Source: Ilumatobacter fluminis
Lineage (GTDB): Bacteria; Actinomycetota; Acidimicrobiia; Acidimicrobiales; Ilumatobacteraceae
Direction of reading: 5' to 3'
Length of the DNA stretch: 64,000 nucleotides
NCBI RefSeq assembly: GCF_004364865.1
Contig: NZ_SOAU01000001.1
Coordinates: 3,132,001-3,196,000, forward strand
The notes under the pieces are model-generated. The model was not told where the DNA came from and did not search any database. It was given only the letters and a program-made list of their open reading frames with translations. This document shows positions 1-64,000 of this stretch, piece after piece (the stretch's first letter is position 1; every line of letters begins with the position of its first letter). A program made the position numbers and the translations under genes.

Positions 1-2
1 AG

Positions 3-467
3 GAGCCTGCGGGTGAACCGGCTACCGAGCCGACGCCGTCGCCGACCGAGGCCCCCGTGGCCGTGCCCGAGATCCTCGACGTGTCGGCCACCACGATCGA
101 CGGCAACGAGATCGAACTCGGCGCATTCGCCGGCCGACCCGTGCTGTTGTGGTTCTGGGCTCCCTGGTGAAGCACCTGCAATCGTGAAGCCCCCTCGGTC
201 GAGGAGGCCAAGCAACGTTGGGGAGACGAAGTCGCCTTCGTCGGAGTGGCGTGGTCCGGTGACACCGGCCAGTACGTCGACTTCGCCGACCGGTACGACC
301 TGAGCTTCCCGCAGATCGACGACACGAACGCCGATGTGTTCACCCGTTTCGGCGTGGCGTATCAGCCGGCGATCGCCATCGTCCTCCCGAACGGCGATGT
401 CCAGACCATCGCCGGGGCCGTCGACGCCGAGACGCTCGACGGCATCCTGAGCCAGGCGACCGCCTGA
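3..467 (+). CDS. thioredoxin-like (TlpA/DsbE-type) protein, probable selenoprotein, 5' end outside window
   Basis: The reading frame is open from the left edge to the TGA stop at 465-467 except for one in-frame TGA at 168-170. That TGA sits exactly where the first cysteine of the thioredoxin active site belongs: the peptide reads LLWFWAPW-(TGA)-STCNREAP, a W-C-x-x-C site with the first Cys replaced. Both sides are clearly thioredoxin: a Pro/Thr/Glu-rich linker (codons 1-20 in view), the strand before the active site, and downstream FVGVAWSGD and the cis-proline motif YQPA near codon 118. A hairpin with a GGUC loop starts 18 nt after the TGA. I therefore read the TGA as selenocysteine, giving a U-x-x-C redox protein, probably exported and membrane- or wall-tethered. 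Standard gene calling would split it or call it a pseudogene, which remains the alternative. Confidence 0.75.
189..208 (+). other. candidate bacterial SECIS hairpin after the in-frame TGA
   Basis: Bases 189-196 pair with 201-208 (GCCCCCUC with GAGGAGGC): seven of eight positions pair, with one C-A mismatch at 192/205, closing a 4-nt GGUC loop at 197-200. There are 26 nt between the TGA (168-170) and the loop. Bacterial SECIS elements are known to lie inside the coding sequence just after UGA with a G/GU-containing apical loop; the E. coli fdhF loop also contains GGUC. The hairpin lies in normal coding sequence, so chance pairing in GC-rich DNA is possible. Confidence 0.6.
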
Positions 468-537
468 GCTCTCCTGCACACGCGCCAGGCCGACGTCGAC
501 CGTCCGCGAGACGGCACCGCCCGGTCGGCGTCGTCGG

Positions 538-2583
538 TCAGGCGTCGTCGGCGTCGGCGGCGAAGGCGCAGTCGAAGACCCGGTCGCCGTACTCCTCGTC
601 GAACACCGAGTAGGGGTTGCGACCCTCGAAGCACTCGACGTTGTCGACCTCGTACGGCACGAGCCATTCGTCGTACCCGTCGGCGACGAGCGCTTCGTAG
701 CACGGTGCGGCGCCCGTCATCGCCGCGGTGAACTCGTCGTCGGAGAGGCTGTACACCTCGCCCGACCACAGCAACTCGGTGAGCCCGCACTCGGGAGCGA
801 GCAACGAGACCGGCATCTCCCAGTCCTCGGCGTTGCCGGCGGCGATCTCGGTCTCGAAGCACGTGGTCGCTTCGGCAGCGTCGTCGATCGAGTAGCACCG
901 ATCGGCCGCCGACTCCTCGTACTCCCAGTCGTCGGCCGAGTCGTCGTCGTCCCAGTCCTCGTCGGCCCAGTCGTCCTCGACCCAGCCGTCGTCGGTCCAC
1001 TCCTGGTCGATCGCGAAGTCGTCGTCACCGACGACGCCCGGGACGAGCCCGAACGCCATGTCGAAGAAGTCACCGACCGCTGCGGTGCCGAGATCGATCA
1101 ACTCGTCGAGTTCGTCGCGGTCGAGAGCCCGCAGCACGGCGAGCATCGCCTCGCTACCGGTGGCGATCGGGCTCACGTACCACTGCCCGTCTCGTTCGCG
1201 GACCTCGAGACCCACGGCCTCCATGTCGCTGAACGCCTCGGTGAACGCCGTGACGAATGCTTCGACCGACTCGGGCACGTCGACGCCGGTCATCTCCTCC
1301 ATCGACGAGGTGGCCTCCGGGTCGAGACAGGTCTCCGCCGACTCCGAACCGTTCGGTCCGGCGTAGTCGACCGTGATGCAGTCGTCCTCGAACGAGAAGC
1401 GCACGGAGTCGTCGCCGTACGAGGCCTCGATGGTGGCGGCGTCGACGAACAGGGTCCGGGCCGAGCCGTCGCCCTCGACGCGCACGTCGGTCTCGGTCAG
1501 CCGGATCTCGACGCCGTCGGATTCGTCGGCGATCGCCTGCTCGGCGTCGGCGAGGAAGAGCGGAGCGTACCGCTGCAAGGCTTCGGCCTCGGCGGGGTCG
1601 AGCATCTGCAGCATGCCGCGCACGTCGAGTGCCGCGAGATGTTCGGCGAACAGATCGACGACACCCTCCGGCGAGTCGGCACCGACGGCGCCGATGCCCT
1701 CGGACGGCGTCGCACCGACGGCCGCCTCGGTGCGGGCGGCCTCGGCCGCCGTGTAGAGCAGGCTCAGGTACCAGGCACCGTCGTGCTCGACGGCCGCCAT
1801 GCTCATCTCGAGTGTGTCGGATTCGGTCACCGACGAGCCGCGCATCTCGGCGAGCTCGTCCTCGGACAAGCGGTCGGTGATCAGCGCACCCATCGGGATC
1901 GCGTCGCCGTCGACCGTGACGAGCGCATCGGCCGACATGTGCAGCATCACGATGTCGTCGACACCGAGCTGCTCGACCTCGGTCGTGTGCTGCTCGATCA
2001 CGACGTCGAAGCCGTCGAGGGCGCCGAGGTCGAGGTCGGACGAGAGGATCTCGAGTCGCTGCAACTCGGCGACGGTGTCGATCATCGGCTCACCGAGTGA
2101 CTCGCGTTCACCCGGCAGCATCAGGTCGACGAGACCGAGGACGTCTTCACCCTCCATCGACGCCATCATCTGATCGGCCAGCTCTTCCGGCGATCCGGCG
2201 CCACCCGCCGACTCGTCGTTGAACTGCCGCACGGCGAAGATCGCCGCGAGACCGATCGCGACGACGGCGCAGGCAGCGAGCGCGACGAGCACCGGACGCC
2301 GCTTGCTCGACTCGCCCGATGTCGCCGTCGGCGCCGTGGCTCCGGACTCAGCGGGAAGCGGGGCGACCGGACTCGAGGCAATGGGGCTCGGCGCGACGGC
2401 GTCGGGAGCGGGAGGGGCCGGCGGCACGGCAGCCGAGGCCGGCTCGGGTTCGGGCAACACCGGCTCACCGGCGCCTGCGCCCTCGCGTGACCACGGAGAG
2501 ACGCCCGCATCGCCGCGCTGCGGTTCGGCCGGGTCGGCGCCCGAGTCGGAGCTCGGCGGCTGCCAGGGGGTGTCGTCGCTCAT
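538..2583 (-). CDS. membrane-anchored hypothetical protein with duplicated domain and acidic Trp/Asp segment
   Basis: Not assigned to a family. The 681-aa protein starts with a Pro/Ala/Ser-rich cytoplasmic tail (1-93), then KRR and one membrane helix (about 97-118), then a large outside part. Two similar segments follow (about 125-300 and 315-500), each starting SPE(E/G)(L/V)(A/V)D and resembling the small cystatin-like folds of secreted actinobacterial proteins. Residues about 523-558 are Asp/Glu with a Trp every four or five residues, and the last 115 residues carry six Cys (RCYS, TTCF, PECG, APCY, VECF, FDCA), suggesting disulfides. ATG at 2583 is chosen because a TACGGT hexamer lies 7 nt upstream; the frame stays open much further upstream but that overlaps the divergent gene and looks non-coding. 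Confidence 0.7.
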   Translation of the reverse strand: MSDDTPWQPPSSDSGADPAEPQRGDAGVSPWSREGAGAGEPVLPEPEPASAAVPPAPPAPDAVAPSPIASSPVAPLPAESGATAPTATSGESSKRRPVLVALAACAVVAIGLAAIFAVRQFNDESAGGAGSPEELADQMMASMEGEDVLGLVDLMLPGERESLGEPMIDTVAELQRLEILSSDLDLGALDGFDVVIEQHTTEVEQLGVDDIVMLHMSADALVTVDGDAIPMGALITDRLSEDELAEMRGSSVTESDTLEMSMAAVEHDGAWYLSLLYTAAEAARTEAAVGATPSEGIGAVGADSPEGVVDLFAEHLAALDVRGMLQMLDPAEAEALQRYAPLFLADAEQAIADESDGVEIRLTETDVRVEGDGSARTLFVDAATIEASYGDDSVRFSFEDDCITVDYAGPNGSESAETCLDPEATSSMEEMTGVDVPESVEAFVTAFTEAFSDMEAVGLEVRERDGQWYVSPIATGSEAMLAVLRALDRDELDELIDLGTAAVGDFFDMAFGLVPGVVGDDDFAIDQEWTDDGWVEDDWADEDWDDDDSADDWEYEESAADRCYSIDDAAEATTCFETEIAAGNAEDWEMPVSLLAPECGLTELLWSGEVYSLSDDEFTAAMTGAAPCYEALVADGYDEWLVPYEVDNVECFEGRNPYSVFDEEYGDRVFDCAFAADADDA

Positions 2584-2590
2584 GTCCGTG

Positions 2591-2596
2591 ACCGTA
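2591..2596 (-). promoter_or_regulatory. putative -10 (TACGGT) for the 2583 gene
   Basis: TACGGT lies 7 nt before the ATG at 2583, close enough for a leaderless transcript. No convincing -35 is visible. Confidence 0.45.
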
Positions 2597-2670
2597 TCCA
2601 ATCCGTGATCGCGGGGACCCGAAGTTTCCCGCCGCAACTTCATCGGCCGGATCGGGTCGCTGCTGAACCC

Positions 2671-2722
2671 CTGCATCCGACGACTGCATTCGACGGCTGC
2701 ATTCGACGGCTGCATCCGACGA
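2671..2722. repeat. four 13-bp tandem repeats between divergent genes
   Basis: Four exact 13-bp units lie end to end in the order A-B-B-A, where A is CTGCATCCGACGA (2671-2683, 2710-2722) and B is CTGCATTCGACGG (2684-2696, 2697-2709). They fill most of the space between the minus-strand gene starting at 2583 and the plus-strand gene starting at 2749 and end 14 nt before the latter's putative -10. Possible operator array or slippage repeat; function unknown. Confidence 0.85.
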
Positions 2723-2736
2723 CGACACCGCCTTCG

Positions 2737-2742
2737 TAGTGT
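2737..2742 (+). promoter_or_regulatory. putative -10 (TAGTGT) for the epimerase gene
   Basis: TAGTGT ends 6 nt before the ATG at 2749, favouring that ATG over the in-frame GTG at 2743. Confidence 0.4.
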
Positions 2743-2748
2743 GTGGTC

Positions 2749-3654
2749 ATGAGCGCTCCTCTCCGCGTCGGCATCACGGGATCGTCCGGTCTGATCGGCA
2801 CGGCGCTCAAACGCGCGCTCACCGACGCCGGCCACACGGCGATCCCCATCGTCCGACGCGCAGCAGGCGACGGCGAGATCTCCTGGGACCCGTCCGAACG
2901 ACGTCTCGATCCCGCCGACCTCGCCGAGCTCGACGTGGTCGTCAACCTCGCCGGTGTCGGCATCGGTGACAAGCGCTGGACCGACGAGTACCGGTCGCTC
3001 ATCCGCACGAGCCGCATCGACAGCACCGAGACGTTGGTCGACGCCTTCCACCAGCTCGGCGCCGACGCACCCGGGGCCCTGGTGAGCGCATCGGCGATCG
3101 GCTACTACGGCGATCGGGACGACGAGACCCTGACGGAGACGTCCGCTCCTGGCGACGGGTTCCTCCCGAGCGTCTGCACCCAGTGGGAGCAGGCCGCCGT
3201 GCGTGCGGGCGACGTGACGCGGGTGGCGACCGTCCGGACCGGCGTCGTCCTCACCCCCGACGGTGGTGCGCTCGCCAAGATGCTCCCGCTGTTCAAGTTC
3301 GGACTCGGCGGCCGCTTCGGTGACGGACGGCAGTGGTGGAGCTGGATCAGCCTCACCGACGAGGTGCGCGCCATCGTGCACGCCATCACGTCCGACGTCG
3401 ACGGAGCGTTCAACCTGACGGCGCCGAACCCCGCCACCAACCGCGAGTTCACCGACGTGCTGGGCGACGTCCTCGGCCGTCCGACGTTCCTGCCGGTTCC
3501 GGCCTTCGGTCCGAAGCTCGTCGTCGGCAGCGACCTCGCCCAAGCCCTGCTCTTCGACAGTGCCCGGGTCATCCCGGCGGCGCTCGCCGACCACGGCTTC
3601 GAGTTCGAACATCCGGGTCTCGAGGCGGCGTTGCGGGCCGAACTCGGACGATAA
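2749..3654 (+). CDS. TIGR01777/YfcH-like SDR-family epimerase
   Basis: Predicted NAD(P)-dependent atypical short-chain dehydrogenase of the TIGR01777 (YfcH, SulA-like) family; the substrate of this family is not established. The 301-aa protein begins with a Rossmann motif GITGSSGLIG, then VVNLAGVGIGDKRW (family signature around residues 66-79), SASAIGYYGD (about 107-116), and a C-terminal DUF1731-like part with LTAPNPATNREF. Length and motif order match the family. An alternative GTG start two codons upstream adds only two residues. It is followed after about 30 nt by the marR gene on the same strand, but that gene seems to have its own promoter. Confidence 0.88.
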   Translation: MSAPLRVGITGSSGLIGTALKRALTDAGHTAIPIVRRAAGDGEISWDPSERRLDPADLAELDVVVNLAGVGIGDKRWTDEYRSLIRTSRIDSTETLVDAFHQLGADAPGALVSASAIGYYGDRDDETLTETSAPGDGFLPSVCTQWEQAAVRAGDVTRVATVRTGVVLTPDGGALAKMLPLFKFGLGGRFGDGRQWWSWISLTDEVRAIVHAITSDVDGAFNLTAPNPATNREFTDVLGDVLGRPTFLPVPAFGPKLVVGSDLAQALLFDSARVIPAALADHGFEFEHPGLEAALRAELGR

Positions 3655-3673
3655 CGGCCGGACGATCGCTGCG

Positions 3674-3679
3674 TACACT
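3674..3679 (+). promoter_or_regulatory. putative -10 (TACACT) for the marR-like gene
   Basis: TACACT lies 6 nt upstream of the GTG at 3686 with no Shine-Dalgarno between, suggesting a leaderless transcript. Confidence 0.5.
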
Positions 3680-3685
3680 GGTGGC

Positions 3686-4177
3686 GTGGGCGAGACCACC
3701 GCACCGACACCGATCACGCAACCGACCGAGACCCGCTGGCTCGACGACGTCGAGATGCGCGCGTGGCGGTCGTACGTCGAGACCCAGGCCGACCTGAACA
3801 CCGCGATCGAGGCCGACCTCCGGCCGACCGGACTGTCACTCGGCGACTACCAGGTGTTGGTGTTCCTGTCCGAGGCACCCGATCAGCGCCTGCGGATGTG
3901 CGACCTGGCCGACGACCTCCAGCTCTCGCCCAGCGGCCTCACCCGGCGGCTCGACGGCATCGTCCGGCGAGGGTGGGTCGAGCGGGTCGGCTCCGACGAC
4001 GATCGCCGGGTCATGCTCGCAGCGCTCACGCCCGAGGGGCGCGCCACCCTCGAGTGTGCCGCCCCGACCCACGTCGACAGCGTTCGTCGACGCCTGGTCG
4101 ACCTGCTCGACGAGGACGAGCTGGCGACCCTCGCGACCATCTTCGACAAGGTGCGAACCGCCCTCGACGACGCCTGA
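3686..4177 (+). CDS. MarR-family transcriptional regulator
   Basis: A 163-aa winged-helix regulator. The middle has the MarR DNA-binding layout: LGDYQVLVFLSEAP, then the recognition-helix region MCDLADDLQLSPSGLTRRLD (about residues 72-91), then the wing GSDDDRRVMLAALTPEGRA (about 104-122), with helical dimerisation ends. The GTG start is chosen from the TACACT box. Such proteins usually bind a palindrome near their own or an adjacent promoter and respond to small ligands; the target here is unknown. The neighbours (epimerase before, argJ after) do not form a known regulon. Confidence 0.88.
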   Translation: MGETTAPTPITQPTETRWLDDVEMRAWRSYVETQADLNTAIEADLRPTGLSLGDYQVLVFLSEAPDQRLRMCDLADDLQLSPSGLTRRLDGIVRRGWVERVGSDDDRRVMLAALTPEGRATLECAAPTHVDSVRRRLVDLLDEDELATLATIFDKVRTALDDA

Positions 4178-4220
4178 CCGCCCGGTGCAACCAGCGCCCC
4201 GGTCGGGCATGATGCACGTC

Positions 4221-5387
4221 ATGGACGACACGATCCCGTTGCCGACCGGATTCGGCTGTCACGTCGCGAGCATCGGCGTGAAGGACGACACCGACGACTT
4301 CGTCGTCATCGCCACCGCCGACCCGCACCCCGCTTCGGGCGTCTTCACCATGAGCCGATTCGCCGGCCCGAGCGTGACGATCAGCCGCGAGCATCTCTCC
4401 GACCGGCGGGCTCGCGGGATCGTGATCGTGTCGAAGAACGCGAACGTCGCGAACGGTCCGGCAGGACTCGACGACGCCAACGAACTCCTGACGATCGTCG
4501 CCGACCGACTCGGATGCGAGCCGACCGATCTCCTCGTCGCGTCGACCGGTGTGATCGGCCGCCGCTACCCGATGGATCGCATCCGGGCCGGAGCAGCCGC
4601 CACCCCGACCGCTCCCGGCGGCACCGACGCCGGAGCAGCAGCACGCGGCATCATGACGACCGACACCGTGCCGAAGGTCGCCGCACGCACGATCGGCGAC
4701 GGCCCCGCTCGTGTCGTCGGCATCGCCAAGGGCGTCGGCATGATCGAGCCCGACATGGCGACCATGATCGCCGTCGTCACGACCGACGCCGAGATCGACG
4801 CGGACATGCTCGACGCCACGTTCCGTCGGGTGGTCGATCGCACGTTCAACTGTGTGAGTGTCGACTCCGACACGTCCACGAGCGACACCGCCGTCGTCCT
4901 CACGAGCGCTGCGGCCGGCCCGGTCGACATCGCCGAGTTCGAGGTCGCCCTCGAAGCGGTGTGTCTCGAGCTGACCAAGCTGATCGCGAGCGACGGCGAG
5001 GGCGCCGAGACACTCATCGAGGTCCGTGTCACCGGCGCCCGCGACGCAGCACAGGCGAAGCGGGTCGCGAAGGCGATCGTCAACTCGCCGCTGGTGAAGA
5101 CCGCCGTCCACGGCGCCGACCCGAACTGGGGCCGGGTGGCCATGGCGATCGGCAAGTGCAGCGACGACACCGACATCGACCAGGACCGGGTCTCGATCGC
5201 GTTCGGCGACACCGAGATCTATCCGACTCGCGTCGACGACGCCGAACTCGAGCGGTTGTCGACGTACATGCGCGGCGACGAGGTCGTCATCTCGGCCGAC
5301 CTCGGCATCGCCGACGGCGCCGCAACCGTGTGGGGTTGCGACCTGACCGACGGTTACATCCGCATCAACGCCGACTACACGACGTAG
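4221..5387 (+). CDS. argJ: bifunctional glutamate N-acetyltransferase / amino-acid acetyltransferase ArgJ
   Basis: Transfers acetyl from N-acetylornithine to glutamate (and often acetyl-CoA to glutamate) in arginine biosynthesis. The 388-aa precursor has the family hallmarks: ASTGVIGRRYPMDRI, the segment VGIAKGVGMIEPDMATMIAV with the Ala-Thr autocleavage site (A-T in DMATM, around residues 176-178), VNSPLVKTAVHGADPNWGR and the C-terminal GYIRINADY. Cleavage would give alpha and beta chains. ATG at 4221 is chosen; ATGs at 4209 and 4212 are in frame, and a CATGAT hexamer 7 nt upstream of 4221 could be a weak -10. No other arg gene lies next to it. Confidence 0.95.
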   Translation: MDDTIPLPTGFGCHVASIGVKDDTDDFVVIATADPHPASGVFTMSRFAGPSVTISREHLSDRRARGIVIVSKNANVANGPAGLDDANELLTIVADRLGCEPTDLLVASTGVIGRRYPMDRIRAGAAATPTAPGGTDAGAAARGIMTTDTVPKVAARTIGDGPARVVGIAKGVGMIEPDMATMIAVVTTDAEIDADMLDATFRRVVDRTFNCVSVDSDTSTSDTAVVLTSAAAGPVDIAEFEVALEAVCLELTKLIASDGEGAETLIEVRVTGARDAAQAKRVAKAIVNSPLVKTAVHGADPNWGRVAMAIGKCSDDTDIDQDRVSIAFGDTEIYPTRVDDAELERLSTYMRGDEVVISADLGIADGAATVWGCDLTDGYIRINADYTT

Positions 5388-5409
5388 CCCGACACAGCAG
5401 CTCGGCGCG

Positions 5410-8400
5410 TCAGCCGGGCTGCGGGCCGATGCCGAAGCGGGTGTCGACGAGGCGGTCGGACGCGACACCCATCGAGGCGCCGGCGCCGAACCAGGCCGAC
5501 ACGTCGACGAGCACGTCGGTTCGGGCGTACGTCCAGACGCAGATCTTGCCGGTGCCGTCGACGGGCACGACCACGGCGTTCGGCGAGGCGACCCCGTTGA
5601 CGAAGTTGACCGATGAGGTCTCGGGCCTCGCCGATGCGCACGGCCACACCGTGAGGTGACCGTCGGCGGTCGGACGGGCGGCCGTGACGTTCAACGCCAC
5701 GCCGGACACGTCGGAGCCGGGCACACCACCCACGTCGAGCACGAGCACCTCGAGCTGGTTCTGAGCCGGCAGGCTCCGCTCCGCCGTGCCGGTGCCATTG
5801 CGGGTGTCGATCAGCCGGGCCGCGGCCGCGCCCATCGACGAGTTGTCGGCGAACCACGCCGACACGTCGACGACCACGTCGGTTTCGGCGTGGGTCGACA
5901 CACAGACCGTGCCGGTCTCGTCGACCGGCACCACCACCGCGTTCGGGGAGGCGACGCCACGGAGGTAGTTCACCGACGAGGTGTCGGGGCGCTCTGAGCC
6001 GCACGGCCACACCGTGAGGTGGCCGTCGGCGGTCGGGCGGGCAGCGGTGACGTTCAGCGCGACGCCGGAGACACCCGACGCCGGGACACCGCCGACGCCG
6101 AGCACGGGCACCTCGAGGCGCTCACCTTCCGGCAGCGGTCGCTGTGGCGTCCCGGTACCGTCCCGCGTGTCGATCAGCCGGGCCTGTGCGGCTTCCATCG
6201 ACGCGCTGTCGCCGAACCAGGCCGACACGTCGACGATGAGGTCGGTCGCGACGAGCGACCACACGCAGATCGCGCCGGTTTCGTCGACCGGGACGACGAC
6301 GGCGTTCGGCGACGCCGCAGCGGCCACGAAGTTGACCGACGAGGTCTCGGGCTTCGGCGAACCGCACGGCCAGACGGTGAGGTGGCCGGGGGCGGACGCC
6401 CGGACGGCGGTGACGTTGAGGGCGACGCCCGACACGCCCGACGCCGGCACGGCGCCGACGCCGAGCACCGGCACCTCGAGCGTCTGCTGCGCGCCGAGGC
6501 GGCGCGGCGGTGTGTATCCGTCGCCGAGGAGTTGCAGGATGCGGTCGCGGAGGAACAGCGAGAACTCGGCGTCGCCGGTGCTCGTCAGGTGCACGCCGTC
6601 GCTCTGGAACCAGCGGTGCGCCGAGGCGTGGCCGCTGTGGGCGTTCCAGTCGGCGACGACCAGGTTCGGCCAGTCGGAGCGGGCAGCGTCGAGCGCGGCG
6701 TTCGTGGAGGCGTAGTCGTAGCCGCTCCGACGCGTCGACAGGTTCGGCCACACCACGAGCCCGACCTGGCGGTCGGCGAGGGCGCTCATCACCGCGTCGA
6801 TGCGTTCCGGCATCTTCGAGGGTGTGTCGTTGTAGCCGAGTTCGACCACGACGAGATCGGTGCCCATCGGCACGGTTTCGGCCACCGCCACGCCCTCTGC
6901 GGTCGTGCGCCCCGACACCGACGAGTACATCTCGGCGTCGAACACCTCGTCGGTGAGCACCTGGAACTCGGACGACGAGCCGAGCGCCATGCCGGTGCCG
7001 ATCGAGTCGCCGATGTACGCGAAGTCGGCGGCGTTCGTCATCGAGCGGTAGATCGGGACCAGCTCGAATCCGGGCGACGGCAGCCCGTAGTCGCCCCGGA
7101 AGTTCCAGGCGCTGCGGTAGTTGCCGTTGCCGAGCGACACCCGGTTGTCCCAGATGCCGTCGTACGGAGTGGTCGGGTCGTTGACCGTCGCGACGGCATC
7201 GGCCGAACTCAGGCCGTATCGCGACATGACCGAGTCGGCGTCGATGACCCTCGTCCACTGGTGCAGCGGATTCGGCTCGACGTCGTCGAACGGGTCGTTC
7301 ACGGACGGGAACGACCCACCGGCCGTCCGCGGTCCGTTCGAAGCCGAGAACTCGGTGGAGACGAGGTTGTTCGTGCCCGTCCACACCCGCACGTCACCGG
7401 CGGTCGCGGCGATCGCCGAGTTGGTTCGAGCGTGCTCGACCGGGACGAACGACGAACTCGTCGCTCCCCCGCGGGTGGCCGCCCCGTAGTACACCTGGCA
7501 CGAACTGGTGTCGCAGGTGGACGCGTACGAGTACCGGCTCTGGGTCAGGCCGTACGAGCGGGCGGCGACCGACTGCGCCTTGAGCGATTCGGTGGGCCAG
7601 CTCGCCGACACCTCCTTGGGCACCACGCCGCGGAGATAGAGCTCGGTGTCGAGTTCGTTCACGACCCGGTTGCCGTCGCCGGTGTTCCAGAACTCGAGGT
7701 CGCCTCGGTAGTGGGTGAGCGATCCGTCCGGCTGACACGCGCCGAGCACGTCGCCCGGCACGGCCGTGTCGTCGGCCACCGTGGTGCTGAACGTGATCGG
7801 GCCGGCGACGCCCGACTTCAGCTTGGTCCAGGTGGTCGGTGACTGATCGGCGAGGAGTTCGCTCGCCCGTTCCCAGTCGTCCTGGTTCCACACCGTGCCG
7901 CCCGACGGCAGGTTCTGCGCTTCCTGGAACGAGTGCAGGGCGGCCTTCGTGAGGTTGCCGAAGTCACCGTCGATGTAGGAGGGGTCGTGGCCGAGATCGC
8001 GCAGCACGCGCTGCATCTGCTCGACCGCCGAACTGTTGGTCATCCCGAACGTGATGAGGCTCTCGGGCACCGTCGCCACCGAACCGGACGGGCAGCTCTG
8101 CTTCGACACGATGCCGTACACGTCGAAGGTGTTGGACGAGGTCTCGACCGCATAGAGCGAGGTGTAGTCGTTGGCCGACGACTGGCTCGCGCCGGCCCAG
8201 CGCGCCTTGCCCCTGGTGCTGACGACGCCGAAGGTGCCGCGCCCGTCCCAGTCGGTGAGTCGCACCCTGATGTCGCCGGTGCGGGTGCCCATCGAGGTGC
8301 CGCCGTAGTAGTGGTCGAGGATCTCGGTGTAGTCGTGACCGGCCTGTGCGCGCCCGTAGGCGCCCCACTGCGACATGCCGCGTCCGTGCCCGAACCCGAC

Positions 8401-8544
8401 GCCGCGGGCGAGGAACGCGATCACGGTGTCGTCGCCGCTCGGTTCGGCCTGCACCGCGGTGGACGGGACGGTGACCGCAGCACCAGCGACGAGACCGCCG
8501 AGCACGCAGGCGCGAACGACGCGGGAGAGAGACCGACGGATCAC
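5410..8544 (-). CDS. secreted SpoIID-domain / peptidoglycan-binding / SGNH-hydrolase mosaic protein with three C-terminal repeats
   Basis: A 1044-aa exported protein with a signal peptide (about 1-33, ending TAVQA). In order: the first SpoIID block GFGHGRGMSQWGAYG (about 51-66); a PG_binding_1 insert (about 170-205, YIDGDFGNLTKAALHSFQ); the second SpoIID block LYLRGVVPKEVSASWP and QSVAARSYG (about 300-330); an SGNH hydrolase with AYIGDSIGTG (about 508-518), ELGYND and DGVHLTSTG (about 650); then three repeats of about 120 residues, each with VSGVALNVTA, GHLTVWPCG, SPNAVVVPVD and (R)LIDTR. SpoIID proteins act on peptidoglycan, so the likely place of action is the cell wall. The GTG start at 8544 follows from the signal peptide and a TACGAT box 8 nt upstream. 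Confidence 0.85.
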   Translation of the reverse strand: MIRRSLSRVVRACVLGGLVAGAAVTVPSTAVQAEPSGDDTVIAFLARGVGFGHGRGMSQWGAYGRAQAGHDYTEILDHYYGGTSMGTRTGDIRVRLTDWDGRGTFGVVSTRGKARWAGASQSSANDYTSLYAVETSSNTFDVYGIVSKQSCPSGSVATVPESLITFGMTNSSAVEQMQRVLRDLGHDPSYIDGDFGNLTKAALHSFQEAQNLPSGGTVWNQDDWERASELLADQSPTTWTKLKSGVAGPITFSTTVADDTAVPGDVLGACQPDGSLTHYRGDLEFWNTGDGNRVVNELDTELYLRGVVPKEVSASWPTESLKAQSVAARSYGLTQSRYSYASTCDTSSCQVYYGAATRGGATSSSFVPVEHARTNSAIAATAGDVRVWTGTNNLVSTEFSASNGPRTAGGSFPSVNDPFDDVEPNPLHQWTRVIDADSVMSRYGLSSADAVATVNDPTTPYDGIWDNRVSLGNGNYRSAWNFRGDYGLPSPGFELVPIYRSMTNAADFAYIGDSIGTGMALGSSSEFQVLTDEVFDAEMYSSVSGRTTAEGVAVAETVPMGTDLVVVELGYNDTPSKMPERIDAVMSALADRQVGLVVWPNLSTRRSGYDYASTNAALDAARSDWPNLVVADWNAHSGHASAHRWFQSDGVHLTSTGDAEFSLFLRDRILQLLGDGYTPPRRLGAQQTLEVPVLGVGAVPASGVSGVALNVTAVRASAPGHLTVWPCGSPKPETSSVNFVAAAASPNAVVVPVDETGAICVWSLVATDLIVDVSAWFGDSASMEAAQARLIDTRDGTGTPQRPLPEGERLEVPVLGVGGVPASGVSGVALNVTAARPTADGHLTVWPCGSERPDTSSVNYLRGVASPNAVVVPVDETGTVCVSTHAETDVVVDVSAWFADNSSMGAAAARLIDTRNGTGTAERSLPAQNQLEVLVLDVGGVPGSDVSGVALNVTAARPTADGHLTVWPCASARPETSSVNFVNGVASPNAVVVPVDGTGKICVWTYARTDVLVDVSAWFGAGASMGVASDRLVDTRFGIGPQPG

Positions 8545-8552
8545 GTCGGAAA

Positions 8553-8558
8553 ATCGTA
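8553..8558 (-). promoter_or_regulatory. putative -10 (TACGAT) for the SpoIID mosaic gene
   Basis: TACGAT lies 8 nt before the GTG at 8544. Confidence 0.45.
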
Positions 8559-8640
8559 TCGAATCGTCACACGTCCGTAACGTCACCCTGGTTCATCGGC
8601 ACCGGCGGCCGACGGGTGAAGCGCGGGGTTCGTCGCCGTA

Positions 8641-9087
8641 CTACTTGGCGGGGACGGCGGCGACTGCGAGGGCGTCGACGCGATCGTTCATCGGGTCGCC
8701 CGAGTGACCTTTCACCCAGCGGAACGTGACGTCGCCCGATTCGACGAGGTCGACCAACGGTTCCCAGATGTCGGCGTTCGCGACCGGTTGCTTCTTCGAG
8801 TTCTTCCACCCGTTGCGGCGCCAGTTCTTCCACCAGCCGTCACGGAAGCAGTTGACGACGTAGGTCGAGTCGGACACGACCTCGACGTGGCCGGCCTCGC
8901 TGCCGACGCCGAGCGCCCGCAGGGCTTCGAGCACCGCCTGCAACTCCATCCGCTGGTTGGTGGTGCGGTCGTCGCCACCCGACCCGTGCGGCTCGCCGTC
9001 GGGGGCGACCGCCCATCCCCATCCGCCGGGCCCGGGGTTCCCCGAGCAGGCGCCGTCGGTGTACACGGTGATCGTCGAATCGTCCAT
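8641..9087 (-). CDS. rnhA: ribonuclease HI
   Basis: Cleaves RNA in RNA-DNA hybrids during replication and repair. The 148-aa protein has the four acidic residues of the DEDD site in order: Asp in VYTDGACSGNPGPGGWG, Glu in NQRMELQAVLEAL, Asp in VVSDSTYVV, and Asp in the C-terminal NDRVDALA, with the usual WVKGHSGDPMN before it. Length is typical. ATG at 9087 is preceded by GGAGA (9097-9093) at 5 nt spacing, one of the few clear Shine-Dalgarno sites in this window; GTG at 9090 is an alternative. It stands 19 nt downstream of the acyltransferase gene and may be read through from it. Confidence 0.95.
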   Translation of the reverse strand: MDDSTITVYTDGACSGNPGPGGWGWAVAPDGEPHGSGGDDRTTNQRMELQAVLEALRALGVGSEAGHVEVVSDSTYVVNCFRDGWWKNWRRNGWKNSKKQPVANADIWEPLVDLVESGDVTFRWVKGHSGDPMNDRVDALAVAAVPAK

Positions 9088-9106
9088 CACAGTCTCCGTT
9101 CAGGTC

Positions 9107-11251
9107 TCAGTTGGTCGGCCCGGAGAACGGCAAGCCGAGTGCCGCCCGGATGACCTGCTCACCGAGGTAGTTCTCCGAGATCAGCCGCGACACGTCGGGT
9201 GTCCAGTGCACACCGTCGGGCCGGATCTCCTTGTCGTCGTCGAGGCCCTCGGCCGCGTGCCACGCCGCGAACGGGAGGATCCGCAGCTGCGGGTATTGGC
9301 CTTGCAGCTCGGTGACGACGCGCCCGACGACCTCGTACCGGGCCGGGTCGGCCTGCGGCGCCTCGCGACTCATCCACAGCGGGTTCGGCGTCGGCGGCTC
9401 GACCCAGACGATCGACGACACGCCGGCGTCGACGAGATCGCCGACGATCCCGCCGTACGCCTCGACGAGTTCGGCCTCGAATTCCGGGTCGAACGGGGTG
9501 CTCTCGGTCGATCCGTCGAATCGGTGATCGATGACGTCCCAGGGCGTCACCATCAACACGACGACGTCGGGGGTCAGCTCGGCGACCTGGGCCGGGACAC
9601 GGTCGTCGACCCAGGCGACGCAGCGGTCGGGGGTCTGCTCCCACCCCTCGCCGACGGCTCGTTCGCCGACGACGACGAATCCGCAGCCTCGCTCGACGTC
9701 GGTCTGCACCTGGGCGAGATCGGGGTTGGCGGCCGCCCACGACACGAGCCCGGCGCCGATCGCCTCGGCGGTCGAGTCACCCACCATCAGGGCACGCACC
9801 GGCCTCGCCAGTTCGGGGAGCGGCGGCACGGTGGTCGGCGCCGGCACGGTGGTGGCCGAGGCCGACGGCACCGACGTGCTCCCCGGCCCGGGCGGATCGG
9901 TGGCGGTGCTCCCGTCGACCGGTGTGCTCCCGTCGGTCGTGTTGCTCTCGTCGGACGGTGTGGTGACCGGCGACGTCGGCGCGGTGGTGGCGACGATCGG
10001 CACGAGCGGGGTCGTGTCGTCGGTCTCGATCGCCGCGGCCTCGGCGGTCTGGTCGTCGGACTCCCAGTAGTTGCCGAGCGCGGTCGGCACGAGCACGACC
10101 GACGCCACCGCCACCGCCGTCGTGGCACCGAGCGACGCGATCAACGTCGGCCGGAATCCGACCTTGGTCGCGTGCCGGATCGGCTGCTCGAAGAAGAAGT
10201 AGCTCGCGACGGCCACCACGAAGGTGAGCGCCAGACGGACGAACACCAGCGGTGCACCGTCGAACCCGGCGCGGTCGGCGTCGAGCACGACATAGATCGG
10301 CCAGTGGTAGAGGTAGACGCCGTACGAGATCTTGCCGACGAAGACGAGCGGCGCGATCGACAGCCCCGCCCGCACCGGCCCGTCGACCTGCAGACCGACC
10401 AGCAGCGCACCCGACACGACGGCGACCAGCGGGAGCGCGCCCTCGTAGGCAGGGCCACCGACCGTCGGAAAGAGCACGACCGAGGCCGACAACACGATCA
10501 GACCCAGCGGCGCCAACCACGCGAGCCACGACGGCAGGTCGAGCCGCCGGCCGAGCAGCATCGCCAGGAACGCACCGACCAGGATCTCGGCGAGGCGTGC
10601 CGGCGTGGCCCAATACGCCGCGTCGGCACCCCACACCTGTGCGATGATGGGCGCGACGACGGCGGCGAGCGCGGTGAGCGCACCGATCGCGATCGTGCGG
10701 CTGCGATGCGGGCCGACACGTCGGAGCAGGAACAGCATGGCGAGCGGCCAGAGCCAGTAGAACTGCTCCTCGATCGCGAGCGACCAGAAGTGCTCGAGCG
10801 GCGACGGCGTGCCACTCGTCTCGGCGAGGAGCTCCTGGTACGAACCGTCACCGGCGAGCAGGACCCAGTTGGCGACCTGGAACAGCGAGCCGATCACCTG
10901 GGGACGCAACGAACTCACGCCGTCGAACCAGTCGGTGATCGACGACAGGACGACGATGACACCGACCGTGAGCACACTCGCCGGCAGCAGCCGACGCATG
11001 CGCCGCCCGTAGAACGCCGGCAGGTCGATCGTGCCCTTGGTGTCGAACTCGGCGATCAGGAGCGAGGTGATCAGGTACCCCGAGAGGGTGAAGAAGACCG
11101 AGACGCCGAGGTAGCCGCCGTCGAAGCCCGGGACGCCGGCGTGGAAGAGCAGCACGGCGACGACCGCCAGCGCACGCACCCCGTCGAGCGCCGGCTGGTA
11201 CCGGATGCGGGGCGCGGTGCCGGGAGCAGGAGTGGTCACGGTGCCGGCCAT
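9107..11251 (-). CDS. OafA/YrhL-type O-acyltransferase with C-terminal SGNH domain
   Basis: Predicted membrane O-acetyltransferase for an envelope polymer (peptidoglycan, glycan or lipid). The 714-aa protein has an acyltransferase-3 domain (about 15-390, about ten membrane helices) with ALDGVRALAV near the N-terminus and HFWSLAIEEQFYWLWP (about 155-170), a Ser/Thr/Pro-rich linker (about 415-480), then an extracytoplasmic SGNH domain with VGDSTAEAIG (Ser near 491) and the Asp/His pair in DGVHWTPD (about 678). In the OafA/SGNH fusion class the membrane part passes acyl groups across the membrane and the SGNH part transfers them. The start is set by MAGTVTT at 11251 with a TACACT box upstream; the longer upstream frame has no such support. 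Confidence 0.9.
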   Translation of the reverse strand: MAGTVTTPAPGTAPRIRYQPALDGVRALAVVAVLLFHAGVPGFDGGYLGVSVFFTLSGYLITSLLIAEFDTKGTIDLPAFYGRRMRRLLPASVLTVGVIVVLSSITDWFDGVSSLRPQVIGSLFQVANWVLLAGDGSYQELLAETSGTPSPLEHFWSLAIEEQFYWLWPLAMLFLLRRVGPHRSRTIAIGALTALAAVVAPIIAQVWGADAAYWATPARLAEILVGAFLAMLLGRRLDLPSWLAWLAPLGLIVLSASVVLFPTVGGPAYEGALPLVAVVSGALLVGLQVDGPVRAGLSIAPLVFVGKISYGVYLYHWPIYVVLDADRAGFDGAPLVFVRLALTFVVAVASYFFFEQPIRHATKVGFRPTLIASLGATTAVAVASVVLVPTALGNYWESDDQTAEAAAIETDDTTPLVPIVATTAPTSPVTTPSDESNTTDGSTPVDGSTATDPPGPGSTSVPSASATTVPAPTTVPPLPELARPVRALMVGDSTAEAIGAGLVSWAAANPDLAQVQTDVERGCGFVVVGERAVGEGWEQTPDRCVAWVDDRVPAQVAELTPDVVVLMVTPWDVIDHRFDGSTESTPFDPEFEAELVEAYGGIVGDLVDAGVSSIVWVEPPTPNPLWMSREAPQADPARYEVVGRVVTELQGQYPQLRILPFAAWHAAEGLDDDKEIRPDGVHWTPDVSRLISENYLGEQVIRAALGLPFSGPTN

Positions 11252-11259
11252 CTGCTCGG

Positions 11260-11265
11260 AGTGTA
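11260..11265 (-). promoter_or_regulatory. putative -10 (TACACT) for the acyltransferase gene
   Basis: TACACT lies 8 nt upstream of the ATG at 11251 and is only 14 nt from the divergent TATCTT box. Confidence 0.45.
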
Positions 11266-11279
11266 GGAGTCGGTCGCAG

Positions 11280-11285
11280 TATCTT
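11280..11285 (+). promoter_or_regulatory. putative -10 (TATCTT) for the 11294 gene
   Basis: TATCTT lies 8 nt upstream of the ATG at 11294, back to back with the acyltransferase promoter. Confidence 0.4.
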
Positions 11286-11293
11286 GTGGTCTC

Positions 11294-13084
11294 ATGCACG
11301 ATTGCAGGCGCGGGCGGGTCCGACGGAGAGCGGTGTGGGTGGCGATGGCGATCGTGGCCACGACGACCGTGGCGATCGGTGTCGCCGCCGACCCCGACCC
11401 GGTCGAGGCGGCGCCCATCGAGATCGTTCGAGGAAACGACGGACCGCTCGGCGCGATCTCGGTGATCGGCGACTCGGTGATGGTCGGTTCGCTCGCCTTC
11501 GGGCCGGACCTGCCGACCCGTCTCGCCGAGCAGGGGTGGGGGCCGATTCGCGCCCGCGCCGGCGAGGGCTACTCGACCGGCTACTTCGGCGTGGGCACGA
11601 CGTTCCGTGCCAGCTACTGGATCGACCTGTGGAAGTCGCAGGGCTGGGACCCCGATGCGGTCGTGGTCAACTTCGGCGCCAACGATGCCGGGCTGTGCCA
11701 GTACCGGAACGAGACGATCGACCAGTGCTCGTACAACGCGATCAAGCACCTCGTCGACACGATCGGCCCAGGCAAGCGCATCTGGTGGCCGAAGATCACC
11801 CGCTTCCCCTACAACCGCGTCTCGATGGACGCCTGGAACAACGCCCTCGACCGGATGGCGAGCGAGCACCCCGATTTCCACACGTGGGACTGGCCGTCGG
11901 TGATGTACGCCACCGGGAACTACTCGTCCGACCACACCCACCTGTCCCCGACGGGCTATCGGAATCGCTCGCTCTGGATGGCCGAGGAGATCACCGCCTC
12001 ACTCGGTCGCGCCACCGACGTCGGTCTCGCCGCGCCGATCCCGACGTCGACCGGTGGCGTGTCCGAGATGGTGCCGATCGGCCCTGAACGAGTGCTCGAC
12101 ACCCGGACCGACCCACCGGGCCGCCTGAGCGCAGGACAGACGATCGAGGTCGACGTGTCCGACGTCGTCCCGTCCGACGCCACCGCGGTCGCCGCCTACG
12201 TGACCGCCGCCGGTGTCGCCGGCCCCGGCCACCTCGGCGCCAACGCGTGTACCGCCGGCATCGAGTCGTCGTCGTTCACGAACTACTCGACCGGCGACCG
12301 CGGGGCCGTCACGATCACCCCGCTCACCGATGACAAGACGTTCTGCGTGTACAGCCATGCTGCTGCCGACGTCATCGTCGACGTGCAGGCTGCGTTCGTC
12401 GACGACGGACTCCGGTTCACGCCACTACCGGAACTCGAGCGTCTGATCGACACCCGTGACACGACTGCGAACCGGCGTCTCGAGCTACCCGTCCCCGACG
12501 GCGCCGAGGCGGTCGCCGTCAACATCACCGCTGTGATGGGTTCGGCACCCGGTCACGTCACTGCGCACCCCTGCCTCGACCCGATCCCGAACACGGCCAC
12601 GCTCAACTACCTCCCGGGCGAGGTGATCGCATCGAGCGCCTACATCCCGGTCTCCGACGAGGGCACGATCTGTCTCGACTCGTTCAGTCTGGTCGACTTG
12701 GTCGTCGACCTAACCGGAACGTTCAGCGAGAGCGGCCGGCTGGCGTTCCAGCCGGCGACGCCGACCCGCATGCTCGACACCCGTGACGCGACCGGCGGCT
12801 GGTACCCGATCCACGGACTCGAACAGACCCTCGAGGTCACGGTTGCGCCGATGGGTGCCCAGGCGGTGACCGGGACGATCACGCTGGTCGCGCCGATGCG
12901 CAACAGCCACCTGCAGGCGTGGTCGTGTGGCGACCGTCCGACCAACTCGAACGTCAACGCACTCCAGGGGCGAACGCTCGCCAACTTCGTCACGACGGGC
13001 ACCACCTCGGACGGCACGCTGTGCCTCTTCGCCATCAACGCTGGACAAACCGTGTTCGACACGACCGGCTGGTGGGTCGAGTGA
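11294..13084 (+). CDS. secreted SGNH-hydrolase-like protein with C-terminal repeats
   Basis: A 596-aa protein with an Arg-rich start and a signal-like hydrophobic stretch (about 14-33). The SGNH part covers about 53-240: ISVIGDSVMVG (Ser near 60), VVNFGANDAG (block III) and SSDHTHLSPTG (catalytic Asp/His near 211-213). It is followed by three repeats of about 110 residues marked by RVLDTRTD (about 266), RLIDTRDTT (about 383) and RMLDTRDATG (about 493), each containing a GH(L/V) strand and a Cys pair; these belong to the repeat type of the SpoIID mosaic protein. Likely an esterase or acetyltransferase acting on a wall or surface polymer, consistent with the divergent O-acyltransferase. Its stop overlaps the next start by 4 bp (GTGA). 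Confidence 0.78.
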   Translation: MHDCRRGRVRRRAVWVAMAIVATTTVAIGVAADPDPVEAAPIEIVRGNDGPLGAISVIGDSVMVGSLAFGPDLPTRLAEQGWGPIRARAGEGYSTGYFGVGTTFRASYWIDLWKSQGWDPDAVVVNFGANDAGLCQYRNETIDQCSYNAIKHLVDTIGPGKRIWWPKITRFPYNRVSMDAWNNALDRMASEHPDFHTWDWPSVMYATGNYSSDHTHLSPTGYRNRSLWMAEEITASLGRATDVGLAAPIPTSTGGVSEMVPIGPERVLDTRTDPPGRLSAGQTIEVDVSDVVPSDATAVAAYVTAAGVAGPGHLGANACTAGIESSSFTNYSTGDRGAVTITPLTDDKTFCVYSHAAADVIVDVQAAFVDDGLRFTPLPELERLIDTRDTTANRRLELPVPDGAEAVAVNITAVMGSAPGHVTAHPCLDPIPNTATLNYLPGEVIASSAYIPVSDEGTICLDSFSLVDLVVDLTGTFSESGRLAFQPATPTRMLDTRDATGGWYPIHGLEQTLEVTVAPMGAQAVTGTITLVAPMRNSHLQAWSCGDRPTNSNVNALQGRTLANFVTTGTTSDGTLCLFAINAGQTVFDTTGWWVE

Positions 13085-14790
13085 GGGCCACACGCGTCCT
13101 CGCCACCATCGCCATCGCCGCGCTCGGACTCGGCGTCTCGACCGCGGGTGCGTCGGGCCAGGCGTCGGAACCCGAACGCATCACCGAGGCGGCGCCACGC
13201 TCGCAACGCGTCGCCGTGTTCGCCGACTCGGTCGGACTCGGCGCCCGATCGGCGATCCCCGCCGCCTTCCCGGCCGACTGGGAGGTCAACGTCGACGGCC
13301 AGCCCGCCCGCTTCGTCGAGCAGCTCGAGAACGACTTCGTCAAGTACCGCCTCGCCGTGAGCCCGCAGTGGTTCGGCGATCACGTCGTCATCGCCGGCGG
13401 GTACAACTACCCGTACTGGGACCCGGAGCGCTTCGACCGCTCGATCGACTCGATCATCGGCACGCTCACCGCGGCGGGCGTGAAGCACGTCTACTGGGTG
13501 ACCTTGCGAGAGATCGACCCGCAGTACATCTCGGGCGCAGCATGGCGGCAGGTGCAGCCGTACTACTGGTACTTCCCCACCGTCAACGACCATCTCGAAC
13601 GAGCGCTCGACCGCCACGCCAACCTGACGCTGATCGACTGGGCGGCCGCCGCCAACCGGCCTGGCATCACCTACGACGCCATCCACCTCAATACCACCGG
13701 CGCGGCGCTGTACTCGAGCCTGATCAAGTCGGCCGTCGACAGCACCGCGACCACCGTCGCCGACGGATCGACGACGCGGATCCGCGTCCCCGACGCCGAC
13801 GGTGCCGTCGCCGCCACCGTCAACCTGACCACGACCCACCCCCGCCGGTCGGGCCACCTGGGGGTCCACCGGTGCGACGAGCCGGCACCGACCACCTCGG
13901 TCCACAACTACTCGCGCGGCCAGGTGGTCGCCCACACCGCCCTCGCACCGCTCGATGCCAACGGAGAGTTCTGCCTGACGACACTCACCCAGACCAACCT
14001 CGTCGTCGACGTGACCGGCACCTTCGCGTCGGATGCCGGGTTCAACGCCGTCGGACCGACCCGGTGGCACGACACCCGAACCGCCGGTGCACCGCTCGGC
14101 GGCGGCGAGACCCTCCGACTCGACGTCGACGACGTGCGGTCGGCCGCAGGTTTCACCGGCGACCCCGACGCCGTGGCGATCAACGTCACGTCGGTCGCCG
14201 GCACCGACTTCGGCCACATCACCGTCACCCCCTGCGGTGTCGACGCCGACCACTCGAACGTGAACTTCGCAGGCGCCGCAGCAACGCCGAACCTGGTCGT
14301 CGTCGCACCCGACGCCGACGGCGAGATCTGCCTCCGCTCCACGACCACGACCCACGTCGTCGTCGACCTGTTCGGCATCTTCGACGAGGCGTCCGGCGTC
14401 GTCGTCGACCTGCCGCGGCGGCTGTTCGACTCACGCGACGACCTCGACGGGACGAAGGTCGCCGCCGGCAGCACCGTCGAGATCGACCTCGGCCCCGAAC
14501 TCGGCGAGACCGCCGGCGGCGCCATCGTGAACCTGACCGGCGTCGGTGCCGAGGCGGCCGGACACTTCACCGCCTATCCGTGCACCGCCGACCGGCCCAC
14601 TGCGTCGAACCTCAACCTCGGCGTCGGCGAGGTCGTCGCGAACGCCGCGTTCCTCACCCCCGACGCCGACGGGTTGCTGTGCGTGTCGACGCACAGCCGA
14701 AGCCACGTCGTGGTCGACCTGCTCGGCGAGGTCGGCGACGTGTTCGAGGGCCACACCGCCCAGCGAGTGCTCGACACACGCCAGCGCTGA
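13081..14790 (+). CDS. secreted SGNH-like protein with C-terminal repeats, paralogue of the preceding gene
   Basis: A 569-aa protein starting at a GTG that overlaps the previous stop (GTGA), so probably translationally coupled. A signal peptide (about 1-26, ending ASG) is followed by an SGNH-like domain in which the first block reads VFADSVGLGAR (Ala for Gly), block III reads IIAGGYNYPYW rather than G-x-N-D, and the Asp/His block is YDAIHLNTTG (about 198). Three repeats follow with the landmarks RWHDTRTAG, RLFDSRDDLDG and, at the very end, RVLDTRQR. Divergent catalytic blocks make hydrolase activity less certain than for its neighbour. A 124-nt gap separates it from aceE. Confidence 0.75.
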   Translation: MRATRVLATIAIAALGLGVSTAGASGQASEPERITEAAPRSQRVAVFADSVGLGARSAIPAAFPADWEVNVDGQPARFVEQLENDFVKYRLAVSPQWFGDHVVIAGGYNYPYWDPERFDRSIDSIIGTLTAAGVKHVYWVTLREIDPQYISGAAWRQVQPYYWYFPTVNDHLERALDRHANLTLIDWAAAANRPGITYDAIHLNTTGAALYSSLIKSAVDSTATTVADGSTTRIRVPDADGAVAATVNLTTTHPRRSGHLGVHRCDEPAPTTSVHNYSRGQVVAHTALAPLDANGEFCLTTLTQTNLVVDVTGTFASDAGFNAVGPTRWHDTRTAGAPLGGGETLRLDVDDVRSAAGFTGDPDAVAINVTSVAGTDFGHITVTPCGVDADHSNVNFAGAAATPNLVVVAPDADGEICLRSTTTTHVVVDLFGIFDEASGVVVDLPRRLFDSRDDLDGTKVAAGSTVEIDLGPELGETAGGAIVNLTGVGAEAAGHFTAYPCTADRPTASNLNLGVGEVVANAAFLTPDADGLLCVSTHSRSHVVVDLLGEVGDVFEGHTAQRVLDTRQR

Positions 14791-14855
14791 CACGCCGCCG
14801 CGACGGCCGGCATCGACCGTCACCGGGCAGACACAGCGTCTCGATCGTGTGAAAT

Positions 14856-14866
14856 GAAACCGTTTC
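14856..14866. promoter_or_regulatory. inverted repeat GAAAC-C-GTTTC upstream of aceE
   Basis: A perfect 5-bp inverted repeat with one central base lies 48 nt before the aceE start, in a locally AT-richer patch (TGAAATGAAACCG). It could be an operator for aceE. No regulator is identified. Confidence 0.3.
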
Positions 14867-14914
14867 CAGACGGTCCGTGCCGTACCCGTCGGTAACCCTG
14901 CGATGATGGGCCGC

Positions 14915-17659
14915 ATGATCTTCGACGGCTACGTGCACCAGCTGCCCGACATCGATCCGACCGAAACCCAGGAGTGGCTGGACTCACTCGACGCCATCGT
15001 CGAGACACACGGCAAGACCCGTGCCCGCTTCCTCCTCTCGCAGCTGCTCAGCCGGGCCAACGCCAACGGCGTGAGCTTCCCGGCGACGGTGAGCACGCCG
15101 TACGTCAACACCATCCCGCGCGAGCAGGAACCCTGGTTCCCCGGCGACGAGCACATCGAGCGCCGCATCCGTGCCTTCATCCGGTGGAACGCGGCGATCA
15201 TGGTCGTCAAGGCCAACAAGGCCGCCGACGGCATCGGTGGCCACCTGTCGACGTTCGCCAGCTCGGCCTCGCTGTACGAGATCGGCTTCAACCACTTCTT
15301 CAAGGGCAAGGACGACAAGCCCGGCGACCACGTCTACTTCCAGGGCCACGCCGCCCCGGGTGTGTACGCACGCGCCTTCCTCGAGGGCCGCCTGACCGAG
15401 GACGACCTCGACCACTTCCGGCGTGAGATCGGTCGCGGCGGCCGCGGTCTCTCGTCGTACCCGCACCCGCGGCTGATGCCCGACTTCTGGGAGTTCCCGA
15501 CCGTGTCGATGGGCCTCGGCCCCATTACGGCGCTGTACCACGCACGCTTCAACCGGTACATGCAGAACCGCCAACTCGACGACACCAGCGACAGCCGCGT
15601 CTGGGCGTTCCTCGGTGACGGCGAGTGCGACGAGCCCGAGACGCTCGGCGCCATCTCGCTCGCGTCGCGCGAGCAGCTCGACAACCTCGTCTTCGTCGTC
15701 AACTGCAACCTCCAGCGCCTCGACGGCCCGGTGCGAGGCAACGGCAAGGTCATCCAGGAACTCGAAGCCGTGTTCCGCGGCGCCGGCTGGAACGTCATCA
15801 AGGTCATCTGGGGCTCCAAGTGGGACGAGCTGCTCGCCCAGGACAAGGACGGCGTCCTCCTCAACAAGATGAACACGACCGTCGACGGCGAGTACCAGCG
15901 GTACGCCGTCGAGAACGGCGACTACATCCGCGACAACTTCTTCGGCCCCGATCCGCGCCTGCGCCAGATGGTGTCGCACCTCGAAGACGACGAGCTCCGC
16001 AACCTGCCGCGCGGCGGCCACGACTACAAGAAGCTCTACGCGGCGTACAAGGCCGCGATGGAGAACCTGGGCAGCGGCCGCCCGACGGTGATCCTGGCCA
16101 AGACCGTCAAGGGCTGGACCCTCGGCGAGGGCTTCGAGGGTCGCAACGCGACGCACCAGATCAAGAAGATGACCAAGCAGCAGATCCTCGATCTGCGCGA
16201 GCGCCTGCACCTCCAGGACGAGATCCCCGAAGACCTCATCCAGGCCGACAACCCGCCGTACTTCCGGCCGTCGGAAGACTCGATCGAGTACCAGTACATG
16301 ATGGAGCGCCGCAAGGCGCTCGGCGGGTCGATCCCGAAGCGCACCACCCACGCCCGGCGTCCCCTGTCGATGCCGGTCGACGCCACGTTCGCCGAGATGC
16401 GCGGCGGATCGGGCGAGCAGGCCGTGTCGACCACGATGGGCTTCACCCGACTCCTCCGCAGCCTGTGCCGCGACCCGGAGATGGGCAAGCGCGTCGTCCC
16501 GATCATCCCCGACGAGGGCCGCACGTTCGGCATGGACTCGCTGTTCAAGGAACTCGAGATCTACGCCAGCCAGGGCCAGAAGTACGAGCCGGTCGACCAC
16601 GACCTGCTGCTGTCGTACACGGAAGACTCCGACGGCCAGATCCTCGAAGAAGGCATCACCGAGGCCGGCTCGATGTCGAGCTTCATCGCCGCCGCGACGT
16701 CGTACGCCACCCGCAACGTGCCGATGCTGCCGTTCTACACCTTCTATTCGATGTTCGGCTTCCAGCGCATCGGCGACCTGATCTGGCAGGCGGCCGACAT
16801 CCGCGCCCGCGGCTTCATGATGGGTGCGACCGCCGGCCGTACCACGCTGCTCGGCGAGGGACTGCAGCACCAGGACGGCCACAGCCTCGTGCTGGCCTCC
16901 ACCGTGCCGGCCGTGCAGGCCTACGACCCCGCGTTCGCCTACGAGGTGGGTGCGATCGTCAAGGCCGGCATCGAGCGGATGTACGGCAAGGACTCACGAG
17001 AGAACGGCGGCGAACTCGACCCCGACGTGATGTACTACATCACCCTCTACAACGAGAACTACCCGATGCCGGCCCTGCCCGAGGGTCGTGAAGAGGAGTT
17101 CGAGGCGGGCGCCGTCCGCGGCCTCTACAAGTGGGCCGACGCGCCCGAGGGGCCGAACAAGCGGGCCACCATCTTGTTCTCGGGCATCTCGCACGCCGCA
17201 GCGCGCGAGGCGGCCGACGAGTTGGCCGAGCACTACGACGTCGCGGCCGAGCTCTGGTCGGCCACGTCGTACAAGAAGCTGCGCGAGGACGCACTCGCCG
17301 TCGAACGCACCAACCGACTGCACCCGTCTCGCGACGCGGAGCTCCCGCTCGTCACCCAGCTGCTCGGCGAGTCGGCAGGTCCGATCACCGCGGTGTCCGA
17401 CTTCATGACGGCGGTGCCGGAACAGATCGCCCGGTTCGCTCCGGAGGGGCGCCCGTTCCACGTGCTCGGCACCGACGGCATGGGCCGCTCCGACACGCGC
17501 GAGGCGCTGCGCCGCCACTTCGAGATCGACACCGGCAACGTCGTCGTCACCGTGCTCACCGGGCTCCTCGAGGCCGGCGAGGTCGACGCCTCGGTCGTGC
17601 AGGACGCGATCGAGCGCTACGACATCGACCCCGACGCCGTCGACCCCTACATCGTCTGA
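14915..17659 (+). CDS. aceE: pyruvate dehydrogenase E1 component, homodimeric type
   Basis: Thiamine-diphosphate enzyme that decarboxylates pyruvate and reductively acetylates the lipoyl group of E2, feeding acetyl-CoA to central metabolism. About 914 aa, normal for single-chain AceE. Visible landmarks: the N-terminal [40 protein letters not shown], the ThDP/Mg motif [12 protein letters not shown] ending in NCN (about residues 232-268), [13 protein letters not shown], and the C-terminal half with [15 protein letters not shown] and [16 protein letters not shown] at 14915 is preceded by a GATGAT hexamer at 7 nt; ATGs at 14903 and 14906 are in frame. E2 and E3 genes are not adjacent, as is common in actinobacteria. 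A terminator follows. Confidence 0.95.
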
Positions 17660-17667
17660 CCGAACCA

Positions 17668-17688
17668 AAGGGGGTCGGAGACCCCTTT
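17668..17688 (+). terminator. Rho-independent-like terminator after aceE
   Basis: A 9-bp stem (AAGGGGGTC with GACCCCTTT, one G-U pair) closes a GGA loop, begins 8 nt after the aceE stop and ends in TTT followed by CGTCGTT. The T-run is short. Confidence 0.65.
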
Positions 17689-17725
17689 CGTCGTTAATCC
17701 GGCCGATCGGCGGGGGCGCAACGCC

Positions 17726-17731
17726 TACGGT
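17726..17731 (+). promoter_or_regulatory. putative -10 (TACGGT) for the lipoprotein gene
   Basis: TACGGT lies 6 nt before the ATG at 17738, downstream of the aceE terminator, so transcription probably restarts here. Confidence 0.45.
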
Positions 17732-17737
17732 CGTGCC

Positions 17738-19003
17738 ATGGCGGTTGCACGTGTTCTGATCGGTTCGTCCCTGCTCGTCGCTGTGGCGGCCTGCGGTGGA
17801 GGTGACGACGCTTCGAGCGAGGTGACGGCGGCGACCGCCGACACGACCGACACGAGCGACACGAGCGACACGAGCGACTCGACGGACGCCACGGCCACGA
17901 CGGCGCCGCCGACCACCGCCACACCCGAGACCGCACCGTCGAACACCGCACCGTCGACCACCGAGCCCCCGGCGCCCACCACGATGCCGGCACCGGAGCC
18001 GATCGAGTTCGACCTGGCGGCCCTGCCGACCCTCGTCGAACAGATCGGCGACCTCTCGTCGGTCGACCCGCTGGCGTTCGCCGTCGAACTCGGCTTCCCG
18101 CTCGAGATCGGCGTGCCCGACGGTTCGGTCCTGTACCGCGTCGACCACACGGTCACTGCACGACAGACCGACGATGCCGAGTTCAACGACGTCGGCACCG
18201 AGTACACCGTCATCGCGCCCGACGGCGAGATCCCCGACGTCGACATCGATCTCGACGACAACGGCCCCGGATCGGTCCAGATCATCGAGATCTGGGATCC
18301 GATCATGGCCGACCTCGGGTACGAGCGGAAGAACAGCACCACGTCCGACCCGGGCGATCCCGGTGGTCCGAACACCGTGAACCACGTCTACGTGCCGACC
18401 GAAACCGCCGCTGCCGACGTCAACGGCAACCCCGCCGAGATCGACAGCGTCTTCGTCTGGGGCGACGAGGACGTCACCGGGGCGTCGTACCGCAGTGACG
18501 CGCCGCCGCTGCAGGGCGGCTACCGCATCGATCTGTCGGCCGAGGTGTCGCCCGGCATCGTCCCCGTCCCGATCCTCGACTCGCTCATCGGCGCGATGCC
18601 GGTCCCCGACGATGCGAGCTTCGCCGACGCCAGCCTGCGTCTCATCGAGCGGTCGCCCGATTCGTTCGACGCCGACAAGGGCCTCAACTACATCGAGATC
18701 ATGCTCGAGTGGACGGCCGCCCCGGGCGTGACGCCCGATCAACTGGCGGCGTTCTACTCCGAGGCCGAGTTCGACGGCGACGTCCTGATCGCCGCCGAGG
18801 TGCCGCTGTCGAGCGACGGACCGTACCGGCCCGCCGAGGTGTCGAAATACGGGGACACCGACTACCGGGTCCCCGTGCTGCTGCTGCAGCGCTACGGCGG
18901 CCAGATCAGCCTGTCGGAGGCGTACGACGAGGGCGATCCCGCCGAGATCTCGTATCGGGTCACCCTCAACCCGACCGACACCGAACTCGCCCCGCCCGAG
19001 TGA
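17738..19003 (+). CDS. lipoprotein of unknown function
   Basis: A 421-aa protein with a type II signal peptide: lipobox VAAC with the lipidated Cys at residue 19. A low-complexity linker of Asp/Thr/Ser then Thr/Pro/Ala (about 24-86, with DTSDTSDTSD) would hold the folded domain away from the membrane. The folded part (about 88-421) is acidic, contains two segments starting with a (F/Y)RVD-type strand, and has no motif I recognise. It stands alone between the aceE terminator and the flavin reductase gene. Confidence 0.75.
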   Translation: MAVARVLIGSSLLVAVAACGGGDDASSEVTAATADTTDTSDTSDTSDSTDATATTAPPTTATPETAPSNTAPSTTEPPAPTTMPAPEPIEFDLAALPTLVEQIGDLSSVDPLAFAVELGFPLEIGVPDGSVLYRVDHTVTARQTDDAEFNDVGTEYTVIAPDGEIPDVDIDLDDNGPGSVQIIEIWDPIMADLGYERKNSTTSDPGDPGGPNTVNHVYVPTETAAADVNGNPAEIDSVFVWGDEDVTGASYRSDAPPLQGGYRIDLSAEVSPGIVPVPILDSLIGAMPVPDDASFADASLRLIERSPDSFDADKGLNYIEIMLEWTAAPGVTPDQLAAFYSEAEFDGDVLIAAEVPLSSDGPYRPAEVSKYGDTDYRVPVLLLQRYGGQISLSEAYDEGDPAEISYRVTLNPTDTELAPPE

Positions 19004-19023
19004 CCGATCCGGGTCGCGTGCGC

Positions 19024-19029
19024 CAGTAT
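19024..19029 (+). promoter_or_regulatory. putative -10 (CAGTAT) for the flavin reductase gene
   Basis: CAGTAT sits 6 nt before the ATG at 19036; the first base departs from TANNNT, so this call is weaker. Confidence 0.3.
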
Positions 19030-19035
19030 GGGCGC

Positions 19036-19545
19036 ATGCCACTCGACGACGAACTCCTCAACCGAGTCACCTGGAAGATCCCGAACGCGCTCGCGCTCGT
19101 CGGGTCGCGCAGCGGCGACGAACGCAACGGCATGACGACGAGCTGGATCACCCAGCTCTCGATGGAACCCGTCCTGATCGGGATCGGCGTCGACAACTCG
19201 GCCGTCACCCATCGGCTGATCAGCGAGGGCGGCTGCTTCACCGTCAACTTCTGGGACGCCGACGACACCCGGGTCTTCGTCAAGTTCTCCAAGCCGGCCT
19301 CGTACGACGACGCCGAGGGCACCCTGAACGGACGCGCGGTGCGGGAGGCCACGACGGGAGCGCCCGTATTCGACGAGGCGATCGCCTGGGTCGACTGCGA
19401 GGTGCGTCAGGCGCACGACCTCGGCACCCACACCCTGTTCATCGGCGAGGTGGTCGACGCTGCGATCGACGACGACGACGCACGTCCGGCGTCGATGAGC
19501 GACACCCGGATGAAGTACGGCGGCGTGAAGCGCGGCGGCCACTGA
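19036..19545 (+). CDS. flavin reductase-like (FMN-binding split-barrel) protein
   Basis: A 169-aa protein of the flavin reductase-like / DIM6-NTAB class, which binds FMN or FAD and passes electrons from NAD(P)H to a partner. Family traits: ALALVGSRSGDERNGMTTSW (flavin contact region, about 19-38), PVLIGIGVDNSAVTHRLI, GGCFTVNFWD, a conserved Cys in WVDCEVRQ, and HTLFIGEVVDA at the end of the barrel. The C-terminal KYGG is also usual in this class. The partner oxygenase is not nearby. It ends 7 nt before the next gene and is probably co-transcribed with it. Confidence 0.85.
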   Translation: MPLDDELLNRVTWKIPNALALVGSRSGDERNGMTTSWITQLSMEPVLIGIGVDNSAVTHRLISEGGCFTVNFWDADDTRVFVKFSKPASYDDAEGTLNGRAVREATTGAPVFDEAIAWVDCEVRQAHDLGTHTLFIGEVVDAAIDDDDARPASMSDTRMKYGGVKRGGH

Positions 19546-19552
19546 CCGCCTC

Positions 19553-20146
19553 GTGATGCCCGGCGACCTGTACATCACCGGCGACGCCGCCGCCGACGCC
19601 CTTCTCAACGACGACTTCGACGCGCTGATGATCGGCATGCTGCTCGACCAGCAGGTGCCGCTCGAATGGGCGTTCAAGGGCCCTTTCACGCTTCGCGCAC
19701 GCCTCGGACACCTCGAACCGGAGACGATCGCTGCGCTCGACGAGGACGAGTTCGTCACCGTCTGCTGCGAGAAGCCGGCGATCCACCGGTTCCCGGCCTC
19801 GATGGGCAAGCGCATCCGTTCGCTCTGCGCCGCACTCACCGACGAGTGGGACGGTCACGCCGCGTCGCTCTGGGCCGACGGGTGCGACGCAGCGACGCTG
19901 TCGAAGCGCTTGCGTGCGCTCCCCGGGTTCGGGCCGGAGAAGACGAAGATCTTCATCGCCCTGCTCGCCAAACGGTTCGCCGTCCGTCCCGACGGCTGGG
20001 AGCGGGCGGCCGGCGTGTTCAGCGACGACGAACCCCGCACGATCGCCGACTGCGCCGACGAGGCCTCGCTCGCGGCGGTCCGGGCCTGGAAGGCGGCCCA
20101 GAAGGCCGCCGGCAAGGACAAGCAGGGACGGCCGACGTCAGCCTGA
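19553..20146 (+). CDS. HhH-GPD-type base-excision repair protein
   Basis: A 197-aa protein related to HhH-GPD DNA glycosylases of the short actinobacterial type. It starts MPGDLYITGDAAADALL, has DQQVPLEWAFKGPF (a glycosylase substrate-pocket segment), and a helix-hairpin-helix LRALPGFGPEKTKIFIALL (about 121-139) followed by the G/P/D region RPDGWERAAG, where the usual catalytic Asp would be. No [4Fe-4S] Cys cluster is seen. The C-terminus is Lys/Ala-rich. The start is GTG 19553 or ATG 19556, 7-10 nt after the previous stop. The last 9 nt overlap the convergent glycosyltransferase gene. Confidence 0.82.
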   Translation: MMPGDLYITGDAAADALLNDDFDALMIGMLLDQQVPLEWAFKGPFTLRARLGHLEPETIAALDEDEFVTVCCEKPAIHRFPASMGKRIRSLCAALTDEWDGHAASLWADGCDAATLSKRLRALPGFGPEKTKIFIALLAKRFAVRPDGWERAAGVFSDDEPRTIADCADEASLAAVRAWKAAQKAAGKDKQGRPTSA

Positions 20147-20989
20147 ACGACGACGGCGCTCCCACAAGCGCACTGGTGCGCCGGCGAACCCGGCCAGCAT
20201 CGCCTTGGCGTGGACAACCTTCGGGTCGTGCCGGAGCCGCCTCACCGACAACCACTTCGCACGCACGATCGTGCCGCGATCACCGTTGCGGAACGTGCAC
20301 CAGAGCCGGTTCCGCTCCTGGAGGTACAGAGTGCGGTCGGGCGAGGCCGACGTGGTGGCGGAACCGATGTGATCGACCACCGACTCCGGCACGCACCGGT
20401 ACCGCCACCCGAGCACGCCGCCACGGGCCGACAGATCGACGTCCTCGTAGTAGAGGAAGTAACGCTCGTCGAAGCCGCCGGTCGCATCGAGGAACGTCCG
20501 CCGGAACAGCACTGCGCCCCCGGTGAACGCCTCGATCTCGAACGGGTCGGGCGTTCGATCGGGCTCTCCGTAGGCGATGTCGTGTCCGGCCCCGCAGTCG
20601 TCGATCTGCACGCCGAGGCTGTTGATGGTCGCCGGTTCGCGATCGGCGAACAGCAGCTTGGGTTGCACCGCACCGAGCCGGTCGTCGGCGTCGAGGGCGT
20701 CGACGAGCGGCGCGAGCCACGACGAACGGACGATCACGTCGTCGTTGAGCAACGCGATCCGGTCGGCGCCCATCGAGGTGGCGAGCGAGAACCCCTCGTT
20801 GGCCGCCGCACCGTACCCGCGGTTGTCGGTGCGGATCACGTCGACAGCGTCGCGATCGCCGATCGCTGCGGCGCCGCCGTTGTCGACGACGATCACACGG
20901 TCGAGCGCACCGTCTTCGACGAGGGCGTCGAGGCACCGGGTGAGCTGCGCGGCAGGAGCCGCATGCGTCACGACGACCCCGATGATCAC
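20138..20989 (-). CDS. GT2-family glycosyltransferase (rhamnosyltransferase-like)
   Basis: A 283-aa GT-A fold enzyme that probably adds one sugar from an NDP donor to a lipid- or glycan-linked acceptor. It shows IIGVVVTHAAPAAQL at the start, VIVVDNGG (about 37-44), NRGYGAAANEGF, the metal-site region LLNDDVIV (about 80-87), FTGGAVLFRR and GGFDERYFLYYEDVDLSARG (about 157-176), the usual acceptor-side signature. The tail ERNRLWCTFRNG followed by a basic stretch suggests membrane association. GTG at 20989 is chosen by its TACCGT box; the longer frame would overlap the galE promoter. Confidence 0.88.
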   Translation of the reverse strand: MIIGVVVTHAAPAAQLTRCLDALVEDGALDRVIVVDNGGAAAIGDRDAVDVIRTDNRGYGAAANEGFSLATSMGADRIALLNDDVIVRSSWLAPLVDALDADDRLGAVQPKLLFADREPATINSLGVQIDDCGAGHDIAYGEPDRTPDPFEIEAFTGGAVLFRRTFLDATGGFDERYFLYYEDVDLSARGGVLGWRYRCVPESVVDHIGSATTSASPDRTLYLQERNRLWCTFRNGDRGTIVRAKWLSVRRLRHDPKVVHAKAMLAGFAGAPVRLWERRRRSG

Positions 20990-20996
20990 GGCCCGA

Positions 20997-21002
20997 ACGG
21001 TA
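20997..21002 (-). promoter_or_regulatory. putative -10 (TACCGT) overlapping the galE -10
   Basis: TACCGT lies 7 nt before the GTG at 20989. It shares bases 21001-21002 with the opposite-strand TACAGT. Confidence 0.45.
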
Positions 21003-21006
21003 CAGT
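21001..21006 (+). promoter_or_regulatory. putative -10 (TACAGT) for galE
   Basis: TACAGT lies 8 nt before the GTG at 21015. Confidence 0.45.
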
Positions 21007-21014
21007 CACCCCCT

Positions 21015-22007
21015 GTGACATCCTCCATCCTGGTCACCGGCGGCGCCGGTTACATCGGTTCGCACACGGTCCGAGCACTGCGAGAGGCCGGCCGACGCGT
21101 CGTGGCCTACGACACGCTCGAACTCGGCAACGCCGAGGCCGTCGGCGACACTCCCCTGGTGGTCGGCGACATCGCCGACCACGACCTCGTCCTCCGCACC
21201 TGCCGCGAGCACGACGTCGACTCGATCGTCCACTTCGCCGCCTACAAGAACGTGGGCGAGTCGATGGCCGACCCGGGCAAGTACTTCCGCAACAACGTCG
21301 ACGGCACGGTCCGCCTGCTCGACGCGGCGCTCGCCGCCGACGTGCGCCAGATCGTCTTCTCGTCGTCGTGCTCGGTGTACGGCACGCCGGCCGTCGTCCC
21401 CGTCGACGAGCAGCAACCGATCCACCCCGAGTCGGTCTACGCCGACACCAAGGCGATAGTCGAACGGGTCCTGCACTGGTACGGCGTCGTCCACGGCGTC
21501 CGCAGTGTCAGCCTCCGGTACTTCAACGCGGCGGGCGCCAGCTTCGACGCGACGATCGGCGAGGACTGGACGTACGCGCTCAACCTGATCCCCGTGGCCA
21601 TCCGCGCCCTGCTGACCGGCGACCAGGAGCTGCAGGTGTTCGGTGACGACTACCCCACACCGGACGGCACCTGCATCCGCGACTACATCCACGTCGACGA
21701 CCTCGCCGCTGCGCACGTCGCTGCCCTCGGCTACCTCGCCGGCGGGGGTGACACCACCGCCGTGAACGTCGGCACCGGCAACGGATCGTCGGTGCTCGAG
21801 GTGCTCGGAGCGATCGAGCGGGTGGCCGGGCAGCCGGTGCCGCACCGGATCGTCCCCCGTCGCGCCGGCGACCCGGTGTCGACGTTCAGTGACACGACGC
21901 GTTCGAACGCACTGCTCGGTTGGAACGCTCGGCACGGCCTCGACGAGATCATCGAGACGGCGTTCCGCTGGCACACGACGCAGCTCGAGGCCACCCCGTC
22001 CGCCTGA
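21015..22007 (+). CDS. galE: UDP-glucose 4-epimerase
   Basis: Interconverts UDP-glucose and UDP-galactose (or the N-acetyl forms), supplying donors for the surrounding transferases. The 330-aa extended SDR has ILVTGGAGYIGSHTV (NAD site, residues 5-19), FAAYKNVGESM, SSSCSVYG and catalytic YADTK (Tyr near 142), then SLRYFNAAGA and DYPTPDGTCIRDYIHVDDL, all diagnostic of GalE. It is followed by a methyltransferase gene 18 nt downstream, so the two are probably one transcript reading away from the large minus-strand glycosyltransferase run. Confidence 0.95.
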   Translation: MTSSILVTGGAGYIGSHTVRALREAGRRVVAYDTLELGNAEAVGDTPLVVGDIADHDLVLRTCREHDVDSIVHFAAYKNVGESMADPGKYFRNNVDGTVRLLDAALAADVRQIVFSSSCSVYGTPAVVPVDEQQPIHPESVYADTKAIVERVLHWYGVVHGVRSVSLRYFNAAGASFDATIGEDWTYALNLIPVAIRALLTGDQELQVFGDDYPTPDGTCIRDYIHVDDLAAAHVAALGYLAGGGDTTAVNVGTGNGSSVLEVLGAIERVAGQPVPHRIVPRRAGDPVSTFSDTTRSNALLGWNARHGLDEIIETAFRWHTTQLEATPSA

Positions 22008-22025
22008 CCTCGGTTCGACCCCGCC

Positions 22026-22907
22026 ATGACGTACGACCGCTACCACACGACCTTCGGACCCGACACCACGAACCATCCACACAAGTACGCGATCGACATG
22101 ATCGGGACCGATCGATCGGTCCTCGAACTCGGGTGTTGGAACGGTCACGTCAGCGGAGCACTCGTCGCGGCCGGCAACCGGGTCGTCGGGGTCGATATCG
22201 ATGCCGACGAGTTGGCGTCGAACCCGCACATCGAACGTGGCCACGTCGTCGACCTCGACGTGCAGCGACTCAGCGAGATCGAACACGAGCGGTTCGACGT
22301 CGTCATGCTCGGCGACGTTCTCGAGCACCTCCGTCGCCCCGACGAGGTGCTCCGCGATCTCACCGGCCTGTTGAACGACGGCGGCCGGTTCGTGATCTCG
22401 GTCCCGAACGTGTCGCACGTCGACGTCCGGCTGCACCTCTTGAGCGGCCGATGGGACTATCAGGACGTCGGCCTCCTCGACCGGACCCACCTGCGCTGGT
22501 TCACCCGAGCGGGCCTGCGGTCGCTGCTCGACGACGCCGGTCTCACCGCCACCCGCGTCGAGACCGTCCGTCACCCGATGGGCGCCAGCCAACTGCCGCT
22601 CGACGACGCGTACCCGGCCGATGCCCTCCGCTACGTCGATGCCGACCCCGACTCGTCCGTGTACCAGTTCGTCGTGGAGGCGGTGCCGGGAGACGGTGCG
22701 GGCGCACTCGGTACGGTCGAGCACGAGCCGATCGATTTCGCCGGCGAGCAGCGTGTCCGTGACGAGCAGTTGGCGGCGCTGCACGAGACCAACGACGCGC
22801 TCCGCCACGCGAACGAGTCGCTGACCAGCGAGATCGACGCGCTGAAGCGATCTCGGGCCGTGCGACTGTCGTCGTCGCTGCGACGGCTCCTCCGACGCGG
22901 CGGCTGA
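22026..22907 (+). CDS. class I SAM-dependent methyltransferase with C-terminal coiled coil
   Basis: A 293-aa protein. Residues 1-~215 form a Rossmann methyltransferase: motif I VLELGCWNGHV (about 31-41), acidic VVGVDID, DVVMLGDVLEHLRRP (motif IV region, about 94-108) and GGRFVISVPNVSH, the pattern of sugar, cap or lipid methyltransferases in polysaccharide loci. Residues about 238-280 form a coiled coil (ESLTSEIDALKRSRAV) ending in a basic amphipathic segment LSSSLRRLLRRGG, a tail style shared with other proteins of this locus. It may methylate a sugar residue or cap a chain. Its stop lies 1 nt from the stop of the convergent gene. Confidence 0.85.
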   Translation: MTYDRYHTTFGPDTTNHPHKYAIDMIGTDRSVLELGCWNGHVSGALVAAGNRVVGVDIDADELASNPHIERGHVVDLDVQRLSEIEHERFDVVMLGDVLEHLRRPDEVLRDLTGLLNDGGRFVISVPNVSHVDVRLHLLSGRWDYQDVGLLDRTHLRWFTRAGLRSLLDDAGLTATRVETVRHPMGASQLPLDDAYPADALRYVDADPDSSVYQFVVEAVPGDGAGALGTVEHEPIDFAGEQRVRDEQLAALHETNDALRHANESLTSEIDALKRSRAVRLSSSLRRLLRRGG

Positions 22908-22908
22908 G

Positions 22909-23712
22909 CTATTCGGTGGGGCGACCGGCGAGCAGATCGGCCCACCGTTCGACGAACACCGACCGCTGCCGTGACACGTCGGGCACCGCCTCGGTCCAGC
23001 CGGACGACAGCTCCGAGTGGGCGGCATGCACCACTTGCACGTCGTGGACGAGATGGATCGTCCGGCCACGCTGCCTGGCCCGCAACACGAAGTCGACGTC
23101 TTCGTAGTACGCCGGGTGGTACGCCTCGTCGAAGCCGTCGAGCTCGTCGAACAACGCCTTCGGCAACAGCCAGCACGCCGCCGAGCAGTAGTCGTACCCG
23201 TCGTCGGTCGGCTGTTCGACCGCCCGGGTCGAACCGTCGGCGAGGAGTCGGAAGCCGAACTCCTGCACGGTGCCGTCGGGCCACAGCATGGCCGGCGCCA
23301 CGATGTCGCCGTCGTGACGACGCGCCGCATCGACGAGGCGGCGCAGGTCGCCCGGTCGGAGGAAGACGTCGGGGTTGAGCAGGCACACGAGCGGGGCGCG
23401 AGCGATCGACACGCCTCGGTCGTTGCCCCCGCCGAAGCCGAGGTTCTCCGACGCCCGGACGAGTCGGACACCGTCGGTCGCCAGCGCGATGCGGTCGCCG
23501 GCCCACGTGCCGCGGATCGGGTGCGGATTGTCGACGACGATCACCTCGGCGTCGAGGTCGTCGCCTTCGAGGGCACTGGCCAGGTCGGTCACCGTGCGTT
23601 CGAGCACGTGTCCGGTGCCGTACGTGACGATCACGACCGACAGCTCGGGCGTGTCGGTCCAGGCGAACGTCGCCCGCGGCGCAGGCGATGCCGTGAGCGA
23701 GACCGCCGTCAT
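22909..23712 (-). CDS. GT2-family glycosyltransferase
   Basis: A 267-aa GT-A enzyme: LSVVIVTYGTGHVLERTV (about 25-42), EVIVVDNPHP, ASENLGFGGGNDRGV, then LLNPDVFLRPG (metal site, N-P-D in place of D-x-D) and GFDEAYHPAYYEDVDFVLRA. Sugar and acceptor are unknown. It is the last gene of a long minus-strand series (36.6 to 22.9 kb). Its ATG overlaps by one base the stop of the small coiled-coil gene upstream (TGATG), so the two are almost certainly coupled. Confidence 0.88.
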   Translation of the reverse strand: MTAVSLTASPAPRATFAWTDTPELSVVIVTYGTGHVLERTVTDLASALEGDDLDAEVIVVDNPHPIRGTWAGDRIALATDGVRLVRASENLGFGGGNDRGVSIARAPLVCLLNPDVFLRPGDLRRLVDAARRHDGDIVAPAMLWPDGTVQEFGFRLLADGSTRAVEQPTDDGYDYCSAACWLLPKALFDELDGFDEAYHPAYYEDVDFVLRARQRGRTIHLVHDVQVVHAAHSELSSGWTEAVPDVSRQRSVFVERWADLLAGRPTE

Positions 23713-24029
23713 CAACCGGCCGCCGGGTCGGGCCGCTCGGACGAGGCGGCGACGACGGCGAGCAGCTGATCGTTGGTCGCTCGCAACTCGAGCACCATCT
23801 GCGACATCTCGTCGACCCGTGACGTCAGGGTGGCGATCTGAGCCGAGAGTTCGGCGACCTGGGCGGTGTGCGCCTGATCGACCCGGGTGATGGCGTCGAC
23901 GACCTCGTCGCGTCGCTCCCCCGCCTGCTGCCGGACCTCGTGGGTCACGGTGTCGACCCGCCGGTCGGCGAACCCGCGCACGGGAGCGGTCAGGCCCCGC
24001 AACGCCCTGGAGATCGGATTCCGCTTCAC
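23712..24029 (-). CDS. small coiled-coil protein coupled to a glycosyltransferase
   Basis: A 105-aa protein without a known domain. A basic N-terminus (MKRNPISRALRGLTAPVRGF) of amphipathic character is followed by a heptad-rich helix (about 25-95, with VAELSAQIATLTSRVDEM). No signal peptide or membrane helix. The stop overlaps the next gene's ATG. Two other small coiled-coil genes in this window (33844-34062, 43593-43910) sit in the same relation to a glycosyltransferase, so a scaffolding or membrane-docking role is an inference from arrangement only. Confidence 0.72.
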   Translation of the reverse strand: MKRNPISRALRGLTAPVRGFADRRVDTVTHEVRQQAGERRDEVVDAITRVDQAHTAQVAELSAQIATLTSRVDEMSQMVLELRATNDQLLAVVAASSERPDPAAG

Positions 24030-24134
24030 GTCGTCGAGAGCCTAGTGGCACCGGGTCGGGTGTCACAGGGAACGGCGACGGAGTCGACGTTTCCGGAGAT
24101 CACCCGACTCCGGTGGCACGGGTGCGCGTCCGGG

Positions 24135-25022
24135 TCAGGGGGTCGTGGGTGGGAAGAAGTGGGTGACGAGTCGGTCGTCGAGGTCGGTGAGGGGGCGCAG
24201 GGCTTTCCGAGCCGCGGGGGTCACCTCGGTCCGGTCGACGTTGTGCAGGTGCTCGGCCGTCCATTGTCCACGGACGTTGCTGCGTCGCTCGGGCACCACC
24301 GAGTCGACACCCAGTTCGCCGCCCAACCACTGGAAGGTGCGTTCGAGTTCGGACACGTGACCGACGTGGGCGAACGACTCGAGTCGCCCGATCGCCTCGG
24401 CAAGCAGCGCTTCACGATCGTCGAGCGGCTCGTTCGACCGGATGCGTCCGGTGAACGTGCGCACCAGCGTGTTGTCGAGATCGGGGACGATGCGCTGATC
24501 GACGTCGCCCACGAACTCCTCGAACGAACGCTCGCGTGCGAGGCGCGGGCCGACGAGATCGTGCTCCTCGATGAACGCCGGATCGTGGGCCCGCCAGAAG
24601 TCGTAGAGCGACACGAGCATGTCGGCCGGGTCGCGCAGCACGGTGAACACCGCCTGCGGACCGGGGAACTTACCCAGATCGACGACGTCGAAGTGGCCGG
24701 CGAACGCCCGGTAGTTCGACAGACCGGCGACCTCGTCGGGTGTCATCTCGGTCGGGAAACGGTGCCGTTCGGGTGCCAGCAGCCCGGGGCGGATGGCGTC
24801 GAACATGAAGTCGCGCAAGGAGGTGCCGGCCGTCTTCGGCACGTGGAGGAACACGACGACCCGGTCGGGCACCACCCCACCGAGTTCTTCCGGCGGCACG
24901 TACCCCTGCGCCGTCTCGGGTTCGGGTCGGTCGGACGTCGACTCGCGTGTCTCGGGCGTCTCGTTGGAACGCCCACCGATGGTGCGGGACACCACGTCTT
25001 TCGCTCTCGACAACCAGCTCAT
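24135..25022 (-). CDS. sulfotransferase-family protein
   Basis: A 295-aa protein with the PAPS 5'-phosphosulfate loop VVFLHVPKTAGTSLRDFM (about 53-70) and the 3'-phosphate site VFTVLRDPADMLVSLYDFW (about 125-143), matching carbohydrate sulfotransferases. It probably sulfates a hydroxyl of the surface glycan in the cytoplasm. Residues 1-48 are a low-complexity Ser/Glu/Pro leader. ATG 25022 (MSWLSRAKD) is chosen because the longer open frame overlaps the upstream gene. It is separated by 38 nt from the preceding gene and 105 nt from the next. Confidence 0.85.
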   Translation of the reverse strand: MSWLSRAKDVVSRTIGGRSNETPETRESTSDRPEPETAQGYVPPEELGGVVPDRVVVFLHVPKTAGTSLRDFMFDAIRPGLLAPERHRFPTEMTPDEVAGLSNYRAFAGHFDVVDLGKFPGPQAVFTVLRDPADMLVSLYDFWRAHDPAFIEEHDLVGPRLARERSFEEFVGDVDQRIVPDLDNTLVRTFTGRIRSNEPLDDREALLAEAIGRLESFAHVGHVSELERTFQWLGGELGVDSVVPERRSNVRGQWTAEHLHNVDRTEVTPAARKALRPLTDLDDRLVTHFFPPTTP

Positions 25023-25060
25023 ACCGACGACCGTTCGATCGCTCGCAGCGTAACCGGCCG

Positions 25061-27133
25061 TCAGGCCGGCCGGAGGGTGCGCAGCGCCTCGAGGTATCGG
25101 CGACCGAACTCGGCCGGTTCGGGCTCGGCGGCGATGCGGGCGTGTGCTGCTTCGACGACCTGCGCCCGCCGTCCGTCGTCGGCACGCACGCGTCGCAGCT
25201 GTTCGGCCAGCTCGTCGACGTCGACGTCGGCCCACGGCGCTCCCTGTGGGTAGATCCCCTCTCCGGCGTCGACGCCGACCTCGGTGTAGCCGCACAGCCA
25301 GGCGTTGTCGTCGTCGAGGTAGTCGACGACGCCGCCGTACCGCGTTGCGACGACGGGCGTCCGGAACCACATGGCGAGCGCCGGTTGCAGTCCGAGTCCC
25401 TCGCTGCGGTGCGGTGACACCAGACAGTCGACCGCGGCGATCAGACCGTGATGATCGTTCTCGTCGAGGTGGCAGTCGACGAACACGATCCGGTCGTCAC
25501 CGGCGGCCAGTGCTTCGATCGCCGCTGCGTCGTCGGGTCGACGTTCGCGGTTGATCGTCTTCACCACGAGCCGAACCGAGTCGTCCTCTCGATCGGGGAA
25601 CGCCGACCGGAACGCCGCGATCGCGGCGTGCGGGTTCTTCCGCTCGGGGATGCTCAGGTAGTCGAAGCTGACGAGGTAGGCGAATGCGTCACCCAACTCG
25701 GCTCGCCACCGAGACGTCGCTGCCGCGTCAGGCTCGGGACGAGGGAGCGGGATCGGCATCAAGCGCACCGGTCGATCCGGATCGGCGACCGAGCCGTAGG
25801 CGTCGCGCACGAACGTCGTCGGCGTCCACACCTCGTCGGCGAGCCGCATCGCCTCCGCGTGCAGGGGCGGCACCGTGCTCAGCTCCCAGAACCAATACCC
25901 GATCATGCGGCGACCCGGGCCGACCAGTTCGGGGTGACGCTCGCAGAAGTCGGCGAACTCGAACGCCGTCACGAAGGCCACGGTCGTGTCGTGGAGCGGT
26001 CCCGTGACCGTTCTCGCAGCGTGCCGGCGCGGGCTCTGGCTGACGTCGTTGTCGATCTCGAGCACGTCGGCGCCGGCGGCGCGGAGACAGGCCGTGAACG
26101 AGCGGGCTGCGTCGCCGAGGCCGCTGCTGATGTGGTGGTACCCGACCACGTTGACGCCCGTCGTGGGGCGTGTCGCCATCGGATCGGGGCCCGTGCGGCG
26201 CGAGCGATCACGGAGCGACGGGGTGGACGATCGGGCCCGTTCGAGCCAACGGCGAGGCATTCCGACGGCACCGTCGAGGAGCGCCCGTCGGTGGAGCGTG
26301 CGTGGTTCGTGGCGGACCCGGCGAACACTCAGCCAGATCGCTCGCGCCGTCTCGGCCGCTCCCCCGTGCAGCGCGACGTCCCAGAGACGGTTGCGCTCCT
26401 GGAAGTAGACGAGCCCGGGGCCCAACATCGATGTCGTGGCCGAGCCGACGTGTTCGACCACCGAGCCGGGAACGACGGCGAACGTCCAGCCTGCGGCCGA
26501 ACCGCGTCGTCCGAGTTCGAGATCTGCGTAGCCGACGAAGAACCGTTCGTCGAATCCCCCGACGTCCTGCACGAAGTCGGTCGAGTAGACGGCGGCCACC
26601 GAGCTCACGGCCGGCACGGCTCCGGGCGCCGCTCCGGCGAAGTCGCTCGGCGATCGTCCCGCACCGAGGTCGGACACGGCCCCGGCAGCGTCCGATGCCC
26701 GCCCGACGCTCTCGACGGTCGGTGGGTCGGCGGCGTGCCGGACGATCAGGGGCTGCGCGGCGGCCACCCGGCCGGATGCCAGATGGTCGAGCAGCGGTGC
26801 CAGCCAACCCGAGCGGACGAACACGTCGTCGTTCAACACGGCGACCGCCTCGGCCTGCCGACTCACCGCGTGGTCGAGGCCGACGTTCGCCGCGGCGCCG
26901 AAGCCGACATTGGCGTGCGTCTCGATGACCTCGACGCCGACGAGACCGGCGGCGTCGAGCCGCGCTCGAGCACTGCCACCGTTGTCGACGACGATGACCT
27001 CGATCGCTCGGCCGTCACCGGGAGACGTGTCGAGCAATGACCGCACGCACCGCTCGAGGACGCCGGTCGGTGGCCGCATCGTGACCACCACGACCGGCAC
27101 CGCCGTGATGTCGCCGCGCTCGTGGCTGCTCAC
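25061..27133 (-). CDS. two-domain glycosyltransferase (GT2 + GT4-like)
   Basis: A 690-aa fusion. Residues about 10-290 are a GT2 domain: VPVVVVTMRPPTGVLERCV, EVIVVDNGG, THANVGFGAAANVG, VLNDDVFVRSGWLAPLL and GGFDERFFVGYADLELGRRG. Residues about 330-690 are a GT-B (GT4-like) domain: GVNVVGYHHISSGLGDAARS, YWFWELSTVP, LVSFDYLSIPERKNPHAAI and the donor-site end SPHRSEGLGLQPALAMW. It could add two successive sugars, one by each domain. GTG start at 27133, 3 nt after the stop of the upstream gene, no separate promoter. A similar fusion lies at 34059-36632. Confidence 0.88.
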   Translation of the reverse strand: MSSHERGDITAVPVVVVTMRPPTGVLERCVRSLLDTSPGDGRAIEVIVVDNGGSARARLDAAGLVGVEVIETHANVGFGAAANVGLDHAVSRQAEAVAVLNDDVFVRSGWLAPLLDHLASGRVAAAQPLIVRHAADPPTVESVGRASDAAGAVSDLGAGRSPSDFAGAAPGAVPAVSSVAAVYSTDFVQDVGGFDERFFVGYADLELGRRGSAAGWTFAVVPGSVVEHVGSATTSMLGPGLVYFQERNRLWDVALHGGAAETARAIWLSVRRVRHEPRTLHRRALLDGAVGMPRRWLERARSSTPSLRDRSRRTGPDPMATRPTTGVNVVGYHHISSGLGDAARSFTACLRAAGADVLEIDNDVSQSPRRHAARTVTGPLHDTTVAFVTAFEFADFCERHPELVGPGRRMIGYWFWELSTVPPLHAEAMRLADEVWTPTTFVRDAYGSVADPDRPVRLMPIPLPRPEPDAAATSRWRAELGDAFAYLVSFDYLSIPERKNPHAAIAAFRSAFPDREDDSVRLVVKTINRERRPDDAAAIEALAAGDDRIVFVDCHLDENDHHGLIAAVDCLVSPHRSEGLGLQPALAMWFRTPVVATRYGGVVDYLDDDNAWLCGYTEVGVDAGEGIYPQGAPWADVDVDELAEQLRRVRADDGRRAQVVEAAHARIAAEPEPAEFGRRYLEALRTLRPA

Positions 27134-27136
27134 GGG

Positions 27137-30100
27137 TCAGTCGACCTCGATCGGCAACCGTGGGATGCCGCTGTAGTCGTCGTCGAGGTGGAGTCCTGCG
27201 AACACGGCCTCGAACGACGGCACGATGATCTCCCCCGCCCGTTCGATGGCCCGCATGACGGCCGGTTCGTCGAGCGGAGCGCTGAGCAGGTCGGGGCCGT
27301 GCCGCTCGATCAGGTCGGCGCAGAACCGGATCGCTGCCGCCTGCACCTCGGCGACGACGAGTCGTTCGTCCTCGCCGACTTGAGCACGCGAGTCGATCAT
27401 CACGCCGACACTCGTGCCGTCGCCGCCGAGACCGGCCACCTGGCCGTGTGGTGCGGCACAGACCAGCTCGAAGATCCGTTGGTGATTGAGGATCAGGTTC
27501 GCGTCGTTCCAGACGGCGTCGTCACCGAAGCAGGCTGCGGTCGCCGGTGTTGCGGTGCCGGCCGGCGTGAGCACCGCGTAGTAGCCCGATGTCCGACCGG
27601 GCAGCGCCGTCTCCAGGAGGCGCTGCGTCGTTCCCGAGTAGCCGAGGTCGACCAAGGCGTGGTGGCCGTCGGCTCCGATCCCGAGGCTCGACACGTAATG
27701 ATCGAATGCCGCCCGCTCACGACCCCCGATGGCGGTCAGCTCGTCGAGGACCGCACGAACGATGTCGCGCACGATCGGCTCGTCGCGGGGAAGGTCGACG
27801 ACCCGGTCGGCCATGCCGTCGAACACGTCGGGTTCGGGCGTCCATCCGAAGCGTGCGTCGAAGAACGCAGAGACTGTGCCGCCGAACCAGGACGCCCCGA
27901 GCGCGGCATCGATGGCGATCTCCGGGTCGTCGCTGCCGAGCGCCACCCGGAGTGCCGCACGACGAGAGGTGAGGAAGTAGGAGGCAGCGACCCGCCGATC
28001 GGGGTCGACCCGGTCGAACTGCTGCATGATGCGGTGCGGGAGGTAGCCATCGCGGGCGACGAACAGCAGGCGATCGACGTCGTCGGCCAACGCCCGCCGC
28101 CGGATCCACGACACGAACGACACCATCAGCGGGCCGACGACGCCGTACCCGAACTCGGCCGGAGTACGAGCAGCGTCACGGTCGGGTCGAACCGACAGCA
28201 GCGACGCGAGCCCGGCACCGGCGACGATCGACGTCGCCCGCCGTGCCGGCGCGGCCACCGCCCCGAGATCGAACCCTGCGGCCGAGGCGATCGCACCGGC
28301 GTGCGGCAGGTACAGGGTGCCGATTCCACGGTCGGCGGCCTGCTGGATGTCGGAGAACTCGTTGTCACCGATGTGCACCCATCGCTCGGGGTGCTCGCGT
28401 TCCGCGACGAGATCCCAGACGTCGCCGGTGTCCTTGCGCGCTCGCACGTCGTTCGACACGACGAGATCGTCGAGCAGGTCGGTGGCGCCGACGGCCTCCA
28501 CGAGCTCCTCGACGAACGGGCGCTCGAAGAAGGTGTCGGTGACCAGGACGAACCGCTGCCCCTCCGACTTCAGGTCGGCCAGGGTCTCGATCAGCCAGCG
28601 GCGGGGCACGATCGTCCGGCGTTCGAGCTCGAGTTCCGCCTCTCGTAGCCGGTCGAAGGCATCCGCGTCGGCCGGCCACCGTTCGGCCGCCACGGCGTAG
28701 ATCTCGCCGAGGGTGCTGTCGCCGAGCCCGTGTCCGCGAACCTCGACCTCTGCCTCGATGCGGCGTCGCAGCAGATCGAGTCCCTCATCCCCGAGCCGCT
28801 GCGCAGCCGTTTCACGCAGCGCCTCGGCGTCGAGCGCCGGCCGGAGCAACAGGGTGTCGAACAGGTCGATGGTGACCAGGTCGGCACCGCGCAGGGCGTC
28901 GGCGATCTCGGCGCGACCGATGCGCCCGATCCGGTCGGACGACCGCGTCGTCCAGCCGCGACGCCACGTTCCCGTGTCGGCGTCGAACTCCACGTACTGC
29001 AGCCCGGCGGCGACCGCCGACCACGAGACGAGTCGTTCGAGTGTGTGGGCGAGGGTGCGATCGGTCTGGCCGGCCTCCGGTTCGAAGTCGTCGAGCGTGA
29101 GACCGAGGTCGTACAGCGGGCGCAGAGCCGCCGATCGGGCCCAGAACATCCCGCCGACCGGGTAGTCGACGTAGCCACGGCCGAGCGCCGGATCGAGCCC
29201 CATGCGCTCGAGCAGCTGCCGCCCCCGGCCCGAGTTGGCGAGCCAGTGGTTCGCCCACACGGGCAACGCCGGGAAGGCGGGGGCCTGCACCACGCCGGTG
29301 GTCGGGTCGTCGGCGAACGCACTCAGGATCGCGGACACACCGGCCGGGTCGGGCACGAGGTGATCGACCAGGTGGTCGCGCCACTCGGTCGCCTCGTTGC
29401 CGGTGTAGAGCGACTTCTTCGTGTGGAGGTGCAGGACGAACTCGTGCGTCAGCACCTCGTCGCCGAACTCGACGAGCAACGGAGCGAAGTTGCGGCCGCG
29501 GTTCGCCACGACGCGCACCACGGTGCGTCCGGGACCAACTCCCTGCTCGAACGCAGCATCGACGGCAGTCTGTGCGACGTTCACCGCGGCTTCGTCCACG
29601 ACACTGACCAGCAACGTCCAGCCGCTCGGGAGCGCCCGCAACCGCTCGAACAGTGCCGGGAGCACGTCGGGGTAGAAACCGTGGACCATGACGCACACGC
29701 TGCGGCCGTCGAGGTCGCGATCGGGCCGGACTCGATGCCTGCCGTACGGCCGCAGCCCGTCGAGCTGTGCCGTGCGAAGGGTCGCGAACGGGCCGACCTC
29801 GGGCTGCTCGTCGATCCAGTGGCGGACGGGTCCCTCCGTGCCGACGTCGTGGTGCTCGGCGTACTCGTCGGCGTCGAAGATCGGACTCGGCGGCCGCCCG
29901 TCGGCGACGCCGTGCCGGACGTAGTGGACGTACGGATGCCACCTCGCGAGCGCGTCGTCGGCGGTCTCAGATCCGTCGTCGAGCTGTGAGCGGTACCACT
30001 CGGCGTCGAACCAGCCCGAGGCGACACGCGGGTCGGCCGGATCGATCACCTGCCACGGCTGCAGCGACCTCGACGGGTTGGCGGCGACGGTCCGCACGAA

Positions 30101-30352
30101 GTGCGTCAGCGCCTGGCCCTCGGCGCCGGGGTTCAGGAGCACGTACGCATCGGTGTCGAAGTCGGGGTGCGGGTCGAGCCCGGCCGACTCGCCGACCCGG
30201 ACGAAGTGGCCGAGCGGGTCGTCGCCGGCGTCGGCGACCCTCGACCGGTAGAAGGCTTCGTCGAACCACGACGAGGACGCGATCAGCCGACGCCGCCGCC
30301 ATCGGGCGATCGCCCGCCAGGCGCCGGTCCGACGAACCGAGGCCGGGATCAT
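27137..30352 (-). CDS. large polysaccharide protein: N-terminal repeats, RgpF-like domain, HAD-like domain
   Basis: A 1071-aa protein. Residues about 25-190 hold repeats of the F-D-x-x-(F/W)-Y...PL.HFVR.G type (WFDEAFYRSR, GWFDAEWYRSQ, IFDADEYAEH) often found ahead of glycosyltransferase domains. Residues about 215-450 match RgpF (rhamnan synthesis): VCVMVHGFYPDVLPALFERL, NRGRNFAPLLVEFG and LHLHTKKSLYTGNEATEWR. From about 490 a HAD-like region starts with IDLFDTLLLRP (nucleophile Asp), has VLVTDTFF and HIGDNEFSDIQQA, then some 370 unassigned residues with LLFVARDGYLPHRIM. The ATG overlaps the upstream stop (ATGA). Confidence 0.82.
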   Translation of the reverse strand: MIPASVRRTGAWRAIARWRRRRLIASSSWFDEAFYRSRVADAGDDPLGHFVRVGESAGLDPHPDFDTDAYVLLNPGAEGQALTHFVRTVAANPSRSLQPWQVIDPADPRVASGWFDAEWYRSQLDDGSETADDALARWHPYVHYVRHGVADGRPPSPIFDADEYAEHHDVGTEGPVRHWIDEQPEVGPFATLRTAQLDGLRPYGRHRVRPDRDLDGRSVCVMVHGFYPDVLPALFERLRALPSGWTLLVSVVDEAAVNVAQTAVDAAFEQGVGPGRTVVRVVANRGRNFAPLLVEFGDEVLTHEFVLHLHTKKSLYTGNEATEWRDHLVDHLVPDPAGVSAILSAFADDPTTGVVQAPAFPALPVWANHWLANSGRGRQLLERMGLDPALGRGYVDYPVGGMFWARSAALRPLYDLGLTLDDFEPEAGQTDRTLAHTLERLVSWSAVAAGLQYVEFDADTGTWRRGWTTRSSDRIGRIGRAEIADALRGADLVTIDLFDTLLLRPALDAEALRETAAQRLGDEGLDLLRRRIEAEVEVRGHGLGDSTLGEIYAVAAERWPADADAFDRLREAELELERRTIVPRRWLIETLADLKSEGQRFVLVTDTFFERPFVEELVEAVGATDLLDDLVVSNDVRARKDTGDVWDLVAEREHPERWVHIGDNEFSDIQQAADRGIGTLYLPHAGAIASAAGFDLGAVAAPARRATSIVAGAGLASLLSVRPDRDAARTPAEFGYGVVGPLMVSFVSWIRRRALADDVDRLLFVARDGYLPHRIMQQFDRVDPDRRVAASYFLTSRRAALRVALGSDDPEIAIDAALGASWFGGTVSAFFDARFGWTPEPDVFDGMADRVVDLPRDEPIVRDIVRAVLDELTAIGGRERAAFDHYVSSLGIGADGHHALVDLGYSGTTQRLLETALPGRTSGYYAVLTPAGTATPATAACFGDDAVWNDANLILNHQRIFELVCAAPHGQVAGLGGDGTSVGVMIDSRAQVGEDERLVVAEVQAAAIRFCADLIERHGPDLLSAPLDEPAVMRAIERAGEIIVPSFEAVFAGLHLDDDYSGIPRLPIEVD

Positions 30353-31647
30353 CGAACGGGCGCGAATCGACGCAGCGTCTCACGCACCCGGTCCCGGGCA
30401 CCGGCGGGTGCGTCGGGCGCGGCAGGGGGCGGCTCGTGTTCGAGTCCGGGCAGCGCGACCGCTGCACCCGGATCGGTCGCCAGCCAGGTCCGGTATCGGT
30501 CGAGGTCGGCGCCGTCGATGTCGGGGAACACGGCGCGCAGGTCGGGCCGGCGGTGCCACAGCGCGACCGCCACGCGTGTCAGGTCGGGATGGTCGGCGTC
30601 GGGCGCGAGGAGCCACGGCCGGAGCCGGTCGGCGGACGGTCCGAACGCCAGCGGCACCGTCCGGTCGAACGAACCGACCTCCGACCCGGTCGCACGGCCG
30701 CCGAGCAGCGCGAGCCGGATGGTGCCGCGCACGGCGCCGCTCAGTTCGAGCCCGTCGTCGGTCGTGCCGTACTGGTACGGCACGCCGATTCGATCGGCAT
30801 GGCCACTCTCGATCAGCCGCCGCCCGTACTCGTCGGCGAGCTCTCGGATCACCGAACCGTCGGCGTGCTCGGTCCGGGGCGGCTCGGCCTGGTGCTTCGA
30901 CAGGATCTCGGGCGTCGACGGCGAGTAGCCGCTGAAGTGCACGAACCGCAGCGGATGTCCGTTGACGAGGATCGCTCCGTCGGCGCCGCGCTCCATCCGT
31001 CGTTCGTGGATGTTCCACCAGGCGATGTTCATACCCGGGTCGCGCGACACCACATGGTCGAACAGCGCCGGGACCCAGTCGATCCACCGCTGATCGGTGA
31101 ACAGGTTGAGTTCGATCGCACTGATCGCGTCGACGAGCAATCGCTCGCGCCACCACGCCAGGAACTCGCCGGCCGGGCGGCCGACGGCGATGAAGCCGAG
31201 GTTCATAATGCCCGACTGCATGATGACCCGCTCGGTCGGGTGGTGCCCGTCGCGCGGGATCGGCTCGAGCGCGTGCGGGGTGAGGACGATGCCGACCGTT
31301 CGGGCCGGTTCGATCACGTCGGGGAACGACCCGTACACGTAGATGTCGGGGTCGATGTAGCAGGCCAGGTCGTCGTCGCGCAGCAGGGTCTGGAGCAGGG
31401 CCGGCTTCACCGCCGTCGCCAGCTCCATCACGTCGTAGATCGAACGCATCAGGTCGACCTCGTCGGACGCGAGATCGAGATCGGAGAGCCGCAGGATGTC
31501 GATCCGGTCGTCGCCGGGTTCGTCGACCGGCCGGTCGTCGACCAGCAGGATCGCGAACGTGTCGTCCGGATGCTGTTCGAGGAACGACCCGGCGAGCAGC
31601 TTCGCCATCTCCAGGTAGTTCGAAGCGATGATCGTTCCGGCGCGCAT
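30349..31647 (-). CDS. putative glycosyltransferase (GT8-like start) with FPD-motif tail
   Basis: A 432-aa protein. The start TIIASNYLEMAKLLAGSFLEQHPDDTFAILLVDD and the CYIDPDIYVYG segment (D-P-D, about 97-107) look like retaining GT-A enzymes of the GT8 sort. MNLGFIAVG and FSGYSP also fit a nucleotide-sugar transferase. The last 60 residues carry PDLRAVFPDIDGADLDRYRTW, a motif repeated in the next gene's product. It probably adds one sugar in the glycan pathway. ATG 31647 has a TAGCCT box 8 nt upstream that includes the stop codon of the preceding gene. Confidence 0.72.
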   Translation of the reverse strand: MRAGTIIASNYLEMAKLLAGSFLEQHPDDTFAILLVDDRPVDEPGDDRIDILRLSDLDLASDEVDLMRSIYDVMELATAVKPALLQTLLRDDDLACYIDPDIYVYGSFPDVIEPARTVGIVLTPHALEPIPRDGHHPTERVIMQSGIMNLGFIAVGRPAGEFLAWWRERLLVDAISAIELNLFTDQRWIDWVPALFDHVVSRDPGMNIAWWNIHERRMERGADGAILVNGHPLRFVHFSGYSPSTPEILSKHQAEPPRTEHADGSVIRELADEYGRRLIESGHADRIGVPYQYGTTDDGLELSGAVRGTIRLALLGGRATGSEVGSFDRTVPLAFGPSADRLRPWLLAPDADHPDLTRVAVALWHRRPDLRAVFPDIDGADLDRYRTWLATDPGAAVALPGLEHEPPPAAPDAPAGARDRVRETLRRFAPVR

Positions 31648-31655
31648 CGGCGCCC

Positions 31656-31661
31656 AGGCTA
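31656..31661 (-). promoter_or_regulatory. putative internal -10 (TAGCCT)
   Basis: TAGCCT lies 8 nt before the ATG at 31647 and its TAG is the stop codon of the upstream gene. It may be an internal promoter of the operon. Confidence 0.35.
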
Positions 31662-33857
31662 GTGGTCGGTGGTCGGGCTGCCCGTGAGGCCGAGACGGTG
31701 CCGGATCACGTCGACGAAGGCGGCTTCCGACATCGTCGTGCGGGCGAGCTCGGCGTGATGCCGGCGTCCTCGCTCCCCCAGCTCGACCGCACCGGCGGGG
31801 TCGTTCGCGAGGCGCCGCAGCGCGTCGACCGCCTGGTGGTGGTCGGGTTCGGCCCACGAGGCGGTCGCCGGGTAGGCCCAGCCGCCGTTGGGACCGATCG
31901 GGACGATCTCGGCATCGATCAGGATCGACGACTCGTCGTCCATCAGGTCGACGTTGCCGCTGTACCGAGTGGCGATCACCGGGACACCGAGCGCCATTGC
32001 CTCGGCGAGGTGCAGCCCGAGCCCTTCGCTGCGGTGCAGCGACACGAGCGCGTCGAACGAGCCGATCAAGGCCATGTGATCGGCGTGGGGCAGGTGTTCG
32101 TCCCAGACGATGATGTCGGGCCGGTCGCCGACCTCGGCCAGCAGCCGCTCGTGTTCCTCCCAGCACCGTCGACCGTTGATGCTCTTGACGACGAGCAATG
32201 GGCCCTCGTCGGGCGCGAACGCGTCACGGAACGCACGGATCGCGGCGCTCGGGTTCTTGCGATGGGTGACGCTGAGATGGTCGAAGACCACGCCGAACAC
32301 GAACCGATCTCCGGCCGACGCGAGCGGTGCGAACTCGGCACGGGACCGTATCGACGGCGTCGGGTCGGCCATCGGCAAGGCGACGTGGACCACCTCGGGG
32401 CCCCGCAGGGCGGCGAAGGTGCGGGCCATGAACGTCGTGGCCGACCAGATCTCGTCGACATGGGTGTGCCCGACCCAGTCGGGGTCGACGGTATCGATCT
32501 CCCAGAACCAGACGCCGACGATCCGCCGCCCGGGGCCGAACACGTCGGGCATCGATCGTCGGAACCGGTCGAACTGGTCGCCGTTGACGAAGACGATCGA
32601 GTTCGCGTACTCGAGTCGGTCATCGCACTCCGGGGCGTCGGCGACGCCCGGGCCGTCGCCGTCGTCGTAGCCGACGGTGGTGTGCGGCACGCCCGCCCGG
32701 TCGAGGACGGCGGCCACGCGACGGGCGACCTCGCCAACCCCGCTCTGACGTCGGAAATAGCCGACCAGGTTGACCCCGTCGGTGCGATCGGCGGTGCGTC
32801 GCGGGCCGTTCCGTTCGGCGCTCTGCAGTGGCTCGATCAGCAGCGGCACGCGACGGTCGGACACCGCCTGACGGGTCCACGCCGCCCACCGACCGGCATC
32901 GGCACCGTTCGGGTCGGGGAAGGCCGCTCGGAGATCGGGTTCGAGATCGTGCAGCACGTCCCAGAAGTGCTCGTCGAGCACGCTCCTCGTCGGGACCGGT
33001 TCGGTCCACGGTCGCAGGGTCGGCTGGCCGAAGCGTCGCAGTGTCTCGCGGACGGTCTCGTCGGCTGTGAGACCACCGGGCAGTCGGAGGACGGCGTCGG
33101 CGCCACCGAGCTGCGACGCCAGCGCGTCGACGACGCGGCGTCGCGCCGGGTCGGAGAGCGACACTCGCGGCGGTGCGTCGAGCGACGGATCGAGCAGCCA
33201 CGGTCGCTGCGGGTCGAAGGTCGGCGCCTCGAGCAGGCTGGGCGAGTCGGCACCCCAGCGCCACGCCGACGCACCGATGGCAGGGTCGTCGCACCACGAC
33301 GACGGGAACAACGCAGCCGTCGTTTCGAGCGCCGCCCCTGCCGACACGGATTCGGGGCGGGTCAGGGTTTCCCGGAGCCACGCAGCGGTGTCGCCGGTGC
33401 CGGCGCCGAACCCGAGCGCCGCGGTAGAGCAACGACCATCGTCGGCGAGCCGGCTCGTCGACGGACCGAGGTCGTCGAGCGGTGGCGGCTCGAGCAGCCG
33501 CGGCACGACGACGATCTCGCCGGCCGGGGCGACCAGCGCGCCGAGCGAACCGTCGACCGCCACGGCACCACCGGTGAGCACGACGACCGGGCCGACGTGC
33601 AGACGCCCGACGGCGTCGCAGGCTGCTGCCAGGACCCGTCCGTCGGCCGGGAGGGCGGCCGCTTCGAACTCGGTGGGTCCGGCGTCGCACCACTCGACCG
33701 TCGCAGGAGCGAGGTCGGGGTCACCGGCCCACACCCGGAGGACCTGCCAAGACGGGTGCGCCGTCTCGACCGCCCGCACCAGCGCGTCGGCCGGCCGCAC
33801 CGCTGCCGGTCCGGGGACGACGACGAGGACGCTGACCGGCTGTTCAGTCGGCGACAT
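31659..33857 (-). CDS. GT4-like glycosyltransferase with long N-terminal extension
   Basis: A 732-aa protein. Residues 1-~290 are an unassigned, probably inactive GT2-like region (SVLVVVPGPAAV, VVLTGGAVAVDGSLGAL) without a clear D-x-D. Around 310-345 is PDLRAAFPDPNGADAGRWAAW, the same motif as in the neighbouring product. Residues about 370-732 are a GT-B domain: GVNLVGYFRRQSGVGEVAR, WFWEIDTVDPDW, FDHLSVTHRKNPSAAI, VSLHRSEGLGLHLAEAMALG and TRYSGNVDLM (GT4 donor-binding pattern). Start ATG 33857 (MSPTEQPV) overlaps the upstream coiled-coil gene by 14 nt. It is probably co-translated with it. Confidence 0.85.
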   Translation of the reverse strand: MSPTEQPVSVLVVVPGPAAVRPADALVRAVETAHPSWQVLRVWAGDPDLAPATVEWCDAGPTEFEAAALPADGRVLAAACDAVGRLHVGPVVVLTGGAVAVDGSLGALVAPAGEIVVVPRLLEPPPLDDLGPSTSRLADDGRCSTAALGFGAGTGDTAAWLRETLTRPESVSAGAALETTAALFPSSWCDDPAIGASAWRWGADSPSLLEAPTFDPQRPWLLDPSLDAPPRVSLSDPARRRVVDALASQLGGADAVLRLPGGLTADETVRETLRRFGQPTLRPWTEPVPTRSVLDEHFWDVLHDLEPDLRAAFPDPNGADAGRWAAWTRQAVSDRRVPLLIEPLQSAERNGPRRTADRTDGVNLVGYFRRQSGVGEVARRVAAVLDRAGVPHTTVGYDDGDGPGVADAPECDDRLEYANSIVFVNGDQFDRFRRSMPDVFGPGRRIVGVWFWEIDTVDPDWVGHTHVDEIWSATTFMARTFAALRGPEVVHVALPMADPTPSIRSRAEFAPLASAGDRFVFGVVFDHLSVTHRKNPSAAIRAFRDAFAPDEGPLLVVKSINGRRCWEEHERLLAEVGDRPDIIVWDEHLPHADHMALIGSFDALVSLHRSEGLGLHLAEAMALGVPVIATRYSGNVDLMDDESSILIDAEIVPIGPNGGWAYPATASWAEPDHHQAVDALRRLANDPAGAVELGERGRRHHAELARTTMSEAAFVDVIRHRLGLTGSPTTDH

Positions 33858-34062
33858 CGGCGTCCCGGCCGTCGAGCGCCGCACGACGTTCGGCCAGATC
33901 GTCGACCGCGTCGGCCACCGAACGACGGAGTCCGTCGAGCGTCGCCGCCTGCTCGCGCCGCATCGCGTCGATCGCGTCGTGCACGTCTCGGAGCTCTTGC
34001 TCCAGACGTTCGATGCGATCGTCGCCGGTGATCAACGAACGGGCCCGGGAACGCAACGTCAC
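33844..34062 (-). CDS. small coiled-coil protein between two glycosyltransferase genes
   Basis: A 72-aa, highly charged protein: basic N-terminus VTLRSRARSLITGDD, then a continuous heptad helix (RIERLEQELRDVHDAIDAMR onward). The GTG start overlaps the upstream stop (GTGA) and the end overlaps the next gene by 14 nt, so it is tied to both transferases. A TACGAT box 7 nt upstream could also give it its own transcript. Function unknown; too short and too polar to be an enzyme or membrane protein. Confidence 0.65.
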   Translation of the reverse strand: MTLRSRARSLITGDDRIERLEQELRDVHDAIDAMRREQAATLDGLRRSVADAVDDLAERRAALDGRDADVAD

Positions 34063-36632
34063 GTCGGCAATCGTAACGATCGACGCGAACCGCGAGCGGG
34101 CTTCGACCGCAACAGGCTCGTCACGGCGGCTGCAGCACCGTCGAGGTCGTCCGTCGTCCCGGCCCGGCGGCGTGCCGCCTCGATCATCCGGGAACGGTGG
34201 GACGGATCGTCGGCGACGCGCCGCAAGGCGGCGGCCGCAGCGTCGAGATCGGGGTCGGCCCATCGTCCCGACGTGTACGCCTCACCGCCGCGCTCGACGG
34301 TGACGAGTCGACACGGCACGAGTTCGGCGACCGGATCGCCGTCGGGCAGCGGCGAGGTCAGGTCGACGCTGCCGGAGTAGTCGGTGGCGACAACCGGTGT
34401 GCCGAGCCACATCGACTCGGCGATGTGCAGCCCGAGCCCTTCGCTGCGATGCAGCGACACGTAGCAGTCGGCGGCGGCGAGCAGCGCAGCCTGGTCACCG
34501 TCGCTGAGATAGCCGTCACGCAGCTCGATGCGAGCGTCATCTCCCGCAGCGGCCAGGAGTTCGTCCGTCTGGTCGGGGCGGAGGTGACCATTGATCGACT
34601 TGACGATCAGCATGACGTCATCGCGGCCGGGGAACGCCCGCCGGAAGGCCTCGACGACACCCACGGGGTGCTTGCGTTCCATCGCGCTGAGGTGATCGAA
34701 GCTCGTGAGGAACGCGAACCGGTCGTCGATCCCGAACGAGGCGCGGTCGCGACCCGATGGCACGGGAGGCCGGATCGGCAGCGGTACGAGATGTACCGGG
34801 ATGTCGACGGCCGCCCCATAGGCATCGCGCACGAAGGTGGTCGGGGCCCAGATCTCGTCGACCATGGCGATCGCCGGGCGGTGGCTGTCGGGGATCTCGT
34901 CGAGTTCCCAGAACCAGTAGCCGACGACCCGGTCGACCTCGTCGACCAGGGGTGGGTAGACGTCGGCGAGCGCGGGGAACGCCAGGGCCGTGACCACGGC
35001 GATCGTCGTGTCGAAGATCACGTCGTCGTCGGCGCGCCGCTCGGCCGGCGTCGACGACCGGGCGCTCTCGGTCAGATCGAGATCCCAGCGCGAGTACGGC
35101 ACGTCGGCGGCGGCGAGCACCCGTTCGAGTTCGCGCACCCGTTCCCCGAGACCACTCGTCGCGCCCAGGTAGCCGATGAGGTTCACCCCGTGGGGCCGCT
35201 GCATCCGCCGTCGGAGCAGGGTTCGACCGACGAACGAGCGCGTCCGCGCCACCAGTGATCGGCTCGGTTCGCTGTTCGGCGACGCCGTCGGCGCCGGCCG
35301 CCAGTCGGCCGGTCCGGAAGGGAGGTCGGGGTGGTAGTACGGGTCGTTCCGCAGCTCGTCGTGCCACCGTTCGTCGAGGCGTGTGCGTTCGTCGGGGCGG
35401 ATGTCGGCGACCCGGGTACGGCTCTCGAAGTGGTACCAGGTCGACCAGGGTGTCCAGACGATGCGATGACCCGCGGCCCGTACCTTCAGCGAGAAGTCGA
35501 CGTCGTTGTAGTTGTGCGGGAACGCCGAGTCGAAGCCGCCGACCTCGTCGAACACGCTGCGGCGGACCAGCGCGCAGCCGGCGGTCACCCCGGAACACTC
35601 GCGGGCGACGGCGAGCGGCGACAACGGTGCGGGGCCGGGTGAGTCGCCGGGCCAGCCGAAACAGGCGTGGTGGACATCGCCGTGGTACACGTGCCCGCCA
35701 TGCTGGAGGGTGCCGTCCTCGAACAGCAGCTTCGCGCCGACCATCGCGACACCGGGGTCGGCGAGATGACCGACGAGCACCGACAATGAGTCGGGCGCGA
35801 TCAGCTCCGTGTCGTCGTTCAACAGCAGCAGGAGCGACCCGGACGAGGCGGCGACGCCGACGTTCACCTTGTCGGAGAAGTCGAACGGTTCGCCGTACTC
35901 GACGAGCACGAGCCCGACGCCGACGATGTCGCGCAGCTCGTCGAGCACCGGCTCCGGCGTCGCGGTGTCGTACACGATCACGAACTCGAGGGCTCGGTAC
36001 TCCGAACGCTCCACCAGGCTCCGCACCGCATCGACCACGAACGTCCGGCGGTTGCCGAAGACGATGCCCTCGGTCCCACGCGTCGGCACGATCACGCTGA
36101 CCGACGGCGCGGCCGGATCGTGGTGCACGATGCGGACGGTTCGGGGCCGATCGCCCTCGGTCACGCTTGCCGACGATGCGATTCGTTCCAGGTGGGCGGC
36201 GACGGCGGAGCGATCGGCGGCGAGCACGATCGCGTCGCAGCGTGCGGCGACGAACGGCAGACGGTGCCAGCGCTGCGATGTCTCACCGACGCGAAGCGCT
36301 GCGTCGTGGATCGACGACGGTGATGTGTCGCCCGTGAGGACTCCGCCGGGGAGCGCTTCGACCACACCGGTCCGGGTCACGAGCACCGGGCCGGCCACCG
36401 GGTGATGCCGCATCCGTTCGGGCGACCACGCCGGCGTGTACGCCCGGCCGGTGGTCGAGCCGTCGGCGACCTCGTAGTCGGCGGTGACGACGTCGACGTC
36501 GCGGTCGGCATCGAGCACCGCCGCCATCCGACCGAGCGCCCCCGGGGTGAGGGTCGTACCGTCGGCCACGACGGCCGTGTGCCGGCCGAGCTCGGGATGC
36601 TCGGTCGCCGTGACCACCGAAACCCGTGCCAT
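34059..36632 (-). CDS. two-domain glycosyltransferase (GT2 + GT4-like)
   Basis: An 857-aa fusion. Residues 1-~160 are divergent; about 180-470 are a GT2 domain with VSVIVPTRGTEGIVFGNRR, FVIVYDTATPEPVLDEL, LLLLNDDTELIAPDSL (D-x-D-like NDDTE), GGHVYHGDVHHACFGWPG and NYNDVDFSLKVRAAGHR. About 510-857 are GT-B: GVNLIGYLGATSGLGERV, GYWFWELDEIP, LTSFDHLSAMERKHPVGVVE and VSLHRSEGLGLHIAESMWLG. The GT2 half closely resembles that of the 41038-43593 protein. First gene of the long minus-strand series, with a TACACT box 7 nt before its ATG. Confidence 0.88.
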   Translation of the reverse strand: MARVSVVTATEHPELGRHTAVVADGTTLTPGALGRMAAVLDADRDVDVVTADYEVADGSTTGRAYTPAWSPERMRHHPVAGPVLVTRTGVVEALPGGVLTGDTSPSSIHDAALRVGETSQRWHRLPFVAARCDAIVLAADRSAVAAHLERIASSASVTEGDRPRTVRIVHHDPAAPSVSVIVPTRGTEGIVFGNRRTFVVDAVRSLVERSEYRALEFVIVYDTATPEPVLDELRDIVGVGLVLVEYGEPFDFSDKVNVGVAASSGSLLLLLNDDTELIAPDSLSVLVGHLADPGVAMVGAKLLFEDGTLQHGGHVYHGDVHHACFGWPGDSPGPAPLSPLAVARECSGVTAGCALVRRSVFDEVGGFDSAFPHNYNDVDFSLKVRAAGHRIVWTPWSTWYHFESRTRVADIRPDERTRLDERWHDELRNDPYYHPDLPSGPADWRPAPTASPNSEPSRSLVARTRSFVGRTLLRRRMQRPHGVNLIGYLGATSGLGERVRELERVLAAADVPYSRWDLDLTESARSSTPAERRADDDVIFDTTIAVVTALAFPALADVYPPLVDEVDRVVGYWFWELDEIPDSHRPAIAMVDEIWAPTTFVRDAYGAAVDIPVHLVPLPIRPPVPSGRDRASFGIDDRFAFLTSFDHLSAMERKHPVGVVEAFRRAFPGRDDVMLIVKSINGHLRPDQTDELLAAAGDDARIELRDGYLSDGDQAALLAAADCYVSLHRSEGLGLHIAESMWLGTPVVATDYSGSVDLTSPLPDGDPVAELVPCRLVTVERGGEAYTSGRWADPDLDAAAAALRRVADDPSHRSRMIEAARRRAGTTDDLDGAAAAVTSLLRSKPARGSRRSLRLPT
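34070..34075 (-). promoter_or_regulatory. putative internal -10 (TACGAT)
   Basis: TACGAT lies 7 nt before the GTG at 34062, inside the end of the upstream coding region. Confidence 0.3.
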
Positions 36633-36639
36633 CCGCGGG

Positions 36640-36645
36640 AGTGTA
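36640..36645 (-). promoter_or_regulatory. putative -10 (TACACT) of the minus-strand glycosyltransferase series
   Basis: TACACT lies 7 nt before the ATG at 36632, at the head of the run of nine minus-strand genes down to 22.9 kb. Confidence 0.5.
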
Positions 36646-36673
36646 CTTCCGGCCACCGGGCGACCACCGTGAG

Positions 36674-36679
36674 TAGGCT
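36674..36679 (+). promoter_or_regulatory. putative -10 (TAGGCT) for the 36688 gene
   Basis: TAGGCT lies 8 nt before the GTG at 36688, divergent from the TACACT box 29 nt away. Confidence 0.45.
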
Positions 36680-36687
36680 CGGGCGTC

Positions 36688-38262
36688 GTGTCCGACCGGC
36701 AGCTCCCCTGGATCGTCGCGGCCCTCGTCGGCGGCATCATCCTGTCGTGGCTCCTCGTGGTCCCGCCCGGGGCGCAGCCCGACGAGCACAGCCACCTCGT
36801 CCGCTCCGGAGCCCTCGTGCTGCGAGCCGACAAGACCGACGGTTTCTATGTCCTCCCCGACCGGTACGTGATGACCGACCCGGGCTGCTACGCATTCGAC
36901 CCGTTCGCTCCCGCCACCTGCGCCGCCCCGCTCGAGCACAGCGGCCAGGACCTCCTGGTGCTCACCCGAGCCGATGACTACCCGCCGGGCGGCCACGGGC
37001 TCACCGGCGCGGCCACCCTCCTGCCCGGGCTCGATCCGGTCTGGTGGGCGCGCCTCGTCGCCGGCGTCGTCGCCACGGTGTTCGTGTCGGCTGCGATCGT
37101 CCTGGCGCTCCGGCGCAGCCGACTGCTCGGAGGCGCTCTGTTGCTGGCCCTGACGCCGATGGCCTGGTCGAGCCTGCCGTCGGCGAACCCTTCGACCTAT
37201 GCGATCGCCGGCGCGACCGCGCTCTGGGTCGCGCTGCTCACCACCGATCTGCGGAGCCGTGTGCCCACCGCGACGGCCTGGCTGATCGCGTCGGGGTGGG
37301 CCGCCCTCGCCGTGTCACGACGGGACGGGTTGGTCTGGGCGTGTCTGATCGTGTTCGGCGTCGCCGTCTTCCGCCGGTTTGCGCTCGTCGATCTGACACG
37401 GCGGTTGAGCGTCGGGCCGGTCGCGCTCGCCGGTGTGGCGACGCTGGTCACCCTGGTGTGGGGTGTCACGAGCGACTCGAGGACGTCGCAGTTGGTCGTG
37501 GTCGCCCCGATCCTGCTGGTCGTCGCCGAGCTCGTGCGTTCGAAGGCCGATGCGGTGCCGTCCGAAGCACGTTGGTGGCTCGTGGCGATCGGTGCGATCG
37601 CCGGGGTCGTCGCCTGGCCCCTGCTGGTCTCGACGCGGTCGAAGGGGTGGGACACCGACCTCGTCGTCGCGATCGTCAACCAGACCGACGACAACCTGGT
37701 CGAGGCGATCGGGCGGCTCGGCTGGCTCGACGCACCGATCCCCTCGTTCGCGGTCTACGCCTGGCTCCTCGCGATCGGCGGCGCCGTCGGCTTCGCCCTG
37801 ATCACGAACCTCCGCGGACTCGTCGCAGCCGTCGTGCTCGTGCTCGTCGCCGCCCTGTCGTCGTGGACGTTCGAGCTGCTCCAGAACAACGACTCCGGCA
37901 CCTACTGGCAGGGTCGGTACTCGCTGCCATTGTTGATCGGCGTGCCGCTGTTGCTCGTCGTTCGACCGGGCGATCGTGCCGATGGAGCAGATCCCGATGG
38001 CATCGTCGGTCGGTTCGGAGCCCGGCTCACGGTCTGGGTGACGATCACGGGGCTGCTCGTGCTGAACCTCGGCGCCTGGGCTGCGGCACGCCGTTGGGGT
38101 GTCGGGCTCGACGGGAGCTACCTGCCGTGGCGGTGGGACACCTCGCTCCAACCGGTCCCGTCGGCGCTCCCGCTCGCGTTGCTCGCCGCCTGCTCGGTCG
38201 GCCTCGGCTGGTCGGTGATCGCCCGACCGGAACGAGCCGCCGACGACCCGGCGGTAGCCTGA
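36688..38262 (+). CDS. polytopic membrane protein, DUF2142-like
   Basis: A 524-aa protein with about ten to twelve hydrophobic helices (first one about 7-26). Just after helix 1 is PPGAQPDEHSHLVRSGAL, the P-x-E/D-x-x-H signature of DUF2142 proteins and of GT-C transferases in general, where an acidic residue of the first outer loop takes part in lipid-linked sugar transfer. A large loop with GTYWQGRYSLPLLIGVPLLL near 405-425 also fits DUF2142. A polyprenyl-phosphate-sugar-dependent transferase role is likely but unproven. It is followed by the Wzt gene 6 nt after its stop, so it may share its transcript. Confidence 0.75.
   Translation: MSDRQLPWIVAALVGGIILSWLLVVPPGAQPDEHSHLVRSGALVLRADKTDGFYVLPDRYVMTDPGCYAFDPFAPATCAAPLEHSGQDLLVLTRADDYPPGGHGLTGAATLLPGLDPVWWARLVAGVVATVFVSAAIVLALRRSRLLGGALLLALTPMAWSSLPSANPSTYAIAGATALWVALLTTDLRSRVPTATAWLIASGWAALAVSRRDGLVWACLIVFGVAVFRRFALVDLTRRLSVGPVALAGVATLVTLVWGVTSDSRTSQLVVVAPILLVVAELVRSKADAVPSEARWWLVAIGAIAGVVAWPLLVSTRSKGWDTDLVVAIVNQTDDNLVEAIGRLGWLDAPIPSFAVYAWLLAIGGAVGFALITNLRGLVAAVVLVLVAALSSWTFELLQNNDSGTYWQGRYSLPLLIGVPLLLVVRPGDRADGADPDGIVGRFGARLTVWVTITGLLVLNLGAWAAARRWGVGLDGSYLPWRWDTSLQPVPSALPLALLAACSVGLGWSVIARPERAADDPAVA
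38255..38260 (+). promoter_or_regulatory. putative -10 (TAGCCT) for wzt
   Basis: TAGCCT lies 8 nt before the ATG at 38269 and runs into the stop codon of the upstream gene. Confidence 0.4.
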
Positions 38263-38268
38263 CGCACG

Positions 38269-39471
38269 ATGTCGGCGACCTCTTCGCAACCGCGCCCGGT
38301 GGTGCGCGTCTCGCACCTCTCCAAGCGCTTCCGGCTGTTCCACGAACGGCACCAGTCGCTCAAGCAGTCGCTGCTCAACCGGCGTCGCAGCACCCACGAG
38401 GACTTCTGGGCGCTGCGCGACATCTCCTTCGACGTCCACGAGGGTGAGACGTTCGGGATCGTCGGCCACAACGGGTCGGGCAAGTCGACGATGCTCAAGT
38501 GCCTGACGAAGATCCTGCAACCCGACGAGGGTTCGGTCTCGGTCGACGGCACGATCTCGGCACTGCTCGAACTCGGCGCCGGGTTCCACCCCGAACTGAG
38601 CGGGCGCGAGAACGTCTATCTCAACGCTGCGATTCTCGGCGTCCCCCGCAAGTACGTCCACGAGCGGTTCGACGAGATCGTCGCCTTCTCCGGGCTCGAG
38701 CAGTTCATCGACACACCGGTGAAGAACTATTCGTCGGGCATGTTCGTCCGGCTCGGCTTCGCGGTCGCCGTGAACGTCGACCCCGACGTGCTCATCATCG
38801 ACGAGGTGCTCGCGGTCGGCGACGCCGATTTCCAGGCCAAGTGCGGTGACAAGATCGCCGAGTTCCGCGATCGCGGCAAGACGATCGTGCTCGTCACCCA
38901 CGACATGGGTGACGTCGTCCGCCTCTGCAAGCGGGCGGCGTGGATCGACCACGGCACGCTCCGCATGATCGGCGCGCCGAGCGAGATCACCGACGCCTAC
39001 CTCGACACCGCCCACGCGGGCCGTTCGGTCGAGATCAACGACTCGATGCGGTGGGGTTCGGGCGAGATCCGAATCAGCAGCGTCGAGTTGCTCGACGGCG
39101 CCGAACAGCCGATCACGATCCCGCGCAGCGGCGACCCGTTGGCGATCCGGTTCGTGCTGTCGGCCGAGCGGCCGGTGCTCGATCCGGAACTCACGGTGTC
39201 GGTGTTCGATCAGAGCGGCACTTTGATCAGCGAGATCGGTACACGCTCACGCAACGCCCGCATCGACCAGGTCCACGGCGAACGCAGGGTCACCCTCGAA
39301 CTCGACCATCTCGCACTCACCGAGGGCACCTACGAGCTCAGCGCCGAGGTCCGCGACGAGTCGGGTCAGCGCGAGTTCGACGTGCGCAACCGCTTCGTGA
39401 AGTTCGACGTGCTCAAGGGCACCGACGGTGACCGCGGCCTCGTCACCCTCGGCGGCAACTGGAACGTCTGA
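38269..39471 (+). CDS. wzt: ABC transporter ATPase for polysaccharide export (Wzt-type) with C-terminal domain
   Basis: Energises export of an undecaprenyl-linked glycan together with a Wzm permease. The 400-aa protein has Walker A GHNGSGKSTM (about 65-74), the Wzt-typical LLELGAGFHPELSGRENVYL, signature YSSGM (about 152-156), Walker B VLIIDEVLAVGD (about 173-184) and the switch His in VTHDM. Residues about 265-400 are a beta-rich Wzt C-terminal domain (ISSVELLDGAEQP, RFVLSAERPVLDPELTVSVF), which in characterised systems recognises the finished glycan end. The likely permease partner is at 40168-40983 on the opposite strand. Confidence 0.93.
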   Translation: MSATSSQPRPVVRVSHLSKRFRLFHERHQSLKQSLLNRRRSTHEDFWALRDISFDVHEGETFGIVGHNGSGKSTMLKCLTKILQPDEGSVSVDGTISALLELGAGFHPELSGRENVYLNAAILGVPRKYVHERFDEIVAFSGLEQFIDTPVKNYSSGMFVRLGFAVAVNVDPDVLIIDEVLAVGDADFQAKCGDKIAEFRDRGKTIVLVTHDMGDVVRLCKRAAWIDHGTLRMIGAPSEITDAYLDTAHAGRSVEINDSMRWGSGEIRISSVELLDGAEQPITIPRSGDPLAIRFVLSAERPVLDPELTVSVFDQSGTLISEIGTRSRNARIDQVHGERRVTLELDHLALTEGTYELSAEVRDESGQREFDVRNRFVKFDVLKGTDGDRGLVTLGGNWNV

Positions 39472-39481
39472 ACTCGTCTGC

Positions 39482-39904
39482 CTACAACCCGACGAGTTCG
39501 TAGTCGACGCCGAGCAGGTCGTAGGTGCGTCGTGCCCGCTGATCTCGAGTGAGGAGCCGCACGTCGTTGGTGCGGGCGGCCTCGCCGACGAGTGCGTCGT
39601 ACACGGCACCACCCGTGATGCCGACCATGCCCAGACGAGCGATCAGCTCGGACGGGTCCGCGTCGAGCCGAGCAACGGTCGGGAACACCCTGGCGATCAG
39701 GTCGGCTGCGCTGGGCGCGTCGATCGCGAGCGGGCCCGGCAGCCGGGTGAGCACCGACAACGTCTCGAAGGCCGCGTGCCCGGCGAGACTCGGCCGGTTC
39801 TCGACCACGACGGCCCGGCACATCTCGTGCGCCGCGTGGGCAGCGTCGAGCGCTGCCACGGCGACGCTCGTGTCGACCGCGTACCGCTCAGCGTCGGTCG
39901 GCAT
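39482..39904 (-). CDS. PIN-domain ribonuclease toxin (VapC-like)
   Basis: A 140-aa PIN protein: AVDTSVAVAALD (first Asp, residue 11), FETLSVLTRLP (Glu near 47), GGAVYDALVGEAA (Asp near 103) and LLTRDQRARRTYD (last Asp near 118), the four-acid Mg site of VapC RNases. It overlaps the antitoxin gene by 17 nt, the usual order antitoxin then toxin. In this pair type the toxin cuts tRNA or rRNA when the antitoxin is degraded. It sits tail-to-tail with wzt, 10 nt away. Confidence 0.85.
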   Translation of the reverse strand: MPTDAERYAVDTSVAVAALDAAHAAHEMCRAVVVENRPSLAGHAAFETLSVLTRLPGPLAIDAPSAADLIARVFPTVARLDADPSELIARLGMVGITGGAVYDALVGEAARTNDVRLLTRDQRARRTYDLLGVDYELVGL

Positions 39905-40133
39905 CTCGCCAGCGCTGCACGTCGGCGTCGGTGATCATCGGGCCGTCGCCACGCTCGATGACGGGGAGCCCGTCCTTGTCGACGATGCGACGTCCGGCCG
40001 TCCGGACCGGCACGAGCCGGATCGCGTCGCCGTCGATCTCGATCTCCACCTCGGCGTCGGCCTCCAGGGACAACCGCTCCCGGATGTCTTTCGGGATCAC
40101 GATCCGACCCGCACGATCGATCGATACCACCAT
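39888..40133 (-). CDS. AbrB/MazE-type antitoxin
   Basis: An 81-aa protein with an AbrB swapped-hairpin DNA-binding N-terminus (MVVSIDRAGRIVIPKDIRER, residues 1-20; then LEADAEVEIEIDGDAIRLVP) and a C-terminal toxin-binding tail (MITDADVQRWRDAD). Such proteins bind their own promoter and block the PIN toxin. ATG at 40133 is chosen over 40142 because a TACGAT box ends 7 nt upstream and AbrB domains start right at the first strand. The promoter region holds the self-complementary stretch ATCGATCGATCG. Confidence 0.85.
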   Translation of the reverse strand: MVVSIDRAGRIVIPKDIRERLSLEADAEVEIEIDGDAIRLVPVRTAGRRIVDKDGLPVIERGDGPMITDADVQRWRDADRR

Positions 40134-40140
40134 GGATGGC

Positions 40141-40146
40141 ATCGTA
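40141..40146 (-). promoter_or_regulatory. putative -10 (TACGAT) of the toxin-antitoxin pair
   Basis: TACGAT lies 7 nt before the ATG at 40133 and overlaps the alternative upstream ATG, arguing for the shorter antitoxin. Confidence 0.45.
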
Positions 40147-40167
40147 CCATTCGTTCGGAAGCGGGGG

Positions 40168-40983
40168 TCAGAGTTCTTCGGCGAAGCGGCCTTCGAGGCG
40201 ATCGAAGAGCCACCATCCGGCGAGCAGGACGACGATCGCCGTGCCGCCCAGCACCCCGAAGTCGATCAGGCGCGGCATGCGCAAGTCGTAGAGCAGGTTC
40301 CGGTACATGCGGACCGCCGTCGTGATCGGGATGTTGTTGTAGATCCGCAGCAGGGTCGGGTAGTCGGCGAACTCGTCCTCGACGAACTTCGGCGGGTACA
40401 CGATCGGGGTCAGGAAGAACCACGCCTGCATGACGATGCCCCACAGGTAGTTCATGTCACGGAAATAGACGCTCGCAGCGGCGAGCGCCAGGCCCAGACC
40501 CGTCGCGAACATTGCCAGGAGTGCGGAGACCAGCACCGCCACCGGCAGCCACGGCAGCACCATGTTGCCGGCGATCAGGAGAGCGATCGAGAGGACGCCG
40601 AGTTCGACGCCCAGGGTGAAGAGTCCGGCCATGACCGTCGAGATCACGAGGTGCTCACGCGGGAACGCCACCTTGCCGACCAGGGCCGCGTTGCCGACGA
40701 TGGCCCCCATCGACGTGCTGACCGCCACGCTGAAGAACGTCCACGGGACGAGACCGCAGAGCAGGAAGAACGCATACGAATCGAGGCCGCTCGGATCACC
40801 GGCCGGCGGCTCGGCGCGCAGCACGATCGAGAACGCGAACGTGTAGATCAGCATGAACGCGATCGGGTTCAGCAGCGACCAGCCCCAGCCGAGGATGCTG
40901 CGCTTGTAGCGGCCGCGCAGCTCTCGCAGGGTGAGGTTCCAGAGCAGCTCGCGGCGCGCGAACAACTCGGTCGCCGATGACAT
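40168..40983 (-). CDS. wzm: ABC-2 type polysaccharide export permease (Wzm-type)
   Basis: A 271-aa membrane protein with six helices. The N-terminal LLWNLTLRELRGRYKRSILGWGWSLLNP is the hallmark of Wzm/KpsM-type permeases (amphipathic helix, then Y-x-x-S-x-L-G-x-x-W). Other marks are FREHLVIS-like AFPREHLVIS and SVYFRDMNYLWGIVMQAWFFLTPIVYP near the C-terminus. It would form the channel for an undecaprenyl-linked glycan with the Wzt at 38269. A TAACCT box 8 nt before the ATG suggests its own start. The antitoxin gene follows 34 nt downstream. Confidence 0.92.
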   Translation of the reverse strand: MSSATELFARRELLWNLTLRELRGRYKRSILGWGWSLLNPIAFMLIYTFAFSIVLRAEPPAGDPSGLDSYAFFLLCGLVPWTFFSVAVSTSMGAIVGNAALVGKVAFPREHLVISTVMAGLFTLGVELGVLSIALLIAGNMVLPWLPVAVLVSALLAMFATGLGLALAAASVYFRDMNYLWGIVMQAWFFLTPIVYPPKFVEDEFADYPTLLRIYNNIPITTAVRMYRNLLYDLRMPRLIDFGVLGGTAIVVLLAGWWLFDRLEGRFAEEL

Positions 40984-40991
40984 GAGCGGGG

Positions 40992-40997
40992 AGGTTA
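40992..40997 (-). promoter_or_regulatory. putative -10 (TAACCT) for wzm
   Basis: TAACCT lies 8 nt before the ATG at 40983. Confidence 0.4.
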
Positions 40998-41037
40998 CTG
41001 GCGCCTCGGCCCGGACCGACGTCCTGGGTCGGGAGGG

Positions 41038-43593
41038 TCAGTCCGCCGACGAGCGGCCGACGAGCCCGACCGTGACCCTGATCGAGCCGGCGAGCGTCAC
41101 GACGGCGGCAGCACCGGCCCACCAGCGCCCGTCGGCGAACTCGAGCAGCGAGGCCGACCACGCGACGCCGAGCGCCACCGATGCGGCGGTGACGGCAATC
41201 GGCCCGCCGGCGGCCTCGTGGTCGAACCGGGCTGCCGCTGCGACGAGCACACCGGCGAGCAGGACGAAGCCGACGTCGGCAGCGCTGCTCCCCTGCTGAT
41301 CGGCGATCCACCAGGCGACGACCGTGAGGACGGCGAGAGCAGCCACGACTGCGATGACGAGCGACGCGTGGCGGCCCATGATCCAGACGGCGACGAGCAC
41401 GACCAGCGCCGCCCACCAGACACCGACCGATGCCAACGCCCACCCGCCGTCGCCTGCGCCGAAGACCGCGGGAGCGTCGCGAACGAAGGCGAGTGCTCCG
41501 TCGCCGGATCCGGCGCGGTCGTCGGCGGCGAGCCACCACACCCCTGCGTCGACGAGCGTCACGGCCCCCGCCAGCGCCCAGGCGACGGGAGGACGGGCGC
41601 GCGAGACGGGTCCGATCAGCGTTGCGACCAGCACGGTGCCGATCCACGCCACCGCTTCCCGACCGGCGAGCGCCAGATGCCCGCTCGCCGCCGGCGCAGC
41701 AGCCAGCAACACCGCGGACGCCAGCACCCATCGACGCCGATGGAAGGCCAACGCGAGCAGCAACGTCCAGATCAGCACGGCCCCGCCGGTCACTCCGATC
41801 CGGCGCAGCGGATTCGGCCCGGCGCCGACCTCGGCCGCCAGCGCCCACGACGTGACGAACAGCGCGAGCGCGAGCATCGGGGCGCGCCACCAGGCGGAGC
41901 TCGACGAGCCCGAGATCGTGCCGCCGAGCCGGTCGAGCAGCCACGACCCGAACCCCTGGTCGGCATCGGCCTCCTCCAGCGCCGGGGCGCCCGAGTGCCA
42001 GGGCCGTTCGAGCCAGTCGGTCCGGCGTGGCGCGAACCGGGGGTTGTAGTACGGGTCGGCGTTGATCTCGTCGTGCCAGCGCCGGTCGATCTCGGCCCAC
42101 TCCTCCGGCTCGGCGCTCGCTTCGCGGGTCTGGCTCTCGAAGTGGTACCAGCTGGCGAACGGCGTCCAGACGATTCGTCTGCCGGTCGCCCGGATCTTCA
42201 GGCTGACGTCGACGTCGTTGAAGTTGATGTACAGGACCGGATCGAACCCACCGATCTCGTCGAACACGTCACGGCGCAGCATCGCCGAGGCAGCGGTCAC
42301 GCCCGAGACCTCGCGTTCGACGGCGAGCGGGCGCAACTGTCCGGGGCCGGGGCTCGCGCCGTGCCAGCCGACCAGGCCGGCCAGGACATGTTCGTGGTAC
42401 ACGTGCCCGCCGTCCTGCACGGTGCCGTCGGGGAAGAGCAGCTTCGGGCCGACCATCCCCACCGTCGGATCGGTGAGCAGCGCCGCCATCGTCTCGACCG
42501 CATCGGGGGTGATCAGTTCGGTGTCGTCGTTGAGCAGGAGCAGCAGCTCGCCCGACGACGCCTCCACGCCGACGTTGATCTTCTCCGAGAAGTTGAACGG
42601 CTTGGTGTACTCGGTGAGGACGAGTCGGTCGCCGGCGATCGCCCGGAGGTAGTCGAGCACCGGCTGCGGCGTGGCCGTGTCGTAGACGACGACGAACTCG
42701 AGGTCGGGGTAGGACGAGGTCTCGACCATGCTCCGCACCGCCTCGGCGACGAAACAGTGATCGACACCGAGGACACGACGGGAGCCGCCACGCGTCGGGA
42801 TGATCACGCTCACCGTCGGGGTCTCGGCGAGGCGGCGACGGACGCGATACGTCCCGGGAAGCCGGCCAGCCGTCACCTCGGCGTCGATCCCGACGCGGTC
42901 GCAGTGCTCCTGCACCGCCCGCACGCCGGCGTCGTACGCCCACGTCTTGGCCGACGGGTCGGCCGCGACGCTCGTCGCCGCCTGGCGCCAGTGGTAGAGC
43001 ACGTCGGGCACGTGCACGATGCGATCGGTCCGCTCGCTGATCCGGAGGAGGAGGTCGTGGTCCTGGGCGCCGTCGAAGCCGGGCCGGAAGCCGCCGGCCG
43101 CCTCGACGACCGATCGGCGGGCGACCACGAAGTGGAGGATGTAGTTCTGATTGCGGAGCTGCTCGGGCGAGAAGTCGGGCTTGAGCGCCGGGGTGGCGAA
43201 CATCCCGTCGGCTCGGAGGATGTCGTGATCGCTGTAGGCCAGGTCGGCGCCGTCGCCGGCCGTGAGTGCCGTCACCATGTCGGCGAGCGCCGTCGGCTCG
43301 ATGACGTCGTCGTGGTCGAGGAGGGCGACGAACTCCCCCGTCGCCGCCGCCAGCGCATCGGTGCTCGCAGCGACGATGCCGCCCTGCTCGCGACGCCGGA
43401 TCACGACGACACGGTCGTCGGCCGCGGCAGCGGCGGCGAGCGCATCGGCGACGTGGGGTTCGGTCGAGGCGTCGTCGACCAGGACGTGCTGCCACTCCCC
43501 CAGTGTCTGGTGCCGCACCGAGGCGATGCAGGCGTCGAGATCGGCTCGGGTCGGATTGAACACCGCCGTCAGCACCGAGACGGTCGGTGCCAT
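41038..43593 (-). CDS. tandem GT2-GT2 glycosyltransferase with C-terminal membrane domain
   Basis: An 851-aa protein. First GT2 (about 4-230): PTVSVLTAVFNPTRADLDAC, QHVLVDDAST, FVALLDHDDVIEPTALADM (D-H-D). Second GT2 (about 260-500): VSVIIPTRGGSRRVLGVDH, FVVVYDTATPQPVLDYL, LLLLNDDTELITPDAV, NFNDVDVSLKIRATGRR. Residues about 555-840 contain about eight hydrophobic helices, so the protein is membrane-anchored at its C-terminus. It may be bifunctional. Its ATG overlaps by one base the stop of the upstream coiled-coil gene (TGATG). wzm starts 54 nt downstream. Confidence 0.86.
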   Translation of the reverse strand: MAPTVSVLTAVFNPTRADLDACIASVRHQTLGEWQHVLVDDASTEPHVADALAAAAAADDRVVVIRRREQGGIVAASTDALAAATGEFVALLDHDDVIEPTALADMVTALTAGDGADLAYSDHDILRADGMFATPALKPDFSPEQLRNQNYILHFVVARRSVVEAAGGFRPGFDGAQDHDLLLRISERTDRIVHVPDVLYHWRQAATSVAADPSAKTWAYDAGVRAVQEHCDRVGIDAEVTAGRLPGTYRVRRRLAETPTVSVIIPTRGGSRRVLGVDHCFVAEAVRSMVETSSYPDLEFVVVYDTATPQPVLDYLRAIAGDRLVLTEYTKPFNFSEKINVGVEASSGELLLLLNDDTELITPDAVETMAALLTDPTVGMVGPKLLFPDGTVQDGGHVYHEHVLAGLVGWHGASPGPGQLRPLAVEREVSGVTAASAMLRRDVFDEIGGFDPVLYINFNDVDVSLKIRATGRRIVWTPFASWYHFESQTREASAEPEEWAEIDRRWHDEINADPYYNPRFAPRRTDWLERPWHSGAPALEEADADQGFGSWLLDRLGGTISGSSSSAWWRAPMLALALFVTSWALAAEVGAGPNPLRRIGVTGGAVLIWTLLLALAFHRRRWVLASAVLLAAAPAASGHLALAGREAVAWIGTVLVATLIGPVSRARPPVAWALAGAVTLVDAGVWWLAADDRAGSGDGALAFVRDAPAVFGAGDGGWALASVGVWWAALVVLVAVWIMGRHASLVIAVVAALAVLTVVAWWIADQQGSSAADVGFVLLAGVLVAAAARFDHEAAGGPIAVTAASVALGVAWSASLLEFADGRWWAGAAAVVTLAGSIRVTVGLVGRSSAD

Positions 43594-43910
43594 CACTCGG
43601 CGCTCTGGCGCAGTGCCCGCAGCAGGCGCTGGGGTCGGGCGACCAGCTTCCACAGGTGGTACTGATCCTGGCGAGCCCGGCGGAGGTCGACGCGCAGCTC
43701 GGTGATCTCGGCCCGCAGCTCGCCGTTGGCGGCCTCGGCGGCGCGAACTGCCTGCTCAGCGGCATCGAGCTCGGCCTTGAGGTCGTCGTAGGCGTGCTCG
43801 TGCGGGCCGACGAGGCGACGCAGACGGGCGATCTCGGCCTCGGCCGCCGCCAGATCGGACGGACCGACGGGGACCTCGGCGGCGCGGTCGACGGGGTCGG
43901 TGCCGGACAT
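43593..43910 (-). CDS. small coiled-coil protein coupled to a glycosyltransferase
   Basis: A 105-aa protein, mostly one long helix (about 18-80: AAEAEIARLRRLVG, LKAELDAAEQAVRAAEAANG, ITELRVDLRRARQD) ending in a basic segment YHLWKLVARPQRLLRALRQS. No catalytic motif. The stop overlaps the start of the GT2-GT2 gene. Start ATG 43910 has a TACACT box 7 nt upstream. It resembles in size and placement the 23712-24029 product, although the basic segment is at the opposite end. Confidence 0.72.
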   Translation of the reverse strand: MSGTDPVDRAAEVPVGPSDLAAAEAEIARLRRLVGPHEHAYDDLKAELDAAEQAVRAAEAANGELRAEITELRVDLRRARQDQYHLWKLVARPQRLLRALRQSAE

Positions 43911-43917
43911 GGCCGCG

Positions 43918-43923
43918 AGTGTA
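43918..43923 (-). promoter_or_regulatory. putative -10 (TACACT) for the 43910 gene
   Basis: TACACT lies 7 nt before the ATG at 43910. Confidence 0.5.
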
Positions 43924-43970
43924 CGGGCGGAGCCGTGCGGGGTGTCGGACTCCCGGGGCGTCGGGCGGCG

Positions 43971-43976
43971 TAGGCT
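43971..43976 (+). promoter_or_regulatory. putative -10 (TAGGCT) for the glycosylphosphotransferase gene
   Basis: TAGGCT lies 11 nt before the ATG at 43988, a wider gap than at other sites. Confidence 0.35.
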
Positions 43977-43987
43977 TGGGCGACGCC

Positions 43988-45394
43988 ATGCGGGAGATGA
44001 CCAAGCCCAGCGACGACACGTCGTCCGACGGAACGCAGCTGTCGTTCCCGCCGATGCTCGAACGCGCCGTCGGCACCTTCGGTCGTCCCCTCGGCTGGAT
44101 GTGGGATCGCGGTTTCCGGTTCCTGTTCGTGCTCGACGCGATCGCCCTGTTCGGCTCGATGGTGCTGATCAACCTGGCCCGCTTCGGCTGGACGTGGCCC
44201 ACCTACCCGCGCAGCCACTACTGGATCGGTTTCTCGATCGCCACGCTCATCCACCTCGGCGTCAACTACTTCGCCGGCCTCTACGAGCGCGAGCCGCGCC
44301 TCGGCTACCGGCCGTGGCTCCCCCGCATCGCCGTCGCCATGGCGGTCGGCATCGCGTTCGACGGTCTCGCGGCGGTGCTCACCGACCGCTACCTGATGCC
44401 GCGCGCCAACCTGTTCGTGCTGTTCGTCGTCGCATCGCTGTGGTTGAGCGCCAACCGGACGGTGAGTCGCCACTTCGCGAACCGCCGTCGCGGACCATCT
44501 CGAGTGCTGCTCGTCGGCCACGGTGAGGCGGTTGCGCTGGCCCAGCGCCACTTCGCCGGCGACGCCGACGCCGAAGTGGTCGGCCAGGTCGAACACGCCA
44601 CCGAGCTGTTCGACGTGGTGAACACGACGGGCGCCACCGACGTGTTGCTGCTCGATCTGTCGGCATTCGCCGCTGCGTTCCCCGAACCGCTCACCGCGCT
44701 CGACCGTGAGGGCGTCGGCGTGCACCAGCGAGTCTCCGCCCGCGAGACCTTGCTCGGGTTGCAGTCGGTACGCGAGATCGCCGGTATGCCGTTCACGCGC
44801 ATGCGCACCCACGCCATGGCGGCGCACCAGCTGCGCCTCAAGCGGCTGTTCGACGTGATCGTCGTGGTGTTGCTGGCGCCGTTCGCGCTCATCGCGCTCG
44901 CCGCGTTCGCGCTGTGGGTACGCGTACGCGCCGGGTCGCCGGTCCTGTACCGCCAGACGCGTGTCGGCTGGCGCGGACGCCGCTTCGAGGTCGTCAAGTT
45001 CCGCACGATGGTGCACGACGCCGAGCAGGCAGGCCCGCAACTCTCGGGCAAGGAAGACGGGCGTGTCGTCAAGGGACTCGGATGGATGCGGGGCACCCGA
45101 ATGGACGAACTGCCTCAGCTCTGGAACGTGCTCAAGGGCGAGATGTCGCTCGTCGGTCCGCGCCCCGAGCGTCCCGAGATGATCGCCGAGTTCGAGAACG
45201 ACGTCGCCGGTTACGCCCGACGTCACGAGTTGCCGCCCGGCATCACGGGGTTCGCCCAGATCAACGGCCGCTACGAGACCGATCCTGCGTACAAGCTCGG
45301 CTACGACCTGCAGTACATCGTCAACTGGTCGCTGATCCTCGACGTGCAGATCCTGCTGCGCACGATCCTGGTCGTCGTCACTCGTCGCGTCTGA
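43988..45394 (+). CDS. exopolysaccharide polyprenyl glycosylphosphotransferase (WbaP/WcaJ class)
   Basis: Starts a glycan unit by moving a sugar-1-phosphate from an NDP-sugar to polyprenyl phosphate at the membrane. The 468-aa protein has four N-terminal helices (about 50-165), a Rossmann-like middle (SRVLLVGHG, about 173-181) and the catalytic bacterial sugar transferase domain (about 283-468): LKRLFDVIVVVLLAPF, FEVVKFRTM, RMDELPQLWNVLKGEMSLVG, PRPERPEM and GITGFAQINGR. The Asp-Glu pair in RMDELPQ and the PRPERPE motif are the known active-site features. The ExoA-like gene follows after 1 nt, so both are one operon. Confidence 0.94.
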   Translation: MREMTKPSDDTSSDGTQLSFPPMLERAVGTFGRPLGWMWDRGFRFLFVLDAIALFGSMVLINLARFGWTWPTYPRSHYWIGFSIATLIHLGVNYFAGLYEREPRLGYRPWLPRIAVAMAVGIAFDGLAAVLTDRYLMPRANLFVLFVVASLWLSANRTVSRHFANRRRGPSRVLLVGHGEAVALAQRHFAGDADAEVVGQVEHATELFDVVNTTGATDVLLLDLSAFAAAFPEPLTALDREGVGVHQRVSARETLLGLQSVREIAGMPFTRMRTHAMAAHQLRLKRLFDVIVVVLLAPFALIALAAFALWVRVRAGSPVLYRQTRVGWRGRRFEVVKFRTMVHDAEQAGPQLSGKEDGRVVKGLGWMRGTRMDELPQLWNVLKGEMSLVGPRPERPEMIAEFENDVAGYARRHELPPGITGFAQINGRYETDPAYKLGYDLQYIVNWSLILDVQILLRTILVVVTRRV

Positions 45395-45395
45395 C

Positions 45396-46379
45396 ATGGC
45401 CCTGACCGCAGCGTGCTTCGGCCACGACGTCGAGCGAGACGGATGGCCGTCGGTGTCGGTGATCATGCCGATCCGGAACGAAGCCGAGCACCTCGAGACG
45501 GCGGTCGCTTCGGTACTCGCTCAGAACTACCCCATCCCATTCGACGTGTGCCTCGCCGTCGGACCGTCCGACGACGACACCGAGTCAGTCGCCGCACAGT
45601 TGGCCGAGCGCGAATCCCGAGTGCTGGTGGTGCCGAACCCGGCGGGCGTCACCCCGGTTGCGCTCAACACGGCGATCGCCGCGACGAGCGGCGAGGTGGT
45701 CGTGCGGGTCGACGGACACGCTGCCCTGTCCGACGGATACATCCGGCGAGCGGTCGAGACGATGATCCGCACCGGCGCCGTCAACGTCGGCGGCATGCAG
45801 GTGCCGACGCCCGAGACGCCGTTCGAGGAGGCGGTTTCCGTAGCGACCACGTCGTGGCTCGGCACCGGCGGTGCCAGCTACCGGGTCGGCGGCGACGAAG
45901 GCCCCGTCGACACGGTCTACCTGGGTGTCTTCGACCGGGCGGCGGGCGACGCCGCCGGCTGGTTCGCACCCGACCTGATCCGCAACCAGGATTACGAACT
46001 CAACATCCGCCTCCGACAGCAGGGCGGAACCGTGTGGTTCGACCCGGAGCTCTCCGTCGGCTATCGACCGCGCCGCACGTGGCGAGCCCTCGCCAAGCAG
46101 TACTACGAGTACGGCTACTGGAAAGCCGAAGTGCTCCGCCGACACCCCGAGTCGCTTCGCGTCAGACAGCTCGCTCCGGCGCTCCTGCCGGTCGTTCTGG
46201 TCGCATCGGCCCTTGCCGGGTTCGGCCGGCGGAGATACTGGTTACCGATCGGCGGATACGCCGCCGCGGTCCTGGCGGTCGCCCGCTCGCCCTTCGTCGC
46301 CGGTGTCGCTGCGGTGTCTCATCTCGCGTGGGGCGCCGGTGCTGCGCATCAGTCGTTGCGACGGACGCTACGGAGGTAG
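45396..46379 (+). CDS. GT2-family glycosyltransferase, ExoA-like
   Basis: A 327-aa enzyme resembling succinoglycan glucosyltransferase ExoA: VSVIMPIRNEAEHLETAV (about 20-37), CLAVGPSDDDT, GVTPVALNTAIAATSGEVVVRVDGHA (R-V-D-G-H, metal site), TPFEEAVSVATTSWLGTGGA, AGWFAPDLIRNQDYELNIRL and a C-terminal hydrophobic part (about 255-315) with two or three helices. It probably adds the second sugar after the upstream priming transferase. The gene begins 1 nt after the previous stop. Its last 31 nt overlap the convergent FkbM-type gene. Confidence 0.9.
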   Translation: MALTAACFGHDVERDGWPSVSVIMPIRNEAEHLETAVASVLAQNYPIPFDVCLAVGPSDDDTESVAAQLAERESRVLVVPNPAGVTPVALNTAIAATSGEVVVRVDGHAALSDGYIRRAVETMIRTGAVNVGGMQVPTPETPFEEAVSVATTSWLGTGGASYRVGGDEGPVDTVYLGVFDRAAGDAAGWFAPDLIRNQDYELNIRLRQQGGTVWFDPELSVGYRPRRTWRALAKQYYEYGYWKAEVLRRHPESLRVRQLAPALLPVVLVASALAGFGRRRYWLPIGGYAAAVLAVARSPFVAGVAAVSHLAWGAGAAHQSLRRTLRR

Positions 46380-47281
46380 CGGGCGGCGGTCGCGGCGACC
46401 TCGCTCCAACCGCCCCGTCGCTGCGCCGCTCGCACGCTCGCGACCACCGGCGGCCTTGGATTCGTCGACGAATCGCACCGTTTGAGTTCCCGGGACCAGT
46501 GGGACCAACGGTCGGCAAAGTCGCGGTCGAGTGGGCTCGGGGCGAGCAGCCAATCGCGATCGGTCGTGCCGCTGCCTCGGATGTCGCTCCGGGCTTCCCA
46601 TGTGGGGTCGGCCGACAGCTCGTAGTACGAGTAGCCGAGACCGTCGAAGAACTCCTGGATCTCGACGCCGTGGTCCCGACCCTTTCGTCGCAGTACCTCG
46701 ATGACGACAGACGGACGGGCACGCTCGATCGTCGCCCGTGCTCCGTCGAGGACGGCTCGCTCGTGAGTCTCCACGTCGAGCTTCATGAGGTGGGGGACGA
46801 TGCCCTGTTCCTCCACGAACGAGTCCATCCTGAGGGTCGGGACCGTGACCGATCGGTCGGTGTCGCGAAACCCGGCCACCAGTGAGTTCGAAGCATCCGA
46901 CACGGGCGAAAGGAACAGCTCGGCTTCACCGTCGTGGTCGGAGAGCGCGGTCTGATGCACTTCGACCGGTAACCGGTTCCGCAGCGCAATCTCGCTCGCC
47001 ACCTCGGCGGTCAGCGGTGTCGGCTCGAAACAGTGCACGGCGGCAGGTGCAAACATGCTCGCTGCGAGCGAGCCGTAGAGGCCCATGTTGGCGCCGATGT
47101 CGAAGAACACGAAACCGGGGTCGTGACGCTCCACGAGCGCAAGGACGGCCGCGACCGTCGAGGGCTCGTAGTTGCCGAGGCCGTGTCGTCGGATGTACCG
47201 CTGAACGGCTGTCGAGTGGGGCTCGATCAGATCGAGTGTGGAACAGCGACCGCCGGGAGGCAGCGGAACTCGGTACGACAC
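46349..47281 (-). CDS. FkbM-family methyltransferase
   Basis: A 310-aa SAM-dependent O-methyltransferase. Motifs: VFFDIGANMGLYGSLAA (motif I, about 58-74), VHCFEPTPLTAEV (acidic loop), HQTALSDHDGEAEL, VPTLRMDSFVEEQ, and LMKLDVETHERAVLDGA with IEVL downstream, the standard FkbM order. In surface-glycan loci these enzymes methylate sugar hydroxyls. The C-terminal 85 residues carry WSHWSRELKRC and a basic tail. GTG start at 47281, 13 nt after the preceding gene. Confidence 0.9.
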   Translation of the reverse strand: MSYRVPLPPGGRCSTLDLIEPHSTAVQRYIRRHGLGNYEPSTVAAVLALVERHDPGFVFFDIGANMGLYGSLAASMFAPAAVHCFEPTPLTAEVASEIALRNRLPVEVHQTALSDHDGEAELFLSPVSDASNSLVAGFRDTDRSVTVPTLRMDSFVEEQGIVPHLMKLDVETHERAVLDGARATIERARPSVVIEVLRRKGRDHGVEIQEFFDGLGYSYYELSADPTWEARSDIRGSGTTDRDWLLAPSPLDRDFADRWSHWSRELKRCDSSTNPRPPVVASVRAAQRRGGWSEVAATAARYLRSVRRND

Positions 47282-47294
47282 TGTGGTCAGTCAA

Positions 47295-48164
47295 TCAGCC
47301 CGGTCCGTCGACGGCATGCTCGGCCGCCGTCAGCGCGACCTCCACCGCCCCCACGAGGAAGTGGTCGACAGGAAGGTGCCACGTGTTGTCGCCGCCGCGG
47401 TGCTGAACGAAACCGAACCGATCGGCCGCAAATGTTGACAGGCCACGGCGGTGGCACGCCCGCAGGAACGCACGATCCTCTCCGAGCGAACGGTCCTCGA
47501 AGGTGAGGTCACCCGTTCGATCGCGATCGACGACGAGCGTCCCACCGGCGAGCGTCCCCGAGTAGCGGAACTCGTTGCCGGGGAAACGAAGGTAGCGCGC
47601 CCCCGTGGCTGCGACGTCTGCATAATACGAGTGCTTGCCGACCACCGCGGCACCGGCGTACGAGTGCGCCCGGAGCGAATCGACCAGGTAGTGCTCGGTG
47701 TAGTAGTCGTCGTCGTCCATCTTGGCCACGAATCGGTTCGAGCATGCGGCCATACCGCGGTTCAGGCACGCACCGAGCGAGGTCGCGCCCGGCTCCGACA
47801 GCACGGTGCAACGTTCGAGCGTCGCCGTCGCCGACTCCACAGCCGCGGGATCGAAACCATCGGCGTTGGTCACCACGACGAGCTCGACGTCGATGCCGCA
47901 TTGCCGAGCAACGTTGTCGGCCACGGCGGTGATCATGGAGGGACGGTGTGTGACGCACACGACCGATACCTCGTGCGCTGCAGGCGGGATGCTCGATCGG
48001 TAGTCATCGAACTCTTCGAACGACCGCGTCGGCCAGTCGGGATGGTCCGGAGCGACCGAGAACACACGGTGCGCATCACGCGCCGAACCGCCGCGGGCAA
48101 GTCGGCGCCGCAGGTCCGCGTACGTCCGCAGGCCACGTCCCGAGAGCGCGCGGGAAGATGCCAT
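47295..48164 (-). CDS. GT2-like glycosyltransferase
   Basis: A 289-aa GT-A protein with a 65-residue N-terminal extension. Core: VSVVCVTHRPSMITAVADNV (about 66-85), LVVVTNADGFD, GATSLGACLNRGM, FVAKMDDDDYYTEHYL (four Asp around the metal site, about 150-156) and, later, LTFEDRSLGEDRAFLRAC, GEDRAF being the usual C-terminal E-D-(R/x)-x-(F/W). Likely adds a sugar or performs side-branch decoration in the Stealth/FkbM gene group. It follows the Stealth gene after 3 nt. Confidence 0.82.
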   Translation of the reverse strand: MASSRALSGRGLRTYADLRRRLARGGSARDAHRVFSVAPDHPDWPTRSFEEFDDYRSSIPPAAHEVSVVCVTHRPSMITAVADNVARQCGIDVELVVVTNADGFDPAAVESATATLERCTVLSEPGATSLGACLNRGMAACSNRFVAKMDDDDYYTEHYLVDSLRAHSYAGAAVVGKHSYYADVAATGARYLRFPGNEFRYSGTLAGGTLVVDRDRTGDLTFEDRSLGEDRAFLRACHRRGLSTFAADRFGFVQHRGGDNTWHLPVDHFLVGAVEVALTAAEHAVDGPG

Positions 48165-48167
48165 CGG

Positions 48168-49802
48168 TCAACGCTCCCAGGGCGCCGGAACGGGGAACAT
48201 CGCCTCGAAGAACTCGGCGAGACGACGTTCGCGCTCGACCGAGTCGGCTCCGTCGTCAGCGGTCTCGTTGACGCAGCACGTGACGATGTCGTCGCCGAGT
48301 CGGATGCGGTCCAGGTGCCAACCGAGCCGTTTCGACTCGACGTGCACATACTCACTTGCGATCTCGTCGAAGGTTGCTCGCTGCGTTGCAATGGCGTAGT
48401 GCTGCGCGAACGACGACGCCGTGCTCACATCGGTCGACGATCTGAACCGGCTGTGTCGTGTCCGCTCGATGGCTTCGGAGAACTCCTCGTCCATCTCCGC
48501 CATGGCCGAACGACGAAGCGGGTACGGACTGTGCAGCTGCTTGTCGGCAACGACGCGCCCGAACCTCGCTCGGAGCAGCTCCCGACCTCGTCGTGCTGCG
48601 GTGTCGACCGCCTGCATTCCCTCGTCCTCGTGGCCAGGGACGCGTGCCCCGCTCATGAACACGCGAGCCAGCCCGTTCGGGTGGAAGAACGTCTCGGCGG
48701 TCGTGGGCCTCGTGACGAACATGTCGTCGTTGAGGTAGACGAAGTGCTCGCTCAGACCCGGGATGTGGTGCAGCGAGGCCTCGATCGCGTGGGAGTTGAA
48801 GGTGGGCAGGGCCGTCTCGGGCATGATCGCTCGATGATCGACGACGGTGACCTTCTCGTGGTCGGCGAGCCAGTCCGGGCGCTGGCCGGCGGTTACGACA
48901 TAGACCTGGCGAACCCACCCACAGTTCATCCAGACGGACCGGAGCGAATACTTGAGCTCGTCGCGCGACCGGTAGCGAGCCGGATCGAGCGCGGGATCGC
49001 TCCGCTCACGTCCGCACTCTCGAGCAGTCCGACGAAAGGCAGCACGCCATTCGGGGTCGGCACCGTCGACCCACGTATAGACGAGATCGACGGGCTCGTG
49101 GAGGCGACGCAGGTCAGATGCGACGGGGAAGGCCACAAGCCCGGGAAACTCGCAACCGTCCAGCTCTTCGGTTGTTCGAGCGCTGCGTTCGTCGAAACGC
49201 TCGTGGCCACGTGTTCCGACCAGCTCGTGGTGGCCGGAGGGTCCGAGCGCCCAGAAGGTCACGACGACCCCTGATTCGGGCCCCGTCGATCGCTCACCGA
49301 CGGCAAGCGGGCGAAAGATGCACCATCGGCGAGCAACTGCGACTCGTCGGGTCGCTCGCATCGCTGCATCCAGCCCCGTCCGACCTCGATCGGTCCACTC
49401 GACGAGCAAACCCGGCGCGTTCGCCGCCAGTGCTCGCAGTGCCGCAGGTCGGTCGTCAGCCAGCAACCCGAGCACGACACGGCCCTCGGACAAGTCGACG
49501 ACGAACGGCTCGAGCCCTGCGCTCTGGAAGACTCCGACCACATCCAGCGCCGTCGCAAAGGCGAGCTCGCGGATCGAGGTGTCCAGCATTCCATCGGTCA
49601 CGATTCTCCGGCCGCCCAATCGTGCGACCGGCCCTCGACCGGTTCCGAGAGCAGGACGGGCTGACGCCGTCCGACGCTCGACCGCGTCTCGCTGCCTCAA
49701 TCGCAGCGTCGTCTGGTACAGCTCACGCGTCGAAGGCGGGAGGCGACGGTCGACTCGATATCGATCGACCAAACCGGCCGCCCTCGCCAAGCTCTCGTGC
49801 AC
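48168..49802 (-). CDS. Stealth-family glycan phosphotransferase
   Basis: Stealth proteins transfer sugar-1-phosphates to make phosphodiester-linked glycans. The 544-aa protein has all conserved regions: CR1 DLVYTWVDGADPEW (about 239-252), CR2 RDELKYSLRSVWMN with VYVVTAGQRPDWL (about 279-312), CR3 LPTFNSHAIEASLHHIPGLS then EHFVYLNDDMFV (about 335-367), and a CR4-like end finishing FFEAMFPVPAPWE. Residues 1-230 are an unassigned region (VVGVFQSAGLEPFVVDL). GTG start at 49802 is set by a TACCAT box 7 nt upstream. Product unknown; teichoic-acid-like or sugar-phosphate glycan is plausible. Confidence 0.9.
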   Translation of the reverse strand: MHESLARAAGLVDRYRVDRRLPPSTRELYQTTLRLRQRDAVERRTASARPALGTGRGPVARLGGRRIVTDGMLDTSIRELAFATALDVVGVFQSAGLEPFVVDLSEGRVVLGLLADDRPAALRALAANAPGLLVEWTDRGRTGLDAAMRATRRVAVARRWCIFRPLAVGERSTGPESGVVVTFWALGPSGHHELVGTRGHERFDERSARTTEELDGCEFPGLVAFPVASDLRRLHEPVDLVYTWVDGADPEWRAAFRRTARECGRERSDPALDPARYRSRDELKYSLRSVWMNCGWVRQVYVVTAGQRPDWLADHEKVTVVDHRAIMPETALPTFNSHAIEASLHHIPGLSEHFVYLNDDMFVTRPTTAETFFHPNGLARVFMSGARVPGHEDEGMQAVDTAARRGRELLRARFGRVVADKQLHSPYPLRRSAMAEMDEEFSEAIERTRHSRFRSSTDVSTASSFAQHYAIATQRATFDEIASEYVHVESKRLGWHLDRIRLGDDIVTCCVNETADDGADSVERERRLAEFFEAMFPVPAPWER

Positions 49803-49809
49803 CCAGCGG

Positions 49810-49815
49810 ATGGTA
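49810..49815 (-). promoter_or_regulatory. putative -10 (TACCAT) for the Stealth gene
   Basis: TACCAT lies 7 nt before the GTG at 49802 and, with the 112-nt gap to the upstream gene, supports a separate promoter. Confidence 0.45.
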
Positions 49816-49914
49816 CCGGTACCGGTCCCGGGCCGGTCGGATCTCGTTGCGCCGGGTCGGGACTCGCTCCCGTCCGTCCATCCCGAACAAGAGGCGCCGT
49901 CCCTCTCGCTCCAC

Positions 49915-50718
49915 TCAACTCGCAGGATCGAGCGGACCGGAGCGCAGTTCGCTCAGGACCTCGACCGCCCGCTCATAGGCTTCGACCGCTTCAGCGAGTT
50001 CGGCGGCGGGCACCTCGATGTCGGAGTAGTCCTGTCGGGTCCGAACGATATTGCCCGACTTGATGTACTCGCTCGGGTCGCCGTACGTCGGCACGCCAGT
50101 GAGCTTCGACGTCTGGTATTCCTCTCTCAGGGGTTCGGACAGGTCGAGGAATGCAGTGAGCTCGGACAGGACACGGGGTGTGTCGTCGATGAGGTCCTGA
50201 GCATCGATGTACGTGGCATGGCTGTACTCGAGGAGCGCGAGACGACGAAGATGGTCGACCCGCTTGATGTAGTAGCGCACGACGCGAAGCGGATCGACTT
50301 TCCAGTCGTCAGGATCGAGCGACCGAGCCATTGCGACGGTGCTCTGCACCGTTCGAACCGGCTCGCGCAGACTGAAGACGACGTACACGTTGTCGCGACG
50401 GAGCAGGACCGGATCGATCGTCGACCGATTATGCAGCACTTTGTCGAGAACGTATCGACCGCCGGTTTCAGCTGCTGCTGTATCGAACACGGTTTGCTTC
50501 AACCGCCAGAGGTCGCTCGTGCCTTTGTAGCTGCGATGGGTCTCGACGTATCCAGCGACCTCAGGATTGGAGTTGAGGATGTGACACAGCAGGCTCGAGT
50601 AGCTGCGCATGTGGCTCTGGATGAAGATGTAGCGCTTGGGTCGAACCACTTCGAGACCGGTCCGCGGATCGCTCACGAGCGCTCGCGCTCCTCGGGCATA
50701 CCGCTTGAGTCCGTTCAT
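49915..50718 (-). CDS. sulfotransferase-like protein with variant 5' loop
   Basis: A 267-aa protein. YIFIQSHMRSYSSLLCHIL (about 30-48) is placed like the 5'-phosphosulfate loop but lacks the usual P-K-x-G-(S/T) core and reads SHMRSYSSLL, as in some Stf0-like and uncharacterised families. VYVVFSLREPVRTVQSTVAM (about 111-130) matches the 3'-phosphate strand-loop-helix. The first 20 residues are basic. It could be a sulfotransferase or a PAPS-fold phosphotransferase relative. Its ATG overlaps the stop of the GT2-LicD gene (ATGA), so they are coupled. Confidence 0.72.
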   Translation of the reverse strand: MNGLKRYARGARALVSDPRTGLEVVRPKRYIFIQSHMRSYSSLLCHILNSNPEVAGYVETHRSYKGTSDLWRLKQTVFDTAAAETGGRYVLDKVLHNRSTIDPVLLRRDNVYVVFSLREPVRTVQSTVAMARSLDPDDWKVDPLRVVRYYIKRVDHLRRLALLEYSHATYIDAQDLIDDTPRVLSELTAFLDLSEPLREEYQTSKLTGVPTYGDPSEYIKSGNIVRTRQDYSDIEVPAAELAEAVEAYERAVEVLSELRSGPLDPAS

Positions 50719-53168
50719 CGTCGATCTCCTCGAATCTTCAGGAAGTGGTTTGCGGTGGTCCGTTTTGCCGCCGGCGGCAACCCCTCGTAGTCGTTGTACG
50801 TTCTCGTCAACACCCGTCGCGGGTCACGCGGCGCCGCAACCTCGACGCTCTCGAACTGCAGCGTCGTCGGCGGCAGCATCCAAGCGACCGGATACGACGC
50901 GCGCCTCGGGGGGTAGGCGGAGAACCATGACGTCACGTTCGTCGGCCGTCGCGGCAGGCGCGCCGTGACGACTGCGTTCAGTATTCGGTGCCAGCAGTAG
51001 CCCGGCAGGAGCCGACCGATGAGTATGCGGCTCAGACGACGATTCGCCTCGGGGAATCGGTACTTGGCCCGGAGCACCTGCCTGAGGAACCGAACGGCGC
51101 GGGCGCGAAGGCGTTCCTGCAGATACTCCGGCGATGCGGACGAATCGAGCGGGAAGATGTCGACGTTCGCACCAGCAGGATCGAGATCGGCCGGGAAACT
51201 CCACTCGAACACCGAATCGAGATGAACTACCTTCGCAAACGGAAGATGGAAACGACGGTTCGTCGTGTGGTGCAGCACAGCAAGGCCGTCGGGCATCTGG
51301 CTCGTGACGAGCCGCTCGAAGTCCGGACGCGTCATCCAGAGATCGATATCGTCGTCCCACGGGATATAGCCCCCGTGGCGCACGGCTCCGAGCAGGCTCC
51401 CATCGCCCAGCATCGGCTGCAGACCCTCCGACTCGCAGAACTCCAGGAGCCGCCGCAAGATCGACATCTGCTCAACGCGCGCCCGATCAGCGAGCGACGG
51501 ATCGATCGGCGGCATCCCATCGTAGAAGCAACCTGGTTCGTCCGCGATGACGACATCGGGCAGTGTGGTTGCCAGCTGCTCGAAGTCGCGCGGGCGTGCG
51601 AAGTCAGGAGCCGTTCGCGTCGCAGCGAAAGGATCACTCGGCTCAACCGCCCGAACCGGGCCGGCGAGCGCGACTCGACGGTCGACGACAGGCCGTGGCG
51701 CGACCGAGTGCAACTCGGCGACCGCTCCCTCGTTCGCTGCGACACCATCATTGCCACCGCTGTCCCGAAAGAAGAACCGAGTCTTCGTCGAGCCGTCGGG
51801 CTCGGTCGCGAGGTATCGCACCTCGACCAGCGTGGCGCCGAGGAAGCGTCGGCGGACCCGCCACCTCTGAGCGAAGCACCGGTCGTCGTGGACATAGCTG
51901 CGAATGAGCCGGAAACGCTGTTGACGAAGAGCGATCGACACATCGCCGAGCTCGTACTCGCCCGGCAGCACTGCGATCTCGAGGCGGCCGCTGAGACGCT
52001 GGTGCTCGTTCGCCTGCTCGAGCGAGGAGAGATCCAGTGTGTACGGGATCGATGCAGCTCGGAGAGCCCGATCGACCCGCCGCAGCGCTGCGGCGGTGCG
52101 AAGGTCGGCGCGCATCGAGTCGGATCGCCGTCGAATCGGCGACGTCAATCTGCGGTATCCGCTGCGAATGACCCGTTGGACCGGCCGAGCGAACGAGACG
52201 GCAACGGCGATGCCGGAACTCCGCCGAGCCCAGTAGCGGCGCCGCGACTGTCGACCGCGGTCGTACCGCGACCCCCAACCCGGATAGTGCTCGTCGAGAT
52301 ACGCGAATACGTCTCGTGTGAAGCGCGCCGACCGAAGCGGACTCTTCGACGTCCGCATGACCGGCAACCGAGCCAACAAGTGCGTACGCGCCAGGCGCTC
52401 CATCACGTCCGACTCGGCGACGCTTTCGATGCTGCTCAACGACACCCGGAACGACTCACACGAGTCGAAAATATCGTAGATTCTCGGATCGGCGCGCCGG
52501 GTGATCGCATCGGGGCGTCCGACGCGATACTGGTAGAGCCCCTCGTCGACCGCCTCGACACGGTTGGCCCGTGCGATGAGGCCGTACACGGCCGAGCTGT
52601 CTTCGAAGAGCTTGCCGGGCGGGAATTCGAACGACTCGCGTTCGAGGAGAGGACGAGCGTAGATCTTGTTCCAGGCGTAGCTGTGCGAGCCCCAGAGGAT
52701 CTCGGGGTTCTCGGACACCGACACGCCGAACTCCTCGACAGGGATCCGCAACCGGACTCGACCGCGCTTCTTGTTCCCGGATCGTTTGATTGCTGCGCAG
52801 ACCACGACTTCGCTCGATGTCTCGAGAGCCCGCGCGTACAGCTTTTCGAACATCTCCGGAACGACCCAGTCGTCAGCATCGACGAACCCGACATATCTGC
52901 CCGATGCCGCCGCCATACCCGTGTTCCGGGCGGCGGACAGACCACCGTTCTCGCGGCGGATGCAGGAGATCGGATGGCCGTCGCCACCTGCGAGCTCGGC
53001 GATCAGGTCAGGGGTCGAGTCGGTCGAGCCGTCGTCGACGACGATGATCTCGATCGACTGCAGCGTCTGCTCCTTCAAGGAGACGAGGCATTGCTGGATG
53101 TACGACTCGACGTTGTACGCCGCCACGATCACCGACACGGCCGGTGTGTCGCTGTGTTCAGGGTGCAT
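50715..53168 (-). CDS. GT2-LicD fusion: glycosyltransferase plus phosphorylcholine-transferase-like domain
   Basis: An 817-aa fusion. GT2 (about 10-260): VSVIVAAYNVESYIQQCL, EIIVVDDGSTDSTPDLI, NGGLSAARNTGM, FVDADDWVVPEMF (D-x-D) and KLFEDSSAVYGLI. Residues about 350-540 look like a second, weak nucleotidyltransferase-type fold. The C-terminal LicD domain (about 560-817) has MLGDGSLLGAVRHGGYIPWD followed by DDIDLWM (about 587-612). LicD enzymes move phosphocholine from CDP-choline to a sugar; with a phosphonate cassette nearby the substrate could be a CMP-phosphonate (inference). ATG 53168 chosen; GTG 53174 in frame. Confidence 0.85.
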   Translation of the reverse strand: MHPEHSDTPAVSVIVAAYNVESYIQQCLVSLKEQTLQSIEIIVVDDGSTDSTPDLIAELAGGDGHPISCIRRENGGLSAARNTGMAAASGRYVGFVDADDWVVPEMFEKLYARALETSSEVVVCAAIKRSGNKKRGRVRLRIPVEEFGVSVSENPEILWGSHSYAWNKIYARPLLERESFEFPPGKLFEDSSAVYGLIARANRVEAVDEGLYQYRVGRPDAITRRADPRIYDIFDSCESFRVSLSSIESVAESDVMERLARTHLLARLPVMRTSKSPLRSARFTRDVFAYLDEHYPGWGSRYDRGRQSRRRYWARRSSGIAVAVSFARPVQRVIRSGYRRLTSPIRRRSDSMRADLRTAAALRRVDRALRAASIPYTLDLSSLEQANEHQRLSGRLEIAVLPGEYELGDVSIALRQQRFRLIRSYVHDDRCFAQRWRVRRRFLGATLVEVRYLATEPDGSTKTRFFFRDSGGNDGVAANEGAVAELHSVAPRPVVDRRVALAGPVRAVEPSDPFAATRTAPDFARPRDFEQLATTLPDVVIADEPGCFYDGMPPIDPSLADRARVEQMSILRRLLEFCESEGLQPMLGDGSLLGAVRHGGYIPWDDDIDLWMTRPDFERLVTSQMPDGLAVLHHTTNRRFHLPFAKVVHLDSVFEWSFPADLDPAGANVDIFPLDSSASPEYLQERLRARAVRFLRQVLRAKYRFPEANRRLSRILIGRLLPGYCWHRILNAVVTARLPRRPTNVTSWFSAYPPRRASYPVAWMLPPTTLQFESVEVAAPRDPRRVLTRTYNDYEGLPPAAKRTTANHFLKIRGDRR

Positions 53169-53508
53169 GTTCACTCACTTGACATTCGCTTCGACGAGTC
53201 GAGATCCGCCGCCCGCTTCCGGCATCTCGTGGTCTGGCGCCGCCGACGTACCAGTCGAGGTACCGCCAGCGCTTCGGAGGGTTGGGTCCCAGCGGAGGGT
53301 ACCAGCTGGTCACCCGACTCAACCGGTACGCCACGGGTTCGCCGGGGAGACGTCGTCGAGCGCCGTCCGGAGCGACTCGGCGCGGTGCACGATCGCAAGC
53401 CGTTCGATCCGTACCGTCGCGTCCGGGCCGCACGGCTACGATCCAGGCGCGCCGATCTACCGGCCAGCCGGTTCGATCGACCGATGCGGCCGACCGGATG
53501 ACACAGGT
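53169..53508. other. intergenic region between divergent genes, about 350 nt
   Basis: No gene is convincing here. Short open stretches exist on the minus strand (about 53213-53345) without start, stop and codon pattern agreeing. No obvious TANNNT box is tied to the LicD gene start; the plus-strand gene has a GGAG ribosome site at 53509-53512. The region must hold promoters for both sides. Confidence 0.5.
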
Positions 53509-53520
53509 GGAGCTGCGAAC

Positions 53521-54852
53521 ATGACGACCAGGGCGATACTGCACGTAGGAATGCACAAGACCGGGAGTTCTTACCTTCAGAACACCCTGCACTCGAACCG
53601 CGACCGGCTGGCCGACGTGGGGATCCTGTACCCAGACGCTGGGCTGCATCTCGACTCACCTCAAGCGGGTTATCGCCACCTCGGGCTGCGTCGGAGTCTG
53701 GCTCAGGAGGGACCCGAGTGTTTCGCGATGCGATCGCTCCGTGACGAGATCGCGGCGGGCGACTTCCACACCGTGATCGTGTCGTACGAAGGCTTCTTCA
53801 CTCCCGATACCGACGCTGCGGATCTCCGGAGTGCGTTCGAGGAGTTCGACCCGACGCTGATGCTGGTTCTCCGGCACCCGGTCGACTACATCGAGTCGAA
53901 GTACCGCGAGTGGGTACGCCTGCTGAACGACACTCGCGATATCGATCGATTCCTCGACTGGCAGTGGCCATTTCTCGACGTCGTGGATCGAGCGGACGAA
54001 TGGGCAGCCGAGTTCGGCGCCGAACGGCTGTACATCCGGTCCTACGATGGCTTGGCTCAGCCGAGCGGCATCATCGAGGCACTCTTCGATCTCGTCCCGG
54101 GTCCCACCCCGGAACTCGAACCGAGCGCGCAGAGCAACCCGGGGCCATCGAACGAGTACACGCTTGCCAAACTTCTTGCGAACCGGCTGCGGCTCTCGGG
54201 CGTTCCGACCGGTGACCGTGCGGCTCGGGCGCTGGACAACGCCGACGGCCACCAAGGCCGCCTTCTGTCGGATGCTGATATCGCAGAGCTCGAAAAGCGC
54301 GCGGTGCCCCAGTTCCGTTCACTGTTGGAGCGCTACGGTGAGAACCCTGACTTGCGTTCGCTCCGAGCAGAAGAACCCCGCGACGAGCAGTTCTTCGACG
54401 CAGACCACCGACGGGCGGTACTCGACCGACTGCGCGCCGAACGGGCAGCTCACCAGACACGAACCGAAGAGCGGGCGCGGGAGCAGCATCGGCGCGTGGT
54501 CGAAGCCAAGCGGAACGTCGAACGTCTGCAAGCGGCTCGCGAGCGGCTCGGTCGCAAGACCGAACGAATCAACAGGCTCGAGGACACGTTGACAGACACG
54601 CGCGCCCAGTTGACGAGAACGCAGGCACTGGCGGAAGAGACGCAGCACTCGCTGGACGACACGAAGGCGCAGCTCACCCAAGCGCTCGATCGCCTCCAGG
54701 CCGTCCAGGCTCGCCTCCAGGAGACCACTGCCGAGCGGGCGTCACTGCGACGACGCCTCGACTTGCTCCAGTTCTGGAGGCCGAGGTCGTGGGCCGCGTA
54801 CACGGGCGCCCTCAGCGCATCCGTCCGGCGCCTGACTCGTCGGCGCAGCTGA
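53521..54852 (+). CDS. sulfotransferase-like protein with long C-terminal coiled coil
   Basis: A 443-aa protein. Residues 1-~290: AILHVGMHKTGSSYLQNTLH (5'-phosphosulfate loop, about 5-24), FHTVIVSYEGFF, LMLVLRHPVDYIESKYREWV (3'-phosphate site, about 118-137) and ERLYIRSYDG, matching the sulfotransferase-like family seen in actinobacterial glycan loci. Residues about 300-410 form a long coiled coil (REQHRRVVEAKRNVERLQAA onward) ending in a basic tail LSASVRRLTRRRS. GGAG at 53509-53512 lies 8 nt before ATG 53521, a clear ribosome site. It stands alone on the plus strand between two minus-strand operons. Confidence 0.82.
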   Translation: MTTRAILHVGMHKTGSSYLQNTLHSNRDRLADVGILYPDAGLHLDSPQAGYRHLGLRRSLAQEGPECFAMRSLRDEIAAGDFHTVIVSYEGFFTPDTDAADLRSAFEEFDPTLMLVLRHPVDYIESKYREWVRLLNDTRDIDRFLDWQWPFLDVVDRADEWAAEFGAERLYIRSYDGLAQPSGIIEALFDLVPGPTPELEPSAQSNPGPSNEYTLAKLLANRLRLSGVPTGDRAARALDNADGHQGRLLSDADIAELEKRAVPQFRSLLERYGENPDLRSLRAEEPRDEQFFDADHRRAVLDRLRAERAAHQTRTEERAREQHRRVVEAKRNVERLQAARERLGRKTERINRLEDTLTDTRAQLTRTQALAEETQHSLDDTKAQLTQALDRLQAVQARLQETTAERASLRRRLDLLQFWRPRSWAAYTGALSASVRRLTRRRS

Positions 54853-54886
54853 TGGCAGCTCTCTGCGGTTGGCGGGCGAGTACCGC

Positions 54887-56044
54887 TCAACGACCGAGGC
54901 TGCGGGCCAGAACGCCGACCAGCTCGTCGGTCGAATAGACCACAGGATTGTTACCCAGGCGTTCGACGTTCACCGTCGCGGCCAGCTCGGTCAGCTCCGA
55001 CTCGGACCGGACGCCGGCCTCCATGAGGGTCGATGTCAGCCCGAGCCGTCCGAGTAACTGGTTGATCTCTCGTCCGACCGATGCCGCGTCACTCGTGCCG
55101 AGGGCCCGACCATATGCGTCGACGATCTGAGCCATTGCTCGCTCGTGGCTGGCCCTGTCGAGGCCGGGCTGGAGCCGGTCGACGAGCACAGCGTGATCCG
55201 AGACGAACTGCCCGAGCGTCAACGCGACGGCGTTCCCGTGGTCGATGCCGTACCGCTTGGTGATGCCGTACGACAGCGCGTGCGCCGCGGTCGTCTTGGA
55301 GACGTCGATGGCACGCCCGGCCAGATGACTTCCGAGCGCCATGCATCGTGCCGTCTGCGGCGTCGGATCGTCCACGAATGGTTCGATCGCCGGGAGCAGC
55401 AGGCCGAGCGCGTGGCGTGCCGAGCGGCGACTCCGGTCGGTTGCGCCCACTGCCCACAAGCTCTCCGTTGCTTGGCAGATCGCGTCCACTCCCGACGTGG
55501 CACGTTGGTGAGCACTTCCGCTCAGGGTCAGCCCCGGGTCGAGCGCAACAGCAGCTGGGCGGAGACCATCCCCGGCTACCGAGTACTTGTCGCTCCCGAT
55601 GTAGACCACCGCGAAGTGGGTCGCTTCGCTGCCCGATCCCGACGTCGTCGGCACCAGGAACAGCGTTCGAGAGCTGAACTCGACCGGACTGCCGGCGACA
55701 ATGGCGGATTCGACAGCGCGTTCCCCAACGCCGTCGAACGCGCACAGCAACTTCGCCATGTCCATCGGGCTGCCACCGCCGACCCCGACAATCAATTCGG
55801 GGTCGTGATCTCGGAGAATCGCCAGGCCGCGGCGCAAGTCGTCGACCGATGGGTTGGGATCGAAGTCCGACCACCGGCGGACCGATGCGAACATCTCGAG
55901 CTCGGCCAACCGAGCAGCGGCGCCGCATCGTTCATACGACGAGCGACCCGTCACCAGCAAGACACGCGAAAAGCGTTCGTCCCGAGCACGGTCGACCAGC
56001 GCGTTCAGCGCCCGCTGTCCGTAGTAATGGGCGGTCGACGCCAT
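54887..56044 (-). CDS. iron-containing alcohol dehydrogenase, probable phosphonoacetaldehyde reductase
   Basis: A 385-aa group III (iron-type) alcohol dehydrogenase: NAD site GVGGGSPMDMAK (87-98), TTSGSGSEAT, then metal ligands Asp in SGVDAICQATES and His in TTAAHALSY and GIDHGNAVAL. In phosphonate clusters this family (PhpC/FomC type) reduces phosphonoacetaldehyde to 2-hydroxyethylphosphonate. Its place directly after Ppd and PepM, joined by a TGATG overlap, is the reason for the specific call; sequence alone gives only the family. Last gene of the operon read from 62.7 kb. Confidence 0.82.
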   Translation of the reverse strand: MASTAHYYGQRALNALVDRARDERFSRVLLVTGRSSYERCGAAARLAELEMFASVRRWSDFDPNPSVDDLRRGLAILRDHDPELIVGVGGGSPMDMAKLLCAFDGVGERAVESAIVAGSPVEFSSRTLFLVPTTSGSGSEATHFAVVYIGSDKYSVAGDGLRPAAVALDPGLTLSGSAHQRATSGVDAICQATESLWAVGATDRSRRSARHALGLLLPAIEPFVDDPTPQTARCMALGSHLAGRAIDVSKTTAAHALSYGITKRYGIDHGNAVALTLGQFVSDHAVLVDRLQPGLDRASHERAMAQIVDAYGRALGTSDAASVGREINQLLGRLGLTSTLMEAGVRSESELTELAATVNVERLGNNPVVYSTDELVGVLARSLGR

Positions 56045-57177
56045 CAGTTCCGCAGTGCAGCGACGAACAGGTCGAGACTCTCGCGCGGCGTTCGAGTCGG
56101 CCGACCCAGATCGCCACGAGCTCCGGGACGCACCTGCACCTCCAACAATGTCGGTCCTTCAACGGCCAGCATCTCGCTGATCGATTCTCCGACACGTTCG
56201 ACATCGTCGACCGTTGCCGCCCACCGATATCCGACTGCTGCGGCAAGCGCTGGGATGTCGACCGATCCGATCGACGTCGGCTGGCCGCCGACGCTGTCGT
56301 GCACACCGTTGTTGAACACGACGTGCCGGTAGTTGGTCGGCGCGATGTCTCCGATCGTCGCCAGCGTCCCCGTATGCATCAAGAGAGCCCCGTCTCCGTC
56401 GAGGCACCAGACGTCACCGTCGCGCTGGTGGGCGAGTCCGAGTGCGATGGCCGATGCGTGCCCCATCCCGCCCACGGTGAGGAAGTCCTGGTCGCCACGC
56501 TCTCCAGCGGCGACGCGGAGCTCGAACAACTCTCGGCTGAGCATTCCGGTCGTCGACACGATCGCTGCGCCAACAGGAACGTGGGCGACGACGGCACCCA
56601 AGGCGTCCTCCCGAGTCGGGAGTCGCTCCGCTCCCTCGAGCCCGAAATCGAGGGTGCCCCCGGCCGGCTCGAATGTTCCCTTCTCGACCAGCAGAACGAA
56701 GGGCGACCGGCGTTCGAGCGCCGTGGACACGGCCGATTTGACGACGGACTCGGCCTCGGCGGGGTCGCTCGGAAGGACCGTGTGCGGGACTTCCATTGCC
56801 TCCAGCATCGGAACCATGACACGCCCTTGTTTGACGTGCTGGGGTTCGTCCTTGACGCCCGGTTGTCCACGCCACCCGACGAGGACCACCATCGGGACGC
56901 CGTACACCTCCGGATCAGCGAGCGACAAGAGCGGGTTGACAGCGTTGCCGACACCGGAGTTCTGCAGGTAGACCAGCGCCGGTCGGCCAGACGCCAGGAA
57001 GTGGCCCATCGCGACACCGACCGCAGCCCCTTCGTTGGCGGTGATGAGGTGTGACTCGCGAGGCAACTCGGCCATCACGTGCTGACTGAAGGCCTTCAGC
57101 AGGCTGTCCGGCACACCGACGAAAAGGTCGACGCCCGCTTCTCCGACGGTCTCGACGAATCGTTGTGGCGAGATCAT
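56044..57177 (-). CDS. ppd: phosphonopyruvate decarboxylase
   Basis: Thiamine-diphosphate enzyme that decarboxylates phosphonopyruvate to phosphonoacetaldehyde, pulling the unfavourable mutase step forward. 377 aa, the length of Ppd/AepY enzymes rather than the 550 aa of general pyruvate decarboxylases. Marks: [40 protein letters not shown] (catalytic Glu), [20 protein letters not shown], and the ThDP motif [13 protein letters not shown] ending [12 protein letters not shown]. Its ATG overlaps the pepM stop (ATGA) and its stop overlaps the reductase ATG, so stoichiometric synthesis is likely. Confidence 0.93.
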
Positions 57178-58484
57178 CCCATGTTCTCCGGAACGATCTG
57201 GAGGACGTCGGCGATCGACGCGAGCATGGACTCGGCCTCGAAGGATCGTCCGTGCTCGAGGATCGTCTGGGCGACACGCTGCATCTGGGGGTAGGACGCT
57301 CGAAGCATGTGATTCGCGTAGATGACGACACGAACTCCTGCGTCCGCAAGCCGCTCTTCGGTGATCTCGTTGTACGAGGTCGGGACAGCCACGATCGGCA
57401 CTTGCTTCGAGAAGCGGCTGGCGTGATCGCAGAACTCCAGCACCTCGTCGGGTGACTTCTGCCGACTGTGGATCATGATGGCGTCGGCGCCTGCATCGAT
57501 GTACGCCTCGGCACGTTCGACGGCGTCCTGCATACCGGCCTCGAGAATCAGGCTCTCGATACGGGCGATCACCATGAAGTCGTCCGTGATCTGAGCCTGC
57601 TTGCCGATCTGGATTCGAGCGCTGAAGTCGTCGATCGAGGACTGTGTTTGTGAGACGTCCGTCCCGAAGAGAGAGTTCCGCTTCAGGCCCTCCTTGTCCT
57701 CGATGATGACGGCCGACACACCCAGCCGTTCGAGCGACCGGACCGTGAAGGGGAAGTGCTCGGGCTTCCCACCGGTGTCGCCGTCGAAGATGAGGGGTTT
57801 GGTCGTGACCTCGAAGATCTCGTTCACCATCTGCAGACGAGAACTGATGTCGACCGCCTCGATGTCAGGCTTCCCCCGAGAGGTCGAGTCGGTGAGCGAA
57901 CTCGACCACATGGCATCGAACTCAACCTTGCGGCCACCCCGTTCGACCACCGTGCTCTCCACGACGAGGCTCGACAGACCACTGTGTGCCTCCATGACGC
58001 GCACGATCGGCTTATTGGCCAGGAGCCGGCCGAGTCGACTCAGACGTACGTTCGGGGTCGTCCCGATCTGCTTCAACGAGGTGTTCAGCTGGGTCGACGA
58101 GATTCCCTCGGTGTAGGGAACCTCGACGAGTCGCCCGCCCCAGCCCGACAGCGTGTCGATCACACGCTGCCGGGTCTGCTGCTGCACACCGGTTCGCCAG
58201 TCGTCGCCGTGCACGACGATGTCCGGACGGATCTTTTCGAGGTTGGGCACATAGTCGAGCGTGTCTTGTGCAACGACCGAAGACACCGCCTTCAGATTCT
58301 CGATCACGGTCTTGCGCTGCTCGAAAGTCATGTGCGGCAATCGCTTGTAGCTGGCGATCGCCTGGTCGGTCAGGAGGCCGACGGTGACGTCACCGAGTTC
58401 GGCCGCCTGTTGCAGGACGTTGATGTGGCCGGGGTGTACCAAGTCGGCGCTCATACCGACGTACACGCGAGCGCGTTCGGACAT
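57174..58484 (-). CDS. pepM: fusion of cytidylyltransferase-like domain and phosphoenolpyruvate phosphomutase
   Basis: A 436-aa two-domain enzyme. Residues 1-~135 are a nucleotidyltransferase of the glycerol-3-phosphate/ethanolamine-phosphate cytidylyltransferase kind: [18 protein letters not shown] with the HxGH motif at 17-20, [11 protein letters not shown] and EGISSTQL (the I-S-T-T-type motif, about 126-133). Residues about 150-436 are PEP mutase, with the catalytic loop [10 protein letters not shown] (about 259-268; the E-D-K-x(5)-N-S signature separates it from isocitrate-lyase relatives) and DGDTGG. PepM makes phosphonopyruvate from PEP, the first step to nearly all phosphonates; the N-terminal domain could activate a phosphonate with CTP. 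GAGGAG at 58498-58493 is 8 nt before the ATG. Confidence 0.93.
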
Positions 58485-58492
58485 TCGATGTT

Positions 58493-58498
58493 CTCCTC
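58493..58498 (-). promoter_or_regulatory. strong ribosome binding site (GAGGAG) for pepM
   Basis: GAGGAG lies 8 nt before the ATG at 58484, in a 66-nt gap after the preceding gene. It fixes the start and is unusual in this window, where most starts lack a Shine-Dalgarno. Confidence 0.7.
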
Positions 58499-58550
58499 GG
58501 GGTTCGAACGCGACAGGTTATCCCGTCGGTTGCCGCCATCGGCTCCGCTG

Positions 58551-61088
58551 TCACGCTCCGTCGAGAACGGTCGGGACGGGATACATCGCCTCCAGGACGC
58601 GACCGACGCGGTCGTCGGCGATATCGCGGCCCACCTCGTCACGATCGGTCTCCCCGATGCCGAACATCGAAGGTCTTCCCGACACGGTCGCTTGGAGACG
58701 GTCCAGGTCGGCCGCCCGCCCGACATCGACGAAGAACTCATCGCACTCGGTTCGTTCGACCGCACGGGCGTGTGCGAGTGCCCAGTACGGAGCAGCGTCG
58801 AGTCGGAGTGCGGATGGCTCGCCTGGATAGCGGTCGTCCATCTCTTCGAGAATCGATCGAGTCATCGGCTGAGCGACGCGTGCGAGCGGACGGTCGGGGC
58901 CACGCCCCCAGCGCTCGCCAGCGAAGCGCACGACTCCGTCGTGCGCACCAGGTGAAGACGATGTCAGGCAGGCTCCGAAACGGCGGTCTGCGGTCAAACG
59001 GAGCTTCGGTAGCCCGCCGACGCCGAAGAAGTCATCGACGAACGTTTCACGACCGAAGTATGTGTGGTGTGTGACCAGGATGAAGTGTTCCGACAACCCG
59101 GGTATCCGGCGGACGGCTGATCCGATGAGGCGGGGATCGGGAGATGCCAGAGCACCTTCCGGAACGAGTTCGCGCGGGCCGACGACGATCAGCGCTGACT
59201 CGTCCGACGCCCACGACGGCCGCGGCTCTGCTGTCACGAGGTAGACGTTCCGCACGAATGGCGCAAGGAGTGCCAGCGACCGCATGCTGTAGCGAAGACG
59301 GCAGTCGGCATGCAGCCGGCTCGACGGTGACCGGTCGACCGACCCGGGCAGGAGATACGCCACGTCGACAACTGATGCTCGGTGGCCCGGCCAGAGAGTG
59401 CCGCCTCGAACGTCGGACCCGGCACCGACATCGCCAAGGGCGCCCCAATCGGCCCGACTTGCCCGAGGGTCGATCGCCACCAAACCCGACGCAGACGGCG
59501 CCAGCAACTCGATCTCGAGGGAGGACTCGGGTGCCTCGCTGCCCGCCGGTCCGACTCGAATCGCAGTGGCTCGTCTCAGGACGTCGGCGTCGAGCGCACC
59601 GACGTCGCCGATCACGACGAGTGTGTCATCGAGTCGGCAGCAGATCATGAATCCGCCCAACCTGGGTCCCGTCGAGCGCAGCCCTTCGAGCAACTCCAGC
59701 CGGCGAGACTGCTCGACACCGACCGAGAGCTTGCCGCGAGCCGGCGCGACCAGCAGCCCAGGTACCGATCTCGAGAGCTCGTCGACCAACGTGCCGCGCC
59801 ACGTCGACGGCGGTTCTCTGACCGAAACAACCGATGAGCGAGCGGCGACACCGACCTGGGCCGCCTTTCCGAGGCGATGGCTCGTCTCGACAAGTGCACG
59901 CTCGATCCGGGGCGAGCGGGCCGCGGCTCGACGAACGGCGTCGGTGGCACCGTCGCGGAGCTGCACCATCGCCCCGAAGCGCGAGGCACGGGCGGTAGCG
60001 AGCCGACGACGAGTTCGACGGAGGTCCCCGCTGAGTTCTGTTGTCTGACGGAGCAGCGCACGCTGCGACTCCGCGACTCGCTCGCGGCCGAAGTGGCGGT
60101 CAGGACCACGCTCGAGGAGTTCGATGATCGCTCGCGCGCACGCCTCCCCCGCCGTACCGCGCTCCACGAGCTGCGTACCGACCCACGTTTCGTACGCCGA
60201 ACGGTCGGCGGCGATCGCCGCAGCGTCGATCGCCGCCCGTTCGAGGTCACCACCAGGCTGCCAGCCGACGCTCCGAGTCGAGACCGAACTCTGGCTCCAC
60301 TCGGCGGGGCTGAGTTGCCGGTGACGATCGCGGGCTACCGACGGTCGGTCGACCACGACCAGCGGGAGGCCGGCACACGCCGCATCGAATGCCGCCCCCG
60401 AGACGTCGCTCAGCACGAAGTCGTGCGACTCGAACAAGTCTGCGACCGAGGCCTCGGCTCCGACGATCTCGCAGCCGTCGGGAACATCGCCGCGACCCAA
60501 CCGTCCACGGTCGGCGTGATGCAGCTTGATCGTGACGCTCCCCTCGAACTCACGGAAGCCGGGGAGCACCGAGTCGATCGACGACAGATCACCGTACGTG
60601 GGCATGTACAAGGCCCGGATCGGTTTCGAGGCCGGTCTTCTCGGTCGATCGCCATCCTTTCCGAACACGGCGTCGAGCGCCGGGTTGCCACAGGTGCGCG
60701 TCACTGCGAACCCGGAGACCAGCGATTCGGATGCCGGCCCGTAGAGCAGGTTCAGGTCCGGCAACGATCGCCACGCACCGAACTGGTATGCCTCCTTGGC
60801 GACGCTGTACTGCTGGGCCACCACGAGTGTTCGCCGGAGCAGCCGCTGAGGCAAGACCGGCGTCTGGCACACGATGAGCCGAAACCTTCCGTCGAGCAAT
60901 GCCAAGTCGCGATGGTCGACCCAGGTCACGGCCGCACCTGGAAAGTGTCCGGCGAGGAACTGGTCATCGACACCGAAATCCTGCTCACGTCGGTCGACGA
61001 TCACGGTGACATCACCGAGGTGCCGAGCGATGGGCGCGTAGTGATGGGCCTGATACTGATTGCTGAGCAAGAACGCGATGTCGTTCAT
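58551..61088 (-). CDS. TagF-like domain fused to a degenerate Stealth-like domain
   Basis: An 845-aa protein. Residues about 1-340 resemble CDP-glycerol glycerophosphotransferases: ALYMPTYGDLSSIDSVLPGF (about 160-179), VTIKLHHADR and DFVLSDVSGAAFDAACAGLP (about 228-247; TagF family I-T-D-x-S-S). About 345-400 is a helical linker. From about 570 the sequence follows Stealth: CRLRYSMRSLALLAPFVRNV, VYLVTAEPRPSW and VRRIPGLSEHFILVTHHTYF, ending VLEAMYPVPT. CR1 reads DVAYLLPGSVD instead of (D)-x-Y-T-W-V-D-G-x-D, and the N-S-H and N-D-D residues of CR3 are gone, so the Stealth half is probably inactive. First gene after the ABC pair and before pepM. Confidence 0.78.
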   Translation of the reverse strand: MNDIAFLLSNQYQAHHYAPIARHLGDVTVIVDRREQDFGVDDQFLAGHFPGAAVTWVDHRDLALLDGRFRLIVCQTPVLPQRLLRRTLVVAQQYSVAKEAYQFGAWRSLPDLNLLYGPASESLVSGFAVTRTCGNPALDAVFGKDGDRPRRPASKPIRALYMPTYGDLSSIDSVLPGFREFEGSVTIKLHHADRGRLGRGDVPDGCEIVGAEASVADLFESHDFVLSDVSGAAFDAACAGLPLVVVDRPSVARDRHRQLSPAEWSQSSVSTRSVGWQPGGDLERAAIDAAAIAADRSAYETWVGTQLVERGTAGEACARAIIELLERGPDRHFGRERVAESQRALLRQTTELSGDLRRTRRRLATARASRFGAMVQLRDGATDAVRRAAARSPRIERALVETSHRLGKAAQVGVAARSSVVSVREPPSTWRGTLVDELSRSVPGLLVAPARGKLSVGVEQSRRLELLEGLRSTGPRLGGFMICCRLDDTLVVIGDVGALDADVLRRATAIRVGPAGSEAPESSLEIELLAPSASGLVAIDPRASRADWGALGDVGAGSDVRGGTLWPGHRASVVDVAYLLPGSVDRSPSSRLHADCRLRYSMRSLALLAPFVRNVYLVTAEPRPSWASDESALIVVGPRELVPEGALASPDPRLIGSAVRRIPGLSEHFILVTHHTYFGRETFVDDFFGVGGLPKLRLTADRRFGACLTSSSPGAHDGVVRFAGERWGRGPDRPLARVAQPMTRSILEEMDDRYPGEPSALRLDAAPYWALAHARAVERTECDEFFVDVGRAADLDRLQATVSGRPSMFGIGETDRDEVGRDIADDRVGRVLEAMYPVPTVLDGA

Positions 61089-61140
61089 GAGGGGCTACTC
61101 CCGACGGGCTCTGACGGCCAGTGCCGCCGTCACGCCGCCA

Positions 61141-61914
61141 TCATCGCTCATCCGAGTACTCGGACAGCACGGCCTCGGTTTCCCCGTCCATGCGAATCTC
61201 ACCCTGATCGAACCAGATCGATCGCGAACAGGTCTTTCGAATCTCCGACAAGTTGTGGGTCACCATCACGATGGTGCCCGCAGCCTCGCGGATCTCATCG
61301 AGCCGAGCCAGGCTTCTCTCGCGGAAGTCCTTGTCGCCGACTGCGAGCGCCTCATCGATCAGCAGGATGTCCGGTACCCGGAGGGTGGCAATCGAGAAGG
61401 CCAAGCGTGCTCGCATTCCCGATGAGTAGGTGTTCATCGGACGCCCCATCGCGGACCCAAGTCCAGAGAACTCTGCCACCTCGTCGAGTCGCTCGTTCAC
61501 CTCGTCTTTGCTGAGCCCCAGCGCAAGCCCGCCGAGCATCACGTTCCGATAGCCGGAAAGGGTCGGCTTCAGAGCAGCTCCGACGCCGAGCAGGCCAACC
61601 TCCCCCCGCACCTGAATCGAACCGGCGGAGAGGGTCTGCAGCCCGGCGATCGCACGCAGCAGCGTCGATTTGCCCGACCCGTTCGAGCCGACGATTCCTA
61701 CTGCTTCTCCGACGTTCACCTCGACCGATACGCCTCGGACGGCGTGCACCTCCGTCGATCGCCGGCCCCGCATCGCCCGATTGAACAACCCGCGCGCCGT
61801 GAGTTTCGGTTCTTCGTACACCTTGTATCGCACGTGCGCCCCGTCCACGGCGATCGCGACGGGACCGAGCGTCTGCTTCGACTCGGACACTGCGGTCGGT
61901 TCAGTCTCGGCCAT
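61141..61914 (-). CDS. wzt: ABC transporter ATPase for polysaccharide export (Wzt-type, short)
   Basis: A 257-aa ATPase: Walker A GSNGSGKSTLLRAI (about 71-84), LLGVGAALKPTLSGYRNV (Wzt-type Q-loop neighbourhood), signature YSSGMRARL (about 160-168), Walker B ILLIDEALAVGDKDF and VTHNLSEIRKTC. It lacks the C-terminal glycan-recognition domain of the 38269 protein and so resembles teichoic-acid (TagH-like) or KpsT-type ATPases. ATG at 61914 overlaps the permease end by 14 nt. The next gene starts 52 nt downstream. Likely exports the phosphorus-containing glycan of this operon. Confidence 0.92.
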   Translation of the reverse strand: MAETEPTAVSESKQTLGPVAIAVDGAHVRYKVYEEPKLTARGLFNRAMRGRRSTEVHAVRGVSVEVNVGEAVGIVGSNGSGKSTLLRAIAGLQTLSAGSIQVRGEVGLLGVGAALKPTLSGYRNVMLGGLALGLSKDEVNERLDEVAEFSGLGSAMGRPMNTYSSGMRARLAFSIATLRVPDILLIDEALAVGDKDFRERSLARLDEIREAAGTIVMVTHNLSEIRKTCSRSIWFDQGEIRMDGETEAVLSEYSDER

Positions 61915-62749
61915 ACCGTTCCTCTCCGCGTCGGAACCACACGAAGCCGACGAACACGATCGCAAGTGCCCACAAGATCGCGTAGACGAGCTGGTCGGAC
62001 CGGAAGGTGCCGCCCATGATGGCCCACCGTTGCAGCGTGATGAACGAGTACATCGGGTTCGCCGTGAAGAGGTAGCGGTACGCGCTGTCGCTGGCCACAT
62101 AGGCGTCCACACTGAAGAGCACACCCGAGGCGTACAGCAGGAGTCGGAAGAAGAACGGAAGGAGCTGAATCGTGTCGACGAAGTGGTTCGCCAGGCGGGC
62201 CGCGATCATCGCTGCGCCGAGCGTGAAGAAGACCTGTACGGCGAACAAGGGGACGACCGCCAGCCACCGAATCGACGGTGGCTCGTTCGTCACCACCGCT
62301 ACGAAGACGATGACCACGAAGTTCGGTACGAAGGCGAGCGACTCCGTCAGCGTCGTACTCATCGGCAGCATCGCTCGCGGGAACCGCACCGCCTTGATGA
62401 CTCCCTTGTTCGTGACGATCGATTTCGCGCCGGACATCGTCCCCTTCTGCGTGAACTGAAACACGAACAGCCCGACGGTCAGAAACAAGATGAAGTTGTC
62501 GACGCCGCGGTCGGACTTCAGGATGACACCGAAGATCAGATAGTAGACGCCGATGCTCAGAGCTGGGTTGAGAAGGTGCCAGACATTGCCCAACACGCTC
62601 GTGATCTGTCGGTGGCGCAGCTCATTCGTAGCGACGTGCCACATATAGCTCCGCCGCTGAACGATCTCTCGGAGATACACGGGCAATCTGGCCGACGCGT
62701 GTGCATCGTGCAGCTCCGGCAGCCCTTGGTCACTCACGGCGCCTTGCAT
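61901..62749 (-). CDS. wzm: ABC-2 type polysaccharide export permease (Wzm/TagG-type)
   Basis: A 282-aa membrane protein with six helices. Near the start WHVATNELRHRQITSVLGNVWHLLNP matches the amphipathic entry helix of TagG/Wzm permeases; FRFPRAML-like AVRFPRAMLPMSTTL and, at the C-terminal side, LFTANPMYSFITLQRW follow. It is the first gene of the minus-strand operon that continues through Wzt, the TagF/Stealth fusion, PepM, Ppd and the reductase. A TAGGCT box lies 7 nt before the ATG. Partner ATPase is the overlapping downstream gene. Confidence 0.92.
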   Translation of the reverse strand: MQGAVSDQGLPELHDAHASARLPVYLREIVQRRSYMWHVATNELRHRQITSVLGNVWHLLNPALSIGVYYLIFGVILKSDRGVDNFILFLTVGLFVFQFTQKGTMSGAKSIVTNKGVIKAVRFPRAMLPMSTTLTESLAFVPNFVVIVFVAVVTNEPPSIRWLAVVPLFAVQVFFTLGAAMIAARLANHFVDTIQLLPFFFRLLLYASGVLFSVDAYVASDSAYRYLFTANPMYSFITLQRWAIMGGTFRSDQLVYAILWALAIVFVGFVWFRRGEERYGRD

Positions 62750-62756
62750 CGAGGCG

Positions 62757-62762
62757 AGCCTA
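62757..62762 (-). promoter_or_regulatory. putative -10 (TAGGCT) of the phosphonate/export operon
   Basis: TAGGCT lies 7 nt before the ATG at 62749, at the head of the six-gene minus-strand operon. Confidence 0.5.
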
Positions 62763-62800
62763 CCGATTGAGGGTCAGGGCCGGTCGGAAAGCCGGACGGA

Positions 62801-62806
62801 TAGCCT
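62801..62806 (+). promoter_or_regulatory. putative -10 (TAGCCT) for the 62814 gene
   Basis: TAGCCT lies 7 nt before the GTG at 62814. Confidence 0.45.
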
Positions 62807-62813
62807 CACGCCG

Positions 62814-63644
62814 GTGTCGCCTCTTCATTGGATCATCCTGACGCGGGGTGACCGTCCGGCCGAACTCGCTGCGGCGGTTCGATCGGTCGATGCGCCCACG
62901 ACCGTGTTGGTCAACGGCGACGCCGAGGTGAACGCTCCGGGAGCCGAGGTGATCAGCACGGGCCAGAACCTCGGCATCCCGGCCGGGCGCGACTGGGCCC
63001 TCCGGCAAACCAACAGCGATGCCGTGGGGTTTCTCGATGACGACGCTGTAGCCGGCGATGGGATCGGCGACCTGATCCGTCGGGCATTCGCAGCCGACCC
63101 GACGATCGGGGCCGTCGCGCTGCGAATTGTCGATGAGCACCAGGCAACGGCGCGCCGGCACGTTCCGCGTCTCGGCGGCCGGCGGGCCGAGATCGGCGGC
63201 CCGGTGACGCTGTTTCTCGGTGGTGCATGTGCGATCCGACGTGACGCATACCTCGATGCGGGCGGCTACTGGGGCGAACTGTTCTATGGTCATGAGGAGG
63301 TCGAGCTCGCCTGGCGATTGATCGATCGCGGGTGGCGGATCATGTATCTCCCCGATGCCTGTGTCTTCCACCCAAGGACCGACATCGGCCGACATCCGGA
63401 CGGCTGGCGACTGACCGGCCGAAACCGGGTGATGATTGCTCGTCGCACTCTGCCCTGGACCGTTGCCGTCGCTCACACGACCGCTTGGCTCCTGATCGGC
63501 CTCGCCCGTGCACCGGGGCGCTCCCAACGATCGGCGTACGTCTCCGGCTGGCGCCAGGGTTGGCGGCGGCCGGTCGATCGATCCCCGATCGCGTGGAGCA
63601 CCGTCTGGAGACTCAGTCGTCTTGGAAGGCCGCCCGTCGTCTGA
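62814..63644 (+). CDS. GT2-family glycosyltransferase
   Basis: A 276-aa GT-A enzyme with a GTG start. It shows WIILTRGDRPAELAAAVRSV (about 6-25), VLVNGDAE, STGQNLGIPAGRDWAL, VGFLDDDAVAGDG (D-D-D metal site, about 75-87), GGACAIRRDAYLDAGGYWGE and FYGHEEVELAWRLIDRG (acceptor signature). The last 70 residues are basic with a short hydrophobic segment and could sit on the membrane. It is the last glycan gene of the locus, transcribed away from the phosphonate/export operon. Confidence 0.88.
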   Translation: MSPLHWIILTRGDRPAELAAAVRSVDAPTTVLVNGDAEVNAPGAEVISTGQNLGIPAGRDWALRQTNSDAVGFLDDDAVAGDGIGDLIRRAFAADPTIGAVALRIVDEHQATARRHVPRLGGRRAEIGGPVTLFLGGACAIRRDAYLDAGGYWGELFYGHEEVELAWRLIDRGWRIMYLPDACVFHPRTDIGRHPDGWRLTGRNRVMIARRTLPWTVAVAHTTAWLLIGLARAPGRSQRSAYVSGWRQGWRRPVDRSPIAWSTVWRLSRLGRPPVV

Positions 63645-63658
63645 GAATCGGGGCTCGG

Positions 63659-64000
63659 CTAGGCAGCCTTGACCCGCTCCAGCCACCCCAGCAGGATCGC
63701 AACGGCCCGGGGGTCGTGTCGCAAACGATGGCCCGCACCAGGAAGCAGACTGAGTTCGGCAGCACCGTGTGCTGCAGCCAGCTGCCTCGCATCGCTCGTC
63801 GGGACGCTCTCGTCATCGTCGCCGTGCATCACCATGAGCGGGCGCGGAGCGAAACGTTGGGCAGCCGCCACCGGTCGGAACCGCCTGAACGCTCGCGACC
63901 AATCGTCCATCGAGCGCGGGAAGCCGGGCGTTCGGACCGCTCCGATCTCGCGGGCGTGGTCGAGGAAACGGCGCGGATGGTCCGCCCAGTCGTCGAAATC
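63659..64000 (-). CDS. alpha/beta hydrolase C-terminal part, 5' end outside window
   Basis: Open from the right edge to the TAG stop at 63659-63661, 113 residues in view. It contains RPLMVMHGDDDESVPTSDAR (catalytic Asp strand, D-x-x-V-P) and LLPGAGHRLRHDP (catalytic His), the last two members of the Ser-Asp-His triad in the standard spacing. The nucleophile elbow lies beyond the edge. Substrate unknown. It is convergent with the 62814 glycosyltransferase, 14 nt apart, and may mark the end of the glycan locus. Confidence 0.8.
   Translation of the reverse strand, partial: DFDDWADHPRRFLDHAREIGAVRTPGFPRSMDDWSRAFRRFRPVAAAQRFAPRPLMVMHGDDDESVPTSDARQLAAAHGAAELSLLPGAGHRLRHDPRAVAILLGWLERVKAA

Follow-up and report, generated by a model that had tools for sequence, protein, structure and literature searches.

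The question raised by this locus is whether a pathway for an activated phosphonate has been joined to the genes for a surface glycan and its exporter and, if so, which protein would place the phosphonate on the glycan. The steps that lead from an activated phosphonate to a surface modification are described as unknown in the portion of PMC6697681 available to us. In the window (the whole 64,000-nucleotide stretch of Ilumatobacter fluminis DNA that was analysed), ORF calls placed six genes in series on the minus strand, from 62749 to 54887, and their Pfam and NCBIfam families are, in order, ABC2_membrane, ABC_tran, Stealth_CR2, CTP_transf_like plus PEP_mutase, TPP enzyme and Fe-ADH. Three of the joins overlap (14 nt between Wzm and Wzt, 4 nt between the cytidylyltransferase-PepM and Ppd genes, and 1 nt between the Ppd and Fe-ADH genes) and two are gapped (52 nt from Wzt to the gene of an 845-aa fusion, and 66 nt from there to cytidylyltransferase-PepM). 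These ORF coordinates agree with the earlier note, which had described six genes on one strand that overlap except at 52 and 66 nt. We consider it probable (roughly 70%) that the whole is a phosphonoglycan operon, in which CMP-activated 2-hydroxyethylphosphonate (HEP) would be made, transferred to a glycan by a TagF-like domain and exported by Wzm-Wzt. The sequences themselves show which genes and motifs are present, where the operon begins and ends and that the arrangement recurs elsewhere; transfer of the phosphonate, its acceptor and the export are deduced from the association of the genes.

The operon is bounded on both sides by plus-strand genes. The convergent gene downstream (53521..54852) has a sulfotransferase-like start and a coiled-coil tail, and it matched no Pfam family at E 0.001. 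The divergent gene upstream (62814..63644) is glycosyltransferase-2-like, with weak NCBIfam glycosyltransferase matches, and has a counterpart that is 56% identical and in the same position in G023, a genome of the same family. Genes of the LicD, sulfotransferase and Stealth types lie from 53174 to 48168 on the minus strand, like the operon, and the convergent gene separates them from it. Therefore, a single operon extending to 48168 was ruled out, and the LicD fusion (50715-53174, minus strand) and the second Stealth gene, nearby transferases that had been proposed to offer a route of attachment, stand outside of it. The scanned neighbours of the operon are for the most part glycan genes.

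The last three genes are predicted to yield CMP-activated HEP. The first of them (57174..58484, minus strand) encodes a Fom1-type cytidylyltransferase-PEP mutase, in which PF01467 is fused N-terminally to PF13714 (TIGR02320, 410 bits against a cut-off of 320) and the EDKX5NS motif is intact, as it is in 85 of 85 fetched relatives. The genome as a whole contains three PF13714 matches, including this gene, and a stronger one is at 2744711. The N-terminal domain matched 5x3d, the structure of the Streptomyces wedmorensis Fom1 cytidylyltransferase, with an E value of 4e-65, and this Fom1 domain makes CMP-HEP according to the available part of PMC6697681. The suggestion that the fused nucleotidyltransferase offers a route to attachment is thus upheld as CMP activation. 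The second gene (56044..57177, minus strand) encodes Ppd, phosphonopyruvate decarboxylase (TIGR03297, 438.2 bits, cut-off 312.5), and the third (54887..56044, minus strand; PF00465) an iron-type alcohol dehydrogenase that is proposed to be the phosphonoacetaldehyde reductase. The best NCBIfam match of this dehydrogenase was TIGR03405 with 136.9 bits, under the PsrA-type cut-off of 423.7, and its position and conserved motifs match those of 17 cassette relatives. As judged from the named families, the four chemical steps would be the conversion of PEP to phosphonopyruvate by PepM, decarboxylation to phosphonoacetaldehyde by Ppd, reduction to HEP by the dehydrogenase, and formation of CMP-HEP by the PepM-fused cytidylyltransferase domain.

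It was found that the six operon genes include neither an AEP aminotransferase nor a PF12804 nucleotidyltransferase (Pfam/NCBIfam), and none of them encodes a glycerol-phosphate cytidylyltransferase that stands alone; the cytidylyltransferase of the operon is of the Fom1 type. The absence of an AEP aminotransferase, as put forward before, therefore holds for the operon, and the sole class-V aminotransferase among the scanned flank genes (L004:12281-13537) is a SufS cysteine desulfurase. As far as the accessible part of PMC6697681 goes, the pnt (AEP) phosphonyl tailoring clusters resemble the window in that nucleotidyl activation is fused to PepM and precedes a surface transferase; they differ in combining AEP with a MobA-like PF12804 domain, whereas the window combines HEP with PF01467 in an operon without an aminotransferase.

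The HEP trio is widespread and of an already known kind: all three cassette genes were present in 70 of 80 relatives (the best 80 of 459 confirmed), including Glycomyces NRRL B-16210 and S. wedmorensis. In the PepM tree, the window and G023 are sisters (98/86) within an actinobacterial clade (100/100) that also holds Glycomyces and S. wedmorensis. The trio also starts the fosfomycin pathway of S. wedmorensis, where Fom1, Ppd and reductase genes stand in the identical order with about 71-72, 58 and 51% identity (PepM 71% over 441 aa). A cassette of this build could also supply a small phosphonate for release, comparable to fosfomycin or hydroxymethylphosphonate compounds. However, when the ORFs longer than 150 aa in the S. 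wedmorensis locus (L019) were compared with the 104 kb around the operon, the trio and one ABC-type ATPase region were the sole matches (frames antisense to the trio also matched and were set aside). Furthermore, the scanned neighbours belong mostly to glycan metabolism, so that a small-molecule product seems very improbable. The S. wedmorensis locus differs from the window also in having no TagF-like or LicD gene.

Glycomyces NRRL B-16210 is reportedly a phosphonoglycan producer, published in 2014. Its locus L015, which we infer to be the one behind that glycan, resembles the window in a Fom1-type PepM (72%), Ppd (61%) and Fe-ADH (57%) in the same order, and in a PF04464 gene directly upstream, 155 nt from pepM. 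The window likewise has an HEP cassette and an adjacent TagF-like gene, the TagF-likeness of which comes through relatives and profiles. In contrast, the Wzm, Wzt and fusion proteins of the window had no match in L015 at E 1e-6, and the TagF-like protein of L015 is of another lineage (best BLAST match to the fusion, E 0.02). The earlier note had called the gene combination distinct. A TagF-like gene beside the trio already exists in Glycomyces, and what is unusual in the window is the Wzm-Wzt pair ahead of the cassette and the TagF-like/Stealth fusion.

This pair provides both parts, an ABC-2 permease and an ATPase, of an ABC-dependent glycan exporter. Wzm, the permease and the first operon gene (61901..62749, minus strand), matched PF01061 with 30.7 bits (cut-off 26.9), and its best NCBIfam match was galactan_ABC_perm (E 7e-20, under the cut-off of that family). 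Wzt, the ATPase (61141..61914, minus strand), starts with the ATG at 61914, the ORF used for its PF00005 match being given from 61923. A Wzt_C domain was not recognised in it, and its best NCBIfam matches were teichoic-acid and galactan export ATPases, under their cut-offs. The corresponding G023 genes are 55% (Wzm) and 62% (Wzt) identical, and the G023 cassette follows them in a matching locus in which LicD-type genes replace the fusion. Beyond the window and G023, no complete Wzm-Wzt pair was found near a cassette among the loci compared; weak Wzt matches were obtained in L019, L020, L035 and L084. The coupling of an HEP pathway to a glycan-export gene pair is supported, in that Wzm-Wzt and the cassette share one operon.

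Residence beside an exporter could have another basis, namely that HEP is put on a lipid or a surface glycoprotein and that Wzm-Wzt is co-resident because both shape the cell surface. A precedent is Prochlorococcus SB, in which, according to the part of PMC8931226 at hand, capsule genes surround those for the phosphonate and the phosphonates were recovered in the protein and not the polysaccharide fraction. Nevertheless, the two exporter genes, that of the putative transferase and the cassette form one tightly packed unit, and the pairing of cassette and exporter recurs in G023, so we regard a lipid or glycoprotein acceptor as unlikely and think that the phosphonate probably ends on an exported glycan.

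The 845-aa fusion (58551..61088, minus strand) consists of a TagF-like N-terminal domain, a middle part and a Stealth-like C-terminal domain, and a 925-aa relative of the same layout was found in the MAG G718 (L125:3496-6270). The divergent TagF-like domain (aa 1-345; 60054..61088, minus strand) is the proposed CMP-HEP transferase. Its TagF-like character is recognisable through relatives and profiles only: the fusion had no PF04464 match at the gathering score, and the genome of the organism had none at E 0.01. By BLAST, the domain matched proteins of L044 and L022 that themselves score 31.5 and 55.6 bits with PF04464, and hhalign against canonical TagF domains gave a probability of 98.4 and an E value of 9e-15 over 159 columns, a match that covers the second half of the domain only. 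Residues Y94, K98, H190, H191, D228, S230 and G231 are conserved in nine relatives. The likeness to the TagF teichoic acid polymerase (3l7i) lies in this GT-B type, nucleotide-binding second half, in which H190 aligns with the catalytic-region His of TagF and the DxS motif is present; the differences are a score under the Pfam cut-off and a WHG motif that was not found in the alignment of the window subfamily, with Y-x-x-x-K at about that place. An AlphaFold model of the domain was poor (mean pLDDT 51.7, from a 3-row alignment), and its PDB matches (LpxB, epimerases and TagF, with TM about 0.3) carry little weight.

The Stealth-like domain (aa 576-845; 58551..59363, minus strand) matched PF11380 with 59.4 bits (cut-off 39.4) and CpsY 8j2n with E 7e-19. 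Only CR2 was recognised of the four Stealth regions; CR1, CR3 and CR4 and the motifs DxVYTWVD, NSHAIE and NDD were not found in the fusion. Just 21 of the 66 residues that are invariant in six canonical Stealth proteins are kept, compared to 66/69 to 66/75 in a leave-one-out control with the canonical proteins themselves. This half is therefore probably non-catalytic, and its proposed role as a transferase was rejected. The fusion as such, called TagF/Stealth before, stands with qualifications: Stealth_CR2 matched and TagF was reached via relatives, but the TagF half reaches no Pfam model and one Stealth region of four is recognised.

Fifty of the 80 loci were chosen, mostly for long stretches, and neighbouring genes were surveyed in 49 of them (L084 was left out, and some stretches were short). 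PF04464 TagF-like genes were present in 20 of the 49, in 12 of these no more than 300 nt away from one of the cassette genes, and 27 of 55 PF04464 rows fell in loci that cover 0.94 Mb out of about 175 Mb, where 0.29 rows would be expected. One L024 row (PepM itself, on the wrong contig) was removed, with L024 retained via another row, and two L018 rows represent one gene. LicD genes, for which the motif was required, were near the cassette in 23/49 loci after three wrong-contig rows (L050, L068 and L024) were dropped. One or the other type was near the cassette in 37 loci; the 12 with neither in the fetched stretch include both Streptomyces and three loci of Nitriliruptoraceae, the neighbours of the window in the PepM tree. 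PF11380, searched in the 49 loci plus 6 genomes, was in 0/49. TagF-like and LicD proteins are thus the best candidates for the CMP-phosphonate transferase, and our literature search found no paper naming a CMP-HEP transferase. Because surface-glycan genes cluster generally, these counts indicate association and not specificity.

The nine loci of the TagF-like subfamily have a cytidylyltransferase gene nearby in seven cases, PepM-fused in three and stand-alone in four. Exclusive use of HEP by the subfamily was rejected, as relatives were found next to cytidylyltransferases of the stand-alone type, both in other genomes and in a flagellar locus of an E. coli plasmid. The domain was found in 0 of the 395 other genomes of the phylum that were searched, so that the system does not generally include it.

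That some of these stand-alone enzymes are of the glycerol-phosphate type would fit a different division of labour, in which transfer of the phosphonate falls to the Stealth-like half or else to the LicD fusion and the TagF-like domain adds, for example, glycerol phosphate; the frequency of LicD near the cassettes and the LicD-type genes of G023 at the place of the fusion point the same way. We find this arrangement doubtful, given the Fom1-type cytidylyltransferase of the operon, the lost Stealth motifs, the missing PF11380 genes in the related loci and the position of the LicD fusion past the convergent gene. In the preferred reading, the TagF-like domain would use CMP-HEP as the donor, place the HEP-phosphonate on a hydroxyl of the growing surface glycan and release CMP, as TagF acts with CDP-glycerol; the Stealth-like half, its hexose-phosphate transferase activity probably lost, may hold the acceptor, and Wzm-Wzt would export the decorated glycan.

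Since HEP combines a hydroxyl group with a phosphonate that can be activated, a processive TagF-like domain might instead polymerise CMP-HEP into poly(hydroxyethylphosphonate), a teichoic-acid-like polymer with a phosphonate-ester backbone that Wzm-Wzt would export, which we think quite improbable. Bearing on such a polymer, the proteins that Wzt resembles most are ATPases of teichoic-acid export, with a score under the cut-off. It is likelier that TagF-like and LicD proteins are two interchangeable lineages for CMP-phosphonate transfer.

The operon and the 49-locus survey give two testable protein families for CMP-phosphonate transfer, and the compact six-gene unit is a place to test the transfer step. 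HEP esters make up a notable share of marine high-molecular-weight organic phosphorus, according to the part of PMC9381506 available, and the identity of the organisms that make such polymers is therefore relevant to the cycling of phosphorus and methane in the sea.

The genes for Wzm (61901-62749), Wzt (61141-61914), an 845-aa fusion protein (58551-61088), cytidylyltransferase-PepM (57174-58484), Ppd (56044-57177) and Fe-ADH (54887-56044) were called as open reading frames in this order on the minus strand; adjacent frames overlap by 14, 4 and 1 nt at three joins and are 52 and 66 nt apart at the other two. This arrangement bears out the earlier note's description of six genes on one strand with two non-overlapping joins. 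The operon is bounded upstream by a divergent glycosyltransferase-like gene (62814-63644, plus) and downstream by a gene on the plus strand (53521-54852) with a sulfotransferase-like start and a long coiled-coil tail, which matched no Pfam family. Because the latter gene is convergent, the six-gene unit stops there, and the genes farther downstream, for a GT2-LicD fusion, a sulfotransferase and a complete Stealth protein, belong to a separate transcript; membership of this LicD protein and the second Stealth protein in the operon is therefore not supported. The window also contains a second exporter pair (38269-39471, plus, and 40168-40983, minus), in which the Wzt has a Wzt_C domain and its partner is an ABC-2 permease. 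Nearby lie genes for a bacterial sugar transferase (43919-45394) and an RgpF-type protein (27137-30352).

A predicted route from PEP to CMP-2-hydroxyethylphosphonate (CMP-HEP) is strongly backed by sequence. PepM, which carries a ten-residue motif, and Ppd passed the TIGR02320 and TIGR03297 models, respectively, and the Fe-ADH scored under the TIGR03405 cut-off but has the position and motifs common to 17 cassette relatives; its own genome has no second homologue of Fe-ADH or Ppd at E 1e-5. The fused cytidylyltransferase domain matched structure 5x3d (E 4e-65), the chain residues of which, as printed, agree with Fom1 of the S. wedmorensis locus. According to an excerpt of PMC6697681, this Fom1 domain makes CMP-HEP, and PF01467 fusions occur in 23.6% of the PepM proteins inventoried there. 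A fosfomycin-type continuation was not found in 104 kb around the operon, and a surface-polymer fate of the phosphonate is well supported by the sequence. Caution is due because Prochlorococcus phosphonate, in an excerpt of PMC8931226, was recovered in the protein fraction although capsule genes neighbour its phosphonate genes.

The cassette distribution is patchy. With the window proteins as queries, 70 of the 80 best loci among 459 relatives proved to have all three genes, in Actinomycetota, Pseudomonadota, Bacteroidota, Campylobacterota and further groups. A Fom1-like gene (E 1e-60) was present in 6 of 296 genomes of the class sample, the window's own counted, and absent from its one same-genus genome. 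In the midpoint-rooted PepM tree, the window and the same-family genome G023 are sisters (98/86), nested in an actinobacterial clade of 17 rows (100/100) that also contains Glycomyces, Nitriliruptoraceae, Nonomuraea and Streptomyces. The genes of the other four class members (L095, L096, L097, L098) sit outside this clade, which suggests separate acquisition.

The Stealth half of the fusion was previously regarded as a transferase, a reading that its residues do not support. Only CR2 was recognised, and 21 of 66 residues invariant in six canonical Stealth proteins are retained, canonical proteins each retaining 66/69 to 66/75 of the invariants of the others. The DxVYTWVD stretch, NSHAIE and NDD are missing, the first being aligned to gaps, so that the count there is uncertain. 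This half is, judging from these losses, decayed, and because a 925-aa fusion of the same layout in the MAG G718 (L125:3496-6270) keeps all three motifs intact, it would once have been active. The G718 gene adjoins an open frame containing a LicD-like part. No PF11380 gene was found in 49 related loci.

Methylonatrum kenyense (L044) and the marine gammaproteobacterium HTCC2148 (L022) each have, next to the cassette, a distant relative of the fusion's TagF-like domain (aa 1-345), and both of these proteins score PF04464. A 4-row subfamily profile matched eight canonical TagF domains (98.4% probability, E 9e-15, columns 136-300), with H190 aligned to the TagF histidine and D228-x-S230-G231 to DYSS; the first half, where TagF has WHG, falls outside the match, and at roughly this position the subfamily shows a Y94-K98 stretch. 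A cytidylyltransferase gene lies near a subfamily member in 7 of 9 loci, fused to PepM in three of them (the window, L044 and L022) and stand-alone in the other four (L127, L133, L134 and L135), and the subfamily therefore seems to track CMP-activated donors rather than HEP alone. None was found on the L125 contig (PepM of the same MAG is on another contig, L016) or within 20 kb in L136. In L127, an E. coli plasmid flagellar locus (NZ_CP104632.1), the TagF-like protein (4303-6747) accompanies a cytidylyltransferase of glycerol-3-phosphate type, below cut-off (9612-10007), perhaps for flagellin modification.

Among 49 searched relatives (fetched stretches, some short), a PF04464 gene was found in 20, in 12 of these less than 300 nt from a cassette gene, LicD in 23, and either family in 37. 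PF04464 rows in cassette loci were 27/55, against 0.29 expected by length, an expectation that ignores the clustering of glycan genes. The 12 loci with neither family, some on short stretches (L009, L011, L012, L019, L020, L045, L050, L052, L062, L068, L075, L078), include both Streptomyces and three Nitriliruptoraceae loci. On this survey, TagF-like and LicD proteins are putative alternating transferases, a proposal not found in the open-access papers searched, and the identity of the transferase is moderately supported.

Three elements are known already: the HEP cassette, the nucleotidyl activation step and phosphonoglycans of HEP type in actinobacteria. To that extent the gene combination is less distinct than the earlier note held; what is new is that the cassette is paired with Wzm-Wzt, that a TagF-like domain is fused to a decayed Stealth half, and that the survey indicates putative alternating transferases.

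The G023 locus shares related flanking genes with that of the window and encodes Wzm, Wzt, a 390-aa protein, a GT2-LicD fusion, PepM, a 502-aa protein, a 509-aa LicD protein, Ppd and Fe-ADH, with identities of 55% (Wzm), 62% (Wzt), 80% (PepM), 63% (Ppd) and 56% (Fe-ADH). LicD matches were slightly under cut-off for the 390-aa protein, 153 bits for the GT2-LicD fusion and 27.7 bits (cut-off 22.6) for the 509-aa protein; the 502-aa protein (L094 656-2164), between PepM and the LicD gene, had no Pfam match and reads like a decayed LicD relative. Between the two genomes the exporter and cassette are retained, whereas the putative transferase is exchanged, and G023 is the best natural experiment on this system.
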